From assembly GCF_024300825.1 (NCBI RefSeq), contig NZ_CP101323.1:1116001-1180000 (forward strand): DNA of 64,000 nucleotides, in the 5' to 3' direction. Both the position numbers and the translations under genes were made by a program. The notes beneath the pieces were generated by a model. That model had not been told where the DNA came from and searched no databases. It saw only the letters and a program-made list of their open reading frames with translations. Of the stretch, positions 1 through 64,000 are shown one piece after another. The DNA is from Natronomonas gomsonensis. GTDB lineage: Archaea; Halobacteriota; Halobacteria; Halobacteriales; Haloarculaceae. Numbering within the stretch: the stretch's first letter is position 1; the number at the start of each line of letters is the position of its first letter.

Positions 1-72
1 GGCGAGGGCGCCCAACTGGACGAGGAGGAAGACGCCGACAGTGGCGGCGACGGCAACGTAGGCCCGCTTCAT
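1..72 (-). CDS. N-terminus of a membrane protein (partial, runs off the window)
   Basis: Only the first 24 codons are in the window. They read as a start Met, a short basic stretch (MKRAY) and a hydrophobic segment typical of a first membrane helix or signal anchor. It lies 52 bp downstream of gar1 on the same strand. In haloarchaea the gene after srp19-gar1 is often a presenilin-like intramembrane aspartyl protease (PSH), and this N-terminus would fit. That identity is inferred from gene order only; the catalytic aspartates are outside the window. Confidence 0.5.
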   Translation of the reverse strand, partial: MKRAYVAVAATVGVFLLVQLGALA

Positions 73-124
73 ACCCTACGGTCCGGTGGCGGTCGTTTGG
101 GCGTTGCGGTCTCCGAACGGTCCC

Positions 125-352
125 TCACCGGGCGTACAGTTTCGTCCCGAGCAACAGCGGGAGGTCGACGCCGTCGTCGGGCGAGACGGCGATGTAGGGG
201 CGGTCGACCGGCCCGAACACGTCGACGACGCGGCCGACCGAATCGAGGTCCTGGTCGACGACTGCGGCCCCCATGTCCGGGTGGTCGTCGTCGGGACAGC
301 GGACGACGGCCAGCCCCTGGGCGGTCCTGACGACCTCGCCGACGCGTTTCAT
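125..352 (-). CDS. gar1: H/ACA RNA-protein component Gar1
   Basis: A 75-residue protein of normal archaeal Gar1 length, a small beta-barrel that helps the H/ACA guide RNP (with Cbf5, Nop10 and L7Ae) release substrate during rRNA pseudouridylation. The start ([19 protein letters not shown]), a central [19 protein letters not shown] stretch and the end (PYIAVSP...LLGTKLYAR) match the family pattern 'G.V.DVFGPV..PY..V'. Its ATG overlaps the stop of srp19 by four bases, so the two are translationally coupled. Identification rests on family knowledge and the standard srp19-gar1 pairing. Confidence 0.88.
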
Positions 353-627
353 TCCCGGAGGGCGGAGACGTACGCCGCGACGGCCCCGAGGAGGTCGGAT
401 TTCGTGGCGTCGTCGGCGTCCTTCACGAGGACGCGACCGCGGGGTTCGTACTCCCGTGGATACGTCTTTTCGCGCTCGATGACGGCGTCGTAGCCGACCT
501 GCTGGACCGCGCTGGCTATCTCGTCGACGGTGGGTTCCGGAATGGCGAGGTCCGCGGGGACGCGCCGGCCCTCGCTACGCGATAACTCCGCGTCGAGATA
601 GGCGGGCCAGATGACGTTCTCGACCAT
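349..627 (-). CDS. srp19: Signal recognition particle 19 kDa protein
   Basis: A 92-residue protein, the usual archaeal SRP19 length. It binds the 7S RNA and prepares the site for SRP54 in co-translational targeting. Visible family features are the N-terminal [20 protein letters not shown] (W-P-x-Y-L-D and the S-x-x-x-G-R-R-V-P segment) and [13 protein letters not shown] near residues 60-75 (the RNA-contacting 'G-R-V-x-V' region). It is the first gene of the srp19-gar1-(membrane protein) set on the minus strand and is separated from btuF by 37 bp. Confidence 0.92.
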
Positions 628-664
628 AGTCGACGTGGGCGACGGCGGCGTAAAAAGAGGGCGG

Positions 665-1732
665 TTACGGCCGACGGGCGAGGAGTGCCACGGCGGCGAG
701 TGCGACTACTGCGACGAGTCCACCGAAGCCCGCGCCGTCGCCATCAGTCGAGTCGGTCTCGGTCGTCGACGGCTCCGAGTCGGCCGGCGTCGCGGTCGGC
801 GTCGCCTCTGACTCCAGTTCGGCCTCCGAAAGCGCCTCGGCGATTGACTCCAGTGCGATGGCGATTCGGGGCGCCGGTTGGCTGAGGTAGTTGCCGTTGA
901 TGGCGACGACTTGGTCGTTCTGGACCGCGAACGTCGACTCGTAGGCGGCCGTGTTCGGGACCCGCCCCTCGTCGTCTGCGACGATGATTACTTCGGGGTT
1001 CCACTCCACGAGAGCCTCGTCGTTGATTTGGCCGTATCCCTCGACGCCGTTTTCGGCGGCGACGTTGACGCCGCCGGCGGTCGTGATGAGTTCGCTGATG
1101 AAGGTTCCCGACCCGGCGGTGAAGTTGTCGGTGAAGTGTAACACGCGCGGCGACTCGTAGGCGTCGGTGCCGTTGCGGACCGAATCGATGCGGTTCCAGT
1201 ACTCCTCGTTGGTCGTCTCGGCGGCCTCACAGGAACCGACGAGTTGACCGGTCAGTTCGGTTTTGTCCGCGACGAACTGCAGGGAGTTGCCAAAGCCGAA
1301 CTTGTAGACGGTCTGGTTGGCCTCACGGAGGCTCTGGACGGTCTCGTCGGGAACGACGTTCGGTGCCAACACGATGTCGGCGTCGAGTTCGACGACGGCC
1401 TCCTGGTTGACGGAGAAGCCGTCGTCGTTGAGGACGTTCGTCTTTCCGTCGATGCCCTCGAGATAGTCGGTGTAGGGGCCGACCGGGGCGCCGACGACGC
1501 GGTCCTGGGCGTCGAGTTCCCACAGCGTCTGGGCCGCACTCGGTTGGAGGGCGACGATGCTGTCGGGCCGTTCCTCGACGGTCACGTTCGTCCCCGTGGC
1601 ATCGGTCGCGGTGAACGGGAACGAACAGTCGGCGTCTCCCTGTGTGGTCGCGCCCACCGCAGGGGCGGCGGCCGCAGAGAGCGCGACGACGAGAAGCGCC
1701 GTGACGAAGACGGCAGTGTAGCATCGAGTCAT
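665..1732 (-). CDS. btuF: Corrinoid ABC transporter substrate-binding protein with C-terminal anchor (BtuF-type)
   Basis: 355 residues. A Sec signal peptide (about residues 1-28, ending AAPAVGA) is followed by a periplasmic-binding fold: [22 protein letters not shown], then [15 protein letters not shown], which is typical of BtuF/FecB-like proteins binding cobalamin or siderophores. After residue about 305 comes a Thr/Ser/Glu-rich spacer, then [10 protein letters not shown] with a hydrophobic helix and a terminal ARRP. This is a PGF-CTERM-like sorting signal, so the protein is probably cut and lipid-anchored by an archaeosortase; two archaeosortase-like genes lie at 43-46 kb. It is divergent from btuC and btuD, which supports the corrinoid assignment; iron-chelate transport is not excluded. 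Confidence 0.85.
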
Positions 1733-1791
1733 CGAGCGAACAGAGAGACGAGGGCAATAAGTATTTGGCTAATCCAACCGCAGTTGTGCCT

Positions 1792-2877
1792 ATGGTCTTC
1801 CGACGGGCGCTGGCGTGGTCGGCGGGGTTAGCCCTGCTGTTCGTCGCCGTCGTGCTCGTCAGCGCGACGCTCGGCTACGCCGACATCACGCCGCTGTCGG
1901 TCGCCTACGTCGTGCTCAACGCGGTCGCGGTGCCGACCGTCGACACCTCGGGGATGGCGTGGGTTCACCCCTTCGAGTTCGCGGTGCCGGCGACGACCAC
2001 GACTATCGTCCGGGAGATACGACTCCCACGCATCGTTCTCGGGGGCGTCGTGGGGTTCGCACTCGCGTTGGCCGGCACCGTGATGCAGGGGTTCTTCCGG
2101 AACCCGATGGCTGACCCCTCGATAATCGGCGTCTCGACCGGCGCTGCCGTCGGTGCGGTCGCCTACATCGTCTTCGGCGCGGCGCTCACGTCGGCGATTG
2201 GGGGTATCGTCCCCCAAATCGTCGCCGGGTGGGGACTGCCCGCCTTCGCGTTCGTCGGGTCGGTCGTCACCGCCTTCGGCGTCTACCTCATCGCCAGCGA
2301 AGGCGGCCGAACCCCCGTTGCGACGCTGCTTTTGGCCGGCGTCGCCATCCAGACGTTCCTCGGGGCGGTCATCTCGTACATGCTGTTGCACGCTGGCGAC
2401 GGCCTCGAAGGGGCCGTCCACTGGCTGATGGGCCACCTCCAGTACAGCAGTTGGTGGCGGGTCCGAGTGGCGTTGCCGGTCGTCGCCGTCTTCTTCGTCC
2501 TGCTGTTGGCGTACGCTCGGGATTTGAACGTCCTGTTGCTCGGCGAGGACGACGCCCGAACACTCGGCATCGAAGTCGAGCGCACGAAGCGCGTGCTGCT
2601 TGCGGCTTCGAGCATCGTCACCGCCGCCGCGGTGGCCGTGTCGGGTGTCATCGGGTTCGTCGGCCTCATCGTCCCGCACGCGATGCGACTCGTCGTCGGC
2701 CCCGACCACCGGATACTGCTCCCGACGAGTGCGCTGGCCGGCGCCGTCTTTCTGGTCGCCACCGACACCGTCGCCCGGATGGGACCGGCGGAGATGCCCG
2801 TCGGCATCATCACCGCGGCGCTTGGGGCACCGTTCTTCCTGTATCTGTTGACGAAACGGGAGGTGCACGCGCTGTGA
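1792..2877 (+). CDS. btuC: Corrinoid ABC transporter permease (FecCD/BtuC family)
   Basis: 361 residues from ATG 1792; an upstream TTG would add nine poor codons. The protein is nearly all membrane helices. It carries the family motif [27 protein letters not shown] (residues about 90-115, the 'Q...RNPLA.P...G...GA' signature) and the coupling segment [13 protein letters not shown] before [23 protein letters not shown], which contacts the ATPase. It forms the membrane pore for substrate delivered by the divergent binding protein. The stop codon overlaps the GTG start of btuD (GTGA), indicating coupled translation. Confidence 0.9.
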
Positions 2878-4058
2878 TATCTCTCGACACCGTCGGCGTC
2901 GAGTTGGGCGAGACGACCGTCCTCGACGGCGTCTCCCTATCCGTCGACGATGGGCAGTTCCTCGCGCTCGTGGGGCCGAACGGGGCGGGGAAGACGACGC
3001 TTCTCCGGACGTGCAACGGCCTGCTGTCGCCATCTCGGGGAACGGTCACCGTCGACGGACGGAATGTTTCGGAACTGTCGGCCCGAGAAGTCGGCCGACT
3101 CGTCGCGACGGTGCCACAGGAGACCAGTTTGGCGTTCGATTTCGAGGTCTCCGAGGTGGTCGCGATGGGGCGGACGCCACATCGCTCGCGGTTCTCGACG
3201 GCGAGTGAGGCCGACCGGGCCGCCGTCGAGTCGGCGCTCGACCGGACCGACACGGCACAGTTCGCGGACCGCTCGGTGAGCGCGCTGAGCGGCGGCGAAC
3301 GCCAGCGAGTCGTCTTCGCCCGCGCCCTCGCACAGGAGACGCCGGTGTTACTGCTCGACGAACCGACCGCGAGCCTCGACATCAACCATCAGGTCCGAAC
3401 GCTGTCGTTGGCTCGTGACCTCGCGGCGGAGGGAAAGACGGTCGTCGCAGCCATCCACGACCTCGACCTCGCGGCGCGGTTCTGCGACAGCGTCGCGTTG
3501 CTCTCCGACGGGGAGATTCTCGCCAGCGGCCGGCCCGAGGAGGTCCTCGACGCCGAGCGTCTGGAGACGGCATTCGGCGTCCGGAGCGCCGTCGGGACGA
3601 ATCCCATCACGGGAACGCCGACGGTGACGCCGCTTTCGGACGCACCGCCGGGCGAAAAGCACGTCCACGTTCTCGGCGGCGGCCAGCGGGCCGCTCGGAC
3701 CATCGGTCGATTGGTCGACGCCGGCATCGAGGTGACGGCGGGCGTCCTCCCGGAGGGTGACGCTGCGGCGTCGACCGCTCGAAGCGTCGCGAGCGACCTC
3801 GTCACGGCGCCGCCGTTCGGTCCCGTCCCTGAGGACCGGATTCGAGCAGCGAGTTCGCTGGCCGAGCGCGCCGACGCGACCGTCATCGCCGCCCCGCTCG
3901 ACGACGCGAACGCGACGGTGGCCACGGCCAGCGCTCGACTCCTCGCTCTCGAAGGCGTCGAGACGCCGAACGGACGGGCGGAGGTCGTCACCAAGACCGA
4001 GTTGGAGGCCGCGGCCGGGGCGACACCGCCGACTCACTCGCCGACGAAGCGGTCGTAA
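2874..4058 (+). CDS. btuD: Corrinoid ABC transporter ATPase with extra C-terminal domain
   Basis: 394 residues from GTG 2874. Residues 1-250 are a complete ABC ATPase: Walker [10 protein letters not shown] (about 35-43), Q-loop VPQETS, signature LSGGERQR, Walker [10 protein letters not shown] and switch His in AAIHDLDLA. Residues about 255-394 are not part of the ordinary BtuD fold. They start with [28 protein letters not shown], which looks like a Rossmann-type nucleotide- or cofactor-binding region, and continue with alternating Ala-rich segments. Similar extended ATPases are, as I recall, common in haloarchaeal cobalamin transporters; what the extension does is unknown. The last 25 bases overlap a convergent small membrane-protein gene. 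Confidence 0.87.
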
Positions 4059-4291
4059 AACAAATCGACGAGGCCCGCAGCCACCATCATCGGGAGGAAA
4101 AGCGAGAAGACGACGACCAACGCCAGCGTGGCGGCCATGGTGTTCGTCGGCGGGTAGACGAGCGGCCAGACGGCAGCGAGCGGTTCCCGAAACCACACGA
4201 CCGTCACGGCCAACGCGAGAAGTCCCGAACCGATTCGGGCGGCGTCACGCCGCCGGTCGGGTGACCGCGGGTCCTCGAAGGCGGAATCCAT
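4034..4291 (-). CDS. Small membrane protein, unknown function
   Basis: 85 residues with two clear membrane helices (about residues 22-44 and 50-77), an Asp/Arg-rich N-terminus (EDPRSPDRRRDAARI) and an acidic end. It is convergent with, and overlaps by 25 bp, the 3' end of btuD. The strong hydrophobic pattern in a GC-rich frame supports a real gene, but I do not recognise the family and no neighbour suggests a function. Confidence 0.6.
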   Translation of the reverse strand: MDSAFEDPRSPDRRRDAARIGSGLLALAVTVVWFREPLAAVWPLVYPPTNTMAATLALVVVFSLFLPMMVAAGLVDLFYDRFVGE

Positions 4292-4338
4292 GACTCCTTT
4301 TACCGGGGAGGCGCCCTACCACTTTCGCTCGAAGTGCT

Positions 4339-4355
4339 TTGTTCCTTGTGAACAA
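4339..4355. promoter_or_regulatory. Inverted repeat upstream of a winged-helix gene
   Basis: TTGTTC and GAACAA flank a 5-nt centre in the 117-bp gap before the small winged-helix gene at 4409. The position and symmetry suit an operator, perhaps for autoregulation. No binding evidence exists; the half-sites are only 6 bp. Confidence 0.35.
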
Positions 4356-4408
4356 TCGACACAGTTTTGTGGGTCCCTCTACTAATAGCCAGAACGGAGG
4401 CAAACAGA

Positions 4409-4666
4409 ATGTCGACGAGCCCCGATTGGACCCATCCGGCCGACGAGCGAATCCTGCGATTCCTCTCGGAGAACCCACCGGACTACGTGCCGCTCATCGC
4501 CAATCGGCTCGGGATGCACCTCGGCTACGTCGAACGGCGCGTCGACACGCTCGTCGACCACGGATTGCTCGAACCGGTCAGTGGGGAAGTGATTTACGCG
4601 GTGACCGAACGGGGCGAACGCTACCTCAAAGAGGGCGCCGTCGCCGTCGCCCCGAGCGACGACTAA
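4409..4666 (+). CDS. Small winged-helix DNA-binding protein (PhiH1-repressor-like)
   Basis: 85 residues from ATG 4409. The order is DERILRFLSENPPDYVPLIANRLGMHLGYVERRVDTLVDHGLLEPVSGEVIYAVTERGERYLKEG: helix, turn, recognition helix, then a beta wing and 'T.RG..YL', the standard haloarchaeal winged-helix pattern seen in PhiH1 repressor-like regulators. It is a stand-alone gene with its own short promoter region, which contains a small inverted repeat. Target genes cannot be read from the sequence. Confidence 0.8.
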   Translation: MSTSPDWTHPADERILRFLSENPPDYVPLIANRLGMHLGYVERRVDTLVDHGLLEPVSGEVIYAVTERGERYLKEGAVAVAPSDD

Positions 4667-4687
4667 ACCGATTCTCGCTCGTAAAAA

Positions 4688-4846
4688 TCAGTTCTGCCGT
4701 GTCGAACGGGCCTCCCGTACCTCGGCCCCGTCCCGCAACTTGTCCTCGCAGTTCGGACAGACACGTACCGACGACATCTCTTGCGGTGCGAACACACGGA
4801 CGTAATTCTCCGTCACGAACCCTTCGCAGTTGCGGCAGTGTGGCAT
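4688..4846 (-). CDS. Small double-CxxC zinc-finger protein
   Basis: 52 residues starting MPHCRNCEGFVTENYVRVF, with a second pair VCPNC near residues 30-34. Two CxxC knuckles 26 residues apart predict one zinc site. Short zinc proteins with 'CxxCG.FV...YVRVF' are widespread in haloarchaea (as I recall, a DUF7563-type family). Function is unknown; it may bind nucleic acid or a partner protein. The gene ends 21 bp past the stop of the convergent winged-helix gene. Confidence 0.8.
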   Translation of the reverse strand: MPHCRNCEGFVTENYVRVFAPQEMSSVRVCPNCEDKLRDGAEVREARSTRQN

Positions 4847-4924
4847 ACGTTAGACGGGTAGTACCCAATCACAAGTATCTTTCCCCTGACCGGTGAAAAA
4901 TACGTCCTCGTGGGGGCGACACGT

Positions 4925-5428
4925 TCAAAACGTCAGTTCGTTCCCACACTCCGTACAGGTGAACTCGAAGGTGTTCTCCTCGGTGAGCGAGAGACCGTGA
5001 CCAGTCTCCTCGCCGCACTCGCTGCAGGGCATCACCGATTCGATGGAGTCCCAGTCGTGTTTCGAGGAGGGCGCGCCGAAGGCGAATCCGACCACCGGGT
5101 CGTCGTTGTCGGCGTCGTTGGAGCCCTCCTGGAACTGCCCGGGCGGGAACCGAATCACTTCGCCGGCACCGACCGAGACCGATTCGGTGGCGTCGGTGCT
5201 GGGTTCGTCCGCGACCTCGAAGGTCGCCTCCCCGGACTGGACGTAGAACACCTCCTCTTGGTCGTGGTGAGTATGAAGCCCACCGGAGAAGGATTCGCCG
5301 GGTTCGAGTTCGAAGTAGTTCATCGCAAAGTGGTCGGTGCCCAGCGCATCCGAGACCGGTCGTCTGACGCTGTGGACGCCCAGCGGACTCAACTCGATGT
5401 CGACGTCGTCGATGGCAACCTTACGCAT
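4925..5428 (-). CDS. Cupin-domain protein with C-terminal zinc ribbon
   Basis: 167 residues from ATG 5428 (the longer frame upstream is not protein-like). Residues about 28-115 form a cupin barrel: GLHTHHDQEEVFYVQSGEATFEV carries the G-x-H-x-H...E metal-site pattern, and VIRFPPGQFQEGSN follows as the second motif. The C-terminus adds MPCSECGEETGHGL...FTCTECGNELTF, a four-Cys zinc ribbon. The substrate is not predictable; such fusions are common in haloarchaea. It is divergent from the Bat-type regulator with 118 bp between them. Confidence 0.8.
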   Translation of the reverse strand: MRKVAIDDVDIELSPLGVHSVRRPVSDALGTDHFAMNYFELEPGESFSGGLHTHHDQEEVFYVQSGEATFEVADEPSTDATESVSVGAGEVIRFPPGQFQEGSNDADNDDPVVGFAFGAPSSKHDWDSIESVMPCSECGEETGHGLSLTEENTFEFTCTECGNELTF

Positions 5429-5546
5429 GCGTCTTCCAGTTGTCCCGTCGGTATAAACAGTTTCCCGGTTGTAGACGGTGCGAAAATACCCGTGGAGACC
5501 CAAACGATTACCCCAATGGGTGTGATACACGGGACACGAACAGTCC

Positions 5547-6218
5547 ATGCGATACTTCGACCTCGTCCTCACGTCGGAACACAACGGGATTCACCCGGTC
5601 GACGCGGAACTGTCCCGTATCGACGGGGTCGGACGCGAAGCGCTGCTCCACATCGACTCCTTCGGCGACGGCACCGGCGTGTTGCTGTACCGACTCAACG
5701 GCGACCGGGACAGCGTCGTCGAGGCAGTCAAAGCCCACGACTCCGTCATCAGCTACGACGTACTCGACGTCGAGGCCGAAAACACCTTCCACCTCTACGT
5801 CCACGTCCACCCGGGCGAACCCGCTGGCACCCTGATGGCGCTGTGTTACGAGTTCGCGCTCATCATCGACACGCCCATCGAGTTCACCGACCGCGGCGGC
5901 GTCCTCGTCACCATCGTCGGCACCCACGACATGCTCCGAGAGGCGCTGAAGGCCGTCCTCGACCACATCAGCGTCTCGATTCAACAGGTCGGCCAGTACT
6001 CTCCCGGAACACGGGACATGCTGTCGATGCTGACCGACCGCCAACGGGAAGTGTTCGAAACCGCCGTCGAGATGGGATACTACGACATCCCCAGACAGGT
6101 CAATCAGGGCGAGTTGGCTGACGAACTGGGATGTGCCCCGTCGACGGTCGACGAACACCTCCGGAAGGCCGAATCGAAGATGCTGTCGGCGCTGCTCCGG
6201 TCGACGGACCCAGCCTAG
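5547..6218 (+). CDS. Bacterio-opsin-activator-type HTH regulator (HTH_10)
   Basis: 223 residues. The N-terminal two thirds is a mixed alpha/beta sensory region without a recognised ligand site. Residues about 157-215 are the HTH_10 domain: MLTDRQREVFETAVEMGYYDIPRQVNQGELADELGCAPSTVDEHLRKAESKMLSALL, the hallmark of haloarchaeal Bat-like regulators. It is the last chromosomal gene before the integrated element; the attachment repeat begins 130 bp after its stop. The regulated genes are unknown. Confidence 0.85.
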   Translation: MRYFDLVLTSEHNGIHPVDAELSRIDGVGREALLHIDSFGDGTGVLLYRLNGDRDSVVEAVKAHDSVISYDVLDVEAENTFHLYVHVHPGEPAGTLMALCYEFALIIDTPIEFTDRGGVLVTIVGTHDMLREALKAVLDHISVSIQQVGQYSPGTRDMLSMLTDRQREVFETAVEMGYYDIPRQVNQGELADELGCAPSTVDEHLRKAESKMLSALLRSTDPA

Positions 6219-6348
6219 CTCCTCGCGCTCCGACTCCACTTCGTTCCGTCAAAAAGCCCGATGAGATGATTGTGAACCGGGGTCGGAGCGGAGCTGCTCT
6301 CGATTCGAATCCCACGCTCGGCTTTCGTCTCACGTCGTTCGGCAGAAG

Positions 6349-6362
6349 AAGCCGGAGGAGGG
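6349..6362 (+). other. attL: left attachment core
   Basis: AAGCCGGAGGAGGG repeats the end of the tRNA-Thr gene found at 38590-38603. The bases to the left belong to the chromosome and the bases to the right to the element. The upstream stretch 6219-6348 holds no gene. Confidence 0.85.
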
Positions 6363-6366
6363 CTTA

Positions 6367-6386
6367 CATAACAAGGGTTCAAAACC
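6367..6386 (+). repeat. Left arm of terminal inverted repeat next to att core
   Basis: CATAACAAGGGTTCAAAACC matches, in reverse orientation, the 20 nt at 38569-38588 at 17 of 20 positions. It starts 4 nt from the core. The central GGGTTCAA resembles the T-arm of the target tRNA. It is a probable integrase-binding arm. Confidence 0.7.
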
Positions 6387-6415
6387 TTCATTGAGCTGCA
6401 GCCTGTAGTAGCAGT

Positions 6416-7855
6416 ATGCCAATAGCTGACTTTTCTCGTGAACTGGAGAGAGTGAGCGAAAACATCGAAGCCTCTGACGAGATACTAAACCGGAACAAGG
6501 ACCTGATTCTCAACTACAAGCAGGACCGTGTACTCGACGGATTGAGCGAAGCCACCCTACTGCGGAACACGCAACGGCTCAAGAAGGTGGCTGAGCAAGC
6601 CGAGAAACCATTTGATGAGATGGAAAAGCGGGACGTGAAAGGGCTGGTGACGTGGGTACACGAACAGGATTACACCGACGAAACGGTTGATACCTACAAA
6701 TCTGTCATCAAGGCGTTTTGGAGTTGGCTGAAAGACGCCGAACAGGACGAAACGCCGCCGGAAGTGAAATGGATTAAACTGAGCAACGGCAACGGGAACG
6801 GTGATACGCTCCCGAAAGACTTGCTCACCAAAGAGGATATAGAAGCTCAAGTCAACGCCGCGAAAAACCCCCGCGACAAGGCGTTTATTTACCTATTATA
6901 TGAAACGGGTGCCCGGATTGGGGAGCTAATCGACCTCACAGTCGGGGATATCGAAGACCGGGCGAACGGCAAGAAAGTCGTCATCGAAGGAAAGACCGGA
7001 GCGCGTCGGCTCCCGCTTGTTGAATCGGTACCCCACCTCAACAACTGGCTGAATAAGCACCCGAACCCGGAGAAAGATGCCCCACTGTGGTGCAAAATCC
7101 AACAGGGAGGCCCGACCAAACACCTGAACCCAAACAACGTTGACGACATACGCGACATACATGGAATCGGTCCGTCCCGAGCAGAACAACTGAACGACGC
7201 TGGCATTGAAACGGGCAGGGACCTAGTGAATCACTCAGCCGAAGACCTTGCAGACATAGTGAGCGTCAACGTAACAACCGCTGAAAAGTGGCTTCGGCAA
7301 TTCGACTCAGACGCAACCCTCACGTCGGAAATGAAGCTCGGCTACCGCTATCTTCGTGAGAAGATTCTTGCGGCAACAATGGAACGTGCCGGGATTGACA
7401 AACCCTCAAATCCGCACCACTACCGACATTCCCGAGCATCTTACCTTGCGACAGAAATGACGGAAGCGCAACTGTGTGAGTGGTTCGGATGGGTTCAGGG
7501 CTCAGACGTGCCTGCGAAGTATGTCCATCTCTCGGGCCGTGACATCGACAACGCTTACGACGAGATGCATGGGTTGTACGAACCCGACGAGGAAGAGGAA
7601 ACTCCCGACGTTGTTGAGTGTGACCGCTGTCAAGAACTCAACGAACCGAGCGCTTCGTACTGTATGCGATGTGGATTTGCGCTTGACCAAGAGACTGCTG
7701 CTGAATTTGAGGAACAGGCCGAACAAGATGTGAAGGAGGACTACCGTGACACGGAGCCCTCAGACACCGAGACTGTCGAGTTGCTCGATGCTTTCGATGA
7801 TGCACTTGATGACCCAGAATTCAAGGAAGAGCTTCTCAAACGAATATCTGATTAG
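6416..7855 (+). CDS. int: Tyrosine recombinase/integrase with embedded HhH and C-terminal zinc ribbon
   Basis: 479 residues. The N-terminal SAM-like core-binding domain (about 20-125) is followed by a catalytic domain. ARIGEL gives the first catalytic Arg (about 167), HHYRHSRASY near 334-343 gives the H-x-x-R box, and AKYVHLSGRD near 368 carries the probable nucleophilic Tyr. Between the first Arg and the H-x-x-R box lies an insertion (about 240-300) with IHGIGPSRAEQLNDAGIET, a helix-hairpin-helix DNA-binding unit. After the Tyr, CDRC...YCMRC (about 401-420) is a zinc ribbon, then an acidic tail. The gene starts 54 bp inside attL and points into the element, as expected for the recombinase of this tRNA-Thr integration. 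Confidence 0.9.
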   Translation: MPIADFSRELERVSENIEASDEILNRNKDLILNYKQDRVLDGLSEATLLRNTQRLKKVAEQAEKPFDEMEKRDVKGLVTWVHEQDYTDETVDTYKSVIKAFWSWLKDAEQDETPPEVKWIKLSNGNGNGDTLPKDLLTKEDIEAQVNAAKNPRDKAFIYLLYETGARIGELIDLTVGDIEDRANGKKVVIEGKTGARRLPLVESVPHLNNWLNKHPNPEKDAPLWCKIQQGGPTKHLNPNNVDDIRDIHGIGPSRAEQLNDAGIETGRDLVNHSAEDLADIVSVNVTTAEKWLRQFDSDATLTSEMKLGYRYLREKILAATMERAGIDKPSNPHHYRHSRASYLATEMTEAQLCEWFGWVQGSDVPAKYVHLSGRDIDNAYDEMHGLYEPDEEEETPDVVECDRCQELNEPSASYCMRCGFALDQETAAEFEEQAEQDVKEDYRDTEPSDTETVELLDAFDDALDDPEFKEELLKRISD

Positions 7856-7942
7856 TTTTGTCCGGTGATATAAGACATGACTTGGTATCATGCGACTTGA
7901 ACCGTTATTGTGATTGTCATCGCCTATGGAGTTCCTTCTGCT

Positions 7943-8692
7943 ATGAACAGCGAGGAGGAGATTGATTATTTTGGCCTGCTCATCTACGGATTCCTTGCCC
8001 TCTTGGTAATTTCCCTGTCGTTTGGTATCTTTGGTGTATCTAGTTGGTTCTTTGATGGAGAAGAAATCGCTGCACTCACCGCGTTTGCAACAGCTCTCAC
8101 TGGATTCACATCAATAATTCTAATCGGCATCTATAGAAAACAAACCCGGATTTTTAGACGTCATGGGGAAATTTTGGAGAATCAAACTGAGCTCATGGAA
8201 TTGGAATACACCCCAGATATATCGCGTACATCTGGCCCTTCATTCAGTGGAGATACCGTTTGCGTATCCTTATCGAATGTGGCTAAGGGCTACGCAAATG
8301 ACGTCAGGCTAACCACTCGTATTGAATTTGAAGGTTCTCTCTCTTACTCCTCCCCAGTGCAAGGCCACTCTCCACTCAATAAATCAGAGGGTGAAAATCA
8401 GGAGGAAGGGACGAATTCACTTGCACCCAATGAAGAAACAGAAGTTGAAGCACCTGCTCTTCTCTCAATAGATGATGGTGAACAGAGAACTTTCAGACAT
8501 GTTGTCGACAATCTTGCTGCAGAAGAAGTTGAAAAAATACGAGTGAGTATGGAAGCAGAAGCTAAGAATAGTGCAGGGGAAGTCGTTACCTCATGTGCTA
8601 TTCTGCCGGAGGACCACTTCTATGCAGATATTAGCGAATGTGAAGCTCACGATTTAGAAGAAGTGCATAAGTCATCTACTCCAGCCCAATAG
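7943..8692 (+). CDS. Membrane-anchored protein of unknown function
   Basis: 249 residues from ATG 7943; an in-frame ATT/ATG further up would add 11 residues. Two membrane helices (about 11-36 and 45-68) are followed by IYRKQTRIFRRHGEILENQTELMELEYTPDIS and a soluble domain of about 160 residues rich in beta strands and Asp/Glu. The gene is AT-rich compared with the chromosome and sits 30 bp before the NERD-like helicase gene, so the two may form one unit. The arrangement of a membrane sensor or anchor plus a nucleic-acid enzyme suits a defence module, but this is inference and I do not recognise the family. Confidence 0.65.
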   Translation: MNSEEEIDYFGLLIYGFLALLVISLSFGIFGVSSWFFDGEEIAALTAFATALTGFTSIILIGIYRKQTRIFRRHGEILENQTELMELEYTPDISRTSGPSFSGDTVCVSLSNVAKGYANDVRLTTRIEFEGSLSYSSPVQGHSPLNKSEGENQEEGTNSLAPNEETEVEAPALLSIDDGEQRTFRHVVDNLAAEEVEKIRVSMEAEAKNSAGEVVTSCAILPEDHFYADISECEAHDLEEVHKSSTPAQ

Positions 8693-8722
8693 CTAAGGCT
8701 TCCCGAGCAACAATATCGATTC

Positions 8723-10987
8723 ATGTCTAATACCAGGAGCTATCCAGACTTTTTCGTCTCTAATCGGATGGAAAAGCCAGGTCGGGGGGAAGCCCAGTGG
8801 GAAGTATGGCAGAATATAAAACGGTCTCTAAGTACTGACTGGGCTGCTGGATACTATAATTATCCAATTAGAGACGCACACAATCGATTTGAACACGTCC
8901 CAGACATTTTCGTTCTACATGCTGACCTCGGGATATTGGTATTCACTTGCCGACGTTACACTATTGATGATATTGACACGGTTACAAATGAGAGGTGGGA
9001 AATTTCCGGCGATGCAGATTATCCTCTCTCAGAAGTCGTAAATCAGCTCGCGCGGATACATTCACAGATTACTGGGATTCCGGAGACGATGAGTCTTGCT
9101 GGCAAGATATCACGAATTGCTGCCGTTGCCCTTCCAAATATTACACACGAGGAATGGGCTGATGCAGATTTTCCGGAAGTAAATGGTTTGATTCTGTTTG
9201 AGTCAGACCTTCAAAATAGTAATCTCTACGAGCGGCTGGAAGAAGAAAAAGATGGGGAGAGTATAACAGAAGACGAATTTAAAACGGCAAGACGGCGGAT
9301 TAACCAGGGAGATATACTTTCATCAAACCGCGAACCAATATCTGAAGATGAGCTACTACACACAAAGAAGAGTTTATACCGAGCTGCTACATGGGGATTC
9401 GACCTTCGCGAACAGGACAAGCAGCAGGAACAGATTGGGTTACATATTCCTCCGGGCCCCCAGCAAATCCGTGGTATTGCGGGGTCAGGGAAAACCACTA
9501 TAATGGCCAAAAAGGCGGCAGTAATGCACACTCAACGACCCGAATGGGATATTGTCTTCACATTTAATACGAGGAGTCTATATCAAACGATTCGGAAGGC
9601 AATTGGAAGATTCTATAACGACCTATCAGATGGAGAGGAATTTGGAGATAATCTTCGCGTCTGGCATGCTTGGGGACAAGACCCATCTCGGACTGGGCCT
9701 GATGAACAGCACAAAGGGTTATATCGCGAAATTGCGAAACGCGCGGGTATCTCTCCATATCGACTAATACATCAAACACCTGGGAACCCCTCGTTAGAAG
9801 CACACTGTAGGGACCTTTTGGAGGCTGATGAGGATATTCCTCAGCTCTACGATGCTATTCTGATTGATGAGGCTCAGGATTTCGGACCGAACTTCTATAG
9901 GATGTGTTATGAGGCACTCAAAGAGCCTAAGCGATTGATATGGGCCTACGACGAAGCACAGAGTCTTAGTAAACTATCTGCCCCAAGTCCAAAGACGATA
10001 TTTGGGGATGAATACTCTGGTGACGATGGTATTGATATGAGTGGCTTCTACGAAGGAGGGATAACAAAGAGTTTTGTCATGAGACAATCTTATCGGACGC
10101 CCAGAGAAGTGTTAATGGCGGGTCATGCCTTGGGTATGGGTCTTTACAGAGATGATGGAATTGTGAATACTCTCACCACAAAGGATGACTGGAGAGCAAT
10201 TGGTTATGAGGTTGGAGAGAATAGTAATTTCTCTGATATAGGAAGCGAAATCCGCATCCGTCGAAACAGGGACTTGTCACCTCATCCACTTCAGAGCCAT
10301 GTTGAGCCTGGCGAGCTGATTGAAAAGTCATTCTGTGATAGCTTTGAAGCTGAAATTGAGAAGGTTTCTCAGCAGGTCATTAACGATATTGAAGAAGAAG
10401 AGCTAGACCCAGAACAGATATTAGTCGTCTGTGTTGGGCCATACGACTACTCCTCTGAGCCATCAAATGAAACGGCACGAAATGTTCGTGCCGCTCGCAT
10501 CGCGAGCAAATTAAACTCATTAGGAGAAGACCGACTAGAAAGAGATGATTCCCATAATTTAGCCCATATCCCAACTTCTGGAAGTCGAGATGAGTTTTGG
10601 CAAGAAGATAGGGTTACTATTTCAGGAATAAATAGGGCAAAAGGAAATGAAGCAGCTTCGGTGTACATCGTTGGGTCGGAACAGATTCCAAAATCTAATT
10701 GGGAAAGAGTTTTGATTGAAAACAATAATTTACTATGGCGTGATAATTATGCACAAGTCCGTAACGAGATTTTCGTCGGAATCACGCGCTCCGAAGGATG
10801 GTGCCACATTTCTGGAGTAGGCGATACCGAGAACGACTTCTTGAGAGAAGTAGATGAAGTTCTCAGTATCGTCTCCACTGATGAGCCTGAATTGGTTTTT
10901 GCCGCTCCGAACCCGAAGGATATGGATGGTAACATTTCTTTAGATGATTCTGTTCCACGAGAGATTGATTACTTCTCAGAATCCTAA
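8723..10987 (+). CDS. Superfamily 1 (UvrD-like) helicase with N-terminal NERD-like domain
   Basis: 754 residues. The N-terminus (GRGEAQWEVWQNIKRSL then DIFVLHADLGILVFTCRRY) follows the pattern of a NERD nuclease-related domain, but the usual E-x-K end of the core strand reads FTCRRY, so nuclease activity is doubtful. Helicase motifs are intact: Walker A GIAGSGKTT (about 250-258), Walker B LIDEAQDF (about 378-386), QSYRTPREV (about 454), a motif V-like GINRAKGNEAAS (about 634) and motif VI FVGITRSEGW (about 682). It is AT-rich and follows a membrane-protein gene. It is probably a DNA-acting ATPase in a defence context; its target is unknown. Confidence 0.85.
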   Translation: MSNTRSYPDFFVSNRMEKPGRGEAQWEVWQNIKRSLSTDWAAGYYNYPIRDAHNRFEHVPDIFVLHADLGILVFTCRRYTIDDIDTVTNERWEISGDADYPLSEVVNQLARIHSQITGIPETMSLAGKISRIAAVALPNITHEEWADADFPEVNGLILFESDLQNSNLYERLEEEKDGESITEDEFKTARRRINQGDILSSNREPISEDELLHTKKSLYRAATWGFDLREQDKQQEQIGLHIPPGPQQIRGIAGSGKTTIMAKKAAVMHTQRPEWDIVFTFNTRSLYQTIRKAIGRFYNDLSDGEEFGDNLRVWHAWGQDPSRTGPDEQHKGLYREIAKRAGISPYRLIHQTPGNPSLEAHCRDLLEADEDIPQLYDAILIDEAQDFGPNFYRMCYEALKEPKRLIWAYDEAQSLSKLSAPSPKTIFGDEYSGDDGIDMSGFYEGGITKSFVMRQSYRTPREVLMAGHALGMGLYRDDGIVNTLTTKDDWRAIGYEVGENSNFSDIGSEIRIRRNRDLSPHPLQSHVEPGELIEKSFCDSFEAEIEKVSQQVINDIEEEELDPEQILVVCVGPYDYSSEPSNETARNVRAARIASKLNSLGEDRLERDDSHNLAHIPTSGSRDEFWQEDRVTISGINRAKGNEAASVYIVGSEQIPKSNWERVLIENNNLLWRDNYAQVRNEIFVGITRSEGWCHISGVGDTENDFLREVDEVLSIVSTDEPELVFAAPNPKDMDGNISLDDSVPREIDYFSES

Positions 10988-11087
10988 TAGTCCCTTACAG
11001 ACCAATTAGGAAAGGCCCGTCTGGTTATTTCTGATAAGCGAGTATCTCTTTGAGCAATCTCGATTGTGGTTACCACTTCAACATTTC

Positions 11088-11330
11088 TTAAGGTTCTCTA
11101 GCCCACCACACTACGGCTCGTGCCCCGACTTTTTTTGATTGCACTTTATTTTGGTCTTGAAGTTCATGTAATCGCTGGCGGACTGCTTCACTCGTACATC
11201 CAAAGTGTTCCCCTACCTCCTTTGCAGTCAATACCGGGTCATCCGATTCTCGCAATACCTCAAGTACAAGCTCGGTTGAGATTGTCGAGACGTATTGTCC
11301 CTGTTCGTTTCGCTCGCGGTCATCAGTCAT
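11088..11330 (-). CDS. Winged-helix transcriptional regulator, probable repressor
   Basis: 80 residues from ATG 11330; the frame extends 16 codons further but into the promoter. TELVLEVLRESDDPVLTAKEVGEHFGCTSEAVRQRLHELQDQNKVQSKKVGARAVVWWAREP is a standard winged helix with a beta wing. A TATA-like TTAAAT (on the minus strand, 11355-11360) lies about 26 nt upstream of the ATG, so the mRNA is probably leaderless. A CCTATTGCCAC box abuts this TATA box and recurs as a palindrome in the promoter of the divergent SWIM gene, suggesting that this protein controls both. 10988-11087 holds no gene. Confidence 0.8.
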   Translation of the reverse strand: MTDDRERNEQGQYVSTISTELVLEVLRESDDPVLTAKEVGEHFGCTSEAVRQRLHELQDQNKVQSKKVGARAVVWWAREP

Positions 11331-11360
11331 AATCACGGATACGAACCCTCGCCATTTAAC

Positions 11361-11411
11361 CCTATTGCCACGAGACAAAAGGCTTAATACCTATTGCCAC
11401 ATAGCAATAGG
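11361..11411. promoter_or_regulatory. Divergent promoter with repeated operator boxes
   Basis: CCTATTGCCAC at 11361-11371 recurs at 11390-11400, where it forms half of the palindrome CCTATTGC-6 nt-GCAATAGG (11390-11411). The palindrome lies between a TTAATA box (11384-11389) and the expected start of the rightward transcript near 11412, the place where a bound repressor would block initiation. The first box abuts the TATA box of the leftward winged-helix gene. Confidence 0.65.
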
Positions 11412-11504
11412 TAGAGACAGACCGGTTCCTCGGGGCGCTCCGTTCGGAGGAAGTGCCCGCGTGCTAGGGACACGCGAGCCGGGTTGTCTCGGTTGACACA
11501 ACCC
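11412..11504 (+). ncRNA. Structured 5' leader of the SWIM-finger gene
   Basis: About 92 nt between the predicted transcript start and ATG 11505 fold into three consecutive hairpins: (1) 11426-11458, with alternative pairings TTCCTC/GAGGAA and GGGCGCT/AGTGCCC around a CTCC-GTTC-GGAG stem; (2) CGCGTG (11458-11463)/CACGCG (11471-11476) with a 7-nt loop; (3) GGGTTGTCTC (11481-11490)/GACACAACCC (11495-11504), one mismatch, ending at the base before the ATG. Most genes here have no leader at all, so this is unusual. It is a candidate cis-acting RNA or post-transcriptional control site. Confidence 0.55.
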
Positions 11505-12005
11505 ATGACCGACTACAATACTTCCGAAGTTGAAGGTACCGACCTCGAACCCCGAACTGAGCGCGCGCTCACCGAGTACATGACGGTGCTCTCACTGGGT
11601 GGTGATATCTACAGTGTGACGACCCAGAGTGGTTCCGAGTACCGCGTCGACGCTCGTGAAGGTCGCTGCACTTGCCCGGACCACAGGCACCGTGACGTCC
11701 GCTGTAAGCACCAGCGCCGTGTCGCCTTCGCAGTTGGCGATAGCGCGGTCCCATCTGGCGTCGAAGAAGTTGATGAGCAGCTCGGTGAGCACGTCGAAGA
11801 GTCGCCTCAGATAGCCGCTACCGACGGTGGCGAAGTCATCAGTGGGCACTCCGAGGAGAGGAGCGAAGCAGAGTACACCTACCACGTTGAGCCGCCGGAA
11901 CAGGGTGGGGCGCGGTACGTCCGGTGCGAGGGCTGTGGGCGCGAAGTCATTCCGGCCGACCCGGACCTAATTCAGCATCCCAACGAGTGTCCCAACAGCG
12001 AGTAA
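11505..12005 (+). CDS. SWIM zinc-finger protein
   Basis: 166 residues from ATG 11505; the upstream TTG lies inside a hairpin and is unlikely. Residues about 40-75 are a SWIM finger: YRVDAREGRCTCPDHRHRDVRCKHQRRVAFAVG (C-x-C-x(n)-C-x-H). An acidic linker follows, then a C-terminal treble-Cys/His segment YVRCEGCGREV...HPNECPN, a second zinc site. SWIM fingers bind DNA or proteins. It is divergent from a winged-helix gene, shares its operator region and carries a long structured leader. The role in the element is unknown; it lies next to the AddAB-like nuclease genes but on the opposite strand. Confidence 0.82.
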   Translation: MTDYNTSEVEGTDLEPRTERALTEYMTVLSLGGDIYSVTTQSGSEYRVDAREGRCTCPDHRHRDVRCKHQRRVAFAVGDSAVPSGVEEVDEQLGEHVEESPQIAATDGGEVISGHSEERSEAEYTYHVEPPEQGGARYVRCEGCGREVIPADPDLIQHPNECPNSE

Positions 12006-12006
12006 C

Positions 12007-14877
12007 TCACTCAGTGCTCGTCTCCATAACGAGCTGGCGCAGTTCTGATTTGGATAGCGCGTCAATAGAGACCTGTTCTCCAGATTGAGTGTAGAATATC
12101 GACGGGCGTACCGTCCGTTCAGGATACATATCGGTGAGGACGTGGTAGTAGACGCTCAGTTGCTTCCGGTATTCCGGCTCAGCATGGCGGCTTCTATCAG
12201 TTTTGTAGTCGATGATTTCGACAGTATCTGAAGTCAGATGGAGTAAATCGATGACGCCAGAAAGAGTGACTCTTCCCCGCTCAGTTTCGAGAGGTAGATA
12301 CGCATTCTCTTCCGCGTGGAGTTTGCCAGGAAGGGAATCGAGAAGAGATTTCACGTGTCTCTCATCAGCATTCCGTGGGTCTACATCTGCCCCGAGGCAA
12401 TACTGCTCGGCGTATTCATGCACCCGAGTACCAAACTCCATTCCCTCTCCGCCTTCGACCTCCTCGTAGACTGTTTCGTCCATTAGCGAATGAGGGGAGT
12501 AACCTTCAGGACCAATACCGTCCGGGAGAGAGATTTCTAACACCTGACCCTCGTCTTTCGAAGTATCGAAGCTTGGCACGTCTGGGTCGCCAGATTGCAC
12601 ATCCACAGGAAGTTCTTCAAGGAACGTATTCGGGTCATCACCGGCAGTAAATAGGACATGACTCTCTGCACGAGTAATCGCTACGTAGAGCAGCCGTCGT
12701 TCCTCATCGTAGTCCCGTCCTAAACACCTACGGAGTACATCTACCCTCCAGTTGTCGTAAATATACGGCTGCCCGTGTGCTTCAGAGTACGTTTTGCGAT
12801 GCCTCAGCCCCGTGGCATCGTCGTACATTATCGTCTGGCTTCCACCACTTGATGGGGGGAAACGCCCGCTATTCATATTCGCCACAATAACGATTGGATG
12901 TTCGAGACCTTTCGTGGCGTGTATAGTCTGGACGGTGACCGAATTGTCCTCCGCACTCGTATTCACTTCGTGCGTGCTCCCGTGTTCGATACCGTTTGCG
13001 ATGAATCGAATGAGGTCTCCGTGGGTGAGTGTCGTCGTCTTGCGGATAGACTCGATAGTATGCAGCAGCACATCAGCGCGCGGACCAGTGAAGCCATACC
13101 GTTCGAATACCCGACGAACTACGCCCCCGAGGGAGTCAAGCGATGTGAGGGTATCACGGAACGCCAGCATCTCGTCGGGATAGGATTCCGTTTCGAGGAT
13201 GTGTTTAACCTCGTCAAGAGTGTATCCAGCACGCTCTAGGACCGGTGCCCAACCTCGTTCTCCATCGTGTTCGAGAATACGAAGCCACGCCAGAAGCAGC
13301 TTCGCCTGGTCTGTTCGGAAGAGTTCGATACCGCCCTCGTAGGCCATCGGAAGCCCGTGGTCGTCTGCAACCTGTTGGAGTTCCCGGCCGAAATCACGTG
13401 TTCGAGTCAGTACTGCGATGTCACGATACTGTGGAAGGCGAAGGTCCCCGTCGTCATCTTCAACGCGATACTCGGGACTTCCGACGATAGTATCGATAGC
13501 CGTTAGAAGTGCTTCGTGCTCGTCCTCGTGTTGTAAGGCCCGAATGGTAGAGTTGTCATGGTCGGAATTCGAGTTGAGGTGGACGATACGATTGCGTACG
13601 GATTCGACATCGACTGAATCATATTTCGCTGCTGGAACGACCAAGCTCTCCTCGGAGAAATCCAGTATCGTCTGGGTCGACCGATAGTTCTCTTCGAGTT
13701 CGATATTCTGGACCGATGAAGTGTCATACTCTACCCGTTTGTGGTCACTGTTCAATTCTGATGCGAACTGTGATAGCCGGTCACGAAACTCCAAAATGTT
13801 CTCTACAGCAGCATACTGGAACGAATAGATACTCTGCTTCCAGTCACCCACGACACAGATGTTGTCAGTATCAGCTAAGAGCAAGGCCAATTTGAATTGA
13901 ATCTCACTAGAGTCCTGAAACTCGTCGACCATCACGTAGTCGAACCCGTGTTGCTCGCGAAGGTGGTGGTCTTCACACAACAGGACGAATGCGAACAGTT
14001 GGAGGAATCCGAAGTTCAGGTAATTACGAGAGAGAGCGAATTGGAGGTACTCGAAGTACACGTCGTGGACAAATTCTTTGAGCGACTCTCGGTCCTCATC
14101 GAACACTCGGAGAGCGAGTTCCTCCGGAACCTGCTTCCCATCACCTCGGATTTCATCTTTCGGAGGCGCATTCGGTAGATAGCATTTGTTCTTTCCGTAG
14201 CGATAGAGCTTCGACCGAAGCCGTGATTGCTTGCTCCCCTCGTTGCGTGGGGTGTTCATCTGGTCGAACTGCTGTTTGAATTCGGAGTAGTCACCATCGA
14301 GGTGGCTCTCACTATCACGATACCACCCGTCTTTCGTTGGAAAGACTCCCTTGGCAGCGAGCTCGTTAATGAGGTCGAGCAGCTCGGTGGGGTCAGATAT
14401 CGTTCGGAGGATATTGCTGTACTCGGGATGGCCATCGGTGAATTGCTCGAAGAACTCCTGAAAGAGAGCCTCCTCAACGAGGTCATCCTCGATTATTCGG
14501 GTGGTGCTCGGAATGTGGTCGTCAATGCCGAGGAGGGATGGAGCGTCGAATCCGTGTTCCTGAAGAATATCATGACAGAGACTGTGGAAGGTCTGAATTG
14601 GTGCATCAGCCAGTTCAGCCATACTGTAATCACAGTGGCGGACTATGCGGTCTTTCATCTCACGGGCCGCATTCCGAGTGAAGGTAATCAATAGAATATC
14701 ATCCGGCGAGCTATCCGTCGTATCGAGAATATTTGCATACCGGCGGGTGACAGCAAACGTCTTTCCCGTGCCGGCTCCGGCGTCTACGAGATACGTACCG
14801 TCTGTGTTGTTGATGAGCTTTCGCTGCTTTTTATTCGGCTCAGGACTACCGTCGTCATCATCTGACGCTCTTCTCAT
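12007..14877 (-). CDS. AddA/RecB-like helicase-nuclease
   Basis: 956 residues. Helicase core: Q motif NKKQRKLI (about 15-22), Walker A DAGAGTGKT (about 32-40), Walker B VDEFQDSS (about 317), motif IV-like LEENYRSTQ, motif V TIHATKGLEH (about 645) and motif VI LLYVAITRAESH (about 727). The C-terminus has a RecB-family PD-(D/E)xK nuclease: MEFGTRVHEYAE, GVIDLL and EIIDYKTD (about 885). It overlaps its upstream partner by four bases (14874-14877), the gene pairing of AddA/AddB. In bacteria such enzymes process double-strand ends. Here a defence or recombination role in the element is inferred from context. Confidence 0.85.
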   Translation of the reverse strand: MRRASDDDDGSPEPNKKQRKLINNTDGTYLVDAGAGTGKTFAVTRRYANILDTTDSSPDDILLITFTRNAAREMKDRIVRHCDYSMAELADAPIQTFHSLCHDILQEHGFDAPSLLGIDDHIPSTTRIIEDDLVEEALFQEFFEQFTDGHPEYSNILRTISDPTELLDLINELAAKGVFPTKDGWYRDSESHLDGDYSEFKQQFDQMNTPRNEGSKQSRLRSKLYRYGKNKCYLPNAPPKDEIRGDGKQVPEELALRVFDEDRESLKEFVHDVYFEYLQFALSRNYLNFGFLQLFAFVLLCEDHHLREQHGFDYVMVDEFQDSSEIQFKLALLLADTDNICVVGDWKQSIYSFQYAAVENILEFRDRLSQFASELNSDHKRVEYDTSSVQNIELEENYRSTQTILDFSEESLVVPAAKYDSVDVESVRNRIVHLNSNSDHDNSTIRALQHEDEHEALLTAIDTIVGSPEYRVEDDDGDLRLPQYRDIAVLTRTRDFGRELQQVADDHGLPMAYEGGIELFRTDQAKLLLAWLRILEHDGERGWAPVLERAGYTLDEVKHILETESYPDEMLAFRDTLTSLDSLGGVVRRVFERYGFTGPRADVLLHTIESIRKTTTLTHGDLIRFIANGIEHGSTHEVNTSAEDNSVTVQTIHATKGLEHPIVIVANMNSGRFPPSSGGSQTIMYDDATGLRHRKTYSEAHGQPYIYDNWRVDVLRRCLGRDYDEERRLLYVAITRAESHVLFTAGDDPNTFLEELPVDVQSGDPDVPSFDTSKDEGQVLEISLPDGIGPEGYSPHSLMDETVYEEVEGGEGMEFGTRVHEYAEQYCLGADVDPRNADERHVKSLLDSLPGKLHAEENAYLPLETERGRVTLSGVIDLLHLTSDTVEIIDYKTDRSRHAEPEYRKQLSVYYHVLTDMYPERTVRPSIFYTQSGEQVSIDALSKSELRQLVMETSTE

Positions 14878-17468
14878 CGCCCGTCCTCCAGCAGAAGGTC
14901 GCGGTGGTTGACGCGCCGGTAATTCGGTTCGTCTACGAGGTCAGCGATAGGGAAACGCCCCTCACCAGCTCGACGGGCATTAAGCTCCTGTAGACGTTCC
15001 CGGATGAATTCCTCGAAGGCATCAAGTTCATCTTCGAAATAGTTCCGATTCCGGATACGCATGAGGTCCCGCATCGCCTGCTTGCAGCCATTTTCGACGT
15101 ATTTGTAGTCTCCTACGACATCCTTCATTTTGCTCGTGAACACGCGTCCGAACTCCGATTCGATGAGTTCGTCCCTGTCCCGAGTAGCGGGGAAGTCGGA
15201 GTCCTCGAACACGGCTGCATAGTCCTCATAAGACGATTTCGAGAGTGTCTTCTGACAGTCGTTCGACCCCTCATCCCGCAGTTGCTCGTAGGTTTCCTCG
15301 CTAGCAATATACTCGACGTAGGGAATTGGATAGTACTGGACGGTGGTAAGCGTATCATCCAAGTTTGCGCTGCCTTGGACAATGTCGTCAAGGTTCTCCA
15401 AGAAGTGGACGAAGACGAATTCAAGTTGCTCGTTGGGATGTTTCGTCCGCTGATGAGCGAGGTACAGGATAGCCTGGAAGTTGGGTGTGTCCGAGATATC
15501 GTCGATTGAGGAGTTCTTGACCACCTGTGTCGCTGACTTTTTTGACCCACTCTTGTAGTCGACCAGCCGATGCGATGATGCTACGAGGTCGATTTTGCCC
15601 TTTGCACCCAGGTCTTCGTTGTCGAACCACTGCTCCGAGATGTCAGCGCCAACAGCTCGGTCGAAGTGTTCAGCAAACGCGTTCTCTTCACGACGTCTGC
15701 TGTTGATAGCTAACTGGTCTGAGTCAGGTGCATGTCGGTCGAGAAAGCTGATGATGTTCTGTAAGCCTGCTCGGTATCGCGTTCGATGAACCCGTTCGTC
15801 TATATCGCGAACGAACGGCTCCATCTCGGCGACCATCAACTCGGCTAAGTCATCGATATCCTCAGCAGAAACCGCATCCGGATGATGGACATAGAACTCA
15901 GCGAATTCATGGAAGAGGTTTCCTTCCCGGAAGTAATCCTTGTCCGGCGAGTCGACTATTCGGTCGAAAAAGTAGTCTCTGGGTGAATTGACGTAGGTAC
16001 TGAGACTAGACTGACTGATGGTTGTGAGTTCGGTTGCAGAGACTGGCCGCGATTCAGCCTCAAACGGCTTTTCGGAAGGACTCTCCTGAGTGATATAACG
16101 CTCTGTGCTGAGGTCTGCGAAACGGGAGTACGACTCCTCCAGAAGTTCCTCGAAGTACAGACACGGCGTTACGGGGCTACCTCCCACGGTGTCCCGAATG
16201 AGGTAGTATTGCGAGGCTCCATTTTGGAGCAGGAGCTGAAATTGCCTGAGATGACGGTCGAATTCAGTTTCGCGGTCCACCCATGGTCGTCGGGGAGGAG
16301 TCCTTGTCCAGTCGTCATCTAACCCGATATAGAACACGAGTGGACGGTCAACATGGGTCGCGGATTTGGCATCGGCAAGAAGGACACCTTCATTCTCGCG
16401 GTCGATGGGAACCTCGTATGACTGTAGGTAGAATGCTAAGTCGTCAACCCTTGCTTCGGTGACCGTCTGGGATGCGAGGCCAAGCGTTTCCAGCTCTTCG
16501 TGAAACGCCCTCAACTCCGTATCATCAAGGAGTGCTTCATACTCTTCGAGCGCTGTCTCGAACGTTAGGTCACCAGCTTCGACACTGTTACACCAGTCGA
16601 TAAGCCAGTCACCTTCAGGAGCATCAAGCCTGTGCAGACGCTTCTCTTCGTGGTCAGTGTCTACTTCCCGTCCTACGTGTTGAAGGACCGGTTGGACGTC
16701 GGAAACACGGACGTCGTTCCCCCGGAAAGCGATGCGGAGGAGTTGTAGAAATGCCCGATGGTCAGGCTCATCAAGGAATCCTGGACCACCATAGAATGGG
16801 ATATCAGCAGCGTCTAACGCCGATTCAATCAGGGGAGAGAACTCGCTACCCGCATCGAGGACGATTGCGACCTCATCGGCAGTCTGCTCATCGATTGTGG
16901 AGAGAATCGCGTTGATAATGTCCGCAGATGTGTCGAAGAGACTGAACGGTGGCTGGTCGAATTTCCCGTCAGTGAAGCGGTCGACAGTATCGTAGTCAGA
17001 TGGCAGAATTGACCGCTCCAACTCGGTCAATTGGGGGTACCCGATGACAGCCAAGTCTGTCGTTTCATCGATTTCGTGGTCAGTGAGATATCGAGAGGTC
17101 GTGTCGAGATGACGGACGTGCTCAACAGCCTGTTCGACAGCAGCATTATCGAACTGGTCGTACTCCAGAATACCATCCGGTTGGGCGGTATATTCCCAGC
17201 AGTGGATGATTTCTTCGCCAAGGTAGGCCGCCTGCTTCCAGGAAAGGTCTGTCTTGTGGAGCAGTTCGAGAAAGGCTGTCCGCTCTTCGACTTGCTCACG
17301 TCGCCCGGCAGCTAATCTCCGAGGAGTCGTCGCAAACGTTCCCAGGTGGGGGCGGTCCAACTGTCGGCTCAGTGCGCTGGCAAGAGGTGCGTCCGGAACA
17401 AGAACGAGGTCGTATCCCTTGACGTCGTCATAGAGAGCAGGAAGGGACTTCGCCTGCTGAATTGGCAC
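14874..17468 (-). CDS. AddB-like PD-(D/E)xK nuclease, partner of the helicase-nuclease
   Basis: 864 residues from GTG 17468. The N-terminus (LVLVPDAPLASALSRQL) and middle (PLVFYIGLDDDWTR) look like a helicase fold without a Walker A motif, as in AddB-type subunits. The C-terminal nuclease shows AKGKIDLVASSHRLVDYKSGSKK (about 622-645), the D...D-x-K core, and FREGNLFHEFAEFYVHH, the upstream conserved His/Glu. Classical AddB has a four-Cys iron-sulphur clasp; here the corresponding region reads STYVNSPRDYFFDRI without Cys, so the cluster is probably absent. It is co-transcribed with the downstream helicase-nuclease and divergent from the DUF499 gene. Confidence 0.75.
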   Translation of the reverse strand: MPIQQAKSLPALYDDVKGYDLVLVPDAPLASALSRQLDRPHLGTFATTPRRLAAGRREQVEERTAFLELLHKTDLSWKQAAYLGEEIIHCWEYTAQPDGILEYDQFDNAAVEQAVEHVRHLDTTSRYLTDHEIDETTDLAVIGYPQLTELERSILPSDYDTVDRFTDGKFDQPPFSLFDTSADIINAILSTIDEQTADEVAIVLDAGSEFSPLIESALDAADIPFYGGPGFLDEPDHRAFLQLLRIAFRGNDVRVSDVQPVLQHVGREVDTDHEEKRLHRLDAPEGDWLIDWCNSVEAGDLTFETALEEYEALLDDTELRAFHEELETLGLASQTVTEARVDDLAFYLQSYEVPIDRENEGVLLADAKSATHVDRPLVFYIGLDDDWTRTPPRRPWVDRETEFDRHLRQFQLLLQNGASQYYLIRDTVGGSPVTPCLYFEELLEESYSRFADLSTERYITQESPSEKPFEAESRPVSATELTTISQSSLSTYVNSPRDYFFDRIVDSPDKDYFREGNLFHEFAEFYVHHPDAVSAEDIDDLAELMVAEMEPFVRDIDERVHRTRYRAGLQNIISFLDRHAPDSDQLAINSRRREENAFAEHFDRAVGADISEQWFDNEDLGAKGKIDLVASSHRLVDYKSGSKKSATQVVKNSSIDDISDTPNFQAILYLAHQRTKHPNEQLEFVFVHFLENLDDIVQGSANLDDTLTTVQYYPIPYVEYIASEETYEQLRDEGSNDCQKTLSKSSYEDYAAVFEDSDFPATRDRDELIESEFGRVFTSKMKDVVGDYKYVENGCKQAMRDLMRIRNRNYFEDELDAFEEFIRERLQELNARRAGEGRFPIADLVDEPNYRRVNHRDLLLEDGR

Positions 17469-17491
17469 AGTACCATACTCCTAGGTTTGGC

Positions 17492-17505
17492 GGATAAGCT
17501 TATCC
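17492..17505. promoter_or_regulatory. 14-bp perfect palindrome in a divergent promoter
   Basis: GGATAAGCTTATCC lies 24 bp upstream of the AddB-like gene, in the 164-bp gap shared with the DUF499 gene. A TATA-like TATTTTAAC near 17601-17609 sits about 26 nt before the DUF499 ATG. The palindrome is a candidate operator for the leftward nuclease operon. Confidence 0.45.
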
Positions 17506-17632
17506 CCAGAAAATGACCGAATACGGATGAGGTCTCAGGTCTGACAGAGAGGCTGAACAACTTTGAGGTGAGGTGACCATCGTCTGTAACACTAGCCAGT
17601 ATTTTAACTGATGCCTACTTTTCTGAAGACAT

Positions 17633-20600
17633 ATGAGCGACGCCTCACCGGAAGCACCGAGTGAAGAAGGAGAGCTACCAACGATATTCGATGCTTGTAC
17701 GCCGCGTCAAGACGTTCTTATCGGTGAACTCGCAGAGGACCAGTTTGCAGCCAGTCTCGCCGATGTTGCTCACTCTGACGATGCACCTGATGTTTATTCT
17801 AACCCGGAGCTGTTCTTCGAGAAGACCTTCCCAACCGACGGATTACAGGAGCTTTTAGGACGTCTTGCGACTCGTTTCGTCTCCTACTACAACGACGAAT
17901 ATAGTGGAACGAACGGTGTGTTGCGTCTCGACACCTCATTCGGTGGAGGCAAGACCCACAACCAGATTGCTGCCTACCATCTGGCTGAACAACCAGATGC
18001 AGTTCCTGACCTCTCAGATTTTCTCGACGACGAGGGAGTTGCCGATAACTATGGAGAAGCCGCCGCTCTTGGTCTCGACGTGAATACAGCGGTCTTCGTT
18101 GGCACGCACGTCGATGGGACCAGTGCTCGATGTGACTATACCGACCCGAATGCGCCAGAGACGAAGACGATGTGGGGTGAGCTGGCGTACCAACTCTTCG
18201 GGCAGGAGGGCTACGAATTCCTTCGGGAAAACGACGAACAGCAGTCTCCCCCGGGAAGCCAGAAGCTCGAACGGCTCTTTGACAGACACGATAATCCGTC
18301 ACTGGTCCTCATCGACGAAATCGCAGCGTATCTCGAACAGACTGCTGCGGTTGAGGTGGGCGACTCGACACTCGCCAAACAGACGAATACCTTCCTGATG
18401 TCGCTTCTCTCGGCGACACAGAACACTGACCAGCTCACTGTCGTGCTGAGTATCGCAGACACGGCTTTCCACGACCGGGCTGAGGATGTCAGAGGATTAG
18501 TTGCGGAGACTATCTCCGAGTTCAACAGCATCACCGACCGTACAGAGGGCTCAATCACGCCGACTGAGGACGAGGAAGTGGCGTCTGTTCTCGGCCATCG
18601 ATTGTTTGAGGACGTCCCGGACGCTGCCCGTGAAGCGACAGCCGACGCGTACGCCTCCTTCTACAACGGTGACCGGGAGTCGTTCCCAGAACATGCGAGT
18701 TCTATGGAGCATCGTGAGCGGCTGGCTGAAAGCTATCCAATTCATCCGACCGTCATCGACACACTCACGGAGGAACTCGACTCACTCCCCTCGTTCCAGA
18801 AAACTCGCGGAGCCCTTCGACTCCTCTCGCGGGGTATCCACCAGCTGTGGAACTCTGATGCTGACGAGGACGGACGCCACTATGTTCGGCTGTTCGACCT
18901 CCACCCGTCCGATAGTGACGTGTTCACGACGCTTCTTCGGTTGTTCAGCTCGGTCGATATGGACTTCGAGGCGGCCATCAAGAACGACATCTACTCCGAC
19001 GACGGGACTGCGCACGCCGAGGAAGAAGACCGGAAGTGGACGACCAAGGGACATCCACCCCTCGGGACTCATCTGACGACGACTATTCTCTGGAAGAGCA
19101 TCGTCAAGGGAGCTGACGGACGCGGGACGACACGCCGTCCAATTCGACACGCCGTTGCTCATCTCGACGTGGAGCTCGCACACTACGATGACGCATTGAC
19201 CAACCTCCTCGGCGGCGGTCGGCAGTCGGCGTGTTTCTTCCTCCACGGAGATGCGGGCGAGAAGATTCAGTTCAAATCGGAAGCGAACCTCACTAAGACT
19301 ATCGACTCCGTCGTCGACCGACTGAAGGAGGGCTTAGCCCGTCGTCATCTGGAAGAAGCTCTCGAATCTGCACTCGGTGAGGGAACCCTCAACGTGATTG
19401 TCGGTCCCGAAGAGCCACACAAAGTGCCTGACGTGGCTGACGAAGCCCATCTCTGTGTGATGGACTTCGATACGGTGAGCGTTCACGACCCGGAGGACGT
19501 TCCCAGCGTTATCCAGACCCTCCACGAAAACACTGCATCGTCCAGCGGTGGGCAACACTCCCCGCGCGTGTATAAGAACAATATTGTCTTCCTCGCCGCT
19601 ACCGGGGACGCAATACGCGACGCCGAGCGCACTGCACAACGAGTAGCCGCTATCAAGCACATACAGAACAACCTCGGCGAGGAGTTCGACCTGAACGAGA
19701 GACAGCAAGACGAGCTGATTGAGCGTCTCGACAAAGCCAAAGGAACGCTCGACCAAGACATCAAGAAGGCGTACACCCACCTGTACTATCCCAGCGACGG
19801 CGGTCTCGCCCATCGCCGGATTACCACCGACACAACCATCCATCAGGCTGTCATCGACAAACTGGAGGAATCGGGGAAAATCATCCCCGAGGGCGAAGGA
19901 GCATACGGTGTCGAGTGGTTCGAGAAGACGCTCTGGAACAAGGGTGCTGACTCGATGACCACGCGGGCTCTCGAAGAGCAGTTCGGCAAGCGAACGAGTG
20001 TTGAGGACGACTCTGGAAACGTTCACGACGTCGAGATACTGCTCTCTCCGATTCCGTTGCGGAAGACAATTGCCCGGATGGTTTCCGAAGGCGAATATAC
20101 GTATTGGGACGGTGAAGCCAACACGGGCTATTACAGCGAGGACACGACTCTCCACGGTCATAGTAGCGACCTCAGCGATGCGACCAACCTCCAGACCGGG
20201 CTCGACTACCGGGACGTGAAGCTGGCAAAGTCACACCGCGTGTACGACTCGGTTGAGGAGCTCGTCGAGGAGGTCGACGTCGACTGGGACACGACGATTA
20301 CCTGCTCTGACTGCGGACAGACCTTCGACTCACAGGAAGCCTACGACGAGCACGATTGCGATATCGCTGAGAAAGTCACCTGCGACGAATGTGACGATAC
20401 TTTCGGCTCACAGGAGGCGTATCAAGACCACCTCCCTTGCTCAGTCGAAAGCCTGTTCCCAATGTCAGCGAGTGCGTCCACATCGTCTCCGTACCACGTG
20501 CCTCGGGCTCTGAAGGAGATGCGAGCGGACATCGATACGGCAATTGAGCGAGCCCGGTCGGAGTACTCGGGGCACCCAGATGAGATAATAACGGCAGTCG

Positions 20601-21004
20601 AGGGCGTCTGGATTCGGATAGAGGGTGCCGACGGGTGGAAGGGCGCGTGGTTCACGGCGGACAAGCTCGGCGACTCCGACGAGTTCGCAGAGCACACGCT
20701 CGTCAACTTCGACTACACCGCTTACGACGAGAGCGAGTCGATGGTGGATATCACCTACCGGGGTGACCCGTCAGCGTTCGCAGACCACTTCCGGTTCAAT
20801 ATGGAACCGGAGGACTTCTCGACGCCCGACGGTGAGCGGACAGCCGAAGCCGACTTCAGCATCGAGTTTGACGGTCAAGACGACCCGATGTTATACGGGG
20901 AAACGTTCGAAGCCCTCGACGACTTGCTCGCCGTGGACAACGCGTTCACGGTGACGATGGAAACGGAGGTTGAAATACGAGCCCGCGACCAAGGAGACTC
21001 GTAA
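17633..21004 (+). CDS. DUF499-family ATPase of an anti-phage-type cassette
   Basis: 1123 residues. N-terminal P-loop LDTSFGGGKTHNQIAAY (about 98-114), Walker B SLVLIDEIAAYL (about 222-233) and an AAA-like body (HPTVIDTLTEEL..SFQKTRGALRLLSR) match DUF499 proteins, large ATPases found beside DUF1156 methyltransferases in defence islands. Residues about 888-945 hold two tandem C2H2-like fingers (TCSDCGQTFDSQEAYDEHDC and TCDECDDTFGSQEAYQDHLPC), an addition I do not know from the family, which may read nucleic acid or recruit a partner. The last 150 residues are a beta-rich domain. It is two bases from the next gene, so it starts an operon. Leaderless mRNA is likely. Confidence 0.85.
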   Translation: MSDASPEAPSEEGELPTIFDACTPRQDVLIGELAEDQFAASLADVAHSDDAPDVYSNPELFFEKTFPTDGLQELLGRLATRFVSYYNDEYSGTNGVLRLDTSFGGGKTHNQIAAYHLAEQPDAVPDLSDFLDDEGVADNYGEAAALGLDVNTAVFVGTHVDGTSARCDYTDPNAPETKTMWGELAYQLFGQEGYEFLRENDEQQSPPGSQKLERLFDRHDNPSLVLIDEIAAYLEQTAAVEVGDSTLAKQTNTFLMSLLSATQNTDQLTVVLSIADTAFHDRAEDVRGLVAETISEFNSITDRTEGSITPTEDEEVASVLGHRLFEDVPDAAREATADAYASFYNGDRESFPEHASSMEHRERLAESYPIHPTVIDTLTEELDSLPSFQKTRGALRLLSRGIHQLWNSDADEDGRHYVRLFDLHPSDSDVFTTLLRLFSSVDMDFEAAIKNDIYSDDGTAHAEEEDRKWTTKGHPPLGTHLTTTILWKSIVKGADGRGTTRRPIRHAVAHLDVELAHYDDALTNLLGGGRQSACFFLHGDAGEKIQFKSEANLTKTIDSVVDRLKEGLARRHLEEALESALGEGTLNVIVGPEEPHKVPDVADEAHLCVMDFDTVSVHDPEDVPSVIQTLHENTASSSGGQHSPRVYKNNIVFLAATGDAIRDAERTAQRVAAIKHIQNNLGEEFDLNERQQDELIERLDKAKGTLDQDIKKAYTHLYYPSDGGLAHRRITTDTTIHQAVIDKLEESGKIIPEGEGAYGVEWFEKTLWNKGADSMTTRALEEQFGKRTSVEDDSGNVHDVEILLSPIPLRKTIARMVSEGEYTYWDGEANTGYYSEDTTLHGHSSDLSDATNLQTGLDYRDVKLAKSHRVYDSVEELVEEVDVDWDTTITCSDCGQTFDSQEAYDEHDCDIAEKVTCDECDDTFGSQEAYQDHLPCSVESLFPMSASASTSSPYHVPRALKEMRADIDTAIERARSEYSGHPDEIITAVEGVWIRIEGADGWKGAWFTADKLGDSDEFAEHTLVNFDYTAYDESESMVDITYRGDPSAFADHFRFNMEPEDFSTPDGERTAEADFSIEFDGQDDPMLYGETFEALDDLLAVDNAFTVTMETEVEIRARDQGDS

Positions 21005-21006
21005 CT

Positions 21007-21630
21007 ATGAGCAAGGGTCAGGGCTTCATCGAGGGCGAGTCTTTCGCGTTCACAAGCGGTGTCTACGGCGACCGGCCGACGTTCATCCTCACTCGGAACC
21101 GCGAGGACGACCGAGCGGAAATCACGCTGTACGAACTCGCGCCGAAAGAAATCGCCACGGCACGACAGGAGCGGTTCGACCAAGTTCACAAATCGACTCA
21201 GGTGACGACCGTCGAGCTGGGCGAAGCCATCGTCGGGGGAGAGACTCCTGCTGACCTCGACGGTGACGACCTCGGGCACGACTGGGCGGACTGGTGTGCA
21301 ATCAAAATCGCCACACTCCGTGGGAAGCGGTTCAACGAAGTGAGCTACCTCATCCAGTCGACGCTCCGGGAAGCCGGGCTGGAGCCCGAAACCGTCTGTA
21401 CGGGTGCGCCAGCGAGCCTATCGCTTCCAGAGGCCGCTGGTGTGCGGTTGTCGATTGCGTTCCGGGCGATGAAGCACGTTCAGCGACGGGATAGACTCAG
21501 GGAGATAGCTGATGGTATCTCCCAGATGAGTCTGGGGGAGTGCTACTACTGGCACGCGAAGGCAAGGTCACCGACCTCGCCAAGTGGGGTGAAAGCACTG
21601 CGAACATTACTAGCCGGCCATATTGACTAG
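21007..21630 (+). CDS. Small partner protein of the DUF499/DUF1156 cassette
   Basis: 207 residues starting two bases after the DUF499 stop. The first 100 residues are beta-rich with YELAPKEIATARQERFDQVHKSTQV. The C-terminal part, GVRLSIAFRAMKHVQRRDRLREIADGISQMSLGECYYWHAKARS...GVKALRTLLAGH, has the Tyr-Tyr-Trp and Ala-Leu-Arg-x-Leu-Leu pattern I associate with small proteins that accompany DUF499 ATPases. In related operons this place is taken by a DUF3780 protein; I cannot confirm which family this is. GC-rich composition ends abruptly at its 3' end (about 21625), where the AT-rich TBP/methyltransferase block begins. Confidence 0.7.
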   Translation: MSKGQGFIEGESFAFTSGVYGDRPTFILTRNREDDRAEITLYELAPKEIATARQERFDQVHKSTQVTTVELGEAIVGGETPADLDGDDLGHDWADWCAIKIATLRGKRFNEVSYLIQSTLREAGLEPETVCTGAPASLSLPEAAGVRLSIAFRAMKHVQRRDRLREIADGISQMSLGECYYWHAKARSPTSPSGVKALRTLLAGHID

Positions 21631-21672
21631 TTAAGTCGTGTAGAATTCACTAAATAAAAATTAAATCAAAAA

Positions 21673-22215
21673 TCATATTCCAAGCTCTTCACTAAGAGAT
21701 TTTATAGCACTTGCTACATTTTTTTCAATAGTAGTGCCAGTAATAATTATTTTACCACTTGCAAATATTAGCATCACTAAATCAAAATCTTCTGGCCGGT
21801 AAATTAAGCCTGGAAATTGCTCGGGTTCGTACTCCACATTTTCCATACCCAACTGAACGAGCGTTTCATTTAGATTTATTGAGGAACTGAGTTCTTCGAG
21901 AAATACAATATTTTGGATGTTGAACGAAACATCATTAATATCGGATATAGCACCAATCTCTTCCAGAGCCTGTAAAAATTCCATTTTTAATTTTCTTAAA
22001 TTTTGGAAGTTTGACCCACCTCGCAAGATGTATTTTCCAGTTCGGTATAATATAACTGTCCCTCGCTCTTCAAACCGGATTAAAAGTTGCCAAGAACCTC
22101 CACCTGAAAACTCAGACGATAGTGTCTTATTGCTGAACAGCTCCGATTTTATTGCTTCTAAGTTGAGTTCACGGTTTAGGTCTCCTCCAGCGACGATGTT
22201 TACCATCTCTACCAT
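21673..22215 (-). CDS. Divergent TATA-binding protein (TBP) paralog
   Basis: 180 residues, the normal archaeal TBP length, with the two-repeat saddle layout. The second repeat is clear: VEYEPEQFPGLIYRPEDFDLVMLIFASGKIIITGT (about 127-161) matches the TBP core 'YEPE.FPGL.YR......LIF.SGK...TG'. The first repeat keeps VNIVAGGDLNRELNLEAIKSEL (about 5-26) and RTGKYILRGG but lacks the FPG segment. The gene is AT-rich and convergent with the small partner gene and divergent from the methyltransferase. TBP nucleates transcription with TFB. An element-borne, half-degenerate TBP could drive the element's own promoters, poison host or viral transcription, or be an adapted DNA-binding subunit. Family assignment is firm; the role is open. 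Confidence 0.85.
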   Translation of the reverse strand: MVEMVNIVAGGDLNRELNLEAIKSELFSNKTLSSEFSGGGSWQLLIRFEERGTVILYRTGKYILRGGSNFQNLRKLKMEFLQALEEIGAISDINDVSFNIQNIVFLEELSSSINLNETLVQLGMENVEYEPEQFPGLIYRPEDFDLVMLIFASGKIIITGTTIEKNVASAIKSLSEELGI

Positions 22216-22223
22216 TAGTTATA

Positions 22224-22254
22224 CCAGAACCCGCAAGGCAATTCACCGTTCTGG
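22224..22254. promoter_or_regulatory. Inverted repeat between the TBP and methyltransferase genes
   Basis: CCAGAAC (22224-22230) and GTTCTGG (22248-22254) are exact 7-bp inverted copies with a 17-bp spacer, 9 bp upstream of the TBP start. The 167-bp divergent gap is otherwise without a gene. It is a candidate operator for the TBP gene. Confidence 0.4.
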
Positions 22255-22382
22255 TTGTGTGGGGTCATGCAGCAGCCGCTTTTTTATCGGAAGCGTGGTT
22301 ACCAATAAGCCCATGCGTAGAAAAAGGAGAACCGAAGGTCTTACACCGGCAGTTGTTATGCGTGTTAACAATTGAGTGTATT

Positions 22383-25268
22383 ATGACTGAAAAAGTAACT
22401 GACGATATAGACGGTGGAGAAACGAACGCACCGGACAGGGTTGCTATCGAAGAAAAGTTACCTTTGACAGCCATTGACATTGAAAGTCAAAAAGACATTG
22501 AGGCTGCTCGTTGCCATCCTCTCCGTAGTTTTCAAAAATGGTTTGCTGCCCGTCCAACACCGGTAGCCCGATTGGCTACTATCGCTTCGGTATACCCTGG
22601 GAGAATTGACCCGGACGAACTACTACAACTGATGCAAATAGGTCCAAAGGAGATTGATTCTGATATAAGTGACTATGTAGAAAGAAAGTTCGCAGAAAAA
22701 AAGAGTAGTGGAACGCTCGATGAGCATTATGGTTATCCGAATCCGAATACCCAATCACCATCAAAAGCCGAACTAAATGAGCTTCACAAAATAGTTCGCG
22801 ACGGGTGGGGAGGGGACCTTCCTACAATTCTTGACCCCACCGCCGGGAGGGGAATAATCCCGTTTGAATCGATACGTTATGGATTCCCAGTAAAAGCGAA
22901 CGAGCTCAATCCTGTTCCCAGCTTAATAATGAAAGCAGCTTTGAAATACGCACCTCAAGTTGGGTCACTTGAGCCAGAAGTGTATGAGTGGAGAGACAAG
23001 ATACACGAAATTGCTAAAGAAAATATTGATGAATATTTCCCGACAGAGGAACCCGGCCGCGAAATATTGAATTGTGCATTCACGTATTTGATTAAATGTA
23101 ATTCCTGCAAAGGAGAGATTCCTCTTACTGGGAAATGGTGGTTGAACAAAACTACAGATGGTGGTGATGCTGTTAAGCCGATATATCAAGATGGAACCGT
23201 CGAATATGAGCATATAAAAGTAGAAAATATACAGGATTCAGAGTATAACGTGAACGAGGGGCCAGTTACGCGGGGGGATGCAGAGTGTCCGCACTGTGGT
23301 GTTGTGACGAAAAGTGAGGAAATACGTGAAAAAATCAAAAACGAAAACTTCGAATATAGTATTTATGGTGTGAATTACAAAAACAGGAACGGAGAGCGCG
23401 TATTTCGTGCTGGGTCTGAAGTGGACAAAGAGGGGATGAATAGAGCTACCGAGCGACTACACTCCGACTTTGAAATGATGGACTTCCTCACTGAACCTAT
23501 TGAGGAGGGACTCAACACTAATCAAATTAAAAAATACGGGATGAACGAATGGAGAGATACCTTTACTCCAAGACAGCTGGTTACTCATTATGAATATCTT
23601 CAAGCATTCAATAAGTGCAAAGACAAAATCAGAGAAGAGTATAGCAAGGAGAAGTCGGATGCCATCTTAACTCTACTAACATTTTCTGCAAGCCGAGTGA
23701 TGACATTTAATAACAGGTTAGCTGCATGGCGAGACGCGTACGGAAATGGGGCATATATGTTCTCAGATAATAACTATTCGATTAAGAAGATGGCTGTTGA
23801 TAACAATATATCTGCACCTCGACATGGATACGTTGGCCAGTCCGACCGAGTTCTTGATGCATACCAAGAGCTATCGAGATTTGTCGAAAATTCGGAATCA
23901 AATGAAGTCGAAGTGCTTTCTGGGGATGCAGCGAACCTGACTGATGATATCGAATCTGGTAGCATTAATGCTGCAATCGTTGACCCACCATACTATAGCA
24001 GCATTATGTACGCAGAACTATCAGAAATATTTTATGTTCTTCAGAAGGAATATATTCAGGACATCCATCCAGGCCTATTTGATTCTAAACTGCCTAATAA
24101 AGATGATGAAGCCGTCGCAAATCCGTCTAGGTTTAGTGGCGTATCTGGGAGCGAAAAATCTAGCAAAGAGCTTGCAAACGAATTCTATGAGCAAAAGATG
24201 CAAGAGATATTCTCAGAGATACATAGTCTGCTTAGTTCTGATGGAATAATGACAATAATGTTTACGCATCGTGATATGGATGCCTGGGATACTCTCACAT
24301 CGGCATTAATTGAAGCTAACTTCACCATTACGGCCACTCATCCAATAAAGACTGAAATGTCGGACCGCGTTGGGTTGCAGGGGAAATCAAGTGCCGATAG
24401 CTCGATTCTACTTGTGGGCCGAAAGCGCGATAATGGTTCAAATAATTCTACAAGTCTCTGGGATGATATAAAATCAGATATCGAGGAGGTAGCTAAGAAG
24501 GAGGCAGAAGATATTTTCGATTCAGGGTATACCATCTCAAAGACTGATACAGCTATAGCGGCATATGGCCCGACACTTCATCGGTACGCCGAGGAATATC
24601 CCGTTGTCAATAAGAAAGGTGAGAAGATTAGACCACGCAAAGCCCTAAGCGAAGCGCGGGAAGCTGTTACAAGCGTCATCGCTGAACGGTTTCTGAATAC
24701 AGAGGGAGTGTCCGAACTTGATTCACTTACTAGGTGGTATATTCTCACATGGCTAATTTATGAGAATGATACTGTGCCATACGATGAGGGACGACAACTT
24801 GGAGTCGCTGCTGGGGTTGATATCGATGATATAAAACAATCCACAAAAATCTGGGGGAAGAGTAGAGGTGATATTCAATTAAAAAGTACAGACGACCGAG
24901 TACAGGACATCATTATGCTTCGTGATGATAGTGTCGATAATCCTTCTTCCCGGAAGTATCCAGTCAATCCAAGCGATTATAGATTTACTTACACAATTGA
25001 TACCGTACATGCTGCCTTACACGTCTATGAGAGAGAAGGTGCCGAAGCGGCATGGGACTGGCTTACCGAAAGAAACCTCAAGTCAGATGATGCATTCGGG
25101 GTTTCCGTGACGGCACTTATTGAAGTTTTACCAGAAGACAACAATATGTATAAAACACTTGTTAACCTCATCTCCGGCGAGACCGGCGAGTACCTCGACA
25201 TCAACGTTGACCACATCGATATGTCTGGCGTTGAACGACAGACCTCTCTCGGTGACCACACAGAATGA
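22383..25268 (+). CDS. DUF1156-family DNA methyltransferase
   Basis: 961 residues from ATG 22383; upstream codons are not protein-like. The N-terminal DUF1156 pattern is LTAIDIESQKDIEAARCHPLRSFQKWFAARPTPVARLATIAS (about 22-65). SAM motif I is ILDPTAGRGIIPFESI (about 148-163) and the catalytic motif is IVDPPYYSSI (about 531-540), a DPPY type expected for N6-adenine or N4-cytosine methylation. Two CxxC pairs (CNSC and CPHC, about 240-310) suggest a zinc-stabilised insertion. It probably marks self DNA for the cassette. The gene is AT-rich until about 25165, where the last 35 codons become GC-rich like the next gene. It overlaps the helicase start by ATGA. Confidence 0.88.
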   Translation: MTEKVTDDIDGGETNAPDRVAIEEKLPLTAIDIESQKDIEAARCHPLRSFQKWFAARPTPVARLATIASVYPGRIDPDELLQLMQIGPKEIDSDISDYVERKFAEKKSSGTLDEHYGYPNPNTQSPSKAELNELHKIVRDGWGGDLPTILDPTAGRGIIPFESIRYGFPVKANELNPVPSLIMKAALKYAPQVGSLEPEVYEWRDKIHEIAKENIDEYFPTEEPGREILNCAFTYLIKCNSCKGEIPLTGKWWLNKTTDGGDAVKPIYQDGTVEYEHIKVENIQDSEYNVNEGPVTRGDAECPHCGVVTKSEEIREKIKNENFEYSIYGVNYKNRNGERVFRAGSEVDKEGMNRATERLHSDFEMMDFLTEPIEEGLNTNQIKKYGMNEWRDTFTPRQLVTHYEYLQAFNKCKDKIREEYSKEKSDAILTLLTFSASRVMTFNNRLAAWRDAYGNGAYMFSDNNYSIKKMAVDNNISAPRHGYVGQSDRVLDAYQELSRFVENSESNEVEVLSGDAANLTDDIESGSINAAIVDPPYYSSIMYAELSEIFYVLQKEYIQDIHPGLFDSKLPNKDDEAVANPSRFSGVSGSEKSSKELANEFYEQKMQEIFSEIHSLLSSDGIMTIMFTHRDMDAWDTLTSALIEANFTITATHPIKTEMSDRVGLQGKSSADSSILLVGRKRDNGSNNSTSLWDDIKSDIEEVAKKEAEDIFDSGYTISKTDTAIAAYGPTLHRYAEEYPVVNKKGEKIRPRKALSEAREAVTSVIAERFLNTEGVSELDSLTRWYILTWLIYENDTVPYDEGRQLGVAAGVDIDDIKQSTKIWGKSRGDIQLKSTDDRVQDIIMLRDDSVDNPSSRKYPVNPSDYRFTYTIDTVHAALHVYEREGAEAAWDWLTERNLKSDDAFGVSVTALIEVLPEDNNMYKTLVNLISGETGEYLDINVDHIDMSGVERQTSLGDHTE

Positions 25269-28200
25269 CACTCCAAGACGTCTCGTGGCGACCGGTGTAC
25301 GAGAGCGGCTTCGGCCGCGACGAGACGTTGATGGACGCGTTCTACCGACCCTTCCTTAGCGAGGTCGTTCGGTATGACCGGCTCGCAGGCTACCTAAGCC
25401 TCCGCAGTCTCGCCAACGCTCTCGAAGGCGTCGACTCTCTGCTGGAAACCGAGGGTCGAGTGCGTGTCATCGCTGGGGCCGACCTACAGGAACGCGAGAA
25501 AGGTGCCCTGTTCCCCGATAGCGACGAACCGCTTTCGCCGTGGGTCGAGTCCCAACTCGCTATCATCGGGACGCTCCTTGACCGGGGAGACCTCGAAATC
25601 CGGGTTGGTGACCCCGCTCCCGGTGGGGGGATATTCCACCCGAAGCTCGGCATCGGAATCGACGACGCTGAGGAGCCGAACAAGCTCTCCTTCGAGGGAA
25701 GCGTCAATGAGACGCTAACCGCGTGGCAACACAACTACGAGCGGTTCAAAGTCCACCGGTCGTGGATGGACGGCGAACGCAAGTACGTCGAAGAGGATGT
25801 CGACACCTTCCAACGGCTCTGGGAGGACTCACACCCCTCCGTCGACGTGTACGAACTCGACGAGGCCGCCCAGCAGGATATCATCGACTGGACCGAGACA
25901 GACCGCGACCTCGAACAACACGTCGAACGCGTCCGCGAACACTCACCCGAAGCGACCGTCTCTGAAACTGCCGCTGGGAAGGTCGTCTCGGCCGCTGGGC
26001 GTACGCCGGGGGGACTGCACCTCGCCGAGGATATCAGCACGCTCGAACAGATATGGCCCCACCAGCGGACGATTTCTGACACGGCGGTCTCCATCTACCC
26101 GAACAAACTCCTGTTCTGTGACGAGGTCGGGTTGGGGAAGACCATCGAAATCGGACTGACGCTCTCTCGGCTCGTTCACACTGGTCAGGTTGAGAACGCG
26201 CTCCTGCTCGTCCCGGCTGGACTGGTTCAGCAGTGGCAGGACGAGCTATTCAACCGATTCAATATCCACGCCTACTACCACGACCGGGCGTACGACGGAG
26301 ACTACCTTGTTGGCCCGTTCGGTGGCCCGAACGACCACCGAGTCGAACTGGATGGCTGGCGGCAGGCCGACACGTGGAGTAACACTCCCATTGGAGGGTA
26401 CATCCGGAACCGCGACGAGCCGAGTGTCATTATCCAGTCGTGGCACACCGCCCGAATGGAAGACAACCAGCCCCACGTCGCTCCCGAGCGCGACGACACG
26501 CTCTGGGACCTCACGGTCGTCGACGAGGCCCACAGCGCACGAGAGGAGACACAGCTGTACGACCTGCTCACCAGAGTCGAGTCGGTTTCGGAGTGTCTCT
26601 ACGCACTCACAGCGACCCCGATGCAGCTGAACGTGGGCGAGCTGTACGACCTGCTCCGGTTGGTCGACTTGCCCGAGTCGTGGGATGATAAGGAGCAGTT
26701 CGAGAAGTTCTTCGAGACGCGCCGGGTGCTCGAAGAGAGCCTCAACGAGGTGGAAACGGGCTCTCGGAAGTCGAACCTTGCAGAACAGACGGTTCTTGAC
26801 TCTGTCCGGAAGGAACTGGAACTCAGTGATGACAAGGAAGGGAAACAGCTCGCCCAGACCCGCATCGAGACTTTCGCCGAGATGCTCCACGACCACATCG
26901 ATGCCTACCTCGGCTACGACGGCCGGGCACAAGAGCTCGTGGACAACACCGAATCCCTCGGGCTGAAAGAGCGAAAGTCGCTTGAGAAGTTGGTTGGGCT
27001 CAGAGAGACATCCTCGCGGTTCGATAACCCCCGCCGTCTCGCCTTCGATTGCGGCGTTGAGGGCTGGGAAGCACTCGTTGAGGCGGCCGAATGGGCGACG
27101 CCTGTCCAGTCCCGTATCTTCCGGAACACGCGGTCAGTCTTGGAGCAGTGCAAGGAACTGGGGCTGTTGGAAGACACCGTCCCGAAGCGGTCAGTCGAGA
27201 CGAAGCGAATCGACCTCGGAGAGGCGAAGCCGCTGTACGACCGGGTCGAGGACTACATCGACGACACTTACGAGGCCTCGCAGAAGGCTCTCACTGGGAA
27301 AGAGAAGCTCGCACTCGGGTTCGTCATGACGACCTACCGGCAGCGGCTCACGAGCAGTCTCTACGCTATCAAGGAGAGCCTCAGTCGCCGCATCGACAAG
27401 CTGGACGAGGAGGTTGAGGATATGACTGAGGAGGTCTCGCGGCTCAGTGAAGATACGGGAGTGACCGAAGCAACGATAGACGAAGTTGTCGGACAGACAT
27501 CGCTCGACGCGTACCGGCCGACCGGAGACCTGAGCATCGTAAGCCGCGAGCTCGAAGAGCTTCGTGACTTCATCGACGAACTGGACCGTGCAATCACCGA
27601 CCCGAAGATTGTCCACCTACGAAACGACATCAAGAGCCTCCGACAGGACGCCCGTGACAACATTGTCATCTTCACGCAGTATCAGGATACGCTCGACCAT
27701 ATTCGGCACACGCTGACCGACACACACCCGAATGTCGGAACCTACAGCGGGTCTGGCGGGAGTCGATACAACGCCGAGACCGACTCATGGGAGATGGTCG
27801 GGAAGGAAACCATCAAAAAGGAATTCACCAGCACGGGGGGAACAAATATCCTCATCTGTACGGATAGCGCGAGCGAAGGGCTTAATCTTCAGACGGCGGA
27901 CGCGCTCATCAACTACGACCTGCCGTGGAATCCGATGCGGGTCGAGCAGCGCATTGGTCGTATCGACCGCATCGGGCAGACAAATCCAGTAGTCAAAATC
28001 ATCAACTACGCCTACGAGGACAGCGTCGACGGTGACATCTATGAGGAGCTGGAGAACCGGCTCGACCTCTTCGAGGACGTCGTTGGGCCAATGCGTCCCG
28101 TCCTCAACAGTCTTGAAGGCGATATCAAGACAGCGGTCATGGACGACGATTTCGGAGATACAGGCGAACAGGTAACCGACCAAGCCGAGCAGCGCGCCGA

Positions 28201-28891
28201 GGCGGCACAGAGAGAAGCGGAAAATGCGGGCCTTGACGAGGAAGAGGAAGCCGAGGTGACGCGAGAATCGCTCATCCGTAATGCAGGGCTGGTCGGTTGG
28301 GGTGATGCTCATCATCCGGCTATAGCGGCAGTCGGCCAGCGTACTCGCGCATATGAGCCTACTGCGAGTCTTGAACTGATGGAGACTCTTCTCACACAGA
28401 GCCGAGTGTTAGGCTCGGCCGGCTGGGAGTTCACCGCTCTTCGGAACCACGACCGAGCCGACGAGTACCCCGGAACAGCACGTGGTGCGTACGTGCTGGA
28501 TGCTCCTGACCAGACTGAAATCGAGACGCCTGAGACCGCCAAAACGACGGCGCAGGCTGAGCTGAGGGGAGCTGACGAAGCGGTGGTTACCTTCGACCCA
28601 GCTGTGGCAGAGGAGTTCCCATCTATTCGTCTGTTGCTCCCCGGAGACCCGCTCTTCGATAGTCTCGTCGCAAAGACGACCCAAGGACAAGACTCCGAAG
28701 TTGCCTTCGTTTGCGGGTCTCAGGAGGCAGAAAGCGTGACCGTTGAGACAGATTACGAGGGTACTGCTGGTGCTGATGTTGTCCTACCGGCTGTCCAAAA
28801 TGACTCTCGGGGGAATTTGCCCGAGGGGACATCTTTGCCGGACGTATCAGACGCGAAGCAGACTATCCACAGCTGGTTGACTGAGGAGTGA
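25265..28891 (+). CDS. SNF2-type helicase with N-terminal phospholipase D-like nuclease domain
   Basis: 1208 residues. Residues about 10-165 are a PLD-like region with FHPKLGIG (HxK, about 123-128) and SFEGSVNETLTAW (about 143-155), the half-site typical of PLD nucleases. The SNF2 ATPase follows: DEVGLGKTIE (Walker A, about 284-293), VVDEAHSAR (about 417-425), LTATPMQLNVGELYDLL, and helicase C motifs TDSASEGLNLQ (about 865) and QRIGRIDRIGQ (about 895). It is the effector or translocase of the DUF499-DUF1156 cassette and is coupled by an ATGA overlap to the methyltransferase. The domain set resembles restriction-like systems in which the ATPase moves on DNA that lacks the protective methyl mark. 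Confidence 0.87.
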   Translation: MTLQDVSWRPVYESGFGRDETLMDAFYRPFLSEVVRYDRLAGYLSLRSLANALEGVDSLLETEGRVRVIAGADLQEREKGALFPDSDEPLSPWVESQLAIIGTLLDRGDLEIRVGDPAPGGGIFHPKLGIGIDDAEEPNKLSFEGSVNETLTAWQHNYERFKVHRSWMDGERKYVEEDVDTFQRLWEDSHPSVDVYELDEAAQQDIIDWTETDRDLEQHVERVREHSPEATVSETAAGKVVSAAGRTPGGLHLAEDISTLEQIWPHQRTISDTAVSIYPNKLLFCDEVGLGKTIEIGLTLSRLVHTGQVENALLLVPAGLVQQWQDELFNRFNIHAYYHDRAYDGDYLVGPFGGPNDHRVELDGWRQADTWSNTPIGGYIRNRDEPSVIIQSWHTARMEDNQPHVAPERDDTLWDLTVVDEAHSAREETQLYDLLTRVESVSECLYALTATPMQLNVGELYDLLRLVDLPESWDDKEQFEKFFETRRVLEESLNEVETGSRKSNLAEQTVLDSVRKELELSDDKEGKQLAQTRIETFAEMLHDHIDAYLGYDGRAQELVDNTESLGLKERKSLEKLVGLRETSSRFDNPRRLAFDCGVEGWEALVEAAEWATPVQSRIFRNTRSVLEQCKELGLLEDTVPKRSVETKRIDLGEAKPLYDRVEDYIDDTYEASQKALTGKEKLALGFVMTTYRQRLTSSLYAIKESLSRRIDKLDEEVEDMTEEVSRLSEDTGVTEATIDEVVGQTSLDAYRPTGDLSIVSRELEELRDFIDELDRAITDPKIVHLRNDIKSLRQDARDNIVIFTQYQDTLDHIRHTLTDTHPNVGTYSGSGGSRYNAETDSWEMVGKETIKKEFTSTGGTNILICTDSASEGLNLQTADALINYDLPWNPMRVEQRIGRIDRIGQTNPVVKIINYAYEDSVDGDIYEELENRLDLFEDVVGPMRPVLNSLEGDIKTAVMDDDFGDTGEQVTDQAEQRAEAAQREAENAGLDEEEEAEVTRESLIRNAGLVGWGDAHHPAIAAVGQRTRAYEPTASLELMETLLTQSRVLGSAGWEFTALRNHDRADEYPGTARGAYVLDAPDQTEIETPETAKTTAQAELRGADEAVVTFDPAVAEEFPSIRLLLPGDPLFDSLVAKTTQGQDSEVAFVCGSQEAESVTVETDYEGTAGADVVLPAVQNDSRGNLPEGTSLPDVSDAKQTIHSWLTEE

Positions 28892-28912
28892 TAAGGGCCT
28901 GCTCTGTCGAGA

Positions 28913-29248
28913 CTATTCGTAATTGCCGATGCTTGATTGCGATTGAAGACCGCTCTTCGAGTCGTCTTCGTCCTCACCGACCCATCGGTTGAGGCCCTCC
29001 ACTACGTCATCACTCACACGAACCTTCGAGGCAGTTGAAGAGGAATCGGGTCCCCAGAGACGGAACACACGACTCCCATTCTGATACTCCTCATATTCCT
29101 CTGGCTTCAGGAATACCCAGCCCGGTTCAGTATGTTCGTCAATATCTCGACCGCAAATAAGCGCAGTATCTGGGTAGCCGACTGGCTTTACTGCTATTTC
29201 GTAGTTCGTGTGTCTCGGAGGGTGGTCCTGACATCGAACAATTGCCAT
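28913..29248 (-). CDS. Conserved-looking hypothetical protein
   Basis: 111 residues. It starts MAIVRCQDHPPRHTNYEIAVKPVGYPDTALICGRDIDEHTEPGWVFLKPEEYEEYQNGSRVF, a compact domain with one CxxH-like pair and many aromatics, followed by a charged tail. It reads on the same strand as the DUF262 gene, 55 bp from its 3' end, and is convergent with the helicase. The well-formed codon use suggests a real gene. I do not recognise the family. Confidence 0.6.
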   Translation of the reverse strand: MAIVRCQDHPPRHTNYEIAVKPVGYPDTALICGRDIDEHTEPGWVFLKPEEYEEYQNGSRVFRLWGPDSSSTASKVRVSDDVVEGLNRWVGEDEDDSKSGLQSQSSIGNYE

Positions 29249-29302
29249 ACTGGCCTGTTGTGTGTCTCGAAAATAAAGCGGTGGGCTTTCGCGACCGAGG
29301 AA

Positions 29303-31420
29303 CTACGCTATCGGGCTTTGACTCCAGTGCTCGTCGATGTACTCATTGGCTTCCTGAATGCTGAGTGGCTGGGCCGAGGTGCCTGTTCGGACGTAGAACT
29401 GTTCGCTACCGTCTTCCTCGAAGAAGACGGGCTTCGGGCTATCATCTACCCAAATCACACAGACTTCATTACCGTCAACCTCCTCAAAGTTGACGTGAGT
29501 ATACGCGGTCGCCATCATCTGTGTCAACCGATTCGCGACTTCCTGCCGTAACTGAAGTCCGAACGAATCCTTACCCTTCTGCATTAGGTTGTAGTCTCGT
29601 TCGAGACCCTTGACTTCCTTAGTGTCATCTTCGACCCCGATGACGACAGCCCCTCCTTCGGAGTTAGCCAGCGCGGCAATCTCCTTCGCGACTTCCTTCT
29701 TCAAGTCTTTGTTCGGCTGGTCACGGTACACATCGTACAGGAACGTCTCTTTGAACTCAATACGGGGGTTTTCGCCCTTGTTGATGAGTTCCTCGGCGGA
29801 TTCCTTTTCCTTACCCCCGCCTCCATCGATTATCAAATCGTCCATGTAATCGTTGATGGCATCAGCCAAGAGTTCGCGCCTTCTGGCGAGGAAGTCTTCG
29901 TAGTTTTCCAGTTTCCACAGCTCGGAGTTGTCTGGGATGAACTGCGACTCAATGGCCTGCGGATGGTCCTCAATGATGTCTGGAAGATAGTCTTCCGGGA
30001 GGTCGTCGCCTAATTGTTTGTTGGTGGTAGGCGTCAAGAACGCTCGATTAGCAATCTCGTTGACTAACTTCCGGTGTGTTGAGTTTCCGGAATCGTATTC
30101 ATCGTACAATTTGCTCTTCGGGAAGATGTGGTGCGATTCCAGTCGGTAGCTCCCTTTGAGTGGCTCGCCGGTCTTCCAGTCGACGGGGTCGTTTGCACGG
30201 ATGACGGTTCGCACCATATTGTAGAAACGACGGGTTCGTTTCCCGCGGCCTTGGAGGTCTGAGGCTTGCACTTCGATACGGCCCCGTTCATCGCGAATCT
30301 CCTGCATCAGATGGTCTGTCGGGGACTCATTGTCCAAGAGAGAAAGGTCATGCTCAACAGTCGTGTCTGAAGAACCACTGTACCGCGTCCACATCATTGC
30401 AGCGTAAAGCCATCGCAGGAACTGTGTTTTCTCTTGATGCGAGATTTGCTTGTCTTGTTTATCGAGATAGACGATGAATGGAATCAGAACGTCGCGAGTG
30501 TTGATATAGTCGGAGTTCGGGATATGCCCATCATTCTGGAGAACGTTGATTACGTAGTCGAAGACACCTCCATCCTCCGCCAGCTGATTCCACTTAGAGA
30601 TGAGTTCTTCTTCAGGAATGTCATAGACCTGCTCGTAGGTCATTGTCTCGGTTAGTGTACCTATCATGCACTTCACGTAGAAGTTGAGGTTGAAATCAAA
30701 GCCCTCCTCAGCCATTTCAGCCTGTTTAGCCTTCATATGCCGCCGAATATGAGCCCACTCAGCACTCATGTGAGCCAGCGCGAGCTCGGCATCACTCAGG
30801 TGTGTACCCTGTGAATTGATTTTATCGAAGAGCTCGATAGCCTGATGAATGTCTGCAGATTTCGGGAGTGTCTCTACCGGGAGGCTCCGTGTCGTGATAC
30901 TCTGGAGTTGATTCAGCTGCTTACTATACTTCTTAGAGAGTTCTAAGACCTTCTCGGGGTCGTCGCCGAGCTGCTCTTGGGCGATAGAGATTGCCTCGAC
31001 ATCGTCGTTGAAACACTCGGTAACCTTGACCCATTCAGCCCCCTCACGAACCCGTTTGTTAGCAAAGTGGAACTCGCCGCTGTCAACGTTGAAGTAGAGA
31101 TTTCGAGGGTCGTTGTTGATGTCTTCCTCCTCGTAATAGGGAGGAATCTCGTCCTTGACGAGCATATAGAGGACGGTCAACCGTTGTTGTCCGTCGAGAA
31201 GAACCTCAAAGAGAGCATGCTTCTCCTGTTCAATGGCTTCGTTCTTGATTTCCGGGGGACTCTCGGTTTCCCACGTGAGCAGGCTCCCAATAGGGTACTG
31301 TTTGAATAATGAGTTCATCAGTTCCTTTGCTTGCGAGTTCTTCCAGACGAACTCACGTTGGAATTCTGGAAGGACAATCGCATTAGACTCGACCCTATCC
31401 AGAAGCTTGCTAATTTCCAT
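29303..31420 (-). CDS. GmrSD-like restriction protein: DUF262 + HNH (DUF1524) + AlbA_2 fusion
   Basis: 705 residues from ATG 31420; the longer frame begins inside an inverted repeat. DUF262 motifs are LPEFQREFVW (about 17-26) and LLDGQQRLTVLYML (about 74-87), the ParB-like NTP-using half of GmrSD. RLESHHIFPKSKLYDE (about 425-440) is the His-Me (HNH) nuclease of DUF1524. The C-terminus, NPRIEFKETFLYDVYRDQ...EIAALANSEGGAVVIGVED (about 552-600), is an AlbA_2 (Schlafen-type) domain. GmrSD enzymes cut DNA with modified bases, so this may be a type IV-like defence working beside a methylation-based system. The added AlbA_2 module is unusual and may bind nucleic acid. Confidence 0.85.
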   Translation of the reverse strand: MEISKLLDRVESNAIVLPEFQREFVWKNSQAKELMNSLFKQYPIGSLLTWETESPPEIKNEAIEQEKHALFEVLLDGQQRLTVLYMLVKDEIPPYYEEEDINNDPRNLYFNVDSGEFHFANKRVREGAEWVKVTECFNDDVEAISIAQEQLGDDPEKVLELSKKYSKQLNQLQSITTRSLPVETLPKSADIHQAIELFDKINSQGTHLSDAELALAHMSAEWAHIRRHMKAKQAEMAEEGFDFNLNFYVKCMIGTLTETMTYEQVYDIPEEELISKWNQLAEDGGVFDYVINVLQNDGHIPNSDYINTRDVLIPFIVYLDKQDKQISHQEKTQFLRWLYAAMMWTRYSGSSDTTVEHDLSLLDNESPTDHLMQEIRDERGRIEVQASDLQGRGKRTRRFYNMVRTVIRANDPVDWKTGEPLKGSYRLESHHIFPKSKLYDEYDSGNSTHRKLVNEIANRAFLTPTTNKQLGDDLPEDYLPDIIEDHPQAIESQFIPDNSELWKLENYEDFLARRRELLADAINDYMDDLIIDGGGGKEKESAEELINKGENPRIEFKETFLYDVYRDQPNKDLKKEVAKEIAALANSEGGAVVIGVEDDTKEVKGLERDYNLMQKGKDSFGLQLRQEVANRLTQMMATAYTHVNFEEVDGNEVCVIWVDDSPKPVFFEEDGSEQFYVRTGTSAQPLSIQEANEYIDEHWSQSPIA

Positions 31421-31457
31421 ACGGCAACTTCCAAAGCAGAGAACAAAATACTCTGGG

Positions 31458-31474
31458 GTGGCGATTATCGCCAC
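31458..31474. promoter_or_regulatory. Inverted repeat upstream of the DUF262 gene
   Basis: GTGGCGA and TCGCCAC are exact inverted copies around a TTA centre, 38 bp before the DUF262 start, in the 164-bp divergent gap. A second 10-bp palindrome, CCTACGTAGG, at 31555-31564 lies 20 bp before the HEPN-like gene. Both are operator candidates. Confidence 0.4.
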
Positions 31475-31584
31475 TCTGAGAGCAGCGCCCAGACAGAATT
31501 TCCCCAGTAGATTTGTACAGGTGTGAGGTCCGGGAATTTCAGCCTATCAACACACCTACGTAGGCGGGATGTGACGACTTGACT

Positions 31585-32355
31585 ATGCCATCAGACGAGG
31601 ATGAAAATGAATCCGACGATGCAAGCGAATCGGTAGTTGAGAGCGCAGAGGCAGCTGCTATGGCTGGCTTGTCAAATGTCGATTTAGAGGTTAACATACC
31701 TGCCGAGACGATAGTTAGCATGTATGAAGCAGCTGACACCGTGAGACAAGCCCGTGATTCAATACGAGAGTCTATAGACTGGACAAGTCTGTATGAAGCA
31801 ATTGAATCATATTTCGAAGAGATATCAAGGGTCATCGCGAATGATATTAGTGGGCTTGATTCACCCGAAGACTACGACCCCGATGATTTGTCTGTAACGC
31901 CTGTCGCTGAACAGCTTGGACGTGAATCATTAGACAATCTTATTGAAGAAATTGAGTCAGGGGGATACAGCGACTTGGAGGAATATCTTGACCGTCTCAA
32001 AACCGGTCGTGAGCATTTTGATAACAACTCATACGGGGCAGCTGCCTTCTACTTCATTAGTGTTCAAGACGGTCTGATGTCGATGCTCTGTGACCATTTC
32101 GGCTACTCGACTAATGATGATGGATACTATGGTAGGTCAAAGAAAGTTAACGCGTTTGCACAGGCGTACAGTAATCAAGAGTTCCACGGTGTAGAAACAG
32201 GTGACGTGATTCCTCCCTACGAAGACTTCTATGAGCATAGAAATGCCATAGTTCACGGCTCTCCATCATCTGCATATCTTGACCAAGACATCGCCGTACT
32301 TTCGATGCTGTTCTTGATGTTGACGTTGAATGCAACAGTAGCTGAACTTTCTTAG
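31585..32355 (+). CDS. HEPN-like protein, possible RNase of a defence module
   Basis: 256 residues from ATG 31585 (TTG 31579 is an alternative). An acidic N-terminus (SDEDENESDDASESVVESAE) is followed by a mostly alpha-helical protein. Near residues 215-224, FYEHRNAIVHGSPSS fits the HEPN R-x4-H active-site motif (RNAIVH), preceded by helices with SYGAAAFYFISVQDGLMSMLCDHFGY as in HEPN bundles. HEPN proteins cut RNA in many abortive-infection and toxin systems. The gene is AT-rich, has its own promoter region with a palindrome, and is divergent from the DUF262 gene. Function is inferred from the motif only. Confidence 0.6.
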   Translation: MPSDEDENESDDASESVVESAEAAAMAGLSNVDLEVNIPAETIVSMYEAADTVRQARDSIRESIDWTSLYEAIESYFEEISRVIANDISGLDSPEDYDPDDLSVTPVAEQLGRESLDNLIEEIESGGYSDLEEYLDRLKTGREHFDNNSYGAAAFYFISVQDGLMSMLCDHFGYSTNDDGYYGRSKKVNAFAQAYSNQEFHGVETGDVIPPYEDFYEHRNAIVHGSPSSAYLDQDIAVLSMLFLMLTLNATVAELS

Positions 32356-32374
32356 TACCGTAATGACGTTAGAG

Positions 32375-33676
32375 TCAAAAGGTCGAAGGGATGGTCTTCG
32401 GTGTTGGCGATGATGCTGAAACGGCTAAGGCAAGTGCATCCACACAATCGTCATGGAATCCCGACGGTGCTGAGTAACTGACTTGACCGCTTTCTGTCCT
32501 CTCGAACTCGTACATCTCTAGCTCATTGAGGAGTGTGTTTGCAGACGCCGGGACCGTGATACGCCCTGTCTCCAATTCCGTGATGAGATTCTCTATCAGC
32601 GTCTGCTTCTTTCGAGATGAGAACCGAATCGGGTCAACTTGGTATCCCGCTCTTTCGATGTCCTCTACGATTTTGTTGTCTCGGGTTCCATCCAGAGCGA
32701 CGATATGCGGTTCGTAGCGGTCGGCAAGTCGCTCAATGATAGTCTGAATCCTATCCCATGTGGTTTGCTGGACACGCTCGAAAGCGACTACGCGGTCCTC
32801 TCCATCTATAACAAGTACAACCGTCCAGTCATCGAAGCGAGCGAAATCAACGCCAATACGGAACGGGGACGCACTCTCACGGACACTGACTGGAAGCGTG
32901 TAGTCCTCGACGTTTCGCTCACGGATATCGCCAAATACGCTACCAGTATCATCCACGAAGTGGGCTTGGTATTCCTGTTCGAAGACTCGTTCCGGCATAT
33001 CCTCTTTCGCGGACTCTATCTCCGAATCAGGGACGTGTGGATTCTGATTGGTTGGAGCCTGCCAGCTTGCAACATCCGGATGGTCAACCGATTTCCCACG
33101 CTGAAACCATCGATAGAACCAGTTCCTACCTTTCGGTGTCCCAATCGCAATCATATCCCCGAGTGTGTCTGAGAGAGTCGGGCGGAGTTCGTCTGTCCAT
33201 GCCCGGTCCGGAACCGAGCCAGCCTCGTCGATGATGAGAAAGTTGACGCCACCACCTCGAAGAGAGTCTTCCCGCTCTGCAGACCGGAATGAGATAGTAG
33301 ACCCGTTTATTAGCGATATTTCACGCGGCTTCGTTCGTTTCGGGTCATCGGCAAGCACGTCTGGAGAGAGTAACGGCTTCATCTTATCGAAACCAAAATC
33401 ATTTGATTGTTGGTAGTTAGGGGAAACCCACCAAACCTCCATGTTAGGCTCGCTAAGAGCACGTTCGAGCGCAAGGTGAGCGCACATCTCGCTTTTCCCC
33501 CACCGACGTCCACAGGCAACAATTCTGAAGCGCGCGTCGTGGTTCATAATGACGCGCTGTCCATCGTGAGGTTGCCAGAGCGACCGGAGAATGTAGCGGT
33601 TCTCGTCAATATCACCACCATCTCCATCTGCAGGACGCGAACCGGATTCAGACCCTGGGTCAGAGGTTTCAGTCAT
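32375..33676 (-). CDS. terL: Terminase large subunit (ATPase-nuclease)
   Basis: 433 residues, normal TerL length. The ATPase has Walker A VACGRRWGKSE (about 53-63) and Walker B NFLIIDEAGS (about 145-154). The C-terminal RNase H-like nuclease begins with RIGVDFARFDDWTVVLVIDGEDR (about 270) and continues with HIVALDGTRDNKIVEDI. TerL packs DNA into viral heads. It overlaps the upstream HTH gene by 8 bp. No portal, capsid, protease or tail gene is present in the element, so it must use heads made by another virus or be a remnant. Confidence 0.88.
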   Translation of the reverse strand: MTETSDPGSESGSRPADGDGGDIDENRYILRSLWQPHDGQRVIMNHDARFRIVACGRRWGKSEMCAHLALERALSEPNMEVWWVSPNYQQSNDFGFDKMKPLLSPDVLADDPKRTKPREISLINGSTISFRSAEREDSLRGGGVNFLIIDEAGSVPDRAWTDELRPTLSDTLGDMIAIGTPKGRNWFYRWFQRGKSVDHPDVASWQAPTNQNPHVPDSEIESAKEDMPERVFEQEYQAHFVDDTGSVFGDIRERNVEDYTLPVSVRESASPFRIGVDFARFDDWTVVLVIDGEDRVVAFERVQQTTWDRIQTIIERLADRYEPHIVALDGTRDNKIVEDIERAGYQVDPIRFSSRKKQTLIENLITELETGRITVPASANTLLNELEMYEFERTESGQVSYSAPSGFHDDCVDALALAVSASSPTPKTIPSTF

Positions 33677-34247
33677 CGTCTATCTCCCCTGAAGTCTCTA
33701 CCTCAACACCTTCCGGTCCGCTTGTGAATCCGAGCGCCTCGTGGTCGACATGCCCGCCCTCGGTTTTCGGAAGTGGCTCTCCCTCACCATCACGGACGAC
33801 CTCGTATGCGACGTCAACATTCCTCGACCGCATGTCGACGTCGAGTTCGGACCTTTCGGGCTCGCGGTGCTGTTCACCAATGTCAGCCAACCACTCGTTC
33901 CACTCTTGAGCAACATCCCATGCTGCTTTCGTTGCCCGCCAATCATCCTCCGCGAGTAACTCCCGAACGACGTGCTGGTACAACGTTCGGGTGGTGAACT
34001 TCGCGTCTGTCCCCAGATGTTCCGTAATCGATTCGCGGAGTCGGTCCATGTCACGCGAGACCGTAGACTCGTGGACATCGTATCTCTCGGCGAGCTCTCG
34101 CTGATTTACTGCGGACGGCTCTCCCAATTCAATGATGGTCTGCAAGATATCTGCTCGCCGTTCATGAGCGGTGAAGTCTTTCGGGGGCTTCCCGTCTGGC
34201 GGGTCTATGTTTGTGTAGTCGGGTTCTTTCTCTGTCATAGCTTGCAC
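33669..34247 (-). CDS. HTH protein, probable terminase small subunit
   Basis: 192 residues. Residues about 28-75, RRADILQTIIELGEPSAVNQRELAERYDVHESTVSRDMDRLRESITEHLG, form a helix-turn-helix. The rest is a charged helical region (LAEDDWRATKAAWDVAQEWNEWLADIGE) and an acidic tail ending VETSGEIDDD. Immediate upstream overlap with terL and a sequence-specific DNA-binding domain fit a TerS that selects the packaging site; a transcription regulator cannot be excluded. Palindromic TGTACA-type sites lie 220-250 bp upstream. Confidence 0.65.
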   Translation of the reverse strand: MQAMTEKEPDYTNIDPPDGKPPKDFTAHERRADILQTIIELGEPSAVNQRELAERYDVHESTVSRDMDRLRESITEHLGTDAKFTTRTLYQHVVRELLAEDDWRATKAAWDVAQEWNEWLADIGEQHREPERSELDVDMRSRNVDVAYEVVRDGEGEPLPKTEGGHVDHEALGFTSGPEGVEVETSGEIDDD

Positions 34248-34680
34248 ATATTTGCACGTCTCATTGCGGCTAGGACTGAATCAGCCGAGTTTACACTCTT
34301 GACGACGCTTGTGGTCCGCAAGCCCCCGGTGACGAGCCGAACGTCCCTCACCGGCCCGTTCACCGCCCGCAGCGGATATACAGACCTGGGCACATACGGT
34401 AAAAACGGCTTTGCAGTATTCTCTCCCCTCCGTTCTATTTCGAATTGAACGCCCTCGTAACAGGGAGATGTATATGTACACTTGAAATGTACATGTACAT
34501 TCGGAGAGGTCCGGCCACACCCATCTCTGCTTCGCTCATTTGTAGAGGTGAATACCCGGGACAAATTCTCTCCGAATACCCCGGAAATAGACGTTCTCAT
34601 TGACGACCAAAGCTTGTTTACTATCATTCTGATTTGAGGTTTTTGCCGTTTCGTTGGGCTCCCAATAGACGGTATTTAGT
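34248..34680. promoter_or_regulatory. 433-bp gap with paired TGTACA-type palindromes
   Basis: No convincing gene is present; the minus frame at 34235-34627 has poor codon use. At 34469-34480 lies TGTATATGTACA and at 34488-34499 TGTACATGTACA (within a 14-bp perfect palindrome ATGTACATGTACAT), 19 bp apart centre to centre, about two helical turns. They could be regulator sites for the terminase operon or sites for the TerS-like HTH or ParB protein. Confidence 0.5.
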
Positions 34681-35034
34681 TTACTTCTCGGGAAGGTCGA
34701 AATGGAAGATGAACCACCGACAAATTTGTGAAAATGGTTCGTCTTCGTTTGCCAGTTGCTGAATAGCCTCCCCTCGTCGGCTCCAGAAATACTCGTCCAA
34801 GTCTCGAAGGCTCCATTTTCGCTCCAAGTCATCTATCCGTATGATGCCATCCGGTTCCAATGAATCAGTATGAATTGTCGCTTCGACTATCGGCTTATTA
34901 TCCTCCGGAGAAAGGCCAACATCGCCGAATTTGCCAAAATTGACGTATACCATCTCTCTATCTCTATCGACATAGGTTATCATGCATTCTTCTTGGTGAT
35001 TCATAGTTTCTGTAGTGTATTTTCTCTCAGCCAT
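34681..35034 (-). CDS. Hypothetical acidic protein
   Basis: 117 residues (an internal Met at 35004 is an alternative start). The middle has VYVNFGKFGDVGLSPEDNKPIVEATIHTDSLEPDGIIRIDDLERKWSLRDLDEYFWSRRGEAIQQL, a small alpha/beta domain. It lies in the minus-strand replication/packaging module, after the tiny ORF that follows parB. I do not recognise the family. Confidence 0.6.
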   Translation of the reverse strand: MAERKYTTETMNHQEECMITYVDRDREMVYVNFGKFGDVGLSPEDNKPIVEATIHTDSLEPDGIIRIDDLERKWSLRDLDEYFWSRRGEAIQQLANEDEPFSQICRWFIFHFDLPEK

Positions 35035-35046
35035 AGTTTCTCTCCG

Positions 35047-35112
35047 TCACAGCTTGCGTTTGCGGGAAGTAACCGCACACCTTTCGTCAAGCCAGAGGCG
35101 AAGTTGGGTCAT
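35047..35112 (-). CDS. Possible 21-residue ORF between parB and a hypothetical gene
   Basis: The ATG overlaps the parB stop (ATGA). It reads MTQLRLWLDERCAVTSRKRKL and stops 12 bp before the ATG of the next gene. The overlap continues the chain of coupled starts in this operon (small ORF-rep, rep-parB), so it may act mainly as a translational relay. It is too short for firm support. Confidence 0.3.
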   Translation of the reverse strand: MTQLRLWLDERCAVTSRKRKL

Positions 35113-36029
35113 AGGAGGTCCTCCAGCGAGGATGTCTTCTGGCCTGACGTGTCCGTTGTATCGGGCGTGGCCGCGTCCGCTGCTGCCTCTGATATGGTCC
35201 CTTCGCCATCGAGGACCTCCTCAGCACTGAGTAACTGCCTGACACCTTTCTCGACCACGGCCTCAGGGTCGGAATCAGTTCGTTCAGCGTACTCTCGGAT
35301 GGCCGTCGAGATGTCATGGTCGAACCGGAGCGATAGCTTCAGTGGGTCACGTCGGGCCTTCGCAATCGCGTCATCAACAGACACCCCCGCATCAACATCG
35401 GCCTTGATGTCCCGGACATCTTGGCGGGTTAGTTCGTCCTCGGCGACCAACTGAGCCAATCGTTCCCCATCCTCGCCGCCATCAGTGACTCGTCGGATGT
35501 CAGCAAGAGTCGTCTCACCCACCGCGTCTGCAAGCTCTTCGCCATCATCGGTCTGTTCTCGGGTATCAACATCAAGTGCGGTCCCGCTCCACTCATCGTT
35601 TAGCGGCTCCATCCACGCGCGTATCGTCTCCGACGGAACACCGAGTTCATGTCCGAGGTGTGAATAACTCGGCATCCCCTTGCCACCAATCCGTTGCCAG
35701 TACTCCTGAAGCGCTTCACATCGGTCCTTCACAGACACCTCCCGTCGGAACAGGTCCACATTTTCGCTGATACTTGCACGGAGCGCGTCGGCGTCATCGT
35801 AGTCGGCGACGAGGACTGAGATAGAGTCGAGCCCGGCCTCCCGAGCCGCCCGCACGCGCCGTTGACCAATTACGACAGTATACCCCGTCTCAGTCCTTCT
35901 CACTATCGGTGGCTGGACCACACCGGACTTCTTGATTGATTCAGTGAGGTCAGTGAGGTCCTCAACGTCATTTCGTTCATTCATCGGGTCGACATTGAGA
36001 GCATCGGACGAGACACTCTCGACATTCAT
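35109..36029 (-). CDS. ParB-like protein
   Basis: 306 residues. The ParB/Srx core has VVQPPIVRRTETGYTVVIGQRRVRAAREAGLDSI (about 37-70), including the GxRR box that binds CTP in ParB proteins. A helix-turn-helix follows: PSYSHLGHELGVPSETIRAWME (about 115-136). The C-terminal third is acidic with a possible ribbon-helix segment (LSLRFDHDISTAIREYAERTDSDPEAVVEKGVRQLL). No ParA is encoded nearby, so it may act without an ATPase, rely on a host ParA, or serve as a regulator. It overlaps the rep gene by four bases. Confidence 0.85.
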   Translation of the reverse strand: MNVESVSSDALNVDPMNERNDVEDLTDLTESIKKSGVVQPPIVRRTETGYTVVIGQRRVRAAREAGLDSISVLVADYDDADALRASISENVDLFRREVSVKDRCEALQEYWQRIGGKGMPSYSHLGHELGVPSETIRAWMEPLNDEWSGTALDVDTREQTDDGEELADAVGETTLADIRRVTDGGEDGERLAQLVAEDELTRQDVRDIKADVDAGVSVDDAIAKARRDPLKLSLRFDHDISTAIREYAERTDSDPEAVVEKGVRQLLSAEEVLDGEGTISEAAADAATPDTTDTSGQKTSSLEDLL

Positions 36030-37384
36030 GAGCCAACCCCCTCGGTGCGTCCGACTTCAGGGGATTCTTTTCGGGAAGCCGTAGCGGCTACGTCCTCTGC
36101 CGCCTTGCGGAGTGATGGCGACGGATGCGTTACTGTTCGGAGGCCAGTACCGAAGTACCACGCCGCCTGTCGGACTGCAGCCGCAGTCTTTGTGTTATCG
36201 AATCCTACAGCGTCTGCTATATTGCGGTCACGCTCGCCAGCCGCCGCGGCGTCAAGCTCCACATCGCCTACATCCCGATAGGCTGCCCCCGCCGCGAGCA
36301 CGTCATCTGCCCTCAGTTCAGCCACCGTCGCCAGCGCTTCCGCACCTTCGCTGAGGTAGCTCAAAGGCCGGTTGCTGGCCATGTTCTCTGACCTCTCGTC
36401 TGCCCATATCCATGCCTCTGCAGAATTGGCACTCGTGGACTCTGCAGCCTCAAGTGGCATGACGTCCACCTGCTGTCCCCGCTCTCGATTAACCCACCAG
36501 TAGTCGTGTAGTTCGCGCCTCGTGGGTAGCTCTTGCGGCGGCCTGAAAAGCACAAGATGTGTATGCGGAACGCCTCGCTCCGTCGGTTCGACAACCGTCA
36601 CTCCCGGCGGTCGGTCCAACCACCGACGGAGCAACTCGACGTCGTCGAGCAGACTATCAGCAGCGTCGATAATGCTCTCGAAACGGTCGGGAGCCGTCGT
36701 CGCCGTCACGAGCACCCCCTTCTGGTATCCCTTTTCCTCAGCTCCGGCGAACGCTGTCCATACCCTATCACGACCGCCCAGCGCTCTCGCTACATCGTTG
36801 AACCGCGTCGGCTCCGGCCCACCATCTGTACGCTCCTCACCGAACAGCTTCCCACCAAACGCCTCAACTAACCCTCCCCACGCCCTCGCCGTAGGGAGCG
36901 TTTCCCGCCGCGAAAGGTATCTCTCTGCCCGTTCCAATGCCGTCGAATCGTGCTCATGTTCCGTTTTGCCACTCCGGTTATCAAGCACATCTGGAGCGGG
37001 CGTGGTCTGAGTCGGAAATATCCAGACAAAATCGGGGTCCCTCTCGCGGGTTTCGTACTCTCCGGGAGCCACCTGAACGGCTATCTTCGATGTCGGCCGC
37101 TCGACTTCGTGATGGCGCTCACCGTGCCGTTTGACGAACTGCCAGTCGGCGTCACCCGACTTTACATCGGGACCGAACAGCGTCCGAGTAAACCAGATTA
37201 CTGGCGCTCCTGCTGGCGATTCCATGAGAAGCCGTTCGAGCGCATCATGGTCTTCAGCCCGAGGAGTCCCTTCCCAGGGTCGGCAAGCGACCTGAGTGGG
37301 GGGTCCCTGACACCGGGGGTCAATGGGTTCACCCACGGTTGTTTCGCGAGATGACTCAAACTCTGCCTGCGACTGTTCAGTCAT
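36026..37384 (-). CDS. HUH-endonuclease-like replication protein (putative Rep)
   Basis: 452 residues. GVTVVEPTERGVPHTHLVLFRPP (near residue 270) contains H-T-H in the strand context of an HUH motif, followed by YWWVNRERGQQVDVMPL, the 'W...G...V' element seen in rolling-circle Rep proteins. A convincing Y-x-x-K motif is not obvious; NRPLSYLSEG is the best candidate for the Tyr, so the assignment is tentative. The N-terminal 200 residues carry many charged segments and no known domain. It sits at the head of a rep-parB operon with four-base overlaps on both sides, which supports a replication role for an excised circular form. Confidence 0.55.
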   Translation of the reverse strand: MTEQSQAEFESSRETTVGEPIDPRCQGPPTQVACRPWEGTPRAEDHDALERLLMESPAGAPVIWFTRTLFGPDVKSGDADWQFVKRHGERHHEVERPTSKIAVQVAPGEYETRERDPDFVWIFPTQTTPAPDVLDNRSGKTEHEHDSTALERAERYLSRRETLPTARAWGGLVEAFGGKLFGEERTDGGPEPTRFNDVARALGGRDRVWTAFAGAEEKGYQKGVLVTATTAPDRFESIIDAADSLLDDVELLRRWLDRPPGVTVVEPTERGVPHTHLVLFRPPQELPTRRELHDYWWVNRERGQQVDVMPLEAAESTSANSAEAWIWADERSENMASNRPLSYLSEGAEALATVAELRADDVLAAGAAYRDVGDVELDAAAAGERDRNIADAVGFDNTKTAAAVRQAAWYFGTGLRTVTHPSPSLRKAAEDVAATASRKESPEVGRTEGVGS

Positions 37385-37491
37385 GTCTCGTCACCGTTAA
37401 GCAGTGCACGGGCATACTCGGAGACGCGCAAATCATCACGCTCAGCCAGCCGCTCAAGCATCTCCCTGCGCTCCTCAATCGGGTCGCTCAT
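37381..37491 (-). CDS. 36-residue ORF coupled to rep
   Basis: It reads MSDPIEERREMLERLAERDD followed by a short helix, LRVSEYARALLNGDET. The TGA overlaps the rep ATG (ATGA), so ribosomes would pass directly to rep. The sequence is a plausible amphipathic helix pair, similar in style to short antitoxin or copy-control proteins, but no family is recognised. Confidence 0.55.
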   Translation of the reverse strand: MSDPIEERREMLERLAERDDLRVSEYARALLNGDET

Positions 37492-37540
37492 CGCCCCCCT
37501 CCGTCGAACGAATGTCGATGACCCATTGTTTCAACCATAT

Positions 37541-37675
37541 CTATCGTTCCGCAGCGTCGGGTTCGAACTGCTCTACCATCTCGTGAAGAACTTCGTCATA
37601 GGTACGCTCAACACCCTTCAATTCCCGTATACGGTCTCGGGTTTCTGGGGAGACCGAAATGGTTGTTTGCGTCAT
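37541..37675 (-). CDS. Small ribbon-helix-helix-type regulator
   Basis: 44 residues: MTQTTISVSPETRDRIRELK begins with a beta strand (TTISVS) followed by two helices (PETRDRIRELKG and TYDEVLHEMVEQF), the ribbon-helix-helix/antitoxin-like pattern frequent in haloarchaea. It is the first gene of the minus-strand replication operon and shares a 60-bp AT-rich divergent promoter with the gene at 37736. It is a probable repressor or copy-number control for the operon. Confidence 0.7.
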   Translation of the reverse strand: MTQTTISVSPETRDRIRELKGVERTYDEVLHEMVEQFEPDAAER

Positions 37676-37735
37676 ATGAGAAGGTCCGACGTCGATAGAA
37701 AAATATATTTATTTTTACTACCGAACGTTACGCCA
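37676..37735. promoter_or_regulatory. AT-rich divergent promoter
   Basis: AAATATATTTATTTTTA (37701-37717) lies between the RHH gene and the gene at 37736. Its centre is about 27 nt before ATG 37736, the spacing for a leaderless haloarchaeal transcript. The stretch could also hold part of the replication origin next to rep. Confidence 0.6.
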
Positions 37736-38389
37736 ATGCATAACGACTCCACAGATGAGGCTGTACCGGAACCTATTGACCGTCCGACAGGGATTTTAAC
37801 GGAGAGGCAGAGAAAATGGCTCCTCGGGCAGCTTGATGACGAGCTATCGGCGGAAGCTGAGCGTCAGATGAGTTGGCGTGTTCGTCGGCGTGTCCGTCAC
37901 GCACTCATTGATTTTACTCTCCTCCAGTGGTTAGATACCACTCATGTCAATCAGATATTTGATGGAGTACATGAGGATGTTGAGGAAGGTGCCGTTGGCC
38001 ACGATGCAGATGATGAACTAACGAATAGCCTCCCCCATGTATTCGAGTTTTTGATGCGAGGATTTAGATTACGACAAGACCTGTTTGAATGGGCCTTTGA
38101 GGCAGGTATTCAGTCAGCTATCATTCAGGGAGCTGTTCGCACTCAAGATGAACTGCCCGTTATGGATGTCACCTTTGACTTTGATATCGAGGGTGTGGTG
38201 CCTCTGGATGAACTCGAAAACCGATACGAAGACGAGGAGTTGTTGACGAAAGATGCGCTGATGGCGCTCGTTATCTCTGATACAATCGAATGGGAGGATG
38301 CCAGAAGTTATCCATCGATAACAGATAATACGAATGCTCTAAGAAGCATCACCACCGATATTGAGGATACAGTAGATGAGATTGACTAA
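37736..38389 (+). CDS. Haloarchaeal protein of unknown function with N-terminal 'TERQRKWL' motif
   Basis: 217 residues from ATG 37736; the longer upstream frame crosses the promoter. The start GILTERQRKWLLGQLDDELSAEAERQMSWRVRRRVRHALIDFTLLQWL is a widespread haloarchaeal pattern, as I recall, in proteins of unknown role that often sit on plasmids and proviruses. The rest is helical and acidic. It is the rightmost gene of the element and is AT-rich. Function unknown. Confidence 0.7.
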   Translation: MHNDSTDEAVPEPIDRPTGILTERQRKWLLGQLDDELSAEAERQMSWRVRRRVRHALIDFTLLQWLDTTHVNQIFDGVHEDVEEGAVGHDADDELTNSLPHVFEFLMRGFRLRQDLFEWAFEAGIQSAIIQGAVRTQDELPVMDVTFDFDIEGVVPLDELENRYEDEELLTKDALMALVISDTIEWEDARSYPSITDNTNALRSITTDIEDTVDEID

Positions 38390-38518
38390 TGATTTTCCTC
38401 GGCACGTAACGTCGGAGCCACAAACTCCTCGTTCTAAGAGAATACAGCGCAGGCGACCAATAGTTACCGTCGGTGAGTCGTACTCACAGATAGATTGACG
38501 AACTACCTAATAGAAATG

Positions 38519-38528
38519 CTATTTATAT
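38519..38528. promoter_or_regulatory. Strong TATA box without a gene, near the right end
   Basis: The 202-bp stretch 38390-38591 holds no ORF. TATTTATATA at 38519-38528 is a near-ideal archaeal TATA box, but no start codon follows at the usual distance on either strand. On the minus strand a transcript would begin near 38495 and meet the small hairpin GTGAGT/ACTCAC (38473-38487). An unannotated RNA is possible. Confidence 0.35.
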
Positions 38529-38568
38529 ACCCCACCAAGGAGTAAAATCGCGGCACATAGCTGTAAAA

Positions 38569-38588
38569 GGACTTGAACCCTTTTTATG
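38569..38588 (-). repeat. Right arm of terminal inverted repeat next to att core
   Basis: GGACTTGAACCCTTTTTATG is the inverted, 17/20-matching copy of 6367-6386 and ends 1 nt from the 14-bp core. In the excised circle the two arms would face each other across the core. Confidence 0.7.
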
Positions 38589-38589
38589 C

Positions 38590-38603
38590 AAGCCGGAGGA
38601 GGG
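38590..38603 (+). other. attR: right attachment core inside tRNA-Thr
   Basis: AAGCCGGAGGAGGG overlaps the last 12 bases of the tRNA gene, so insertion leaves a complete tRNA. Confidence 0.85.
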
Positions 38604-38663
38604 ATTTGAACCCTCGACCTATTCCTTACGAAGGAATCGCTCTGCCAGCTGAGCTACTCCGGC
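38592..38663 (-). tRNA. tRNA-Thr (anticodon CGT)
   Basis: The minus strand folds into a 72-nt cloverleaf: acceptor GCCGGAG/CTCCGGC, D-arm GCTC-AGCTGGCA-GAGC, anticodon stem ATTCC/GGAAT with loop TTCGTAA (anticodon CGT, Thr), and T-arm GAGGG-TTCAAAT-CCCTC. CCA is not encoded. Its 3' end is the integration target of the element to its left. Confidence 0.97.
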
Positions 38664-38726
38664 GCGCCTATTCCACCGTGGGAGGATAATCGCAATAAGG
38701 GTTGCGAACTACTTCGAGGGACGCGA

Positions 38727-41270
38727 CTACAGGCTATCGTTGCGACGGTACAACCGGATACCCGAGACGACGAGCAGCAGCGCGGCAATCGCGGTTCCAA
38801 GCAGGACGCTCGTTCCCATCGACTGGGTGAAACCGGCGGCTTCGTTGAGGGGGCCGTCACCACCGGCGTCGTCGCCGCTGGGAGCGGCGGTGGGTGTCGG
38901 CGTTTCCGTTTCGGTATCCGCCGGCGTCGCCGTCCCCTCGGTTCCGGACGTTGTCGGAGTAGGCGTCGGCTGGGTCGTCTGGACCGCGAACAGCGAGAAC
39001 CCGGGCGTGGTCGCCTCGAAGGTGGACTCGCCACTCTCGGACTCGCTTACCGTCGTTTCGAGGGTGTCCCACTCGCCATCCCCGTCATCGTAGTGATCCA
39101 GCGCGACCCGTTCGGGGTCTGCATCGAGCGAGTCGGCATCGGCTGACATGGTGATGGTGGCCGACTCGTTTTCGAGTTCCTCGGGCACGTCGATACTCAT
39201 CGCCCGTATCATCGTCCCGGGCGTGGCGGGGACGCCCTCGGGGAGTTCTTCGTGGACCGTCACCGTGACGTTGCCCGACGCCCCCTCGGCGAAGGTGATG
39301 GAATCGAGCATGCCGATGTCGAACTCGACGGTCGTGCCGGGCTGGTCGGGTGCGGCGTCCTCGATGGGTTGGGTCGCCGTCGCTGCGGCGTTGTCGTCGG
39401 CAGTGGAGTCGTCGGTCGAGTCATCCGCAGGGGCGCCACCTCCGCCTCCGCCGCCTCCGCCACCGCCGGAACTCGGGGGCGAGTCCCCGGAGCCGCCGGA
39501 AGGACCGGAGTCGTCATCTGCGTTTTCAGTTCCGTCGTCGGTTCCGTCGCCAGTGTTATCGTCGCTATCGTTGCTGCTGTCTTCTTCGCCGTCTTCGCCA
39601 TCATCGTTCTCACCGTCTTCGCCATCACCGTCGGAGTCGCCATCGTCACCATCGCCGATTCCATCCTCACCACCACCGTCGTCACCACTGCTGTCTTCGT
39701 CCTCTCCTTCGTCTCCTTCGTCAGTCCCGGAGTCCGAACCACCGACTGAGACGCTCCCCGCCGACTGGGTCACGTCGTCGCCCCCGGCGTTGGTCGTCGC
39801 CGTCAGATTGGCGTCGGAGGCGTTCTCGCCGACATCGAAGGTGAGGCCGCTCTCGTTGGCGCCCTGAATCGTCAGCGAATCGCCCGCGGAACTGTCGCCG
39901 TCGACGTCGAGGACGAGCGAGTCCGGCGTCACGTCGGCGACCGTCGCGGTGAAGGAGTCGCTCTCGGAGACGACTTCGACGCTCTGAGAGTCGTTGAACG
40001 AGACGCCGTCGCCGCCGGTCAGCGAGACGGTGAGTTGGCTCCCGTCGGCCACCAAGCCACCGTGTTCGTCGGCGACCGTGACCGACACCGGCTGGTCGCC
40101 GGTGGTGGCGTTCGTCCCTCGTTCGACCGAGGTGGTCGCCCCCTCGACGGTTGGCGAGCGGACGGACAGGCGGTCGTCGCCGTCAGCCGTCACACGCGTC
40201 GAGTCGGTGTTGTTCACGGGGTCGTACTTCACGTCGAGTGCCGCATCGAAGTCGGGGGACTCATCCGCGGTCGCACCCGTCGTATTGAACCGGACGTTCT
40301 GGACGGTGAGATAGTCGTCGTGGTCGAGTTGACAGTAGACTCTGAAGAACAGCACGTTGCCTTGGACGTAGGCGTTTCTGGTGCCCGTCGTTTCGGCGAA
40401 GTTGTCCCGTCTGCACTGGCTGCTGGTTCGTATTTCGAGGTCGTCGACCGACGAGCGGTCGAAGGTGAGTCGGTCGGCGTAGGCTTCGTCGATGAAGACG
40501 CCGACGAACTCGCCCCGTTCGTGAAAGCCGTTGGTTCGGGCATTCTGTGGGTCGGGTTGCAGTGAGAACCCGGTTCCGCCGTCGGGGCCGCCGTCGACGC
40601 CGCGCGGGACGACCGACCCGAATCCGGCGGCCGTCATTCGCTCCGGTTGGACCGTCGTGGCTCCGGTCGCGTCCCCGAACGACCACGTCGCCTCGACTGC
40701 CGCCGCGTCTGACGTGGCGACGAAGCGGAGTCCGTCGACGGCGATTTCGCTCTCGACTCCGTCGTCGGTGTCGACCGCAATCGAGAGTTTCCGTTCCGAC
40801 AGTGTCGTCTCAGAGACCGTCGCGTTGGTCGCGGTCACCGAGACCGAACTCGCCTCGGTATCGAACGTCACGCCGCCGTCTTCGGGGAGCGCGAGCGTCG
40901 CCGTCCCGTCGGCCGGGAAGCCGTTGGCCTCGTCCTCCGTGAACCGCAACGTCGCCGGCCCGGCATCGGGGGTCGCGATTGCCGGTTGTTCATCCGCCCC
41001 AGCCGTCACGCCGACGCTATCCGGCCCCGCCGTCGCCTCCCCGGTGTGTGTCCGGCTTTCGTTTTCGGTCGTCTCCGCCGATTCGGTCGTGTTCTCAGTG
41101 CTGTCGGTTCCGTCGCTGCTCGTGTCGTCCGTCGTGAACTCCGACGAGGTGTCGAAATCGGCCGTCGCAGACCCGGCCACCGCGACGGAGCCACCGACGA
41201 GCGCACAAATCATCACGGCGACCAACAGCAGCGAACGAACACGCTCCGCGGTTATCGATTCGGTACGCAT
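38727..41270 (-). CDS. Large secreted surface protein with PGF-pre-PGF domain
   Basis: 847 residues. A signal peptide (VRSLLLVAVMICALVGGSVAVAGS, about 11-34) leads into a beta-rich, very acidic ectodomain. About residues 510-620 are low complexity: runs of Asp, Gly, Glu and Ser, then an eleven-Gly tract. Residues about 640-765 resemble the PGF-pre-PGF domain (VEFDIGMLDSITFAEGASGNVTVTVHEELPEG...TPGFSLFAV). A Thr/Pro-rich spacer precedes a final membrane helix and YRRNDSL. The usual PGF tripeptide before the helix is not clear (AAGFTQSMG), so archaeosortase processing is uncertain. It lies just outside the element, upstream of tRNA-Thr on the same strand. Confidence 0.8.
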   Translation of the reverse strand: MRTESITAERVRSLLLVAVMICALVGGSVAVAGSATADFDTSSEFTTDDTSSDGTDSTENTTESAETTENESRTHTGEATAGPDSVGVTAGADEQPAIATPDAGPATLRFTEDEANGFPADGTATLALPEDGGVTFDTEASSVSVTATNATVSETTLSERKLSIAVDTDDGVESEIAVDGLRFVATSDAAAVEATWSFGDATGATTVQPERMTAAGFGSVVPRGVDGGPDGGTGFSLQPDPQNARTNGFHERGEFVGVFIDEAYADRLTFDRSSVDDLEIRTSSQCRRDNFAETTGTRNAYVQGNVLFFRVYCQLDHDDYLTVQNVRFNTTGATADESPDFDAALDVKYDPVNNTDSTRVTADGDDRLSVRSPTVEGATTSVERGTNATTGDQPVSVTVADEHGGLVADGSQLTVSLTGGDGVSFNDSQSVEVVSESDSFTATVADVTPDSLVLDVDGDSSAGDSLTIQGANESGLTFDVGENASDANLTATTNAGGDDVTQSAGSVSVGGSDSGTDEGDEGEDEDSSGDDGGGEDGIGDGDDGDSDGDGEDGENDDGEDGEEDSSNDSDDNTGDGTDDGTENADDDSGPSGGSGDSPPSSGGGGGGGGGGGAPADDSTDDSTADDNAAATATQPIEDAAPDQPGTTVEFDIGMLDSITFAEGASGNVTVTVHEELPEGVPATPGTMIRAMSIDVPEELENESATITMSADADSLDADPERVALDHYDDGDGEWDTLETTVSESESGESTFEATTPGFSLFAVQTTQPTPTPTTSGTEGTATPADTETETPTPTAAPSGDDAGGDGPLNEAAGFTQSMGTSVLLGTAIAALLLVVSGIRLYRRNDSL

Positions 41271-41360
41271 ATTCTGGGGAACCCCTGGTTACTACGACGG
41301 TTCTCACATCACACTAAAGGAATTCTGACAAACGCGTCCAAACGATAGCGGACGGTCCAC

Positions 41361-42347
41361 TCAGGGGGAGCGACGAAGCCGCACGTCGAGACAGACGTTG
41401 CGCTCGTGGGGGGCGTACGACCGAACGTCGTGTCTCGTTTCGACGGTGACCTCGTAGGCCGGTTCGGCGGCCGCCCGGATTGCCGCCTCACCGGGACCGA
41501 ACGGGTCGGTGTCGTGTTGGATGTCGTAGTAGTGAATCACACAGTCGTCGCCGGCGAGTTCGACGGCGGTGTCGAGGAACTCGTCGGCGCTGTGTGGGAG
41601 GTTCATCACGATTCGGTCCGCCCAGTCGTCGTACCCCTCGACCGTCCGAACGTCACCTGCGATGGCGGTCACGCGGTCTTCGACGCCGTTTCGCTCGGCG
41701 TTCCGACGGAGGTACTCGACGGCGGCCTCGTTGAGGTCGACACCGACTGTCTCGGCACCTCGCTTCGCGGCGGGGATGACGAACGGCCCGACGCCGGCGA
41801 ACATATCGAAGAACTGCTCGCCGGATTCGACCTGTTCGGTGACGCGGTGGCGCTCCGTTGCCAGTCGGGGCGAAAAGAACACGTCTTCGATGTCGAGTTC
41901 GAACGCACAGCCGTACTCGCTGTGGACGGTTTCGGTCGTCTCCCCGGCGAGTACGTCCCAGTTTCGAACCCGGAGTTCACCCTCGATTGGCGAGGCGCGG
42001 TTGACGACCGTCTCGATGGGCAAATCCGAATCCATGAGCGCGTCGGCAATCTCTTTGGCGCGTTCGTCGTCGTCCTCGTCGATGATGGCTATCTTGCCGA
42101 GTCGCCCGTATGAGGGGTCGAAGTCGAGCAAATCTTTCGGGAGCGTCTGGCCCTCTCGAACCGGAGCGTCCCGGTAGACGATGTCGCCGTCGACCCCTGT
42201 CGGGTCGAGTGACTCCTCGATGGGAATGTAGATGTCGCCGTCGACGACTTCGATTTCGTAGCCGTCGGCGATAGCGTCCGCTTCGGCGAGTCGCTGTCTA
42301 GTTTCTTCGCCCCGCTCGCGGGGAACGCGGACGCACGGAACAGCCAT
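41361..42347 (-). CDS. trm5: tRNA (guanine37-N1)-methyltransferase Trm5-type
   Basis: 328 residues from ATG 42347; the further upstream frame is not protein-like. The N-terminal domain (AVPCVRVPRERGEETRQRLAEADAIADGYEIE) is the D1 domain of archaeal Trm5. The catalytic Rossmann fold has FFSPRLATERHRV, FFDMFAGVGPFVIPAAKRG (SAM motif I, about 207-225), VGVDLNEAAVEYLRRNAERNG and the MNLPHSADEFL catalytic segment (about 270). It methylates G37 next to the anticodon to keep reading frame. A TYW2-type role is possible in this family, but the length and D1 domain favour Trm5. Confidence 0.9.
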   Translation of the reverse strand: MAVPCVRVPRERGEETRQRLAEADAIADGYEIEVVDGDIYIPIEESLDPTGVDGDIVYRDAPVREGQTLPKDLLDFDPSYGRLGKIAIIDEDDDERAKEIADALMDSDLPIETVVNRASPIEGELRVRNWDVLAGETTETVHSEYGCAFELDIEDVFFSPRLATERHRVTEQVESGEQFFDMFAGVGPFVIPAAKRGAETVGVDLNEAAVEYLRRNAERNGVEDRVTAIAGDVRTVEGYDDWADRIVMNLPHSADEFLDTAVELAGDDCVIHYYDIQHDTDPFGPGEAAIRAAAEPAYEVTVETRHDVRSYAPHERNVCLDVRLRRSP

Positions 42348-42437
42348 TACGGGCAGTCGGCGGGCGCGGGCGGTAAGCCTGACGTTTCCGCGACCGGCGA
42401 ACGCGGCGCTTTTGACCGCGGCCCCCCGAACGGGAGT

Positions 42438-43238
42438 ATGCTCACTTTCGTTGGTCTCGGCCTCTACGACGAACGCTCGATTACCGTCGAGGGCCGGGAG
42501 GCGATTCGGTCGGCTGACCGCGTCTTCGCGGAGTTCTACACCAGCAAACTCGCCGGCGCGAGCGTCCAATCCCTCGAATCCTACCACGACACCGACATCG
42601 AGGTCCGGGACCGCCCCGGCGTCGAATCCGACCCCAGCCCGATACTCGACGCCGCCGAAGACGGCGAGTGCGTCTTCCTCACCGCCGGCGACACGATGAT
42701 TTCGACCACCCACGTCGACCTTCGACTCCGGGCAGCAGAGCGGGGAATCGAGACCCACGTCGTCCACGGGACGACAGCCGAGGCGGCCGCCGCCTCGCTG
42801 ACCGGCCTGCAGAACTACCGCTTCGGGAAGGCGACGACGCTCCCGTTCCCCTACGCCCACGGCGCCGACGGTGTTCCGGGCAGCGTCCTCGATACCATCG
42901 CCGACAACCGCGAGCGCGGCTTACACACCCTCGTTTACCTCGACATCAAGGTCGGAACCGGACCGTCGGGAATCGACCCCGACCACGAGGAGTACATGAC
43001 CGCCGACTACGCCGCCGAGTTGTTCGCCGAGGAACTCGGTTGTGTTGGCTGTGTCGTCGCCCGCGCGGGAAGCCCTGACCCGGTGGTCGCCGCCGACCAA
43101 CTCGACGCCCTCGCGGAGCGCTCCTTCGGCGACCCCCTCCACCTACTCGTGATTCCGGGCGACCTTCACGTCCTCGAACACGATGCGCTATCGACGCTGG
43201 CAGGCGCACCGGCGGAGTCGCTTCCCGACCCGGTGTAG
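42438..43238 (+). CDS. dphB: Diphthine synthase
   Basis: 266 residues, normal length for DphB, the SAM-dependent methyltransferase that builds diphthamide on elongation factor 2. The start MLTFVGLGLYDERSITVEGREAIRSADRVFAEFYTS is diagnostic, with VFLTAGDTMISTTHVDLRLRA (about 75-95) and GLQNYRFGKATTLPFPY (about 117-133) as the other tetrapyrrole-methylase-fold motifs. It is divergent from trm5, a second translation-accuracy enzyme. Confidence 0.95.
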   Translation: MLTFVGLGLYDERSITVEGREAIRSADRVFAEFYTSKLAGASVQSLESYHDTDIEVRDRPGVESDPSPILDAAEDGECVFLTAGDTMISTTHVDLRLRAAERGIETHVVHGTTAEAAAASLTGLQNYRFGKATTLPFPYAHGADGVPGSVLDTIADNRERGLHTLVYLDIKVGTGPSGIDPDHEEYMTADYAAELFAEELGCVGCVVARAGSPDPVVAADQLDALAERSFGDPLHLLVIPGDLHVLEHDALSTLAGAPAESLPDPV

Positions 43239-43248
43239 AGACGGCGGG

Positions 43249-44217
43249 TCAGTCGTCGCTGGTCGACTGTTCGGTTACTGCCTCCTCCGTGTCCGGTAGG
43301 AGTCCGATTTCCGACGCCGTGTCGCGGTCCTCGCCGGTCGCCATGTACGCCACGTCGTCGATGATAACGAGTAGTTCGGGGAGTTCGCGGATGACGAACC
43401 ACGCGATACCCACGAGCGCCACGACCGACAGCAACTGGCTGATGACGCTCTCGGCGACGATGTGGGACACCATGTAGGGGTCGGATTCGCCGAACAGCGT
43501 CAACAGATAGGGCGTGTAGGGACCGTCGAACCACTGGTGGCCGAAAGCGAGCCCGATGAACGTCGTCCGGATGATGTTGAGGACGTAAATGATAGAGATA
43601 GAGACGGCCAGCGCCCGGAGTTTCCGTCCCAACGGCGCCCGGACCGCGGCGATACAGCCGGCGAAGATGGCCATACTCCCCAGTCCCGTACACGCCATGA
43701 TGATGTTGTAGACGATGCCGGCGTGGTTCGGGTCGGGCGTCTCGAAGTAGAACGCGGCGTGAAAGCCCTCGTATGCCGGCCGTTCGGGGCCGATGGGTTG
43801 CAGCGTCGGGTCGTAGCCGAGCAGCGACATCAGCGACGCCGTCTGGCTGGCGACGTGTTCGACCAGCAGTTCTCGGACCAGCGGTATCGTCTCCGCCGGG
43901 AGGTAGATGAGGCCCATCACCGCCACGGCCCGCGAGAGGACGAACAGCGAGTCTCGTCCGTCGACGAGCAGGTAGCCGGCATACAGACACGCCGGCACCC
44001 CGACGAGAGCGAGTAGCGCCTCGACGAAACTGTTCTGCTCGAAGAAGAAAAACGGCGCGAGCAACAACCAGAAGACGGCGAACAGCCCCCACGCAGCGCC
44101 GACGGCGTAGCGTGCGAGGTCCGGACGCCATCGCTCGGCGAGAGTGCCGCCGCCGAACAGCGCGATGAGAACCCACGCAAGCGGGTCCGTCACCGCCAGT
44201 ACGTCGAAGGGGAGCAT
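43249..44217 (-). CDS. Archaeosortase paralog 1 (one conserved Arg replaced)
   Basis: 322 residues with about eight membrane helices. Active-site elements: Cys176 in NIIMACTGLGSM, Arg217 in VLNIIRTTF and His227 in GHQWF. Archaeosortases cut surface proteins at C-terminal signals such as PGF-CTERM and attach them to lipid. As I recall, H. volcanii ArtA needs Cys173, Arg214 and Arg253. The third site here reads MVSHIVAESVISQ, Ser257 where the paralog at 45.3 kb has Arg, so activity may be altered. It is the last gene of the cluster with the Tat-exported protein and paralog 2, all on the minus strand. Confidence 0.8.
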   Translation of the reverse strand: MLPFDVLAVTDPLAWVLIALFGGGTLAERWRPDLARYAVGAAWGLFAVFWLLLAPFFFFEQNSFVEALLALVGVPACLYAGYLLVDGRDSLFVLSRAVAVMGLIYLPAETIPLVRELLVEHVASQTASLMSLLGYDPTLQPIGPERPAYEGFHAAFYFETPDPNHAGIVYNIIMACTGLGSMAIFAGCIAAVRAPLGRKLRALAVSISIIYVLNIIRTTFIGLAFGHQWFDGPYTPYLLTLFGESDPYMVSHIVAESVISQLLSVVALVGIAWFVIRELPELLVIIDDVAYMATGEDRDTASEIGLLPDTEEAVTEQSTSDD

Positions 44218-44288
44218 CTATGCGTACCGACCGGAAGGGACGGTGCGGTAAAATCCTTGTTGGCCCATGTCCGACTCGTGCCGAACCG

Positions 44289-45302
44289 TCACCAGAACAC
44301 TTCGTCGGCGCGGTGGCCGTCGGTGTACGCCGCCAATCCCTCGCCGGTCACGCCGGTGATGTGGAGGTCGTCGTACAGCGTCGAGTGGGTGTAATCGAGG
44401 AAGGTCATCGGGAAGACGAGGCCGCCATCTTCGCGGATGACGCTTGTGACGCCCGTGAAGGCGTGTTTGTGCCGTCTGTCGCTGATGTAACAGGCCGCGA
44501 CCGGAACCGTCTGTTGCCACGGCCCGACGGCTTGTAGTGCGTCCATCGAGCGGTGGACCAACTCCCAGCAGAACAGCCCCGTCCCGTCGCTTTCTAAAAT
44601 CGCCTCGAAGGTGACTTCGCCTTCGAAGTGTTTCCGGAGGTCGACAGTGCCGAAGACGACGTTGTCCTCGATAGAGCCGGCGAGATATCGGGGGATGTCG
44701 TATCCCGCGTGCTCGCGGAATCCCGTTACGAGACCGTCGACGAGGGGTTCGATTTTCGCCGGATCGACATCGGCGAACCGCTCGACGATGGCCGGGTCGA
44801 CGGTTCGGTCACGGCGACCCCGAATCGCGGCGACGGCGTCGGGGCGGGTGTCGGCTTGGGCGACCCGTTCGAAGAACGCCTCCGGTTGGCTGAACTCGAA
44901 GGTGTAGTCGCCGGCCAGCAGCGCTTTTCCGTCGGCGAACAGCGCGGCGAGGCGGCCACCGAGACCGAGTTCCGAATCGGCCTCGCGGGCATCGTCGGCA
45001 GAGTCTTCCGTGAACTCGAGTCGGTGCGTCGCGTCTTCGTTCCACGCCGTGACACCGTCTTCGACGAGCCGAAGCCGCGTGCCGTCGACCATCTCGTCGT
45101 AACTCGGCGCCAAGCGCTCCGTGACCACCGACGCGAGATCCTGCTCGTGGAGGTTCGTCCCCATGCCGAGTTGGCCGTACCCCAGCGTCGTGTTGTGAAT
45201 CGCCTTCGCCGCGCCGACGCCACCCAGCGTCGCGCCTGCACCAGCGAGAAAGCGCCGCCTCGATACACCACGGAGGTCGTCCAGCCGTGAGTCCTCGGTC
45301 AC
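44289..45302 (-). CDS. Tat-exported protein between two archaeosortase genes
   Basis: 337 residues. The N-terminus VSRRRFLAGAGATLGGVGAAKA is a twin-arginine signal, so the protein is folded before export. The body is acidic and helical (FADGKALLAGDYTFEFSQPEAFFERVAQADTRPDAVAAI), with a His/Cys-containing C-terminal part (GLFCWELVHRSM, VPVAACYISDRRHKHAF). No PGF-type C-terminal signal is present; it ends RADEVFW. It overlaps the stop of archaeosortase paralog 2 (ATGA) and ends 71 bp before paralog 1. The tight clustering suggests a helper, chaperone or special partner of the sortases; I do not recognise the family. Confidence 0.75.
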   Translation of the reverse strand: MTEDSRLDDLRGVSRRRFLAGAGATLGGVGAAKAIHNTTLGYGQLGMGTNLHEQDLASVVTERLAPSYDEMVDGTRLRLVEDGVTAWNEDATHRLEFTEDSADDAREADSELGLGGRLAALFADGKALLAGDYTFEFSQPEAFFERVAQADTRPDAVAAIRGRRDRTVDPAIVERFADVDPAKIEPLVDGLVTGFREHAGYDIPRYLAGSIEDNVVFGTVDLRKHFEGEVTFEAILESDGTGLFCWELVHRSMDALQAVGPWQQTVPVAACYISDRRHKHAFTGVTSVIREDGGLVFPMTFLDYTHSTLYDDLHITGVTGEGLAAYTDGHRADEVFW

Positions 45303-46252
45303 GTCTCGCGGTCACCTCCGTCGGTGGCCGTCTGGGGCGGTCGTAGCGTCACCTCGCTGCCGGTCAGAAGCGACAACAGTTCCTCGGCGATGTCGAGCAA
45401 CTCGGGCAGCCACCGCGAAACGAGCCAGGCGACGCCGATGAGCGCGAACACCGCAAGCCCCTGTGAGATGATTCGGTCGGCAACAAAAAAGGACACCCGC
45501 CCGGGGTCGGACAGTCCGAAGACGAACATTACCGGCCCTTCGAGCCACGCGTAATCGAACCACTGGTGGCCGTTCGACAGAGCGATGAAGGCGTTCCGGC
45601 CGAGGTTGAGCACCCAGATGGTGGACACCGACGCGACGACGGCCGTCACTTTCCGGCGGAGCGGCGCGTCGACGGCAGCCGAGAGCCCGCCGAAAATCGC
45701 CATGCTCGCCAACCCGGTACAGGCGAAGACGATTTGCGAGGACCGCCCCGTTGCCGGGAAGAAGAACGTGTTTACGTAGCCCGACCCGTCGAAGGGGTCC
45801 TTGATGAGTTCCATCCCCCCACCGTAGCCGAGCGCCTCGATGAGCCACGCCGTCTGGGTGGCGACGCTCTCGATGAGGAACTGCCGGGCGGCCGGCGAAG
45901 TCTCGAAGGGCAGATACAGCAGGCCCATGAACGCGACGGCTCTGGAGACCACAAGCAGCGAATCTCGGCCGTGATACAGCCGCCAGCCGACGTACAGACA
46001 CGCCGGAACCGCGATGGCGACCAACACCGTCTCGACGATGCTCCGGTGGACGAAGACGTAGAAGTGGATGAGGAGCAGCCAGAAAATCGAAAACAGCCCC
46101 CACGCGCCAGCGGTCAGTTTTCGGGCCGCCTCGCGGCGGTCCGTCGACTCCGCGAGGACGCCAGCGAAGAAAACCCCGATAATAATCCACGCGAGTACGT
46201 CGGTGACCGGCAGCACGGAGGGGCCACTCGTCGGGAGCGCGGAAAGACTCAT
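45299..46252 (-). CDS. Archaeosortase paralog 2 (intact catalytic residues)
   Basis: 317 residues from ATG 46252; the upstream frame is not membrane-like. It has eight or so helices and the same layout as paralog 1. Cys178 (IVFACTGLASM), Arg219 (VLNLGRNAF), His229 (GHQWF) and Arg260 (FFVADRIISQ) are all present, so this copy is the better candidate for the working protein sorting enzyme. It heads an operon with the Tat protein (ATGA overlap) and paralog 1. Likely substrates include the PGF-CTERM-like BtuF at 0.7 kb. Confidence 0.85.
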   Translation of the reverse strand: MSLSALPTSGPSVLPVTDVLAWIIIGVFFAGVLAESTDRREAARKLTAGAWGLFSIFWLLLIHFYVFVHRSIVETVLVAIAVPACLYVGWRLYHGRDSLLVVSRAVAFMGLLYLPFETSPAARQFLIESVATQTAWLIEALGYGGGMELIKDPFDGSGYVNTFFFPATGRSSQIVFACTGLASMAIFGGLSAAVDAPLRRKVTAVVASVSTIWVLNLGRNAFIALSNGHQWFDYAWLEGPVMFVFGLSDPGRVSFFVADRIISQGLAVFALIGVAWLVSRWLPELLDIAEELLSLLTGSEVTLRPPQTATDGGDRET

Positions 46253-46372
46253 TGTCGAAGCAATGCGGCACGACGAGTATAGGCTTTGTCGTCGAAGGTG
46301 CGCCGGACACACGACCACGGGGCGGCGCCGATACTACGTGACGACGCGTTGGTAAGTGGTGTTGAAGTCGGA

Positions 46373-47134
46373 TTACCGCGTCACTACTTCCACTTCGTGA
46401 CCATCGTTCGTCTTCGTGAAGGCATAGCGGTTCCCGCAGGATTCGGGGTCCCGATAGTCCTCGGCGTCGCGGGTCATCAGCGTCTCCCACGTCGAATCGA
46501 GGTCGTCACACCGAACGGCGACGTGGCCCCACGCGTCGCCCATCTCGTAGTGCCGGCCGTCGTAGTTGTAGGTCAACTCGACGCTCATCGCCTCCTCGGC
46601 GGCGTCTTCGGGCTTCATGAAGTACAGCGCGAAGTCGTCGAACTCCTCGCGTCGGAAGAGGTCGTACTCCAGTTTGCGGCTGAACCAACCGATTGTCTCG
46701 TCTGCGTCCTCGACGCGGAGCATGGTGTGGTCGAGGCTCCACTTCTCGCCGTGGTCGCGTTTGACCAACTCGATTTCGTGGCCGTCGGGGTCCGTCACGA
46801 ACGCGTAGCGGTTGTCGCAGGATTCGGGGTCGCGGTAGTCCTCGACGCCGCTTTCCATCAGTTCGTCGTAGGACTCCTTCAGTTCGTCTTCGGGGACGCG
46901 AACCGCGATGTGGCCCCACGCGTCGCCCATGTCGTACGTGCGCCCGTCGTGGTTGTAGGTGAGTTCGAGCAGTGCACCCTCCTCGTGGACGTTTTCGGGG
47001 CCGAGAAAGACGTTCGTGAACGTGTCGGCCTCCCAGCGGCCCTTCTCCTCGTAGTCGAAATGGGTGGTGTAGAACTCCAGAGACTCCTCTAAGTCCTCAA
47101 CGCGCATCATCACGTGGTCCAGTGTCGCGTGCAT
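46373..47134 (-). CDS. Duplicated VOC-family protein (glyoxalase/dioxygenase fold)
   Basis: 253 residues from ATG 47134. Two homologous halves of about 125 residues each: the first starts ATLDHVMMRVEDLEESLEFYTTHFDYE, the second WSLDHTMLRVEDADETIGWFSRKLEYD. Each contains a 'LELTYN-DGR-Y-MGDAWGH(I/V)AVR' segment and ends with a '(D)PDGHEIE' or 'NDGHEVEV' metal-ligand region. This matches glyoxalase I-type enzymes; the expected substrate is a methylglyoxal-thiol adduct, but extradiol dioxygenase activity is possible. It is 2 bases from an overlapping divergent frame and has no operon partner. Confidence 0.85.
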   Translation of the reverse strand: MHATLDHVMMRVEDLEESLEFYTTHFDYEEKGRWEADTFTNVFLGPENVHEEGALLELTYNHDGRTYDMGDAWGHIAVRVPEDELKESYDELMESGVEDYRDPESCDNRYAFVTDPDGHEIELVKRDHGEKWSLDHTMLRVEDADETIGWFSRKLEYDLFRREEFDDFALYFMKPEDAAEEAMSVELTYNYDGRHYEMGDAWGHVAVRCDDLDSTWETLMTRDAEDYRDPESCGNRYAFTKTNDGHEVEVVTR

Positions 47135-47231
47135 GTCCGGACCGACGAGTCCGCGACAGGAAAACGTAGCGGCGGCGGCAGTGGGCCGTCGGCCGTACGA
47201 GCTATACCCCCTCGTCGACTGCATTGGTCAC

Positions 47232-48335
47232 ATGGACCTCCAACGACGCGACGTGTTGAAGACGGCCGCCGCAATCCCGCTGGCAGCGGTTGCCGGCTGT
47301 ACCGGCGTTCTCGATGACGGTGAAACGCCGGCGTACAACGACAGCACGCCCAAAGACGGCGCGAACGACGATGCCGGCGTGTTCTTCGTCCACATCGACG
47401 CCGAGTGGCTCCGCGACTTCGACGGCGACGAAGAACTCCCCTACGCCGAGGAACTTCCGGACGCCGTCGACATCGATGTCGGTTCCGACACCGCGCCGGT
47501 CAACGTCGACCCGCTTGTCGGCTACCCCACTGGGGGCCTCCTCGTCGGCACCATCAGTCTCGGCTTCGGACTCCTCCCCTACGGTTTCGGCGACCGGCTT
47601 CTGAAAGGGGTCGGTGGGAGCGAACTCTCCGAGGGAACGGCCGACAACGACACCGACTCGGATACGGACACACCCGAGTCCGGGAGCGAACTCCGCGTCG
47701 ATTCGATGCTGCTCGTCGACGGCGTCGCCGTCTTCCGGGGCTCTTTCGATGCCGATGCCGTCGTCGCCGCATCCGAAGGGTTCGAACCCGGCGAGGAGCG
47801 AAACGACTTCGATGTCTACGAGGGCACCGAAGAGGGCTTTCTCTCGACGGAGGGATTGGCCTTTGCGGTCCGCGAGGACACTCTCGTCACGCTGTTGGAC
47901 GGGGAGTCGAGTCTCGACACCGTACTCGACACCGTCGCCGGCGAAGCCGAACGGTTCGGCGAGGGCGACGGCGGCGGGTGGGCACTGGAGACCGCTGGCG
48001 ACGGCCACATCACGCTTGGTGCGTGGGGCATCGACCCCGAAGCGGGGGCGACGAGCGACGGGGAGGCTGACACCGGTCAGTTCATCAAGAGCGGCCCAGT
48101 GCTTGAATCCGCGACCGGCGTCGTGAGTTCTCTCACCCTCGGCCCCGAAGAGGGAACCGCGTCCCTCGCCGCCGTCTATCCGGAGGGAGAAGTGCCCGAT
48201 CGGGCCGCCATCGAGAACGAAGTCGGTGCGTCCGCGACGACGCGTGACGTTTCGGTCGATGGAGTCCGCGTCGCCGTCGACGGTACGTGGCGCGTGGTCG
48301 AGGAGTCGACGCCGACCGACACCGGGAGCGACTAA
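47232..48335 (+). CDS. Tat lipoprotein of unknown function
   Basis: 367 residues from ATG 47232. The start MDLQRRDVLKTAAAIPLAAV carries a twin-arginine signal, followed by AGC, a lipobox. The mature protein is acidic, with an internal spacer (DNDTDSDTDTPESGSE, about 140-155) and two similar beta-rich halves. No family is recognised. It is convergent with the membrane-protein gene that follows and overlaps its end by 4 bases. Confidence 0.8.
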   Translation: MDLQRRDVLKTAAAIPLAAVAGCTGVLDDGETPAYNDSTPKDGANDDAGVFFVHIDAEWLRDFDGDEELPYAEELPDAVDIDVGSDTAPVNVDPLVGYPTGGLLVGTISLGFGLLPYGFGDRLLKGVGGSELSEGTADNDTDSDTDTPESGSELRVDSMLLVDGVAVFRGSFDADAVVAASEGFEPGEERNDFDVYEGTEEGFLSTEGLAFAVREDTLVTLLDGESSLDTVLDTVAGEAERFGEGDGGGWALETAGDGHITLGAWGIDPEAGATSDGEADTGQFIKSGPVLESATGVVSSLTLGPEEGTASLAAVYPEGEVPDRAAIENEVGASATTRDVSVDGVRVAVDGTWRVVEESTPTDTGSD

Positions 48336-48805
48336 TCCAGCGGGCCGAGGCCCTTCCGTCGAGCCAACGGCCAGTAGTACCACCACACGACGGCCCACGA
48401 GGCGATGGCGCCGAGCGGCAGGACGGGGAGTTCAGACAGCGGAAGTCCGTAGGCCCGAAACAGCCCGTAGGACACCTGTGCGTGAGCGACGCCGGCGAAG
48501 GCGAGCAAGCCGCCGGTAAGCCGAGGGTCCTCGAAATCCCAGAGGCCGGCCACCGCGCTCGTGAGCGCGCCCGCGTAGAGAAGTATCCCGGCCGGCCACG
48601 CTTGCAGTCGACGCGGGAGTGCGTCGGTGTAGACGAAGAGGAACTCGTAGACGTTTGTCAGATGGAACGGGTCGAGACTCACCAGTCCGAACGAGAAGAC
48701 GAACGTCGTCTGGCCAACGAGGAGGACGGTCCACGGTAGCGCCCCCACCGCGAGAACGGCGAGCAGTCTGCGACGTGCGGCCGAGTCGTGGTTCACGGCG
48801 GTCAC
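48332..48805 (-). CDS. Haloarchaeal membrane protein (TIGR04206-like)
   Basis: 157 residues with four to five membrane helices: LLAVLAVGALPWTVLLVG, the segment FGLVSLDPFHLTNVYEFLFVYTDALPRRLQAWPAG, then helices around 70-90, 95-118 and 128-148. The 'PLVNVYEFLFVYT..LPR.LQ.WP' arrangement reminds me of a haloarchaeal family in TIGR04206; that name is from memory. It overlaps the DRG GTPase gene downstream by 4 bases (ATGA), suggesting co-expression. Function unknown. Confidence 0.75.
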   Translation of the reverse strand: MTAVNHDSAARRRLLAVLAVGALPWTVLLVGQTTFVFSFGLVSLDPFHLTNVYEFLFVYTDALPRRLQAWPAGILLYAGALTSAVAGLWDFEDPRLTGGLLAFAGVAHAQVSYGLFRAYGLPLSELPVLPLGAIASWAVVWWYYWPLARRKGLGPLD

Positions 48806-49917
48806 TTCCGGGCGACGATTCGGAGGATGTCCTCGTCGTGGAGTTCGTGGTCCCTCCCGACCTGCTGTTCGTCGTGTTTCGCCGACGAACCGGTGACCCG
48901 GGCGAACCGGAACCGCTCGTCGAAGCTTCCGCCGAGTTTCTCGATGGCGTCGTCGACGGTGTTTTCCTCCTCGGTGAGAACGAGCGGTTCCTCGCGGTCG
49001 ACGCCGCGACCCGGCTTGTCCATGTAGATGCGGATGAGGCCGAGTTCCTCCCAGATGGTCTGTTTCAGCGAGTCGAGGCCCTTCTCCTCTTCGGCGCTGA
49101 TGAAGACTGCTTCCTCGGGGTTGATGTCGTGGTCCCGCAACTGCTCGTTGACGGTTTCGAGGTAGTCGGGTTCGATGAGGTCTGCCTTGTTGACACAGAC
49201 CATCGAGGGGAGGTACTCCCGATTGGCCTGCAGGGAGTCGACCAACTGGTCGATGGTGAGGTCCTCGCGGATGGTCACGTCCGCGTTGACGTAGTCGTAC
49301 TCCCGGAGGACGCTCATGATGGTCTCGTCGTCAAGGCTCACCCGGTCGGAGGTGGTGAGGTTGATGCCGCCTTTGTGTTTCTTCCGGATGTTCACCTGTA
49401 CCGGTTCGGTGTCGAGACGCACCTTGTTCTTGTACAGTTCTTCGCGCAGGCGCTCGTACTGCTGAATCTCGAACACCGACAGGACGAACAACACTAAGTC
49501 CGCGGTGCGGACGACCGACAGCACGGCTTGGCCGCCGCCGCGGTTCTCGGCGGCGCCCTCGATGAGTCCGGGCACGTCGAGCAGTTGGATGTTGGCGCCG
49601 TTGTACTCCAGCATGCCGGGGTTGACGTCGAGCGTCGTGAACTCGTAGGAACCGACCTCGCTGTCGGCGTTCGTGAGGGCGTTGAGGAGCGTCGATTTGC
49701 CGACGGAGGGGAATCCGACCAACGCGACCGTCGCGTCGCCGTGTTTCTCGACGGCGTAGCCACCGCCGCCGCTCCCGGAGGACTGTCTACGCTCCCATTC
49801 CTCCTTCTTCTCGGAGAGTTTGGCCTTCAGCCGACCGATGTGCTGTTCGGTCGATTTGTTGTACGGGGTGTTGGCGATCTCCTCTTCGATCGCCTCGATC
49901 TCCTCTTTGAGCCCCAT
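48802..49917 (-). CDS. DRG/Rbg-type GTPase (OBG family)
   Basis: 371 residues from ATG 49917, the usual archaeal DRG length. N-terminal coiled coil (GLKEEIEAIEEEIANTPYNKSTEQHIGRLKAKLSEKKEEWE), then G1 GFPSVGKSTLLN (about 65-76), the G2/switch region FTTLDVNPG, G3 DVPGLIEGAA, and G4 NKAD. The family has a C-terminal TGS domain; here it is IRIYMDKPGRG..REEPLVLTEEENTVDDAIEKLG...FRFARVTGSSAKHDEQQVG. DRG proteins act with ribosomes, and ribosomal genes follow just downstream on the opposite strand. Confidence 0.93.
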   Translation of the reverse strand: MGLKEEIEAIEEEIANTPYNKSTEQHIGRLKAKLSEKKEEWERRQSSGSGGGGYAVEKHGDATVALVGFPSVGKSTLLNALTNADSEVGSYEFTTLDVNPGMLEYNGANIQLLDVPGLIEGAAENRGGGQAVLSVVRTADLVLFVLSVFEIQQYERLREELYKNKVRLDTEPVQVNIRKKHKGGINLTTSDRVSLDDETIMSVLREYDYVNADVTIREDLTIDQLVDSLQANREYLPSMVCVNKADLIEPDYLETVNEQLRDHDINPEEAVFISAEEEKGLDSLKQTIWEELGLIRIYMDKPGRGVDREEPLVLTEEENTVDDAIEKLGGSFDERFRFARVTGSSAKHDEQQVGRDHELHDEDILRIVARK

Positions 49918-49985
49918 TACGCGAGTACTGTCGTCGGTGCCGAAAAAGGCGTTCGGTTGTGCCTCACTCGCCCCGAGCGCGGGGA

Positions 49986-49991
49986 TTATAT
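49986..49991 (+). promoter_or_regulatory. TATA box of the 54-residue membrane-protein gene
   Basis: TTATAT is centred about 26 nt before ATG 50014, the arrangement of a leaderless haloarchaeal transcript. Confidence 0.55.
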
Positions 49992-50013
49992 CGCGACGGC
50001 GACAAGCGATGGT

Positions 50014-50178
50014 ATGGAGGGCAAGAAGAAACTCGCATACAGCCTCATCTGTATCGGATTGGCCTTCGTCGGCGTCTTCCACTTCGTCTTCTCGACGCTG
50101 TTTGGCTACGGCTTCCGGCAGGTGAGTGGTATCCTCATCGTCGCCGCGATATTCGGCCTCGTACTCGTCAACGCCTGA
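50014..50178 (+). CDS. Small two-helix membrane protein
   Basis: 54 residues: a basic start (MEGKKK), helix one (LAYSLICIGLAFVGVFHFVF) and helix two (GILIVAAIFGLVLVNA) with GYGFRQVS between. A TATA-like box at the right spacing indicates a separate leaderless transcript. It is divergent from the DRG gene. Function unknown. Confidence 0.7.
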   Translation: MEGKKKLAYSLICIGLAFVGVFHFVFSTLFGYGFRQVSGILIVAAIFGLVLVNA

Positions 50179-50239
50179 TTCGACCCGGTTCGGACGGGTT
50201 TCAACAATTTAATGTCCGGGTACAAGAAACGATTTCTCG

Positions 50240-50440
50240 ATGGCAAGCCCCTCCGGACTCCGCGACAGCACCCAAATCGTTCTCCCATGGGCGTCGCTGG
50301 ATGGGGTGCAAGCGGAGCTCGAATCGGAGTTCATGGTTACGATTTACGACGAGGGAAGCGCCGCCCGCATCATCGGCAGCCCCGTCGTTATCAAGGAAGT
50401 CAGCGAGTATCTCGTTCGGCAGGGCATCTCGCTGCCCTAA
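50240..50440 (+). CDS. VNG_1110C-type small haloarchaeal protein
   Basis: 66 residues: MASPSGLRDSTQIVLPWASL, then an alpha/beta unit (FMVTIYDEGSAARIIGSPVVIKEVSEYLVRQGISLP) with a KH-like turn GSPVVIKEV. It lies just before rpl11, the same position as Halobacterium VNG_1110C, which I recall as a family with unknown function. Proximity to ribosomal genes hints at a role in RNA binding. Confidence 0.8.
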   Translation: MASPSGLRDSTQIVLPWASLDGVQAELESEFMVTIYDEGSAARIIGSPVVIKEVSEYLVRQGISLP

Positions 50441-50524
50441 GCGGACGAGCGGTGGGGCTGAGACTGCACCACACGCCGGAGTGAATCGACAACCCTTAAA
50501 CTCGCGGCGACAGTTCGTTTCGAT

Positions 50525-51016
50525 ATGGCTGGAACTATCGAAGTGCTCGTCCCCGGCGGGCAGGCCAACCCCGGACCGCCGCTCGGCCCGGAGCTCGGCC
50601 CGACCCCCGTGGACGTGCAGGCGGTCGTCAACGAAATCAACGAACAGACCGCGGCGTTCGACGGCACGGAAGTGCCCGTCACCGTCGACTACGACGACGA
50701 AGGGTCGTTCAGCATCGACGTTGGTGTGCCGCCGACGGCGGCGCTCATCAAGGATGAACTCGGCTTTGAGACCGGCAGCGGCGTCCCCCAGGAGGACTTC
50801 GTCGCCGACATGTCCGCAGAGCAACTGAAGACCATCGCCGAGCAGAAACTCCCCGACCTGCTCGCCTACGACGCCCGCGGCGCCTCCAAGGAGGTCGCCG
50901 GCACCTGCGTCTCGCTGGGCGTCACCATCGAGGGCGAGGACGCACGCACCTACAAGCAGCGACTGGAGGACGGCGAGTTCGACGACACCTTCGCCGAGTC
51001 GGAAGCCGCAGCGTAA
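50525..51016 (+). CDS. rpl11: Ribosomal protein L11
   Basis: 163 residues, standard archaeal L11. The N-terminal domain reads AGTIEVLVPGGQANPGPPLGPELGPTPVDVQAVVNEINEQT, with the PGPPLGPxLG signature of the GTPase-associated centre. The C-terminal RNA-binding domain has LPDLLAYDARGASKEVAGTCVSLGVTIEG. A TTAAAC box about 26 nt before the ATG fits a leaderless promoter. Confidence 0.97.
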   Translation: MAGTIEVLVPGGQANPGPPLGPELGPTPVDVQAVVNEINEQTAAFDGTEVPVTVDYDDEGSFSIDVGVPPTAALIKDELGFETGSGVPQEDFVADMSAEQLKTIAEQKLPDLLAYDARGASKEVAGTCVSLGVTIEGEDARTYKQRLEDGEFDDTFAESEAAA

Positions 51017-51085
51017 TCCGGACGGAGATACCCCGTCCAGCAGTCACACCACGAACTTTTGGTGGCGACGCTCCTCGAGAGAGAC

Positions 51086-51511
51086 GTGAACGACGACGAA
51101 GCGACGGCGCCGGAGAGCCACCCGGTTTTGCTGTTCGACGGGGTCTGTAACCTCTGTAACGGCCTCATCCAGTGGGTCATCGAGCGGGACCCGGAGGGAC
51201 GGTTCCGGTTCGCCGCGCTTCAATCCGACGCCGGCCAGCGACTCTTGTCGACTCACGACCTACCGACCGAGGACTTCGAGACGTTCGTTCTCGTCGATGG
51301 TGAGAACTACTACACAAAGTCGACGGCGGCGTTGCGCGTCCTGAAGGGCCTCGGGTTGCCGTACTCGCTTCTGTACCCCGCGGTGGTTCTGCCGCGTTTC
51401 GTTCGGGACCGCGTCTACGACTTCGTCGCCGACCACCGCTACGGATGGTTCGGAAAACGCGAGTCGTGTATGGTGCCCGACGAGAGCCTCGAATCGCGGT
51501 TCCTCGAGTGA
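51086..51511 (+). CDS. DCC-family thiol-disulfide oxidoreductase-like protein (DUF393)
   Basis: 141 residues from GTG 51086 (TTG 51059 and GTG 51062 are alternatives). The start PVLLFDGVCNLCNGLIQWVI carries the D-G-x-C-x-x-C motif of the DCC family near residues 18-23, with RFRFAALQSDAGQRLL and LLYPAVVLPRFVRDRVYDFVADHRYGWFGKRESC as the later conserved segments. It may reduce or shuttle disulfides. It lies between rpl11 and rpl1, not in their operon. Confidence 0.82.
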   Translation: MNDDEATAPESHPVLLFDGVCNLCNGLIQWVIERDPEGRFRFAALQSDAGQRLLSTHDLPTEDFETFVLVDGENYYTKSTAALRVLKGLGLPYSLLYPAVVLPRFVRDRVYDFVADHRYGWFGKRESCMVPDESLESRFLE

Positions 51512-51572
51512 GAGGTCTCGGCACGCCGAAAGCGGTTCGACGGCCTTAAGTGCGTCATACTCCTCGCTCGAT

Positions 51573-51637
51573 ACGAGACAGGCGTAGCCTGTTTCACACC
51601 GTAGTAGCCCACGTGGCTGCGACTACGGAGGTGAACG
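51573..51637 (+). promoter_or_regulatory. Structured leader of the L1-L10-L12 operon, candidate L1 autoregulatory site
   Basis: A CTTAAG box (51544-51549) would place the start near 51573. The leader forms hairpin ACAGGC-GTA-GCCTGT (51578-51592) and hairpin CCGTAGT-AGCC (51599-51609) paired with GGCT and ACTACGG (51615-51628), with a GCG bulge on the 3' side only. Archaeal L1 binds such asymmetric stems in its own mRNA. A strong Shine-Dalgarno GGAGGTGA (51627-51634) sits within the end of this stem and next to the L1 ATG. Confidence 0.65.
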
Positions 51638-52276
51638 ATGGCAGATTCGATACAGGACGCAGTATCTCGCGCACTCGACGAGGCACCCGAGCGGAACTTC
51701 CGTGAGACGGTCGACCTCGCTATCAACCTGCGCGACCTAGACCTAGACGACCCCAACAACCGGGTAGACGAGAGCATCGTCCTACCATCGGGTACGGGCC
51801 AGGACACGCGTATCGTCGTGTTCGCCGAAGGTGAGACAGCGATTCGTGCCCAGGACGTCGCAGACGACGTACTGGACGGCGACGAGCTGGAAGACCTCGG
51901 AGACGACGACGACGCGGCGAAAGACTTGGCGGACGAGACGGACTTCTTCATCGCCGAGGCCGACATGATGCAGGACATCGGTCGCTATCTGGGTACCGTA
52001 CTCGGTCCCCGTGGTAAGATGCCGACGCCCCTGCAGCCCGACGACGATGTCGTCGAGACGGTCAATCGGATGAAGAACACCGTCCAGGTTCGTTCTCGTG
52101 ACCGGCGCACGTTCCACACGCGCGTCGGCGCGGAGGACATGTCCGCCGAGAACATCGCCGACAACATCGACGTCATCATCCGTCGACTGTTCACGGACCT
52201 CGAGAAAGGTCCGCAGAACATCGACGCGATTTACGTGAAGACGACGATGGGACCGGCCGTGGAGGTGCCCGCATGA
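51638..52276 (+). CDS. rpl1: Ribosomal protein L1
   Basis: 212 residues, standard archaeal L1: [51 protein letters not shown] at the N-terminus, then [18 protein letters not shown] (about 121-138), the conserved G-P-R-G-K-M-P loop that contacts rRNA, and MGPAVEVPA at the end. It starts the L1-L10-L12 operon after a structured leader with a Shine-Dalgarno sequence, rare for this genome. Its stop overlaps the L10 ATG. Confidence 0.97.
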
Positions 52277-53322
52277 GCGCCGAAGCAGAGCGCAAAACCG
52301 AGACGATTCCGGAGTGGAAACGTGAGGAAGTCGACGACATCGTCGCGTTCCTCGAACGCTACGACTCCGTCGGCGTCGTCGACGTTACCGGCATTCCCAG
52401 CCGCCAACTGCAGGACATGCGCCGTGAACTGTACGGTACCGCGGCCCTGCGAATCTCGCGAAACACGCTCATGCAGCGGGCGCTCGAAGAGGTCGACGAC
52501 GGCCTCGAAGACCTGACCGAGCACGTCGCCGGACAGGTTGGACTCATCGGCACGAACGACAACCCCTTCGGGCTGTACAAACAGCTCGAGGAGTCGAAGA
52601 CGCCGGCGCCCATCAACGCCGGGGAAGTCGCGCCGAACGACATCGTCATCCCCGAAGGCGACACGGGTGTCGACCCGGGTCCGTTCGTGGGTGAACTCCA
52701 GTCCGTAGGCGCCAACGCCCGCATCGACGAGGGTTCCATCAAGGTGATGGAGGACTCGACGGTGCTGTCGGCCGGCGAGGAGGTCTCCCAGGACCTCGCA
52801 AACGTGCTTGGCGAACTCGGCATCGAGCCGAAAGAGGTCGGTCTCGACCTCCGCGGCGTGTTCTCCGACGGCGTGCTGTTCGCGCCGGAGGAACTCGCCA
52901 TCGACGTCGAGGCCTACGAGGCTGATCTCCAGTCCGCCGCCGCAGCGGCGCGGAACCTCTCGCTCAACGCCGAGTACCCGACGGCCCAGACGGTGCCGTC
53001 GATGCTGGCGAAGGCCGCCGGCGAGGCCAAGTCCGTGGGCATCTCCGCCGCAGTAGAGAGCCCCGACCTCGCCGACGACCTCGTCTCGAAGGCGGACGCA
53101 CAGGTCCGCGCGCTCGCAGCGGCCATCGACGACGAGGAGGCCCTCCCGGAGGAACTCCGCGGGGTCAGCGAACCCGTCGACACGGGTAGCGAGGCCGAGA
53201 GTGACGAGGAGACGGCCGACGAAGACGAAACGGAAGCGGAAACTGACGAAAGCGATGCCGAGGACGCCGACGACACCGAAGACGGTGACGGCGGCGACGC
53301 CCTTGGCGACATGTTCGGGTGA
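52273..53322 (+). CDS. rpl10: Ribosomal protein L10 (P0-type)
   Basis: 349 residues, longer than bacterial L10, as normal for archaeal P0. The N-terminal rRNA-binding part includes [37 protein letters not shown]. Residues about 105-190 are the P0 insertion ([35 protein letters not shown]). C-terminal helices bind L12 dimers, followed by an acidic tail ending DALGDMFG, the same type of end as L12, which contacts translation factors. It overlaps rpl1 by four bases and is 6 bp from rpl12. Confidence 0.96.
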
Positions 53323-53328
53323 CTTACA

Positions 53329-53670
53329 ATGGAATACGTTTACGCAGCACTCATCCTGCACGAGACCGGTGAAGAGATCAACGAAGACAACCTGACGGAC
53401 GTACTCGACGCAGCGGGCGTCGATGTCGAGGAATCCCGCGTCAAGGCGCTCGTCGCCGCGCTGGAGGACGTCGATGTCGAGGAGGCCATCGAGACGGCCG
53501 CGGCCGTTCCCGCCGGCGGTGCCGGTGGCGCCGCGGACGGTGCGGCGGAGGAGTCCGCCGACGAGGCCGAAGAGGAAGCCGAAGAGGAGGCCGACGAGGC
53601 CGAAGCGGAAGAAGAAGACGAAGGCGACGACGAGGACGGCGGCGAAGGCCTCGGCGAGCTGTTCGGCTAA
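53329..53670 (+). CDS. rpl12: Ribosomal protein L12 (P1-type)
   Basis: 113 residues. [54 protein letters not shown] is the dimerisation domain that docks on L10. An Ala/Gly hinge, a Glu/Ala-rich linker and the factor-binding end GEGLGELFG follow. It closes the L1-L10-L12 operon. The 87 bp after it hold no gene. Confidence 0.97.
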
Positions 53671-53757
53671 CTTCGGAGACACCTTCTTCATTTATCGACC
53701 GCACAGCGGCAGCGACAGCCGAGGGTTTACCCGTGGAGACGCGGCCAACCCCCCGCG

Positions 53758-54981
53758 ATGGAACTACTCTTCGGCCCCCGTGAAACCGCCATCGCGCTCG
53801 GCTTCGTGTTGGGTGGGGTCGCGTTGGGAACCACGAGCGGTCTCGTTCCGGGCCTCCACGCCAACAACATGGCGCTCGTCCTCGCGGGCGTCGCCCCGTC
53901 GGTTCCGGGACCGCCGCTGTACGTCGGGATGGCGATGCTGTCGGCCGGCGTCGTCCACACGTTTCTCGACATCGTGCCCGCATTGGCCCTCGGTGTCCCC
54001 GACGCCGCGGTCGCCGTAACTGCACTCCCGGGACACCGACTCGTGTTGGAGGGGCGTGGTCACGAGGCGTTGCGGCTGTCGGCGCTCGGCAGCGGGACTG
54101 CAGTGACACTCGCGGCGCCGCTGGCGATTCCACTGACGAGAGCGATGACCGCTGTCTGGCCAACAGTACGCTCGAACCTCGTCGTCATCCTGCTCGGCGT
54201 GGTCGCGGTGTTGGTGCTCACCGAGCGCGGCATCCTCGCGAAAGGCGTCGCCGTGGTTTCGCTGACGGCGAGCGGCCTGCTCGGACTCGGGACGCTGGAA
54301 CTCTCCCCGGAGGCACCGCTGTCGGCGGGCGGCATGTTGGCGCCGCTGTTCGCCGGCCTGTTCGGGGCGCCAGTACTGCTCGATGCGCTCGACGGGGACG
54401 GCGTACCACCGCAGGACGACGCCGGCGTCGCGCTGTCGAAGGGGTCTGTCGCCGGACTGGCGGGCCTCGGAACGGTCTCCGGTGCGGTCGTGGGCTACGT
54501 TCCCGCGGTGTCGAGCGCTATCGCGTCGACGCTGTCGCTGCTCGCCGTTCCGGGCCGTCACGGTGCCCGCGGATTCGTCGTCACGACGTCAGGAGTCAAC
54601 ACGGCGAACTGCGTCTTCGCGCTGTTCGCGCTGGTCGCTCTCGGTGCACCACGAACGGGCGTCCTCGTGGCTGTCGAATCGGCCGGCGTGCCGCTGTCGC
54701 TTCCACACCTACTCGTCGCTGTGGGCGTCGCGGCAGCGGTCGGCTTCGTCGCCGTCCCGGTGGTGGGCGACCGGTACCTGTTGGCCGTCGGTCGAATGGA
54801 CCCGACGCGTCTCTCGGTGGCCGTGTTGGCCGGCCTCGGCGGACTCTCGTGGCTGTTCGCGGGCGGTGTCGGCGTGGCCGCCTACGTCGCCGCAACGATT
54901 GTCGGGTTGGTTCCCGCGCGATTCGGTGCCCGACGAGCGAACCTGATGGGCGTGCTCATCGGGCCGATAGTGGTCGGGTGA
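53758..54981 (+). CDS. TctA/DUF112-like membrane permease
   Basis: 407 residues with about ten membrane helices. The N-terminal GVALGTTSGLVPGLHANNMALVLAGV (about 20-45) and the repeated half GLGTVSGAVVGYVPAVSSAIAST (about 240-262) match the Gly-Pro loops of tripartite tricarboxylate transporter (TctA) permeases. No binding protein or small subunit gene is nearby, so it may act alone, as in some archaeal homologs. Substrate unknown; an organic acid is likely by family. Confidence 0.75.
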   Translation: MELLFGPRETAIALGFVLGGVALGTTSGLVPGLHANNMALVLAGVAPSVPGPPLYVGMAMLSAGVVHTFLDIVPALALGVPDAAVAVTALPGHRLVLEGRGHEALRLSALGSGTAVTLAAPLAIPLTRAMTAVWPTVRSNLVVILLGVVAVLVLTERGILAKGVAVVSLTASGLLGLGTLELSPEAPLSAGGMLAPLFAGLFGAPVLLDALDGDGVPPQDDAGVALSKGSVAGLAGLGTVSGAVVGYVPAVSSAIASTLSLLAVPGRHGARGFVVTTSGVNTANCVFALFALVALGAPRTGVLVAVESAGVPLSLPHLLVAVGVAAAVGFVAVPVVGDRYLLAVGRMDPTRLSVAVLAGLGGLSWLFAGGVGVAAYVAATIVGLVPARFGARRANLMGVLIGPIVVG

Positions 54982-54999
54982 AAAGAGCCGTCTCGGGAT

Positions 55000-55641
55000 T
55001 CAGGCCGGGTGCTGGACACCCTCCAAGAGGCGGTTGATTCGGTCGGTCTCGTCTATATCCTTCGGGTGGACGCCCAGTGCAACGACGAAATCGCTCTCGC
55101 TTGGGGCCTGTGCGATGTGAATGAAGACGTCGACGCTCTCGCCGTTCGTCTGTGCTTCGGCCTCGAACCGGGAGACGGTGACCGTCTCGCCGAGTAGGGA
55201 GCCGTCGCGTTCGTCGACGCTCTGGACGTTTTCGATGCCGTCGTACTGCTCTTGAAGCCGCAAAGCCAGTTCCTTGTTGTTCAAATCGTCGATGGGGTTG
55301 AATGCCCGTCCGGCGATTTCGACCTGTGGAGACGAGAGGACGGTGAACCGAGCGAGTTCTCCACTGAGACCGAGGCCGATATCGACAGACCGGGAGTACT
55401 CCGCGAGCATGTTCACGACGACGACGGTTCTGTCGACCTGCTCGAAGTTCCGCTCCAGTACGTCCTCTTTGATGGCTTGCTCTTCGTAGTCAGTATCCGA
55501 ACGAGCCTGTTGGGAGACCGTCGCCGTCTCCGCTTCGAACCGTGCCTCGTCACCAGTGATGAGGTCAGTACAGCCGCTCAAACCACCCACGAGCAGTGCC
55601 GAAGGAACGCCCGCGAGTACCGTGCGTCGTTTCATACCCAA
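55000..55641 (-). CDS. Lipoprotein of unknown function (DUF6517-like)
   Basis: 213 residues (an internal Met at 55635 is an alternative start). N-terminal MKRRTVLAGVPSALLVGGLSGC is a Tat-type lipobox signal. The mature part begins FEAETATVSQQARSDTDYEEQ and continues with a beta-rich domain. The pattern 'FEA..A.VS..A...T.Y' is one I associate with the haloarchaeal DUF6517 family (from memory). It is convergent with the permease gene. Confidence 0.75.
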   Translation of the reverse strand: MGMKRRTVLAGVPSALLVGGLSGCTDLITGDEARFEAETATVSQQARSDTDYEEQAIKEDVLERNFEQVDRTVVVVNMLAEYSRSVDIGLGLSGELARFTVLSSPQVEIAGRAFNPIDDLNNKELALRLQEQYDGIENVQSVDERDGSLLGETVTVSRFEAEAQTNGESVDVFIHIAQAPSESDFVVALGVHPKDIDETDRINRLLEGVQHPA

Positions 55642-55813
55642 CGTTAGTACGTTGACAACCTATAAGTGGCGTGGCCGTCGTGGCAACGTATTTCACGATA
55701 CGGGGTCTCATCACCCGTACACCATCAGATTCGACGTTCCGTAGGCCCACCAGCGCGAAGGTGACGACGAAAGCAAACCAAAGTTATGAACAAATAATGA
55801 GAAATTTCCGGGA

Positions 55814-55821
55814 ATTTATAT
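55814..55821 (+). promoter_or_regulatory. TATA box ahead of the leader ORF and PadR gene
   Basis: TTTATATA in an AT-rich stretch, about 27 nt before ATG 55844 and 52 nt before ATG 55870. By spacing, the transcript would begin at the short ORF, not at the regulator. The gap 55642-55843 holds nothing else. Confidence 0.55.
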
Positions 55822-55843
55822 ACTGTCATTGCTAGTGAAAGAT

Positions 55844-55873
55844 ATGCTTCGCATACCGGAGGTGGCCGCATGA
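55844..55873 (+). CDS. 9-codon leader ORF overlapping the PadR start
   Basis: ATG 55844 encodes MLRIPEVAA and stops at TGA 55871-55873, overlapping the PadR ATG (ATGA). A Shine-Dalgarno GGAGGTG at 55858-55864 lies inside it, 5 nt before the PadR ATG. This suggests leaderless initiation followed by re-initiation. Confidence 0.45.
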   Translation: MLRIPEVAA

Positions 55874-56355
55874 GTTCCCAACAGCGGTCCGAGAAGGAGT
55901 TACAGGACCTAGTCGGTAAACTGTCCAAAGACGGCGACGGCAACGGTACGGATGACCCTGCCGCCCGCACTGAACGGCTCGTGACCGACACGTCCGGGAC
56001 GCTCGCGCCCGAGGGCTGTCTAGATATCGACGACGGCCTCGTGAAACAGTCCCTGTCCCCGCTGCTCCTGTTGCTCGTCGGGCTTCGAACCGACGACGCC
56101 CACGGAAAGGGAATCATGGAGGACCTCAGCCGGTTTTTCGGTGCGGATTTGAGCCCTGGCACCGTCTACCCGGCGCTTCACGACCTCGACGAGAACGGCC
56201 TCCTCGAGATGCACGAACTCATCCAGACCAAAGAGTACCGCATCGACGACCGCGAAGCGGTCCGAGAGACGCTCGAAGACGCGATGCAACAGCATCTCGC
56301 GTTGGGATTCGTGTTCCAACAGGCGCTCGACGAACTCGACCGCGCGGACGAATAA
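55870..56355 (+). CDS. PadR-type winged-helix regulator with acidic N-terminal extension
   Basis: 161 residues. The first 55 residues are a hydrophilic extension (SSQQRSEKELQDLVGKLSKDGDGNGTDD). The PadR domain follows: LSPLLLLLVGLRTDDAHGKGIMEDLSRFFGADLSPGTVYPALHDLDENGLLEMHELIQTKEYRIDDREAVRETLEDA, with the 'G..Y..L..L...GL' recognition helix. The end is a dimerisation helix. Such proteins respond to ligands or control membrane genes; the target is unknown. Translation is probably coupled to the 9-codon ORF above. Confidence 0.85.
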   Translation: MSSQQRSEKELQDLVGKLSKDGDGNGTDDPAARTERLVTDTSGTLAPEGCLDIDDGLVKQSLSPLLLLLVGLRTDDAHGKGIMEDLSRFFGADLSPGTVYPALHDLDENGLLEMHELIQTKEYRIDDREAVRETLEDAMQQHLALGFVFQQALDELDRADE

Positions 56356-56443
56356 CCCCCAGCCCTCCTCCGGGTTTAGTGCGGAAACCGACTTCTGCTT
56401 TCGCGACGGTGTTGCGACGGTAGCGAGCCGAAGGTTCGGGAGT

Positions 56444-57925
56444 TCAGAGCCGATACGTCGGCCCGTCGTCGGTATCCTGTACCTCGACGCCGAGTGCTTC
56501 GAGGCCGTCGCGGAGTTCGTCGGCACGCTCGTAGTTCCCGGCCTCCCGTTCGGCCGCCCGTACGTCGAGAACGAGTTCGACGAGTTCGCCCGCCAGCGTC
56601 GCCTCACCGTCGCCGTCGCCGGTGAAATCGAAGCCGAACACGTCGCCGCCCAACTCCTCGAAGGTCTCGACGGTGCGACGGAGCGCGCGGTAGTCGTAGT
56701 CGTCGCGTTCGTCGAGATGTGCGTTGGCGGCGGAGGCGAGGTCGAACAGCGCCGCCAGCGCCTCCCGCGTGTTGAAGTCGTCGTTCATCGCCTCGGTGAA
56801 ATCCTCGCGGGTCGCCTCGACTGCGCCGCGGAGCTCGCTTTCGACCTTCGTGTGGGCGTCCGGCGAGTCGACGGCATCGACGACGCGTCTGTAGGCGTTT
56901 TCCAGTCGCTCCCAGCGTTCGATGGCTTCCTCGATGGCGTCGTCGCTGTAGGTCTGTGTGGAGTTGTACGACGCCGACACGAAGAACATCCGCAGGGCGT
57001 TCGTCCCGAAGCGGTCGACGGCCTCCGAGACGGGAATGAAGTTGCCGAGACTGGAGGACATCTTCTCGTCGCCCATCTGGAAGAGGTCGGCGTGTAGCCA
57101 GTACTTCGCGAACTGCTCGCCGGTGGCGGCCTCGCTTTGGGCGATTTCGTTTTCGTGGTGCGGGAAGACGAGGTCTCGGCCGCCCATGTGGATGTCGATT
57201 GAGCTGTCGAGATGCGTCATCGACATCGCCGAACACTCGATGTGCCAACCGGGGCGACCCTCGCCCCACGGCGACTCCCAGGTCTCGCCGGCCGGCGAGT
57301 CGACGGCGTAGGTGCGGTCGTCGTGGCGGTGTTCCGCGACGGCTGACTCGCTGACGCCGTCGGCCTTCCACAGCGCGAAGTCCGCCGGATGTCGTTTCTC
57401 CGAGCGCTCTTCCTCGACGCCCTGTGCCTCGACGTCCTCGAGTCGCTGATTCGAGAGCTTGCCGTAGTCGGGGAACTCGGTCACGTCGAAGTACACCGAG
57501 CCGTTGGACTCGTAGGCGTAGCCCCTCCCGACGAGCGTTTCGATGAGGTCGATGATGTCGGGGACGTGTTCGGAGACCCGTGGATACACCTCAGCGCGTT
57601 TGAGGTTCAGCGCACGCATATCCGAGAGCAACTGGTCGACGAACCGTTCGGCGACTGCCCCTTCGCTGTCACCGAGGTCGTCCTCGCCAATTCGGGCGAC
57701 GATTTTCTCGTTTACGTCGGTGATGTTCTCGACGTGGCGGACGCCGTAGCCGAGGTGTTCGAGCCAACGGTGAATCACGTCGACGTGGGTCCACGTGCGT
57801 GCGTGTCCGAGGTGGGCCGCATCCGAGACGGTCAGTCCACAGTAGTACAGCAGTACGTCGTCGGGGTCGGCCGGCTCGAACGGTTCGCGCTCACCGGAGA
57901 GCGTGTTCAGCACGCGAAGAGTCAT
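56444..57925 (-). CDS. cysS: Cysteinyl-tRNA synthetase
   Basis: 493 residues, class I synthetase. The HIGH-type motif is HLGH in YYCGLTVSDAAHLGHARTWTHVD (about 27-49), with the zinc ligands CysS uses: Cys in YYCG, WHIECSAMS, and the HHENE segment (about 233-247). KMSSSLGN (about 270-277) is the KMSKS-type loop. The C-terminal anticodon-binding helical part ends EALGVEVQDTDDGPTYRL. It charges tRNA-Cys. Unlinked to its neighbours. Confidence 0.97.
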   Translation of the reverse strand: MTLRVLNTLSGEREPFEPADPDDVLLYYCGLTVSDAAHLGHARTWTHVDVIHRWLEHLGYGVRHVENITDVNEKIVARIGEDDLGDSEGAVAERFVDQLLSDMRALNLKRAEVYPRVSEHVPDIIDLIETLVGRGYAYESNGSVYFDVTEFPDYGKLSNQRLEDVEAQGVEEERSEKRHPADFALWKADGVSESAVAEHRHDDRTYAVDSPAGETWESPWGEGRPGWHIECSAMSMTHLDSSIDIHMGGRDLVFPHHENEIAQSEAATGEQFAKYWLHADLFQMGDEKMSSSLGNFIPVSEAVDRFGTNALRMFFVSASYNSTQTYSDDAIEEAIERWERLENAYRRVVDAVDSPDAHTKVESELRGAVEATREDFTEAMNDDFNTREALAALFDLASAANAHLDERDDYDYRALRRTVETFEELGGDVFGFDFTGDGDGEATLAGELVELVLDVRAAEREAGNYERADELRDGLEALGVEVQDTDDGPTYRL

Positions 57926-57963
57926 TGTCGGAGGGAACTCCCCGGGTCGGTTTCAATCCGTCG

Positions 57964-58431
57964 CTATACCGCGTCCTCGACGGCCCGGACGGCGTTGGCG
58001 CCGTCCCGGCGGCCAACCACGACGGCGAGCGTTCCATCCGCGCCGGCGGCCGCCTCGACGCCGACTTCGGCGGTCCGGAGCCGTCCGAGTACGTCGGCGA
58101 GGGCCTCGGCATCGACATCACCCGATGCGACAACGGCGGTGCTGTCGCCGCCGTCCGCAGCGAAGGCGGTGTCGCCGACGACGAGCAGTGCCTCGCTGTC
58201 GCCGTCGACGGGACCAACGCCCGACTTCATCGAGACGCTGGCGCGGCGGTTCGGGGGTTCGTACTCCGCTCGCTCCTCGGCGTACCGTCGGAGCGCGGCG
58301 GTGACGGCCTCGACGTCGCCCACATCGAGGAACCGAGCGGCGGCGGTGTAGTTGACGACGCCGGCCCGGAGGGCGGTCTCCAGAAAGGGGTGTTCGCGGA
58401 CGGCCTCGCGGGTGTCGGCAGCGACGGTCAT
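57964..58431 (-). CDS. Conserved haloarchaeal protein, unknown function
   Basis: 155 residues from ATG 58431; the longer frame is not protein-like. The first 80 residues read REHPFLETALRAGVVNYTAAARFLDVGDVEAVTAALRRYAEERAEYEP, a helix-rich wHTH-like region found in small haloarchaeal regulators. The remainder is an alpha/beta region with ALLVVGDTAFA and GTLAVVVGRRDGANAVRAVEDAV, an ACT-like pattern. A ligand-responsive regulator is plausible. It is divergent from cbiX. Confidence 0.65.
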   Translation of the reverse strand: MTVAADTREAVREHPFLETALRAGVVNYTAAARFLDVGDVEAVTAALRRYAEERAEYEPPNRRASVSMKSGVGPVDGDSEALLVVGDTAFAADGGDSTAVVASGDVDAEALADVLGRLRTAEVGVEAAAGADGTLAVVVGRRDGANAVRAVEDAV

Positions 58432-58537
58432 GTCGGTCGCACTCGGCGCGTCGACAAACCGATGTCGGTCCCGAAATCGACCGTCGCGACCTTCGGGTTG
58501 CGAAGCCCCTAAGAGCGCGCTGGCCGTTCCTTCGGGT

Positions 58538-59425
58538 ATGCAAGCGCTCGTCATCGTCGCCCACGGGTCGCATCTGAACCCGGACGCGAGTACGCCCACC
58601 TACGAGCACGCCGACACCGTGCGTGCGGCCGGCGTCTTCGACGAGGTCCGGACCGCCTTCTGGAAGGAGGAGCCGTCGTTCCGCGAGGTGCTTCGGACCC
58701 TCGAAAGCGAGGAAGTGTACGTCGTCCCGCTTTTCATCTCGGAGGGATACTTCACCGAGCAGGTCATCCCGCGAGAACTCCGCCTCGACGGCTGGGACGT
58801 AGCCGAGTGGGACTCCGACGGCACGAGTGCGACTCACAGCACGTTAGAGGCCGGCGACGTGGAGAAGACGGTCCACTACTGCGGTCCCGTCGGTACCCAC
58901 GACGCGATGAGCGACGTTATCGTCCGCAGAGCCGAGACAGTGACCGACGACCCCGACGTGGGAGAGGGGTTCGGACTGGCCGTCGTCGGCCACGGCACCG
59001 AGCGCAACGAGAACTCCGCGAAGGCAATCGAGTACCACGCCGAGCGCATCGGCGAGATGGGACGCTTCGACGAGGTGAAGGCGCTGTTCATGGACGAGGA
59101 CCCCGAAATCGACGACGTGACCGACTTCTTCGAGAGCGACGACATCGTCGTCGTCCCGCTGTTCGTCGCCGACGGCTATCACACCCAAGAGGACATCCCC
59201 GAGGACATGGGCCTGACCGACGACTACCGGACGGGCTGGGAGACACCCGCCGAAGTCGATGGCCACCGCATCTGGTACGCCGGCGCCGTCGGAACCGAGG
59301 CGCTGACCGCCGACGTCATCATCGAACGGGCCGCCGACGCCGGCGCCGACGTTGGAAACGCAATCGAGGAAATCCGACGCCGGACCCGCGTGGCGGGTGC
59401 CGACGGCGCGAGCGTGGGGGACTGA
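58538..59425 (+). CDS. cbiX: Sirohydrochlorin cobaltochelatase-like protein (CbiX, two repeats)
   Basis: 295 residues from ATG 58538. The first repeat starts LVIVAHGSHLNPDASTPTYEHADTVRAAG (with the catalytic His of VAHGS) and the second LAVVVGHGTERNENSAKAIEYHAERIG; VYVVPLFISEGYFTEQVIP and IVVVPLFVADGYHTQEDIP are the matching metal-site segments. It is a long CbiX, with two half-domains in one chain, expected to insert cobalt into sirohydrochlorin for cobalamin synthesis. It is followed 1 bp after its stop by the DR2241-like gene. It fits the BtuFCD transporter at 0.7-4 kb, both serving corrinoid supply. Confidence 0.88.
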   Translation: MQALVIVAHGSHLNPDASTPTYEHADTVRAAGVFDEVRTAFWKEEPSFREVLRTLESEEVYVVPLFISEGYFTEQVIPRELRLDGWDVAEWDSDGTSATHSTLEAGDVEKTVHYCGPVGTHDAMSDVIVRRAETVTDDPDVGEGFGLAVVGHGTERNENSAKAIEYHAERIGEMGRFDEVKALFMDEDPEIDDVTDFFESDDIVVVPLFVADGYHTQEDIPEDMGLTDDYRTGWETPAEVDGHRIWYAGAVGTEALTADVIIERAADAGADVGNAIEEIRRRTRVAGADGASVGD

Positions 59426-59426
59426 C

Positions 59427-60518
59427 GTGAACGACACACAACTCGACGCCCTGGTGGCGGCCGCCGCCGAGGGCGTCGACTGCGATGGCCTCCGCGTCAC
59501 CGCCGACGGCGACGCCTACACCTTCGCGCTTCCGGAGGAAACCCACGAGGGACTCGACGAGTCGGAACTCCGCGAGCGCGCCACCGAGAACCCGTGGTTC
59601 GTCTCGAACTGGCACTACTGGACCGAGCGCGACCGGCCCGATGCGGAGACGGCGTACCTCCGGTGGCTCGAAGGCGCCGACGACCGGCCGGTGCCCGAAC
59701 GGTACGAGGCACTCGCCGACGGCGGCATCGAGGCGTCGTGGGGAGAGCTCGCCATCGAAATCGGACTCGGCGACGACGGCGACCGGACCTACACGCTTTG
59801 CCACGAAGACGACGCCAACGCCGACACCGCGGCCCTCGATGTCCACACCGACCCGCTGGAAGCGCGCGAACTCGTCAAACACGACGACAGGGGACGGTAC
59901 CGGCCGCTGAAGACCGCCCCGACGCTCCCGACCGGGTGGGCGTTTCTCGACCTCGACGGTCGGGCGTTGGCCCGAACGGTCGACATCGTCTACCCCGCGA
60001 CGGTCGCCAACTGGCATCTCGAACGGCAGGGCGACCTCGATATCTCGAACTGGACGGAGACGATGGAGCGACAGACGGGCATCTACGGCGTCATCGAGAC
60101 GTGGGACCGAGGCGAGGGTCACGAACACGTCAACTGGGTCGCGGAGGCCTGCTGTGCCGATTCGCAGTGTCTCAAACGCCGCGAATGGGAGTACGACGAC
60201 GACACCGACCTCGATGTCGACGGCGGCGACGGCGCCTTCCCCTGTCGGGAACCCTGTTCGCTCGTCATCGCGGCGGCCCGTCAGTGGACGAAACTGGAAG
60301 GCGAACAGCCGAAAACATACGAGTTCGAATTGACGCCCTCCGAGAAGGAGCAAATCGAGGACATCATCGACGCCGTCGCCGACGGCGAGGCCGACGACAT
60401 CCGCGAGGCCGACGTGTACGAGGGCGCCAACCGCTATCGGACGCGGTTCCTCAGAGCCAAACGGTTCGACGAGGAGGGCAATCTCTGTGGCGTCCCGACT
60501 GACGACGAGGAGAACTAA
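59427..60518 (+). CDS. DR2241-like protein (four-Cys, probable metal or Fe-S site)
   Basis: 363 residues from GTG 59427, one base after the cbiX stop. The N-terminal part is an acidic alpha/beta region (LVAAAAEGVDCDGLRVTADGDAYTFALPEETHEGL). Near residues 236-275 are EACCADSQCLKRREWE and FPCREPCSLVIAA, a four- to five-Cys cluster that could hold an Fe-S cluster. DR2241-type proteins often follow cbiX, so a role in cobalt insertion or handling is likely, but the reaction is not known. Confidence 0.8.
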   Translation: MNDTQLDALVAAAAEGVDCDGLRVTADGDAYTFALPEETHEGLDESELRERATENPWFVSNWHYWTERDRPDAETAYLRWLEGADDRPVPERYEALADGGIEASWGELAIEIGLGDDGDRTYTLCHEDDANADTAALDVHTDPLEARELVKHDDRGRYRPLKTAPTLPTGWAFLDLDGRALARTVDIVYPATVANWHLERQGDLDISNWTETMERQTGIYGVIETWDRGEGHEHVNWVAEACCADSQCLKRREWEYDDDTDLDVDGGDGAFPCREPCSLVIAAARQWTKLEGEQPKTYEFELTPSEKEQIEDIIDAVADGEADDIREADVYEGANRYRTRFLRAKRFDEEGNLCGVPTDDEEN

Positions 60519-61087
60519 CCGAGGAGGTAGTACGCCGCGACCGCGCATAGCCCGCCCGCGAGGACGGCGAAGCCGCCCATCACGAAGTTGATTCCGTCGG
60601 CCGTAATCAGCGCACCGACAGCCAACAGCAGCGCGATTGCCGCGAGGACGACGACCGGCAGCGCCCGGATATTCGTCGACGGCGTCGACGAGTCGTCAGT
60701 CTGCTGGGGTTTCGAGAGGTCCGGGTCGATTTCGACCGGCTCTTTCTCCGGCGTCCGGTCGAACGTCACGTCGACGTAGTGGGTTTCGCCGCCATGGGCG
60801 GTGACGACCTTCAGTTTTCCACGGATGCTCTCGCGTGGCCACTCCGGTCGCGGCCGAACCTCGATTTGGACGCCGCGGGCCTCGTCGGATTCGACGTAGT
60901 GGTTCGACGCCTCGATGCGTGCGATTTCCGAGAGCGTATCGTCGAGATGGAGGTGGACGTGGGAGGCCTCACCGTGGTTCCGCAGTTCGACGACGAACGG
61001 CCCGTCGGCTTCGAACGTCGTCGGCGCGTCCAGCGTGTGGAGGCCCGACCGATTGATGTCGACGCCGAGCGTTCGAGTCACGGGCAT
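60515..61087 (-). CDS. Membrane-anchored protein with beta-sandwich domain
   Basis: 190 residues. Residues about 1-125 form a beta-rich domain (GPFVVELRNHGEASHVHLHLDDTLSEIARIEASNHYVES), similar to CARDB-like sandwiches. Two membrane helices follow (about 145-166 and 170-188). It overlaps by 4 bases the stop of the DR2241-like gene, which is on the other strand. Short haloarchaeal proteins of this type are conserved, but I cannot name the family with confidence. Confidence 0.65.
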   Translation of the reverse strand: MPVTRTLGVDINRSGLHTLDAPTTFEADGPFVVELRNHGEASHVHLHLDDTLSEIARIEASNHYVESDEARGVQIEVRPRPEWPRESIRGKLKVVTAHGGETHYVDVTFDRTPEKEPVEIDPDLSKPQQTDDSSTPSTNIRALPVVVLAAIALLLAVGALITADGINFVMGGFAVLAGGLCAVAAYYLLG

Positions 61088-61137
61088 GGGGTCGGCCGGT
61101 GAGGTTAAAAATACTCGCCTCCCACTTTTGTGACCAC

Positions 61138-61310
61138 TTTTTGCACGCTCGGCGCTGCTTCGCCGCGCCTCACGGCAAAAACGTGGGGGAAATATGCGCG
61201 CACTCTTCCTGTCGCGCGCCTTCGGCGCGCGGTAGTCATCGTGCGCTACGGCGACTCGACGGCTTCGCCGTCTCGTCGCCGCGAACCGCGCTCGCTACGC
61301 TCGCGCGGAC
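61138..61310. repeat. Cluster of GC-rich palindromes in a gene-free stretch
   Basis: The gap 61088-61367 (280 bp) has no gene. It holds TTTTTGC (61138-61144)/GCAAAAA (61175-61181) as an outer inverted pair; the stem GCGCGCC-TTC-GGCGCGC (61214-61230); and a 31-nt hairpin with GGCGAC and GACGGC arms, a TTC loop and symmetric TC bulges (61250-61280). This resembles interspersed intergenic repeats I have seen in haloarchaea; a genome search would show whether it is a family. Confidence 0.5.
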
Positions 61311-61367
61311 AGTAAACCATCACTTCGGCTGATAACACGTCGAAGAACGACGGCTCGAAAAAGAGAC

Positions 61368-61562
61368 CTACGCGGCCGCTTCGTCCCGCATGTCCGGCGG
61401 CAACAGGTTCGGGATGCCATCCTCGATGGGGTACTCCTCGCCGCATTCGGTACAGACGAGTCGACCCTCCAGAATCTCGTCGTCGTTCTCGCGGATGACC
61501 TCCAGTTCGAGGTCGCTCTTGTCCAGCGGACAGCACAGGATGTCCATCAGCGACTCCTTCAT
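61368..61562 (-). CDS. Trm112-type methyltransferase activator
   Basis: 64 residues from ATG 61562: MKESLMDILCCPLDKSDLEL, then a second zinc pair in GRLVCTECGEEYPIEDGIPNLLPPDMR. The 'L.CP..K..L' and 'C..C...YPI..GIP.LLP' pattern is Trm112, the common partner that activates tRNA, ribosome and release-factor methyltransferases. The gene is alone next to the palindrome cluster. Confidence 0.9.
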   Translation of the reverse strand: MKESLMDILCCPLDKSDLELEVIRENDDEILEGRLVCTECGEEYPIEDGIPNLLPPDMRDEAAA

Positions 61563-61648
61563 GAACGGACCTGCGTGGGGACCGGCCAAAAGTATGGCGG
61601 GTCCGGGCCGTCCGCGGGGGTTTTGCCTCCGGCCGTCGAAACGCGCTC

Positions 61649-62074
61649 ATGGCCGACGGCACCTACACCCTCCTCGTCGAACTCTCCGAGGCCGCGACCA
61701 TCGAGGTCGGCGCCCTCGGCGAACACCGCTTTCCGTCCGGGTGGTACGCCTACACCGGCAGCGCACTCGGGTCGGGCGGGTTCTCGCGGGTCGACCGCCA
61801 CTACGAACTCGCCGCCGGGGAGCGGGAGACACGCCACTGGCACATCGATTATTTGCTCGGCCACGAAGCGGCGACGCTTCGGGGCGACGTTCGAACCGTC
61901 GATGCGGACGTAGAGTGTGCCGTCGCCGAGCGTCTGCCCGACGGCCCCCTCGAAGGGTTCGGAGCGTCGGACTGTGACTGTTCGAGTCACCTCGCCTACG
62001 GTGCCGACGGTGCCGACGGTGGCGAGTTACAACGGACGGTTGCCAGCGCACATCGTGCTGTATCGGAGGACTGA
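61649..62074 (+). CDS. DUF123 protein (GIY-YIG-like fold)
   Basis: 141 residues. GTYTLLVELSEAATIEVGALGEHRFPSGWYAYTGSALG (about 4-41) carries the 'G.Y.L...........G......G.Y.Y.GSA.G' signature, followed by RVDRHYELAAGERETRHWHIDYLL (about 46-70). The family has the GIY-YIG fold but lacks a complete nuclease active site in many members; its function is unknown. C-terminal CDCSSHL adds a Cys pair that may bind metal. Confidence 0.85.
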   Translation: MADGTYTLLVELSEAATIEVGALGEHRFPSGWYAYTGSALGSGGFSRVDRHYELAAGERETRHWHIDYLLGHEAATLRGDVRTVDADVECAVAERLPDGPLEGFGASDCDCSSHLAYGADGADGGELQRTVASAHRAVSED

Positions 62075-62081
62075 ACGCGAG

Positions 62082-62975
62082 TCATGCCCGCGCAGAGGAC
62101 GTGACGTAGATGCCGAAAAGCACCACGACACCGCCGAGGACCGTCGTCACCCCCGGCGCTTCGCCGAGGAAGACGAGCGCGAGGACGGTCGCGCCGACGG
62201 GTTCGCCGAGCAGCGAGACGCTCACGACCGAAGACTCGACGTGTTCGAGCGCCCAGTTGACGACGGTGTGACCGAAGAGGCCAGGGCCGACTGCCATCGC
62301 GAGGAAGATGAGCCACTCCCGTCGCCCGTAGCCGGTCAACTGCTGGCCGTCGACCAACGCGACGACCAGTAGCGTAATCGTACAGGCGGTGTAGACGACG
62401 AGAACGTACGGGACGAGGGCGACGCGTTGACGGAGCGACCGCCCAACGAGAACGTAGATGGCGGCCATCAGCGCACCGAGGACGGCCAGAGAGTTGCCGT
62501 ACAGCGGACGCGACCCCGCGACGACGGCCCCCGAGAGGAACTCCGCGGCCGACATAGCGACGATTCCGAGGACGGCGACGGCGATGCCGAGGGCTTTCCG
62601 CGCGCCGATTCGCTCGCTCAACACCAGCGCCGCACCCACTGCGACGAACAGCGGTTGAGACTGAACGAGCGTGACGCTGGCGGCGACGCTGGTCCACGCG
62701 AGGCTCTCGAAGTACGCGGTGAAGTGCAAGGCGAGGGCGGCGCCGGTCAGGGTCGCGACGAGGAGGTCACGAGGCTGGAACCGTGCGAACTCGCCCCGGT
62801 ACCGCGTCAGGAGGAAGGGCGCGACGAGAAGCGTCGTGAGCAGGACTCGGTAGAACGCGAGGACGACCGACGGGGCCGTACTCCATCGGACGAGAACGGC
62901 GCTCGTCGACACCGCGAGGATGGCGACGGCGAGGGCGGCCAGCGGAGGCGTCCGTGATTCCAGTCGCGCGAGCAC
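62082..62975 (-). CDS. EamA/DMT-family transporter
   Basis: 297 residues from GTG 62975, ten membrane helices in two EamA repeats of five. Helix one, AALAVAILAVSTSAVLVRWSTAPSVVLAFYRVLLTTLLVAPFLL, and the second repeat (around ISVSLLGEPVGATVLALVFLGEAPGVTTVLGG) carry the typical E-P motif. It probably exports metabolites or amino acids; substrate unknown. It is divergent from another EamA gene that differs in sequence. Confidence 0.85.
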   Translation of the reverse strand: MLARLESRTPPLAALAVAILAVSTSAVLVRWSTAPSVVLAFYRVLLTTLLVAPFLLTRYRGEFARFQPRDLLVATLTGAALALHFTAYFESLAWTSVAASVTLVQSQPLFVAVGAALVLSERIGARKALGIAVAVLGIVAMSAAEFLSGAVVAGSRPLYGNSLAVLGALMAAIYVLVGRSLRQRVALVPYVLVVYTACTITLLVVALVDGQQLTGYGRREWLIFLAMAVGPGLFGHTVVNWALEHVESSVVSVSLLGEPVGATVLALVFLGEAPGVTTVLGGVVVLFGIYVTSSARA

Positions 62976-63062
62976 ACTCGATGTGGTGATGGAGCGGACT
63001 TGTTGGTTCCGGGACGGCGACGGTTTCGCAACCGATTTGCGGGGTCGACTGAAGACGACGAT

Positions 63063-63923
63063 ATGGACGACTCCCGCGTCGGTACGCTGTTCGTACTCTG
63101 CTCGGGTGCCGGCTTCGGTACGCTGGGCGTCCTCGGCGTCGTCGCGGGCGAGGAGGGACTGTCGATACCGACCGTGCTGTTCTTCCGGTTCGCTCTCGCG
63201 ACAATCCTCGTCTGGAGCGTTCTCGCGGTTCGTGGGGAACTACGGTTGCTGTCCGGACGAAACCTGCTGGTCGGGTTCGCACTCGGTGCGTTCGGCTACG
63301 CCGCGATGAGCGGTCTGTACTTCGTGGGACTGGAGTTCATGACCGCCGGAATGGTCGGCATCGTCCTCTACACCTACCCCGTCTTCGTCCTCGTGTTGGC
63401 GGCCGCCTTTCTCGACGAGGTGGTCGACAGACAGCGCATCGCCGCCCTGTTGGTCACGCTGGGCGGTATCGCCCTCATCACGGGTGCCGACCCCGCGGCG
63501 GCCGACCCCCGTGGCGTCGGTATTGTCCTCGTGGCGGCCGTCGTCTACGCGACGTACATCACGGTGAGTCGAACGACCCTCACGGACGTGAGCGCGCCGA
63601 CGCTGACTGCACACGTCCTGCCGGCGGCGGCGTTGACCTTTCTGGTCATCGGCCTCGCGACGAATAGCCTCTCGGTTCCGTCGACTGGCGTCGGATGGGG
63701 GGCCGTCGTCGGTATCGCCGTCGTGGCGACGGCAATGCCCATCTTCGCGTTTTTTGCGGGGCTGTCCAGAATCGGCGCCGGTCCGGCCTCGATTCTCAGC
63801 GCCGTCGAACCGGTCGTGACGGTCGCGCTGGGGGCGGCGTTCCTCGCCGAACCGGTCTCGGTCGTCGTGTTGGTCGGCGGGGGGTTGGTGTTGGTCGGCG
63901 TCGTCCTCGTCACGCGGCGGTAG
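63063..63923 (+). CDS. EamA/DMT-family transporter (second)
   Basis: 286 residues from ATG 63063, ten membrane helices. GTLFVLCSGAGFGTLGVLGVVAGEEGLSIPTVLFFRFALATILVW begins the first EamA repeat. FFAGLSRIGAGPASILSAVEPVVTVALGAAFLAEPVS carries the 'EP' motif of the second. It is a head-to-head neighbour of the EamA gene at 62082 with 87 bp between; the sequences are quite different, so this is not a recent duplication. Substrate unknown. The 77 bp after it hold no gene. Confidence 0.86.
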   Translation: MDDSRVGTLFVLCSGAGFGTLGVLGVVAGEEGLSIPTVLFFRFALATILVWSVLAVRGELRLLSGRNLLVGFALGAFGYAAMSGLYFVGLEFMTAGMVGIVLYTYPVFVLVLAAAFLDEVVDRQRIAALLVTLGGIALITGADPAAADPRGVGIVLVAAVVYATYITVSRTTLTDVSAPTLTAHVLPAAALTFLVIGLATNSLSVPSTGVGWGAVVGIAVVATAMPIFAFFAGLSRIGAGPASILSAVEPVVTVALGAAFLAEPVSVVVLVGGGLVLVGVVLVTRR

Positions 63924-64000
63924 CCGACGGCCGGCATAACGGACCGGTCTTCCGCGGCAGCAAATTATAATCGCGACGGGGCGAAGCGCAGCACAACGAT

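Follow-up and report, generated by a model that had tools for sequence, protein, structure and literature searches.

TATA-binding proteins of the TbpC class are associated with RM and BREX-type defence genes in haloarchaea

Introduction

C proteins are helix-turn-helix (HTH) regulators, and BrxR is a WYL/HTH-fold regulator of BREX. In type II RM systems, a small gene next to those of the endonuclease and methyltransferase encodes the DNA-binding C protein, a setting shared by the TATA-binding proteins (TBPs) reported here, which also resemble BrxR in that a gene of regulator type is found within a BREX locus. The folds are however unrelated, HTH in one case and TBP in the other, and the TBPs also accompany type I, type IIG, BREX-5 and Hma systems; any regulation by them is proposed by analogy. 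The TBP studied here does not have the helix-turn-helix fold of C proteins and BrxR, and only a working analogy with them is claimed.

Hma/BR DUF499 systems are defined by the joint presence of the HmaA helicase (PLD nuclease and SNF2), the HmaB methyltransferase and the HmaC DUF499 ATPase (PMC12839542). Published descriptions of these systems include no TBP, and the 2026 survey of BREX and BR systems names none in its main text (PMC12839542), in line with the original prediction that such a factor is not a known part of DUF499/DUF1156 systems.

Among haloarchaeal TBPs, tbpC-like genes that have lost the N-terminal phenylalanine pair and kept the C-terminal one were described in 2014 (PMC4230888). 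No tbpC-like transcript was detected in strain PHH1, and TbpC was left as either nonfunctional or very specialised, the easy deletion of the gene in NRC-1 being cited (PMC4230888); this deletion is listed elsewhere with no apparent phenotype (PMC2121645). An association with defence is not part of the class as described, and no report of one was found in the open literature searched, a coverage that leaves out most subscription journals.

Here we analyse a stretch of 64,000 nucleotides of the Natronomonas gomsonensis genome, hereafter the window, which shares HmaA, HmaB and HmaC with the published systems and adds a TBP, its small partner being a DUF7680 protein.

Genomes and loci compared

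The window TBP was searched against 392 Halobacteriales genomes, and about 80 haloarchaeal loci (labelled L) were fetched by TBP similarity alone, blind to their neighbours; genes were then called by a codon-usage script and the neighbours listed. The family comprises 85 TBPs scoring at least 100 bits, including a few near-duplicates (e.g., L043/L118 and L037/L069). Lower-scoring haloarchaeal loci, some of them on plasmid-sized contigs, provided 20 ordinary TBPs for comparison.

The defence cassette of the window

HmaA helicase, HmaB methyltransferase and HmaC DUF499 ATPase are found together in the window, as in the definition of Hma/BR DUF499 systems, and the TBP is none of these defining parts (Table 1). 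As had been predicted, the TBP gene lies inside the cassette between the DUF7680 and DUF1156 methyltransferase genes, on the strand opposite to both and divergent from the methyltransferase. A GTG at 22257 was rejected as the methyltransferase start, since homologues, including a TBP-less allele, align from the ATG at 22383. With the start moved to this codon, the divergent gap measures 167 bp, which is room for two promoters, and a putative promoter region common to both genes is plausible there.

Table 1. Features of the cassette and their positions in the window
Feature	Position	Strand	Remarks
DUF499/HmaC ATPase	17633–21004	+	PADLOC HmaC 2e-84
DUF7680 small partner	21007–21630	+	
TATA-binding protein, assigned to the TbpC class	21673–22215	−	180 aa; Phe pair missing from repeat 1, repeat 2 intact
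Divergent intergenic region	22216–22382		167 bp; presumed promoters of TBP and methyltransferase
DUF1156/HmaB-type adenine methyltransferase	22383–25268	+	961 aa; DPPY at residue 534; PADLOC HmaB 1e-52
HmaA-type PLD/HKD nuclease + SNF2 helicase	25265–28891	+	PADLOC HmaA 6e-47
Block unlike the TBP-less G044 allele	21631–25130		Right edge approximate; TBP insert and divergent methyltransferase

The flanks of the window have a GC content of about 62–69%, and an island of lower GC extends from about 6 to 38 kb. A gene pair for a UvrD helicase-PD-(D/E)XK protein and a PD-(D/E)XK nuclease (12007–17468, minus strand) adjoins the cassette. Similar pairs are found next to three TBP cassettes of the family (L037, L060 and L069), as is a related nuclease next to the BREX-5 locus L042. 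Also adjoining the window cassette is a GmrSD-type type IV endonuclease gene with a Schlafen/AlbA_2 domain (29303–31474, minus strand); in L047, L053, L054 and L061, the gene immediately 3' of the TBP is of the GmrSD type. A terminase large-subunit gene (32375–33676, minus strand) on the island's right side suggests a provirus remnant.

A TBP with one intact and one altered repeat

The TBP gene is confirmed; its reading frame starts with ATG, and the product contains two copies of the Pfam TBP domain (PF00352, 1.2e-30). The clear second repeat and degenerate first repeat noticed initially were both recovered: repeat 2 (residues 97–177) is strong, with 79.5 bits alone, whereas repeat 1 is weak at 28.6 bits, yet over the Pfam cut-off. 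The best PDB matches by sequence are archaeal TBPs, with that of M. jannaschii on top (9e-29). An AlphaFold model (pLDDT 92) presents two folded repeats in a saddle-type TBP fold, with a TM score of 0.81 to the Pyrococcus TBP of the TBP-TFB-TATA complex 1AIS and of about 0.8 to solved TBPs. The C-terminal kinking phenylalanine pair is kept and the N-terminal pair is missing, which leaves the protein short of the four phenylalanines used to recognise a TBP; it is, by its sequence, a TBP homologue that may fall short of full TATA-box binding. The C-terminal stirrup (EYEPEQFPGL) has retained glutamates that, from TBP-TFIIB structures, we take to be contacts to TFB. Two further TBP genes are found elsewhere in the 3.65 Mb genome.

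The same pattern extends to the family, in which the kinking phenylalanine pair of repeat 2 and the TFB-contact glutamate pair are each kept in 84 of 85 members, whereas the pair of repeat 1, present in 19 of 20 ordinary TBPs, is gone in 81 of 85, with mostly tyrosine at its second site. Over 99 close pairs, dN/dS is about 0.12 for the first repeat and 0.10 for the second, hence both are under purifying selection and neither half is decaying.

A TBP tree, as called for by the original prediction, sets the family apart from the 20 ordinary haloarchaeal TBPs with a support of 99, and the TBPs of BREX-5 loci form a single group (support 98). Partner labels change 37 times on this tree versus 74.7 times with shuffled labels, which indicates that TBP-partner pairings persist, with exchange. 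The nearest tree neighbours of the window TBP are L116 and L114, all three on long branches that are perhaps falsely joined.

The phenylalanine pattern of the window TBP is that of the haloarchaeal TbpC class (PMC4230888). Its best-scoring NCBIfam model is NF001593, with 145 bits for a cut-off of 181, compared to 255 bits for the family member of Halobacterium NRC-1, 188 for that of halovirus HRTV-9 and 164 for a BREX-5 member; the window TBP thus differs from the class by a score below the cut-off and by a long branch. On the basis of the signature and of the split from ordinary TBPs in our tree, we assign it to the TbpC class, the family being presumably the published tbpC clade.

Association with defence genes

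More than 100 relatives with 30–48% identity, most of them full length, were retrieved from the 392 genomes, and more were found on plasmids and in two haloviruses. Ordinary TBPs scored lower in this search and matched chiefly through repeat 2. Among the best 80 genome matches, the non-halobacterial TBPs fitted the ordinary-TBP profile better; family members outside Halobacteria may exist as rarer cases.

The association of TbpC-class TBPs with RM and BREX-type defence genes is solid. An RM or BREX gene is immediately adjacent to 68 of the 85 family TBPs, at most three genes away in 82 and present in the fetched stretch in 84, the sole exception being located on a 3-kb contig. On methyltransferase clusters and motif alone, a methyltransferase lies within three genes of the TBP in 75 of 85 cases, and methyltransferases account for 35% of genes of at least 200 aa beside the TBP versus 0–8% five to eight genes away. 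Similarly, Pfam identified 19 N6_Mtase and 6 N6_N4_Mtase among 57 upstream neighbours, compared to one N6_Mtase in 71 genes at ranks five and six. From the reverse direction, 28 of 135 HsdM_N matches in 384 genomes are within 10 kb of a family TBP, for 0.48 expected under random placement. None of the 20 ordinary haloarchaeal TBPs has such a gene in the surrounding 5–16 kb, as judged by resemblance to RM genes found at the family loci. The distance, ordinary-TBP and HsdM controls led us to reject a TBP that lies by chance near a defence island. The TBP is not an isolated case, nor is it restricted to DUF499 systems.

Partner systems and locus anatomy

Partners include type I RM, type II, type IIG, BREX-5 and MADS-like systems, two DUF1156/DUF499 loci, and an Eco57I-type methyltransferase with a BrxHII-like SNF2 helicase; a methyltransferase is the only thing common to these unrelated system types. 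In 31 loci the TBP comes after an RM gene of its own strand, in 18 it is divergent from one and in 10 it comes before one, the remaining loci having a mixed arrangement or an RM gene one to three genes away. Within a BREX locus, the TBP is found divergent from PglX. L116 presents the order TBP, MjaI-type endonuclease and methyltransferase, and in L114 the TBP is followed by a NotI-like endonuclease, which is the place of a bacterial C gene; neither locus has a SNF2 helicase nearby.

Several cassettes encode two TBPs. In L052 (2821–3369 and 6310–6858) and L080 (8080–8628 and 11591–12148), the two TBPs of one methyltransferase-helicase cassette carry complementary changes, one having lost only the C-terminal phenylalanine pair (FFSP) and the other only the N-terminal pair (YYFF), and might work as a pair. 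In L095 (5225–12268), family TBPs from separate parts of the tree lie on either side of a type I RM operon, two in all.

A four-base stop/start overlap joins the TBP to the preceding gene in 17 loci, and overlap with a BrxHII-like SNF2 helicase gene is frequent. SNF2 enzymes with TBP or RNA polymerase as their target include Mot1 and RapA. The frequent translational overlap, along with RapA_C-like matches in some BrxHII-like helicases of the family loci, would fit a structural subunit, namely a clamp of bent DNA that loads or places the methyltransferase or the SNF2 helicase, perhaps at active promoters. We consider this unlikely, as the same class of TBP stands beside type II systems made of methyltransferase and endonuclease only (L114, L116), is missing from near-identical Hma cassettes, and would have no need as a subunit to keep TFB-contact residues.

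The haloviruses carry the TBP as well, after a type IIG gene in HRTV-9 and, in HJTV-2, in the vicinity of genes for an N4 methyltransferase and for an Eco29kI-type endonuclease. That viruses bring it along with RM genes of their own speaks against a decoy, or dominant-negative factor, shutting down the transcription of virus or host upon infection as an abortive response. Such a role could draw on the half-altered DNA surface and the defence context, but the TBP is tied to methyltransferases and not to toxic effectors, and the retained TFB contacts and C-terminal phenylalanine pair point to productive complexes, which makes it very unlikely. Of the three roles originally proposed (promoter selector, dominant-negative block and DNA-binding subunit), promoter selection is the one best matched by the conservation of the TFB-contact stirrup and of the C-terminal phenylalanine pair, and the dominant-negative role is less likely.

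TBP-less alleles of the window cassette

The HmaA proteins of G051 and G044 are 97% and 91% identical to that of the window, and both loci are devoid of a TBP, as are all 9 other HmaA-homologous loci examined, these two included. A TBP divergent from the methyltransferase also occurs in another DUF499/DUF1156 locus, on a plasmid of Halorientalis litorea, so that the original prediction, which would have failed had no other such locus carried a TBP, is not refuted. Its scope was nonetheless wrong: a standing component of such systems is contradicted by the 9 HmaA-family loci without TBP, and TBPs of the same clade are found beside type I, type II and type IIG RM, BREX-5 and related genes.

In G044 the methyltransferase starts 10 bp after DUF7680, whereas the window has 752 bp containing the TBP in that place, so that its methyltransferase-helicase pair has gained an upstream region of its own. 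The methyltransferase DNA of the two alleles is only 53–68% identical, returning to about 90% near the gene end, for 80–94% and about 90% identity in the flanks of the differing block. TBP and methyltransferase of the window therefore differ jointly from the TBP-less allele, as if swapped as one unit. In G051 (L104: 9970–12084) the TBP slot is filled by two other genes of 213 and 478 aa, which makes this junction a variable slot.

The TBP-methyltransferase block has a GC content of 0.38–0.44 versus 0.57–0.61 for the DUF499, DUF7680 and helicase genes. This low GC, together with the plasmid, island and virus locations of the family, would be expected from a portable initiation factor that ensures the transcription of AT-rich mobile cassettes whatever the haloarchaeal host, but provides no specific timing or feedback; this is a weaker version of the explanation that we favour below. 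However, many equally mobile RM systems have no TBP, including about four fifths of HsdM genes, and portability by itself seems quite unlikely to us.

The probable tbpC gene of Halobacterium

The family member on pNRC200 of Halobacterium NRC-1 has the TbpC signature, passes NF001593 and follows helicase and methyltransferase genes; from its signature, it would be the gene named tbpC. The upstream methyltransferase is split by ISH27-2 on pNRC200 (L236: 484–6062), whereas it is a single intact gene on pHS4 of strain R1 (L235: 2878–7062). This split may explain the absent phenotype of the NRC-1 tbpC deletion, which was possibly made in a broken cassette.

A decaying, functionless TBP paralogue riding mobile islands was one option raised for TbpC in 2014 (PMC4230888), and the NRC-1 deletion could be read in this way (PMC2121645). 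In addition to the state of the NRC-1 cassette, the low dN/dS of both repeats, the start/stop overlaps, the clustering of partner types on the tree and an adjacency far above chance all contradict such decay, which appears extremely doubtful.

A proposed cassette-dedicated initiation factor

We propose, with moderate confidence and with a mechanism read from sequence, that the TBP serves methyltransferase-based defence cassettes as their dedicated partner, most likely as a cassette-specific initiation factor. A promoter-selecting role is argued for by the kept TFB side, the altered DNA side, the constraint on both halves and the many unrelated methyltransferase neighbours. Repeat 2 would bind TFB and bend one promoter half as in any TBP, whereas the altered repeat 1 would read a non-standard other half; a complex of TBP, TFB and RNA polymerase would then form selectively at the cassette's own promoters. 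The outcome would be an autoregulated and separately timed supply of methyltransferase and effector, a task that may be equivalent to that of C proteins in bacterial RM systems and of BrxR in BREX.

Upstream sequences were searched for shared elements. Neither a general 10-mer nor a common DNA motif was found upstream of the family TBPs. An 8-bp inverted repeat, ACCAGAAC-N17-GTTCTGGT, in the gap between TBP and methyltransferase was rejected as an operator, such repeats occurring upstream of 8 of 85 members versus 5.5 expected. A TATA-like element, TTATATTCG, recurs exactly in a few members of one clade only, and the conserved blocks of the BREX-5 and MADS-like intergenic regions are indistinguishable from shared descent.

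In favour of the promoter-selecting role we count the association controls, the overlaps, the C-gene order of L116 and L114, the conserved residues, the dN/dS values and the joint difference of TBP and methyltransferase between alleles. Against it we count the absence of a common upstream motif in the family, the position of the TBP as last rather than first gene of the RM unit in 31 loci, unlike most C genes, the NRC-1 tbpC deletion without phenotype (PMC2121645), although the partner methyltransferase is interrupted there, and the related cassettes that manage without a TBP. The negative motif searches and the frequent 3' position are its main weaknesses.

Significance

Many haloarchaea carry TBPs of the TbpC class, which had remained an orphan for over a decade and was suspected dead. 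The association reported here places the class in a setting common to at least six kinds of defence systems. We give about even chances to the broader idea that the TbpC lineage was captured by defence, the TBP of each cassette having a private half-site and forming a dedicated initiation complex with the host TFB; if true, RM and BREX genes would be governed by the choice of TBP and not by a classical regulator. The window TBP probably serves to switch the defence cassette in which it is encoded, the role of the TbpC class being so far unexplained. Why haloarchaea keep many TBPs is an old question that becomes testable in part, and the finding suggests a way in which RM and BREX genes of archaea could be safely switched on after transfer.
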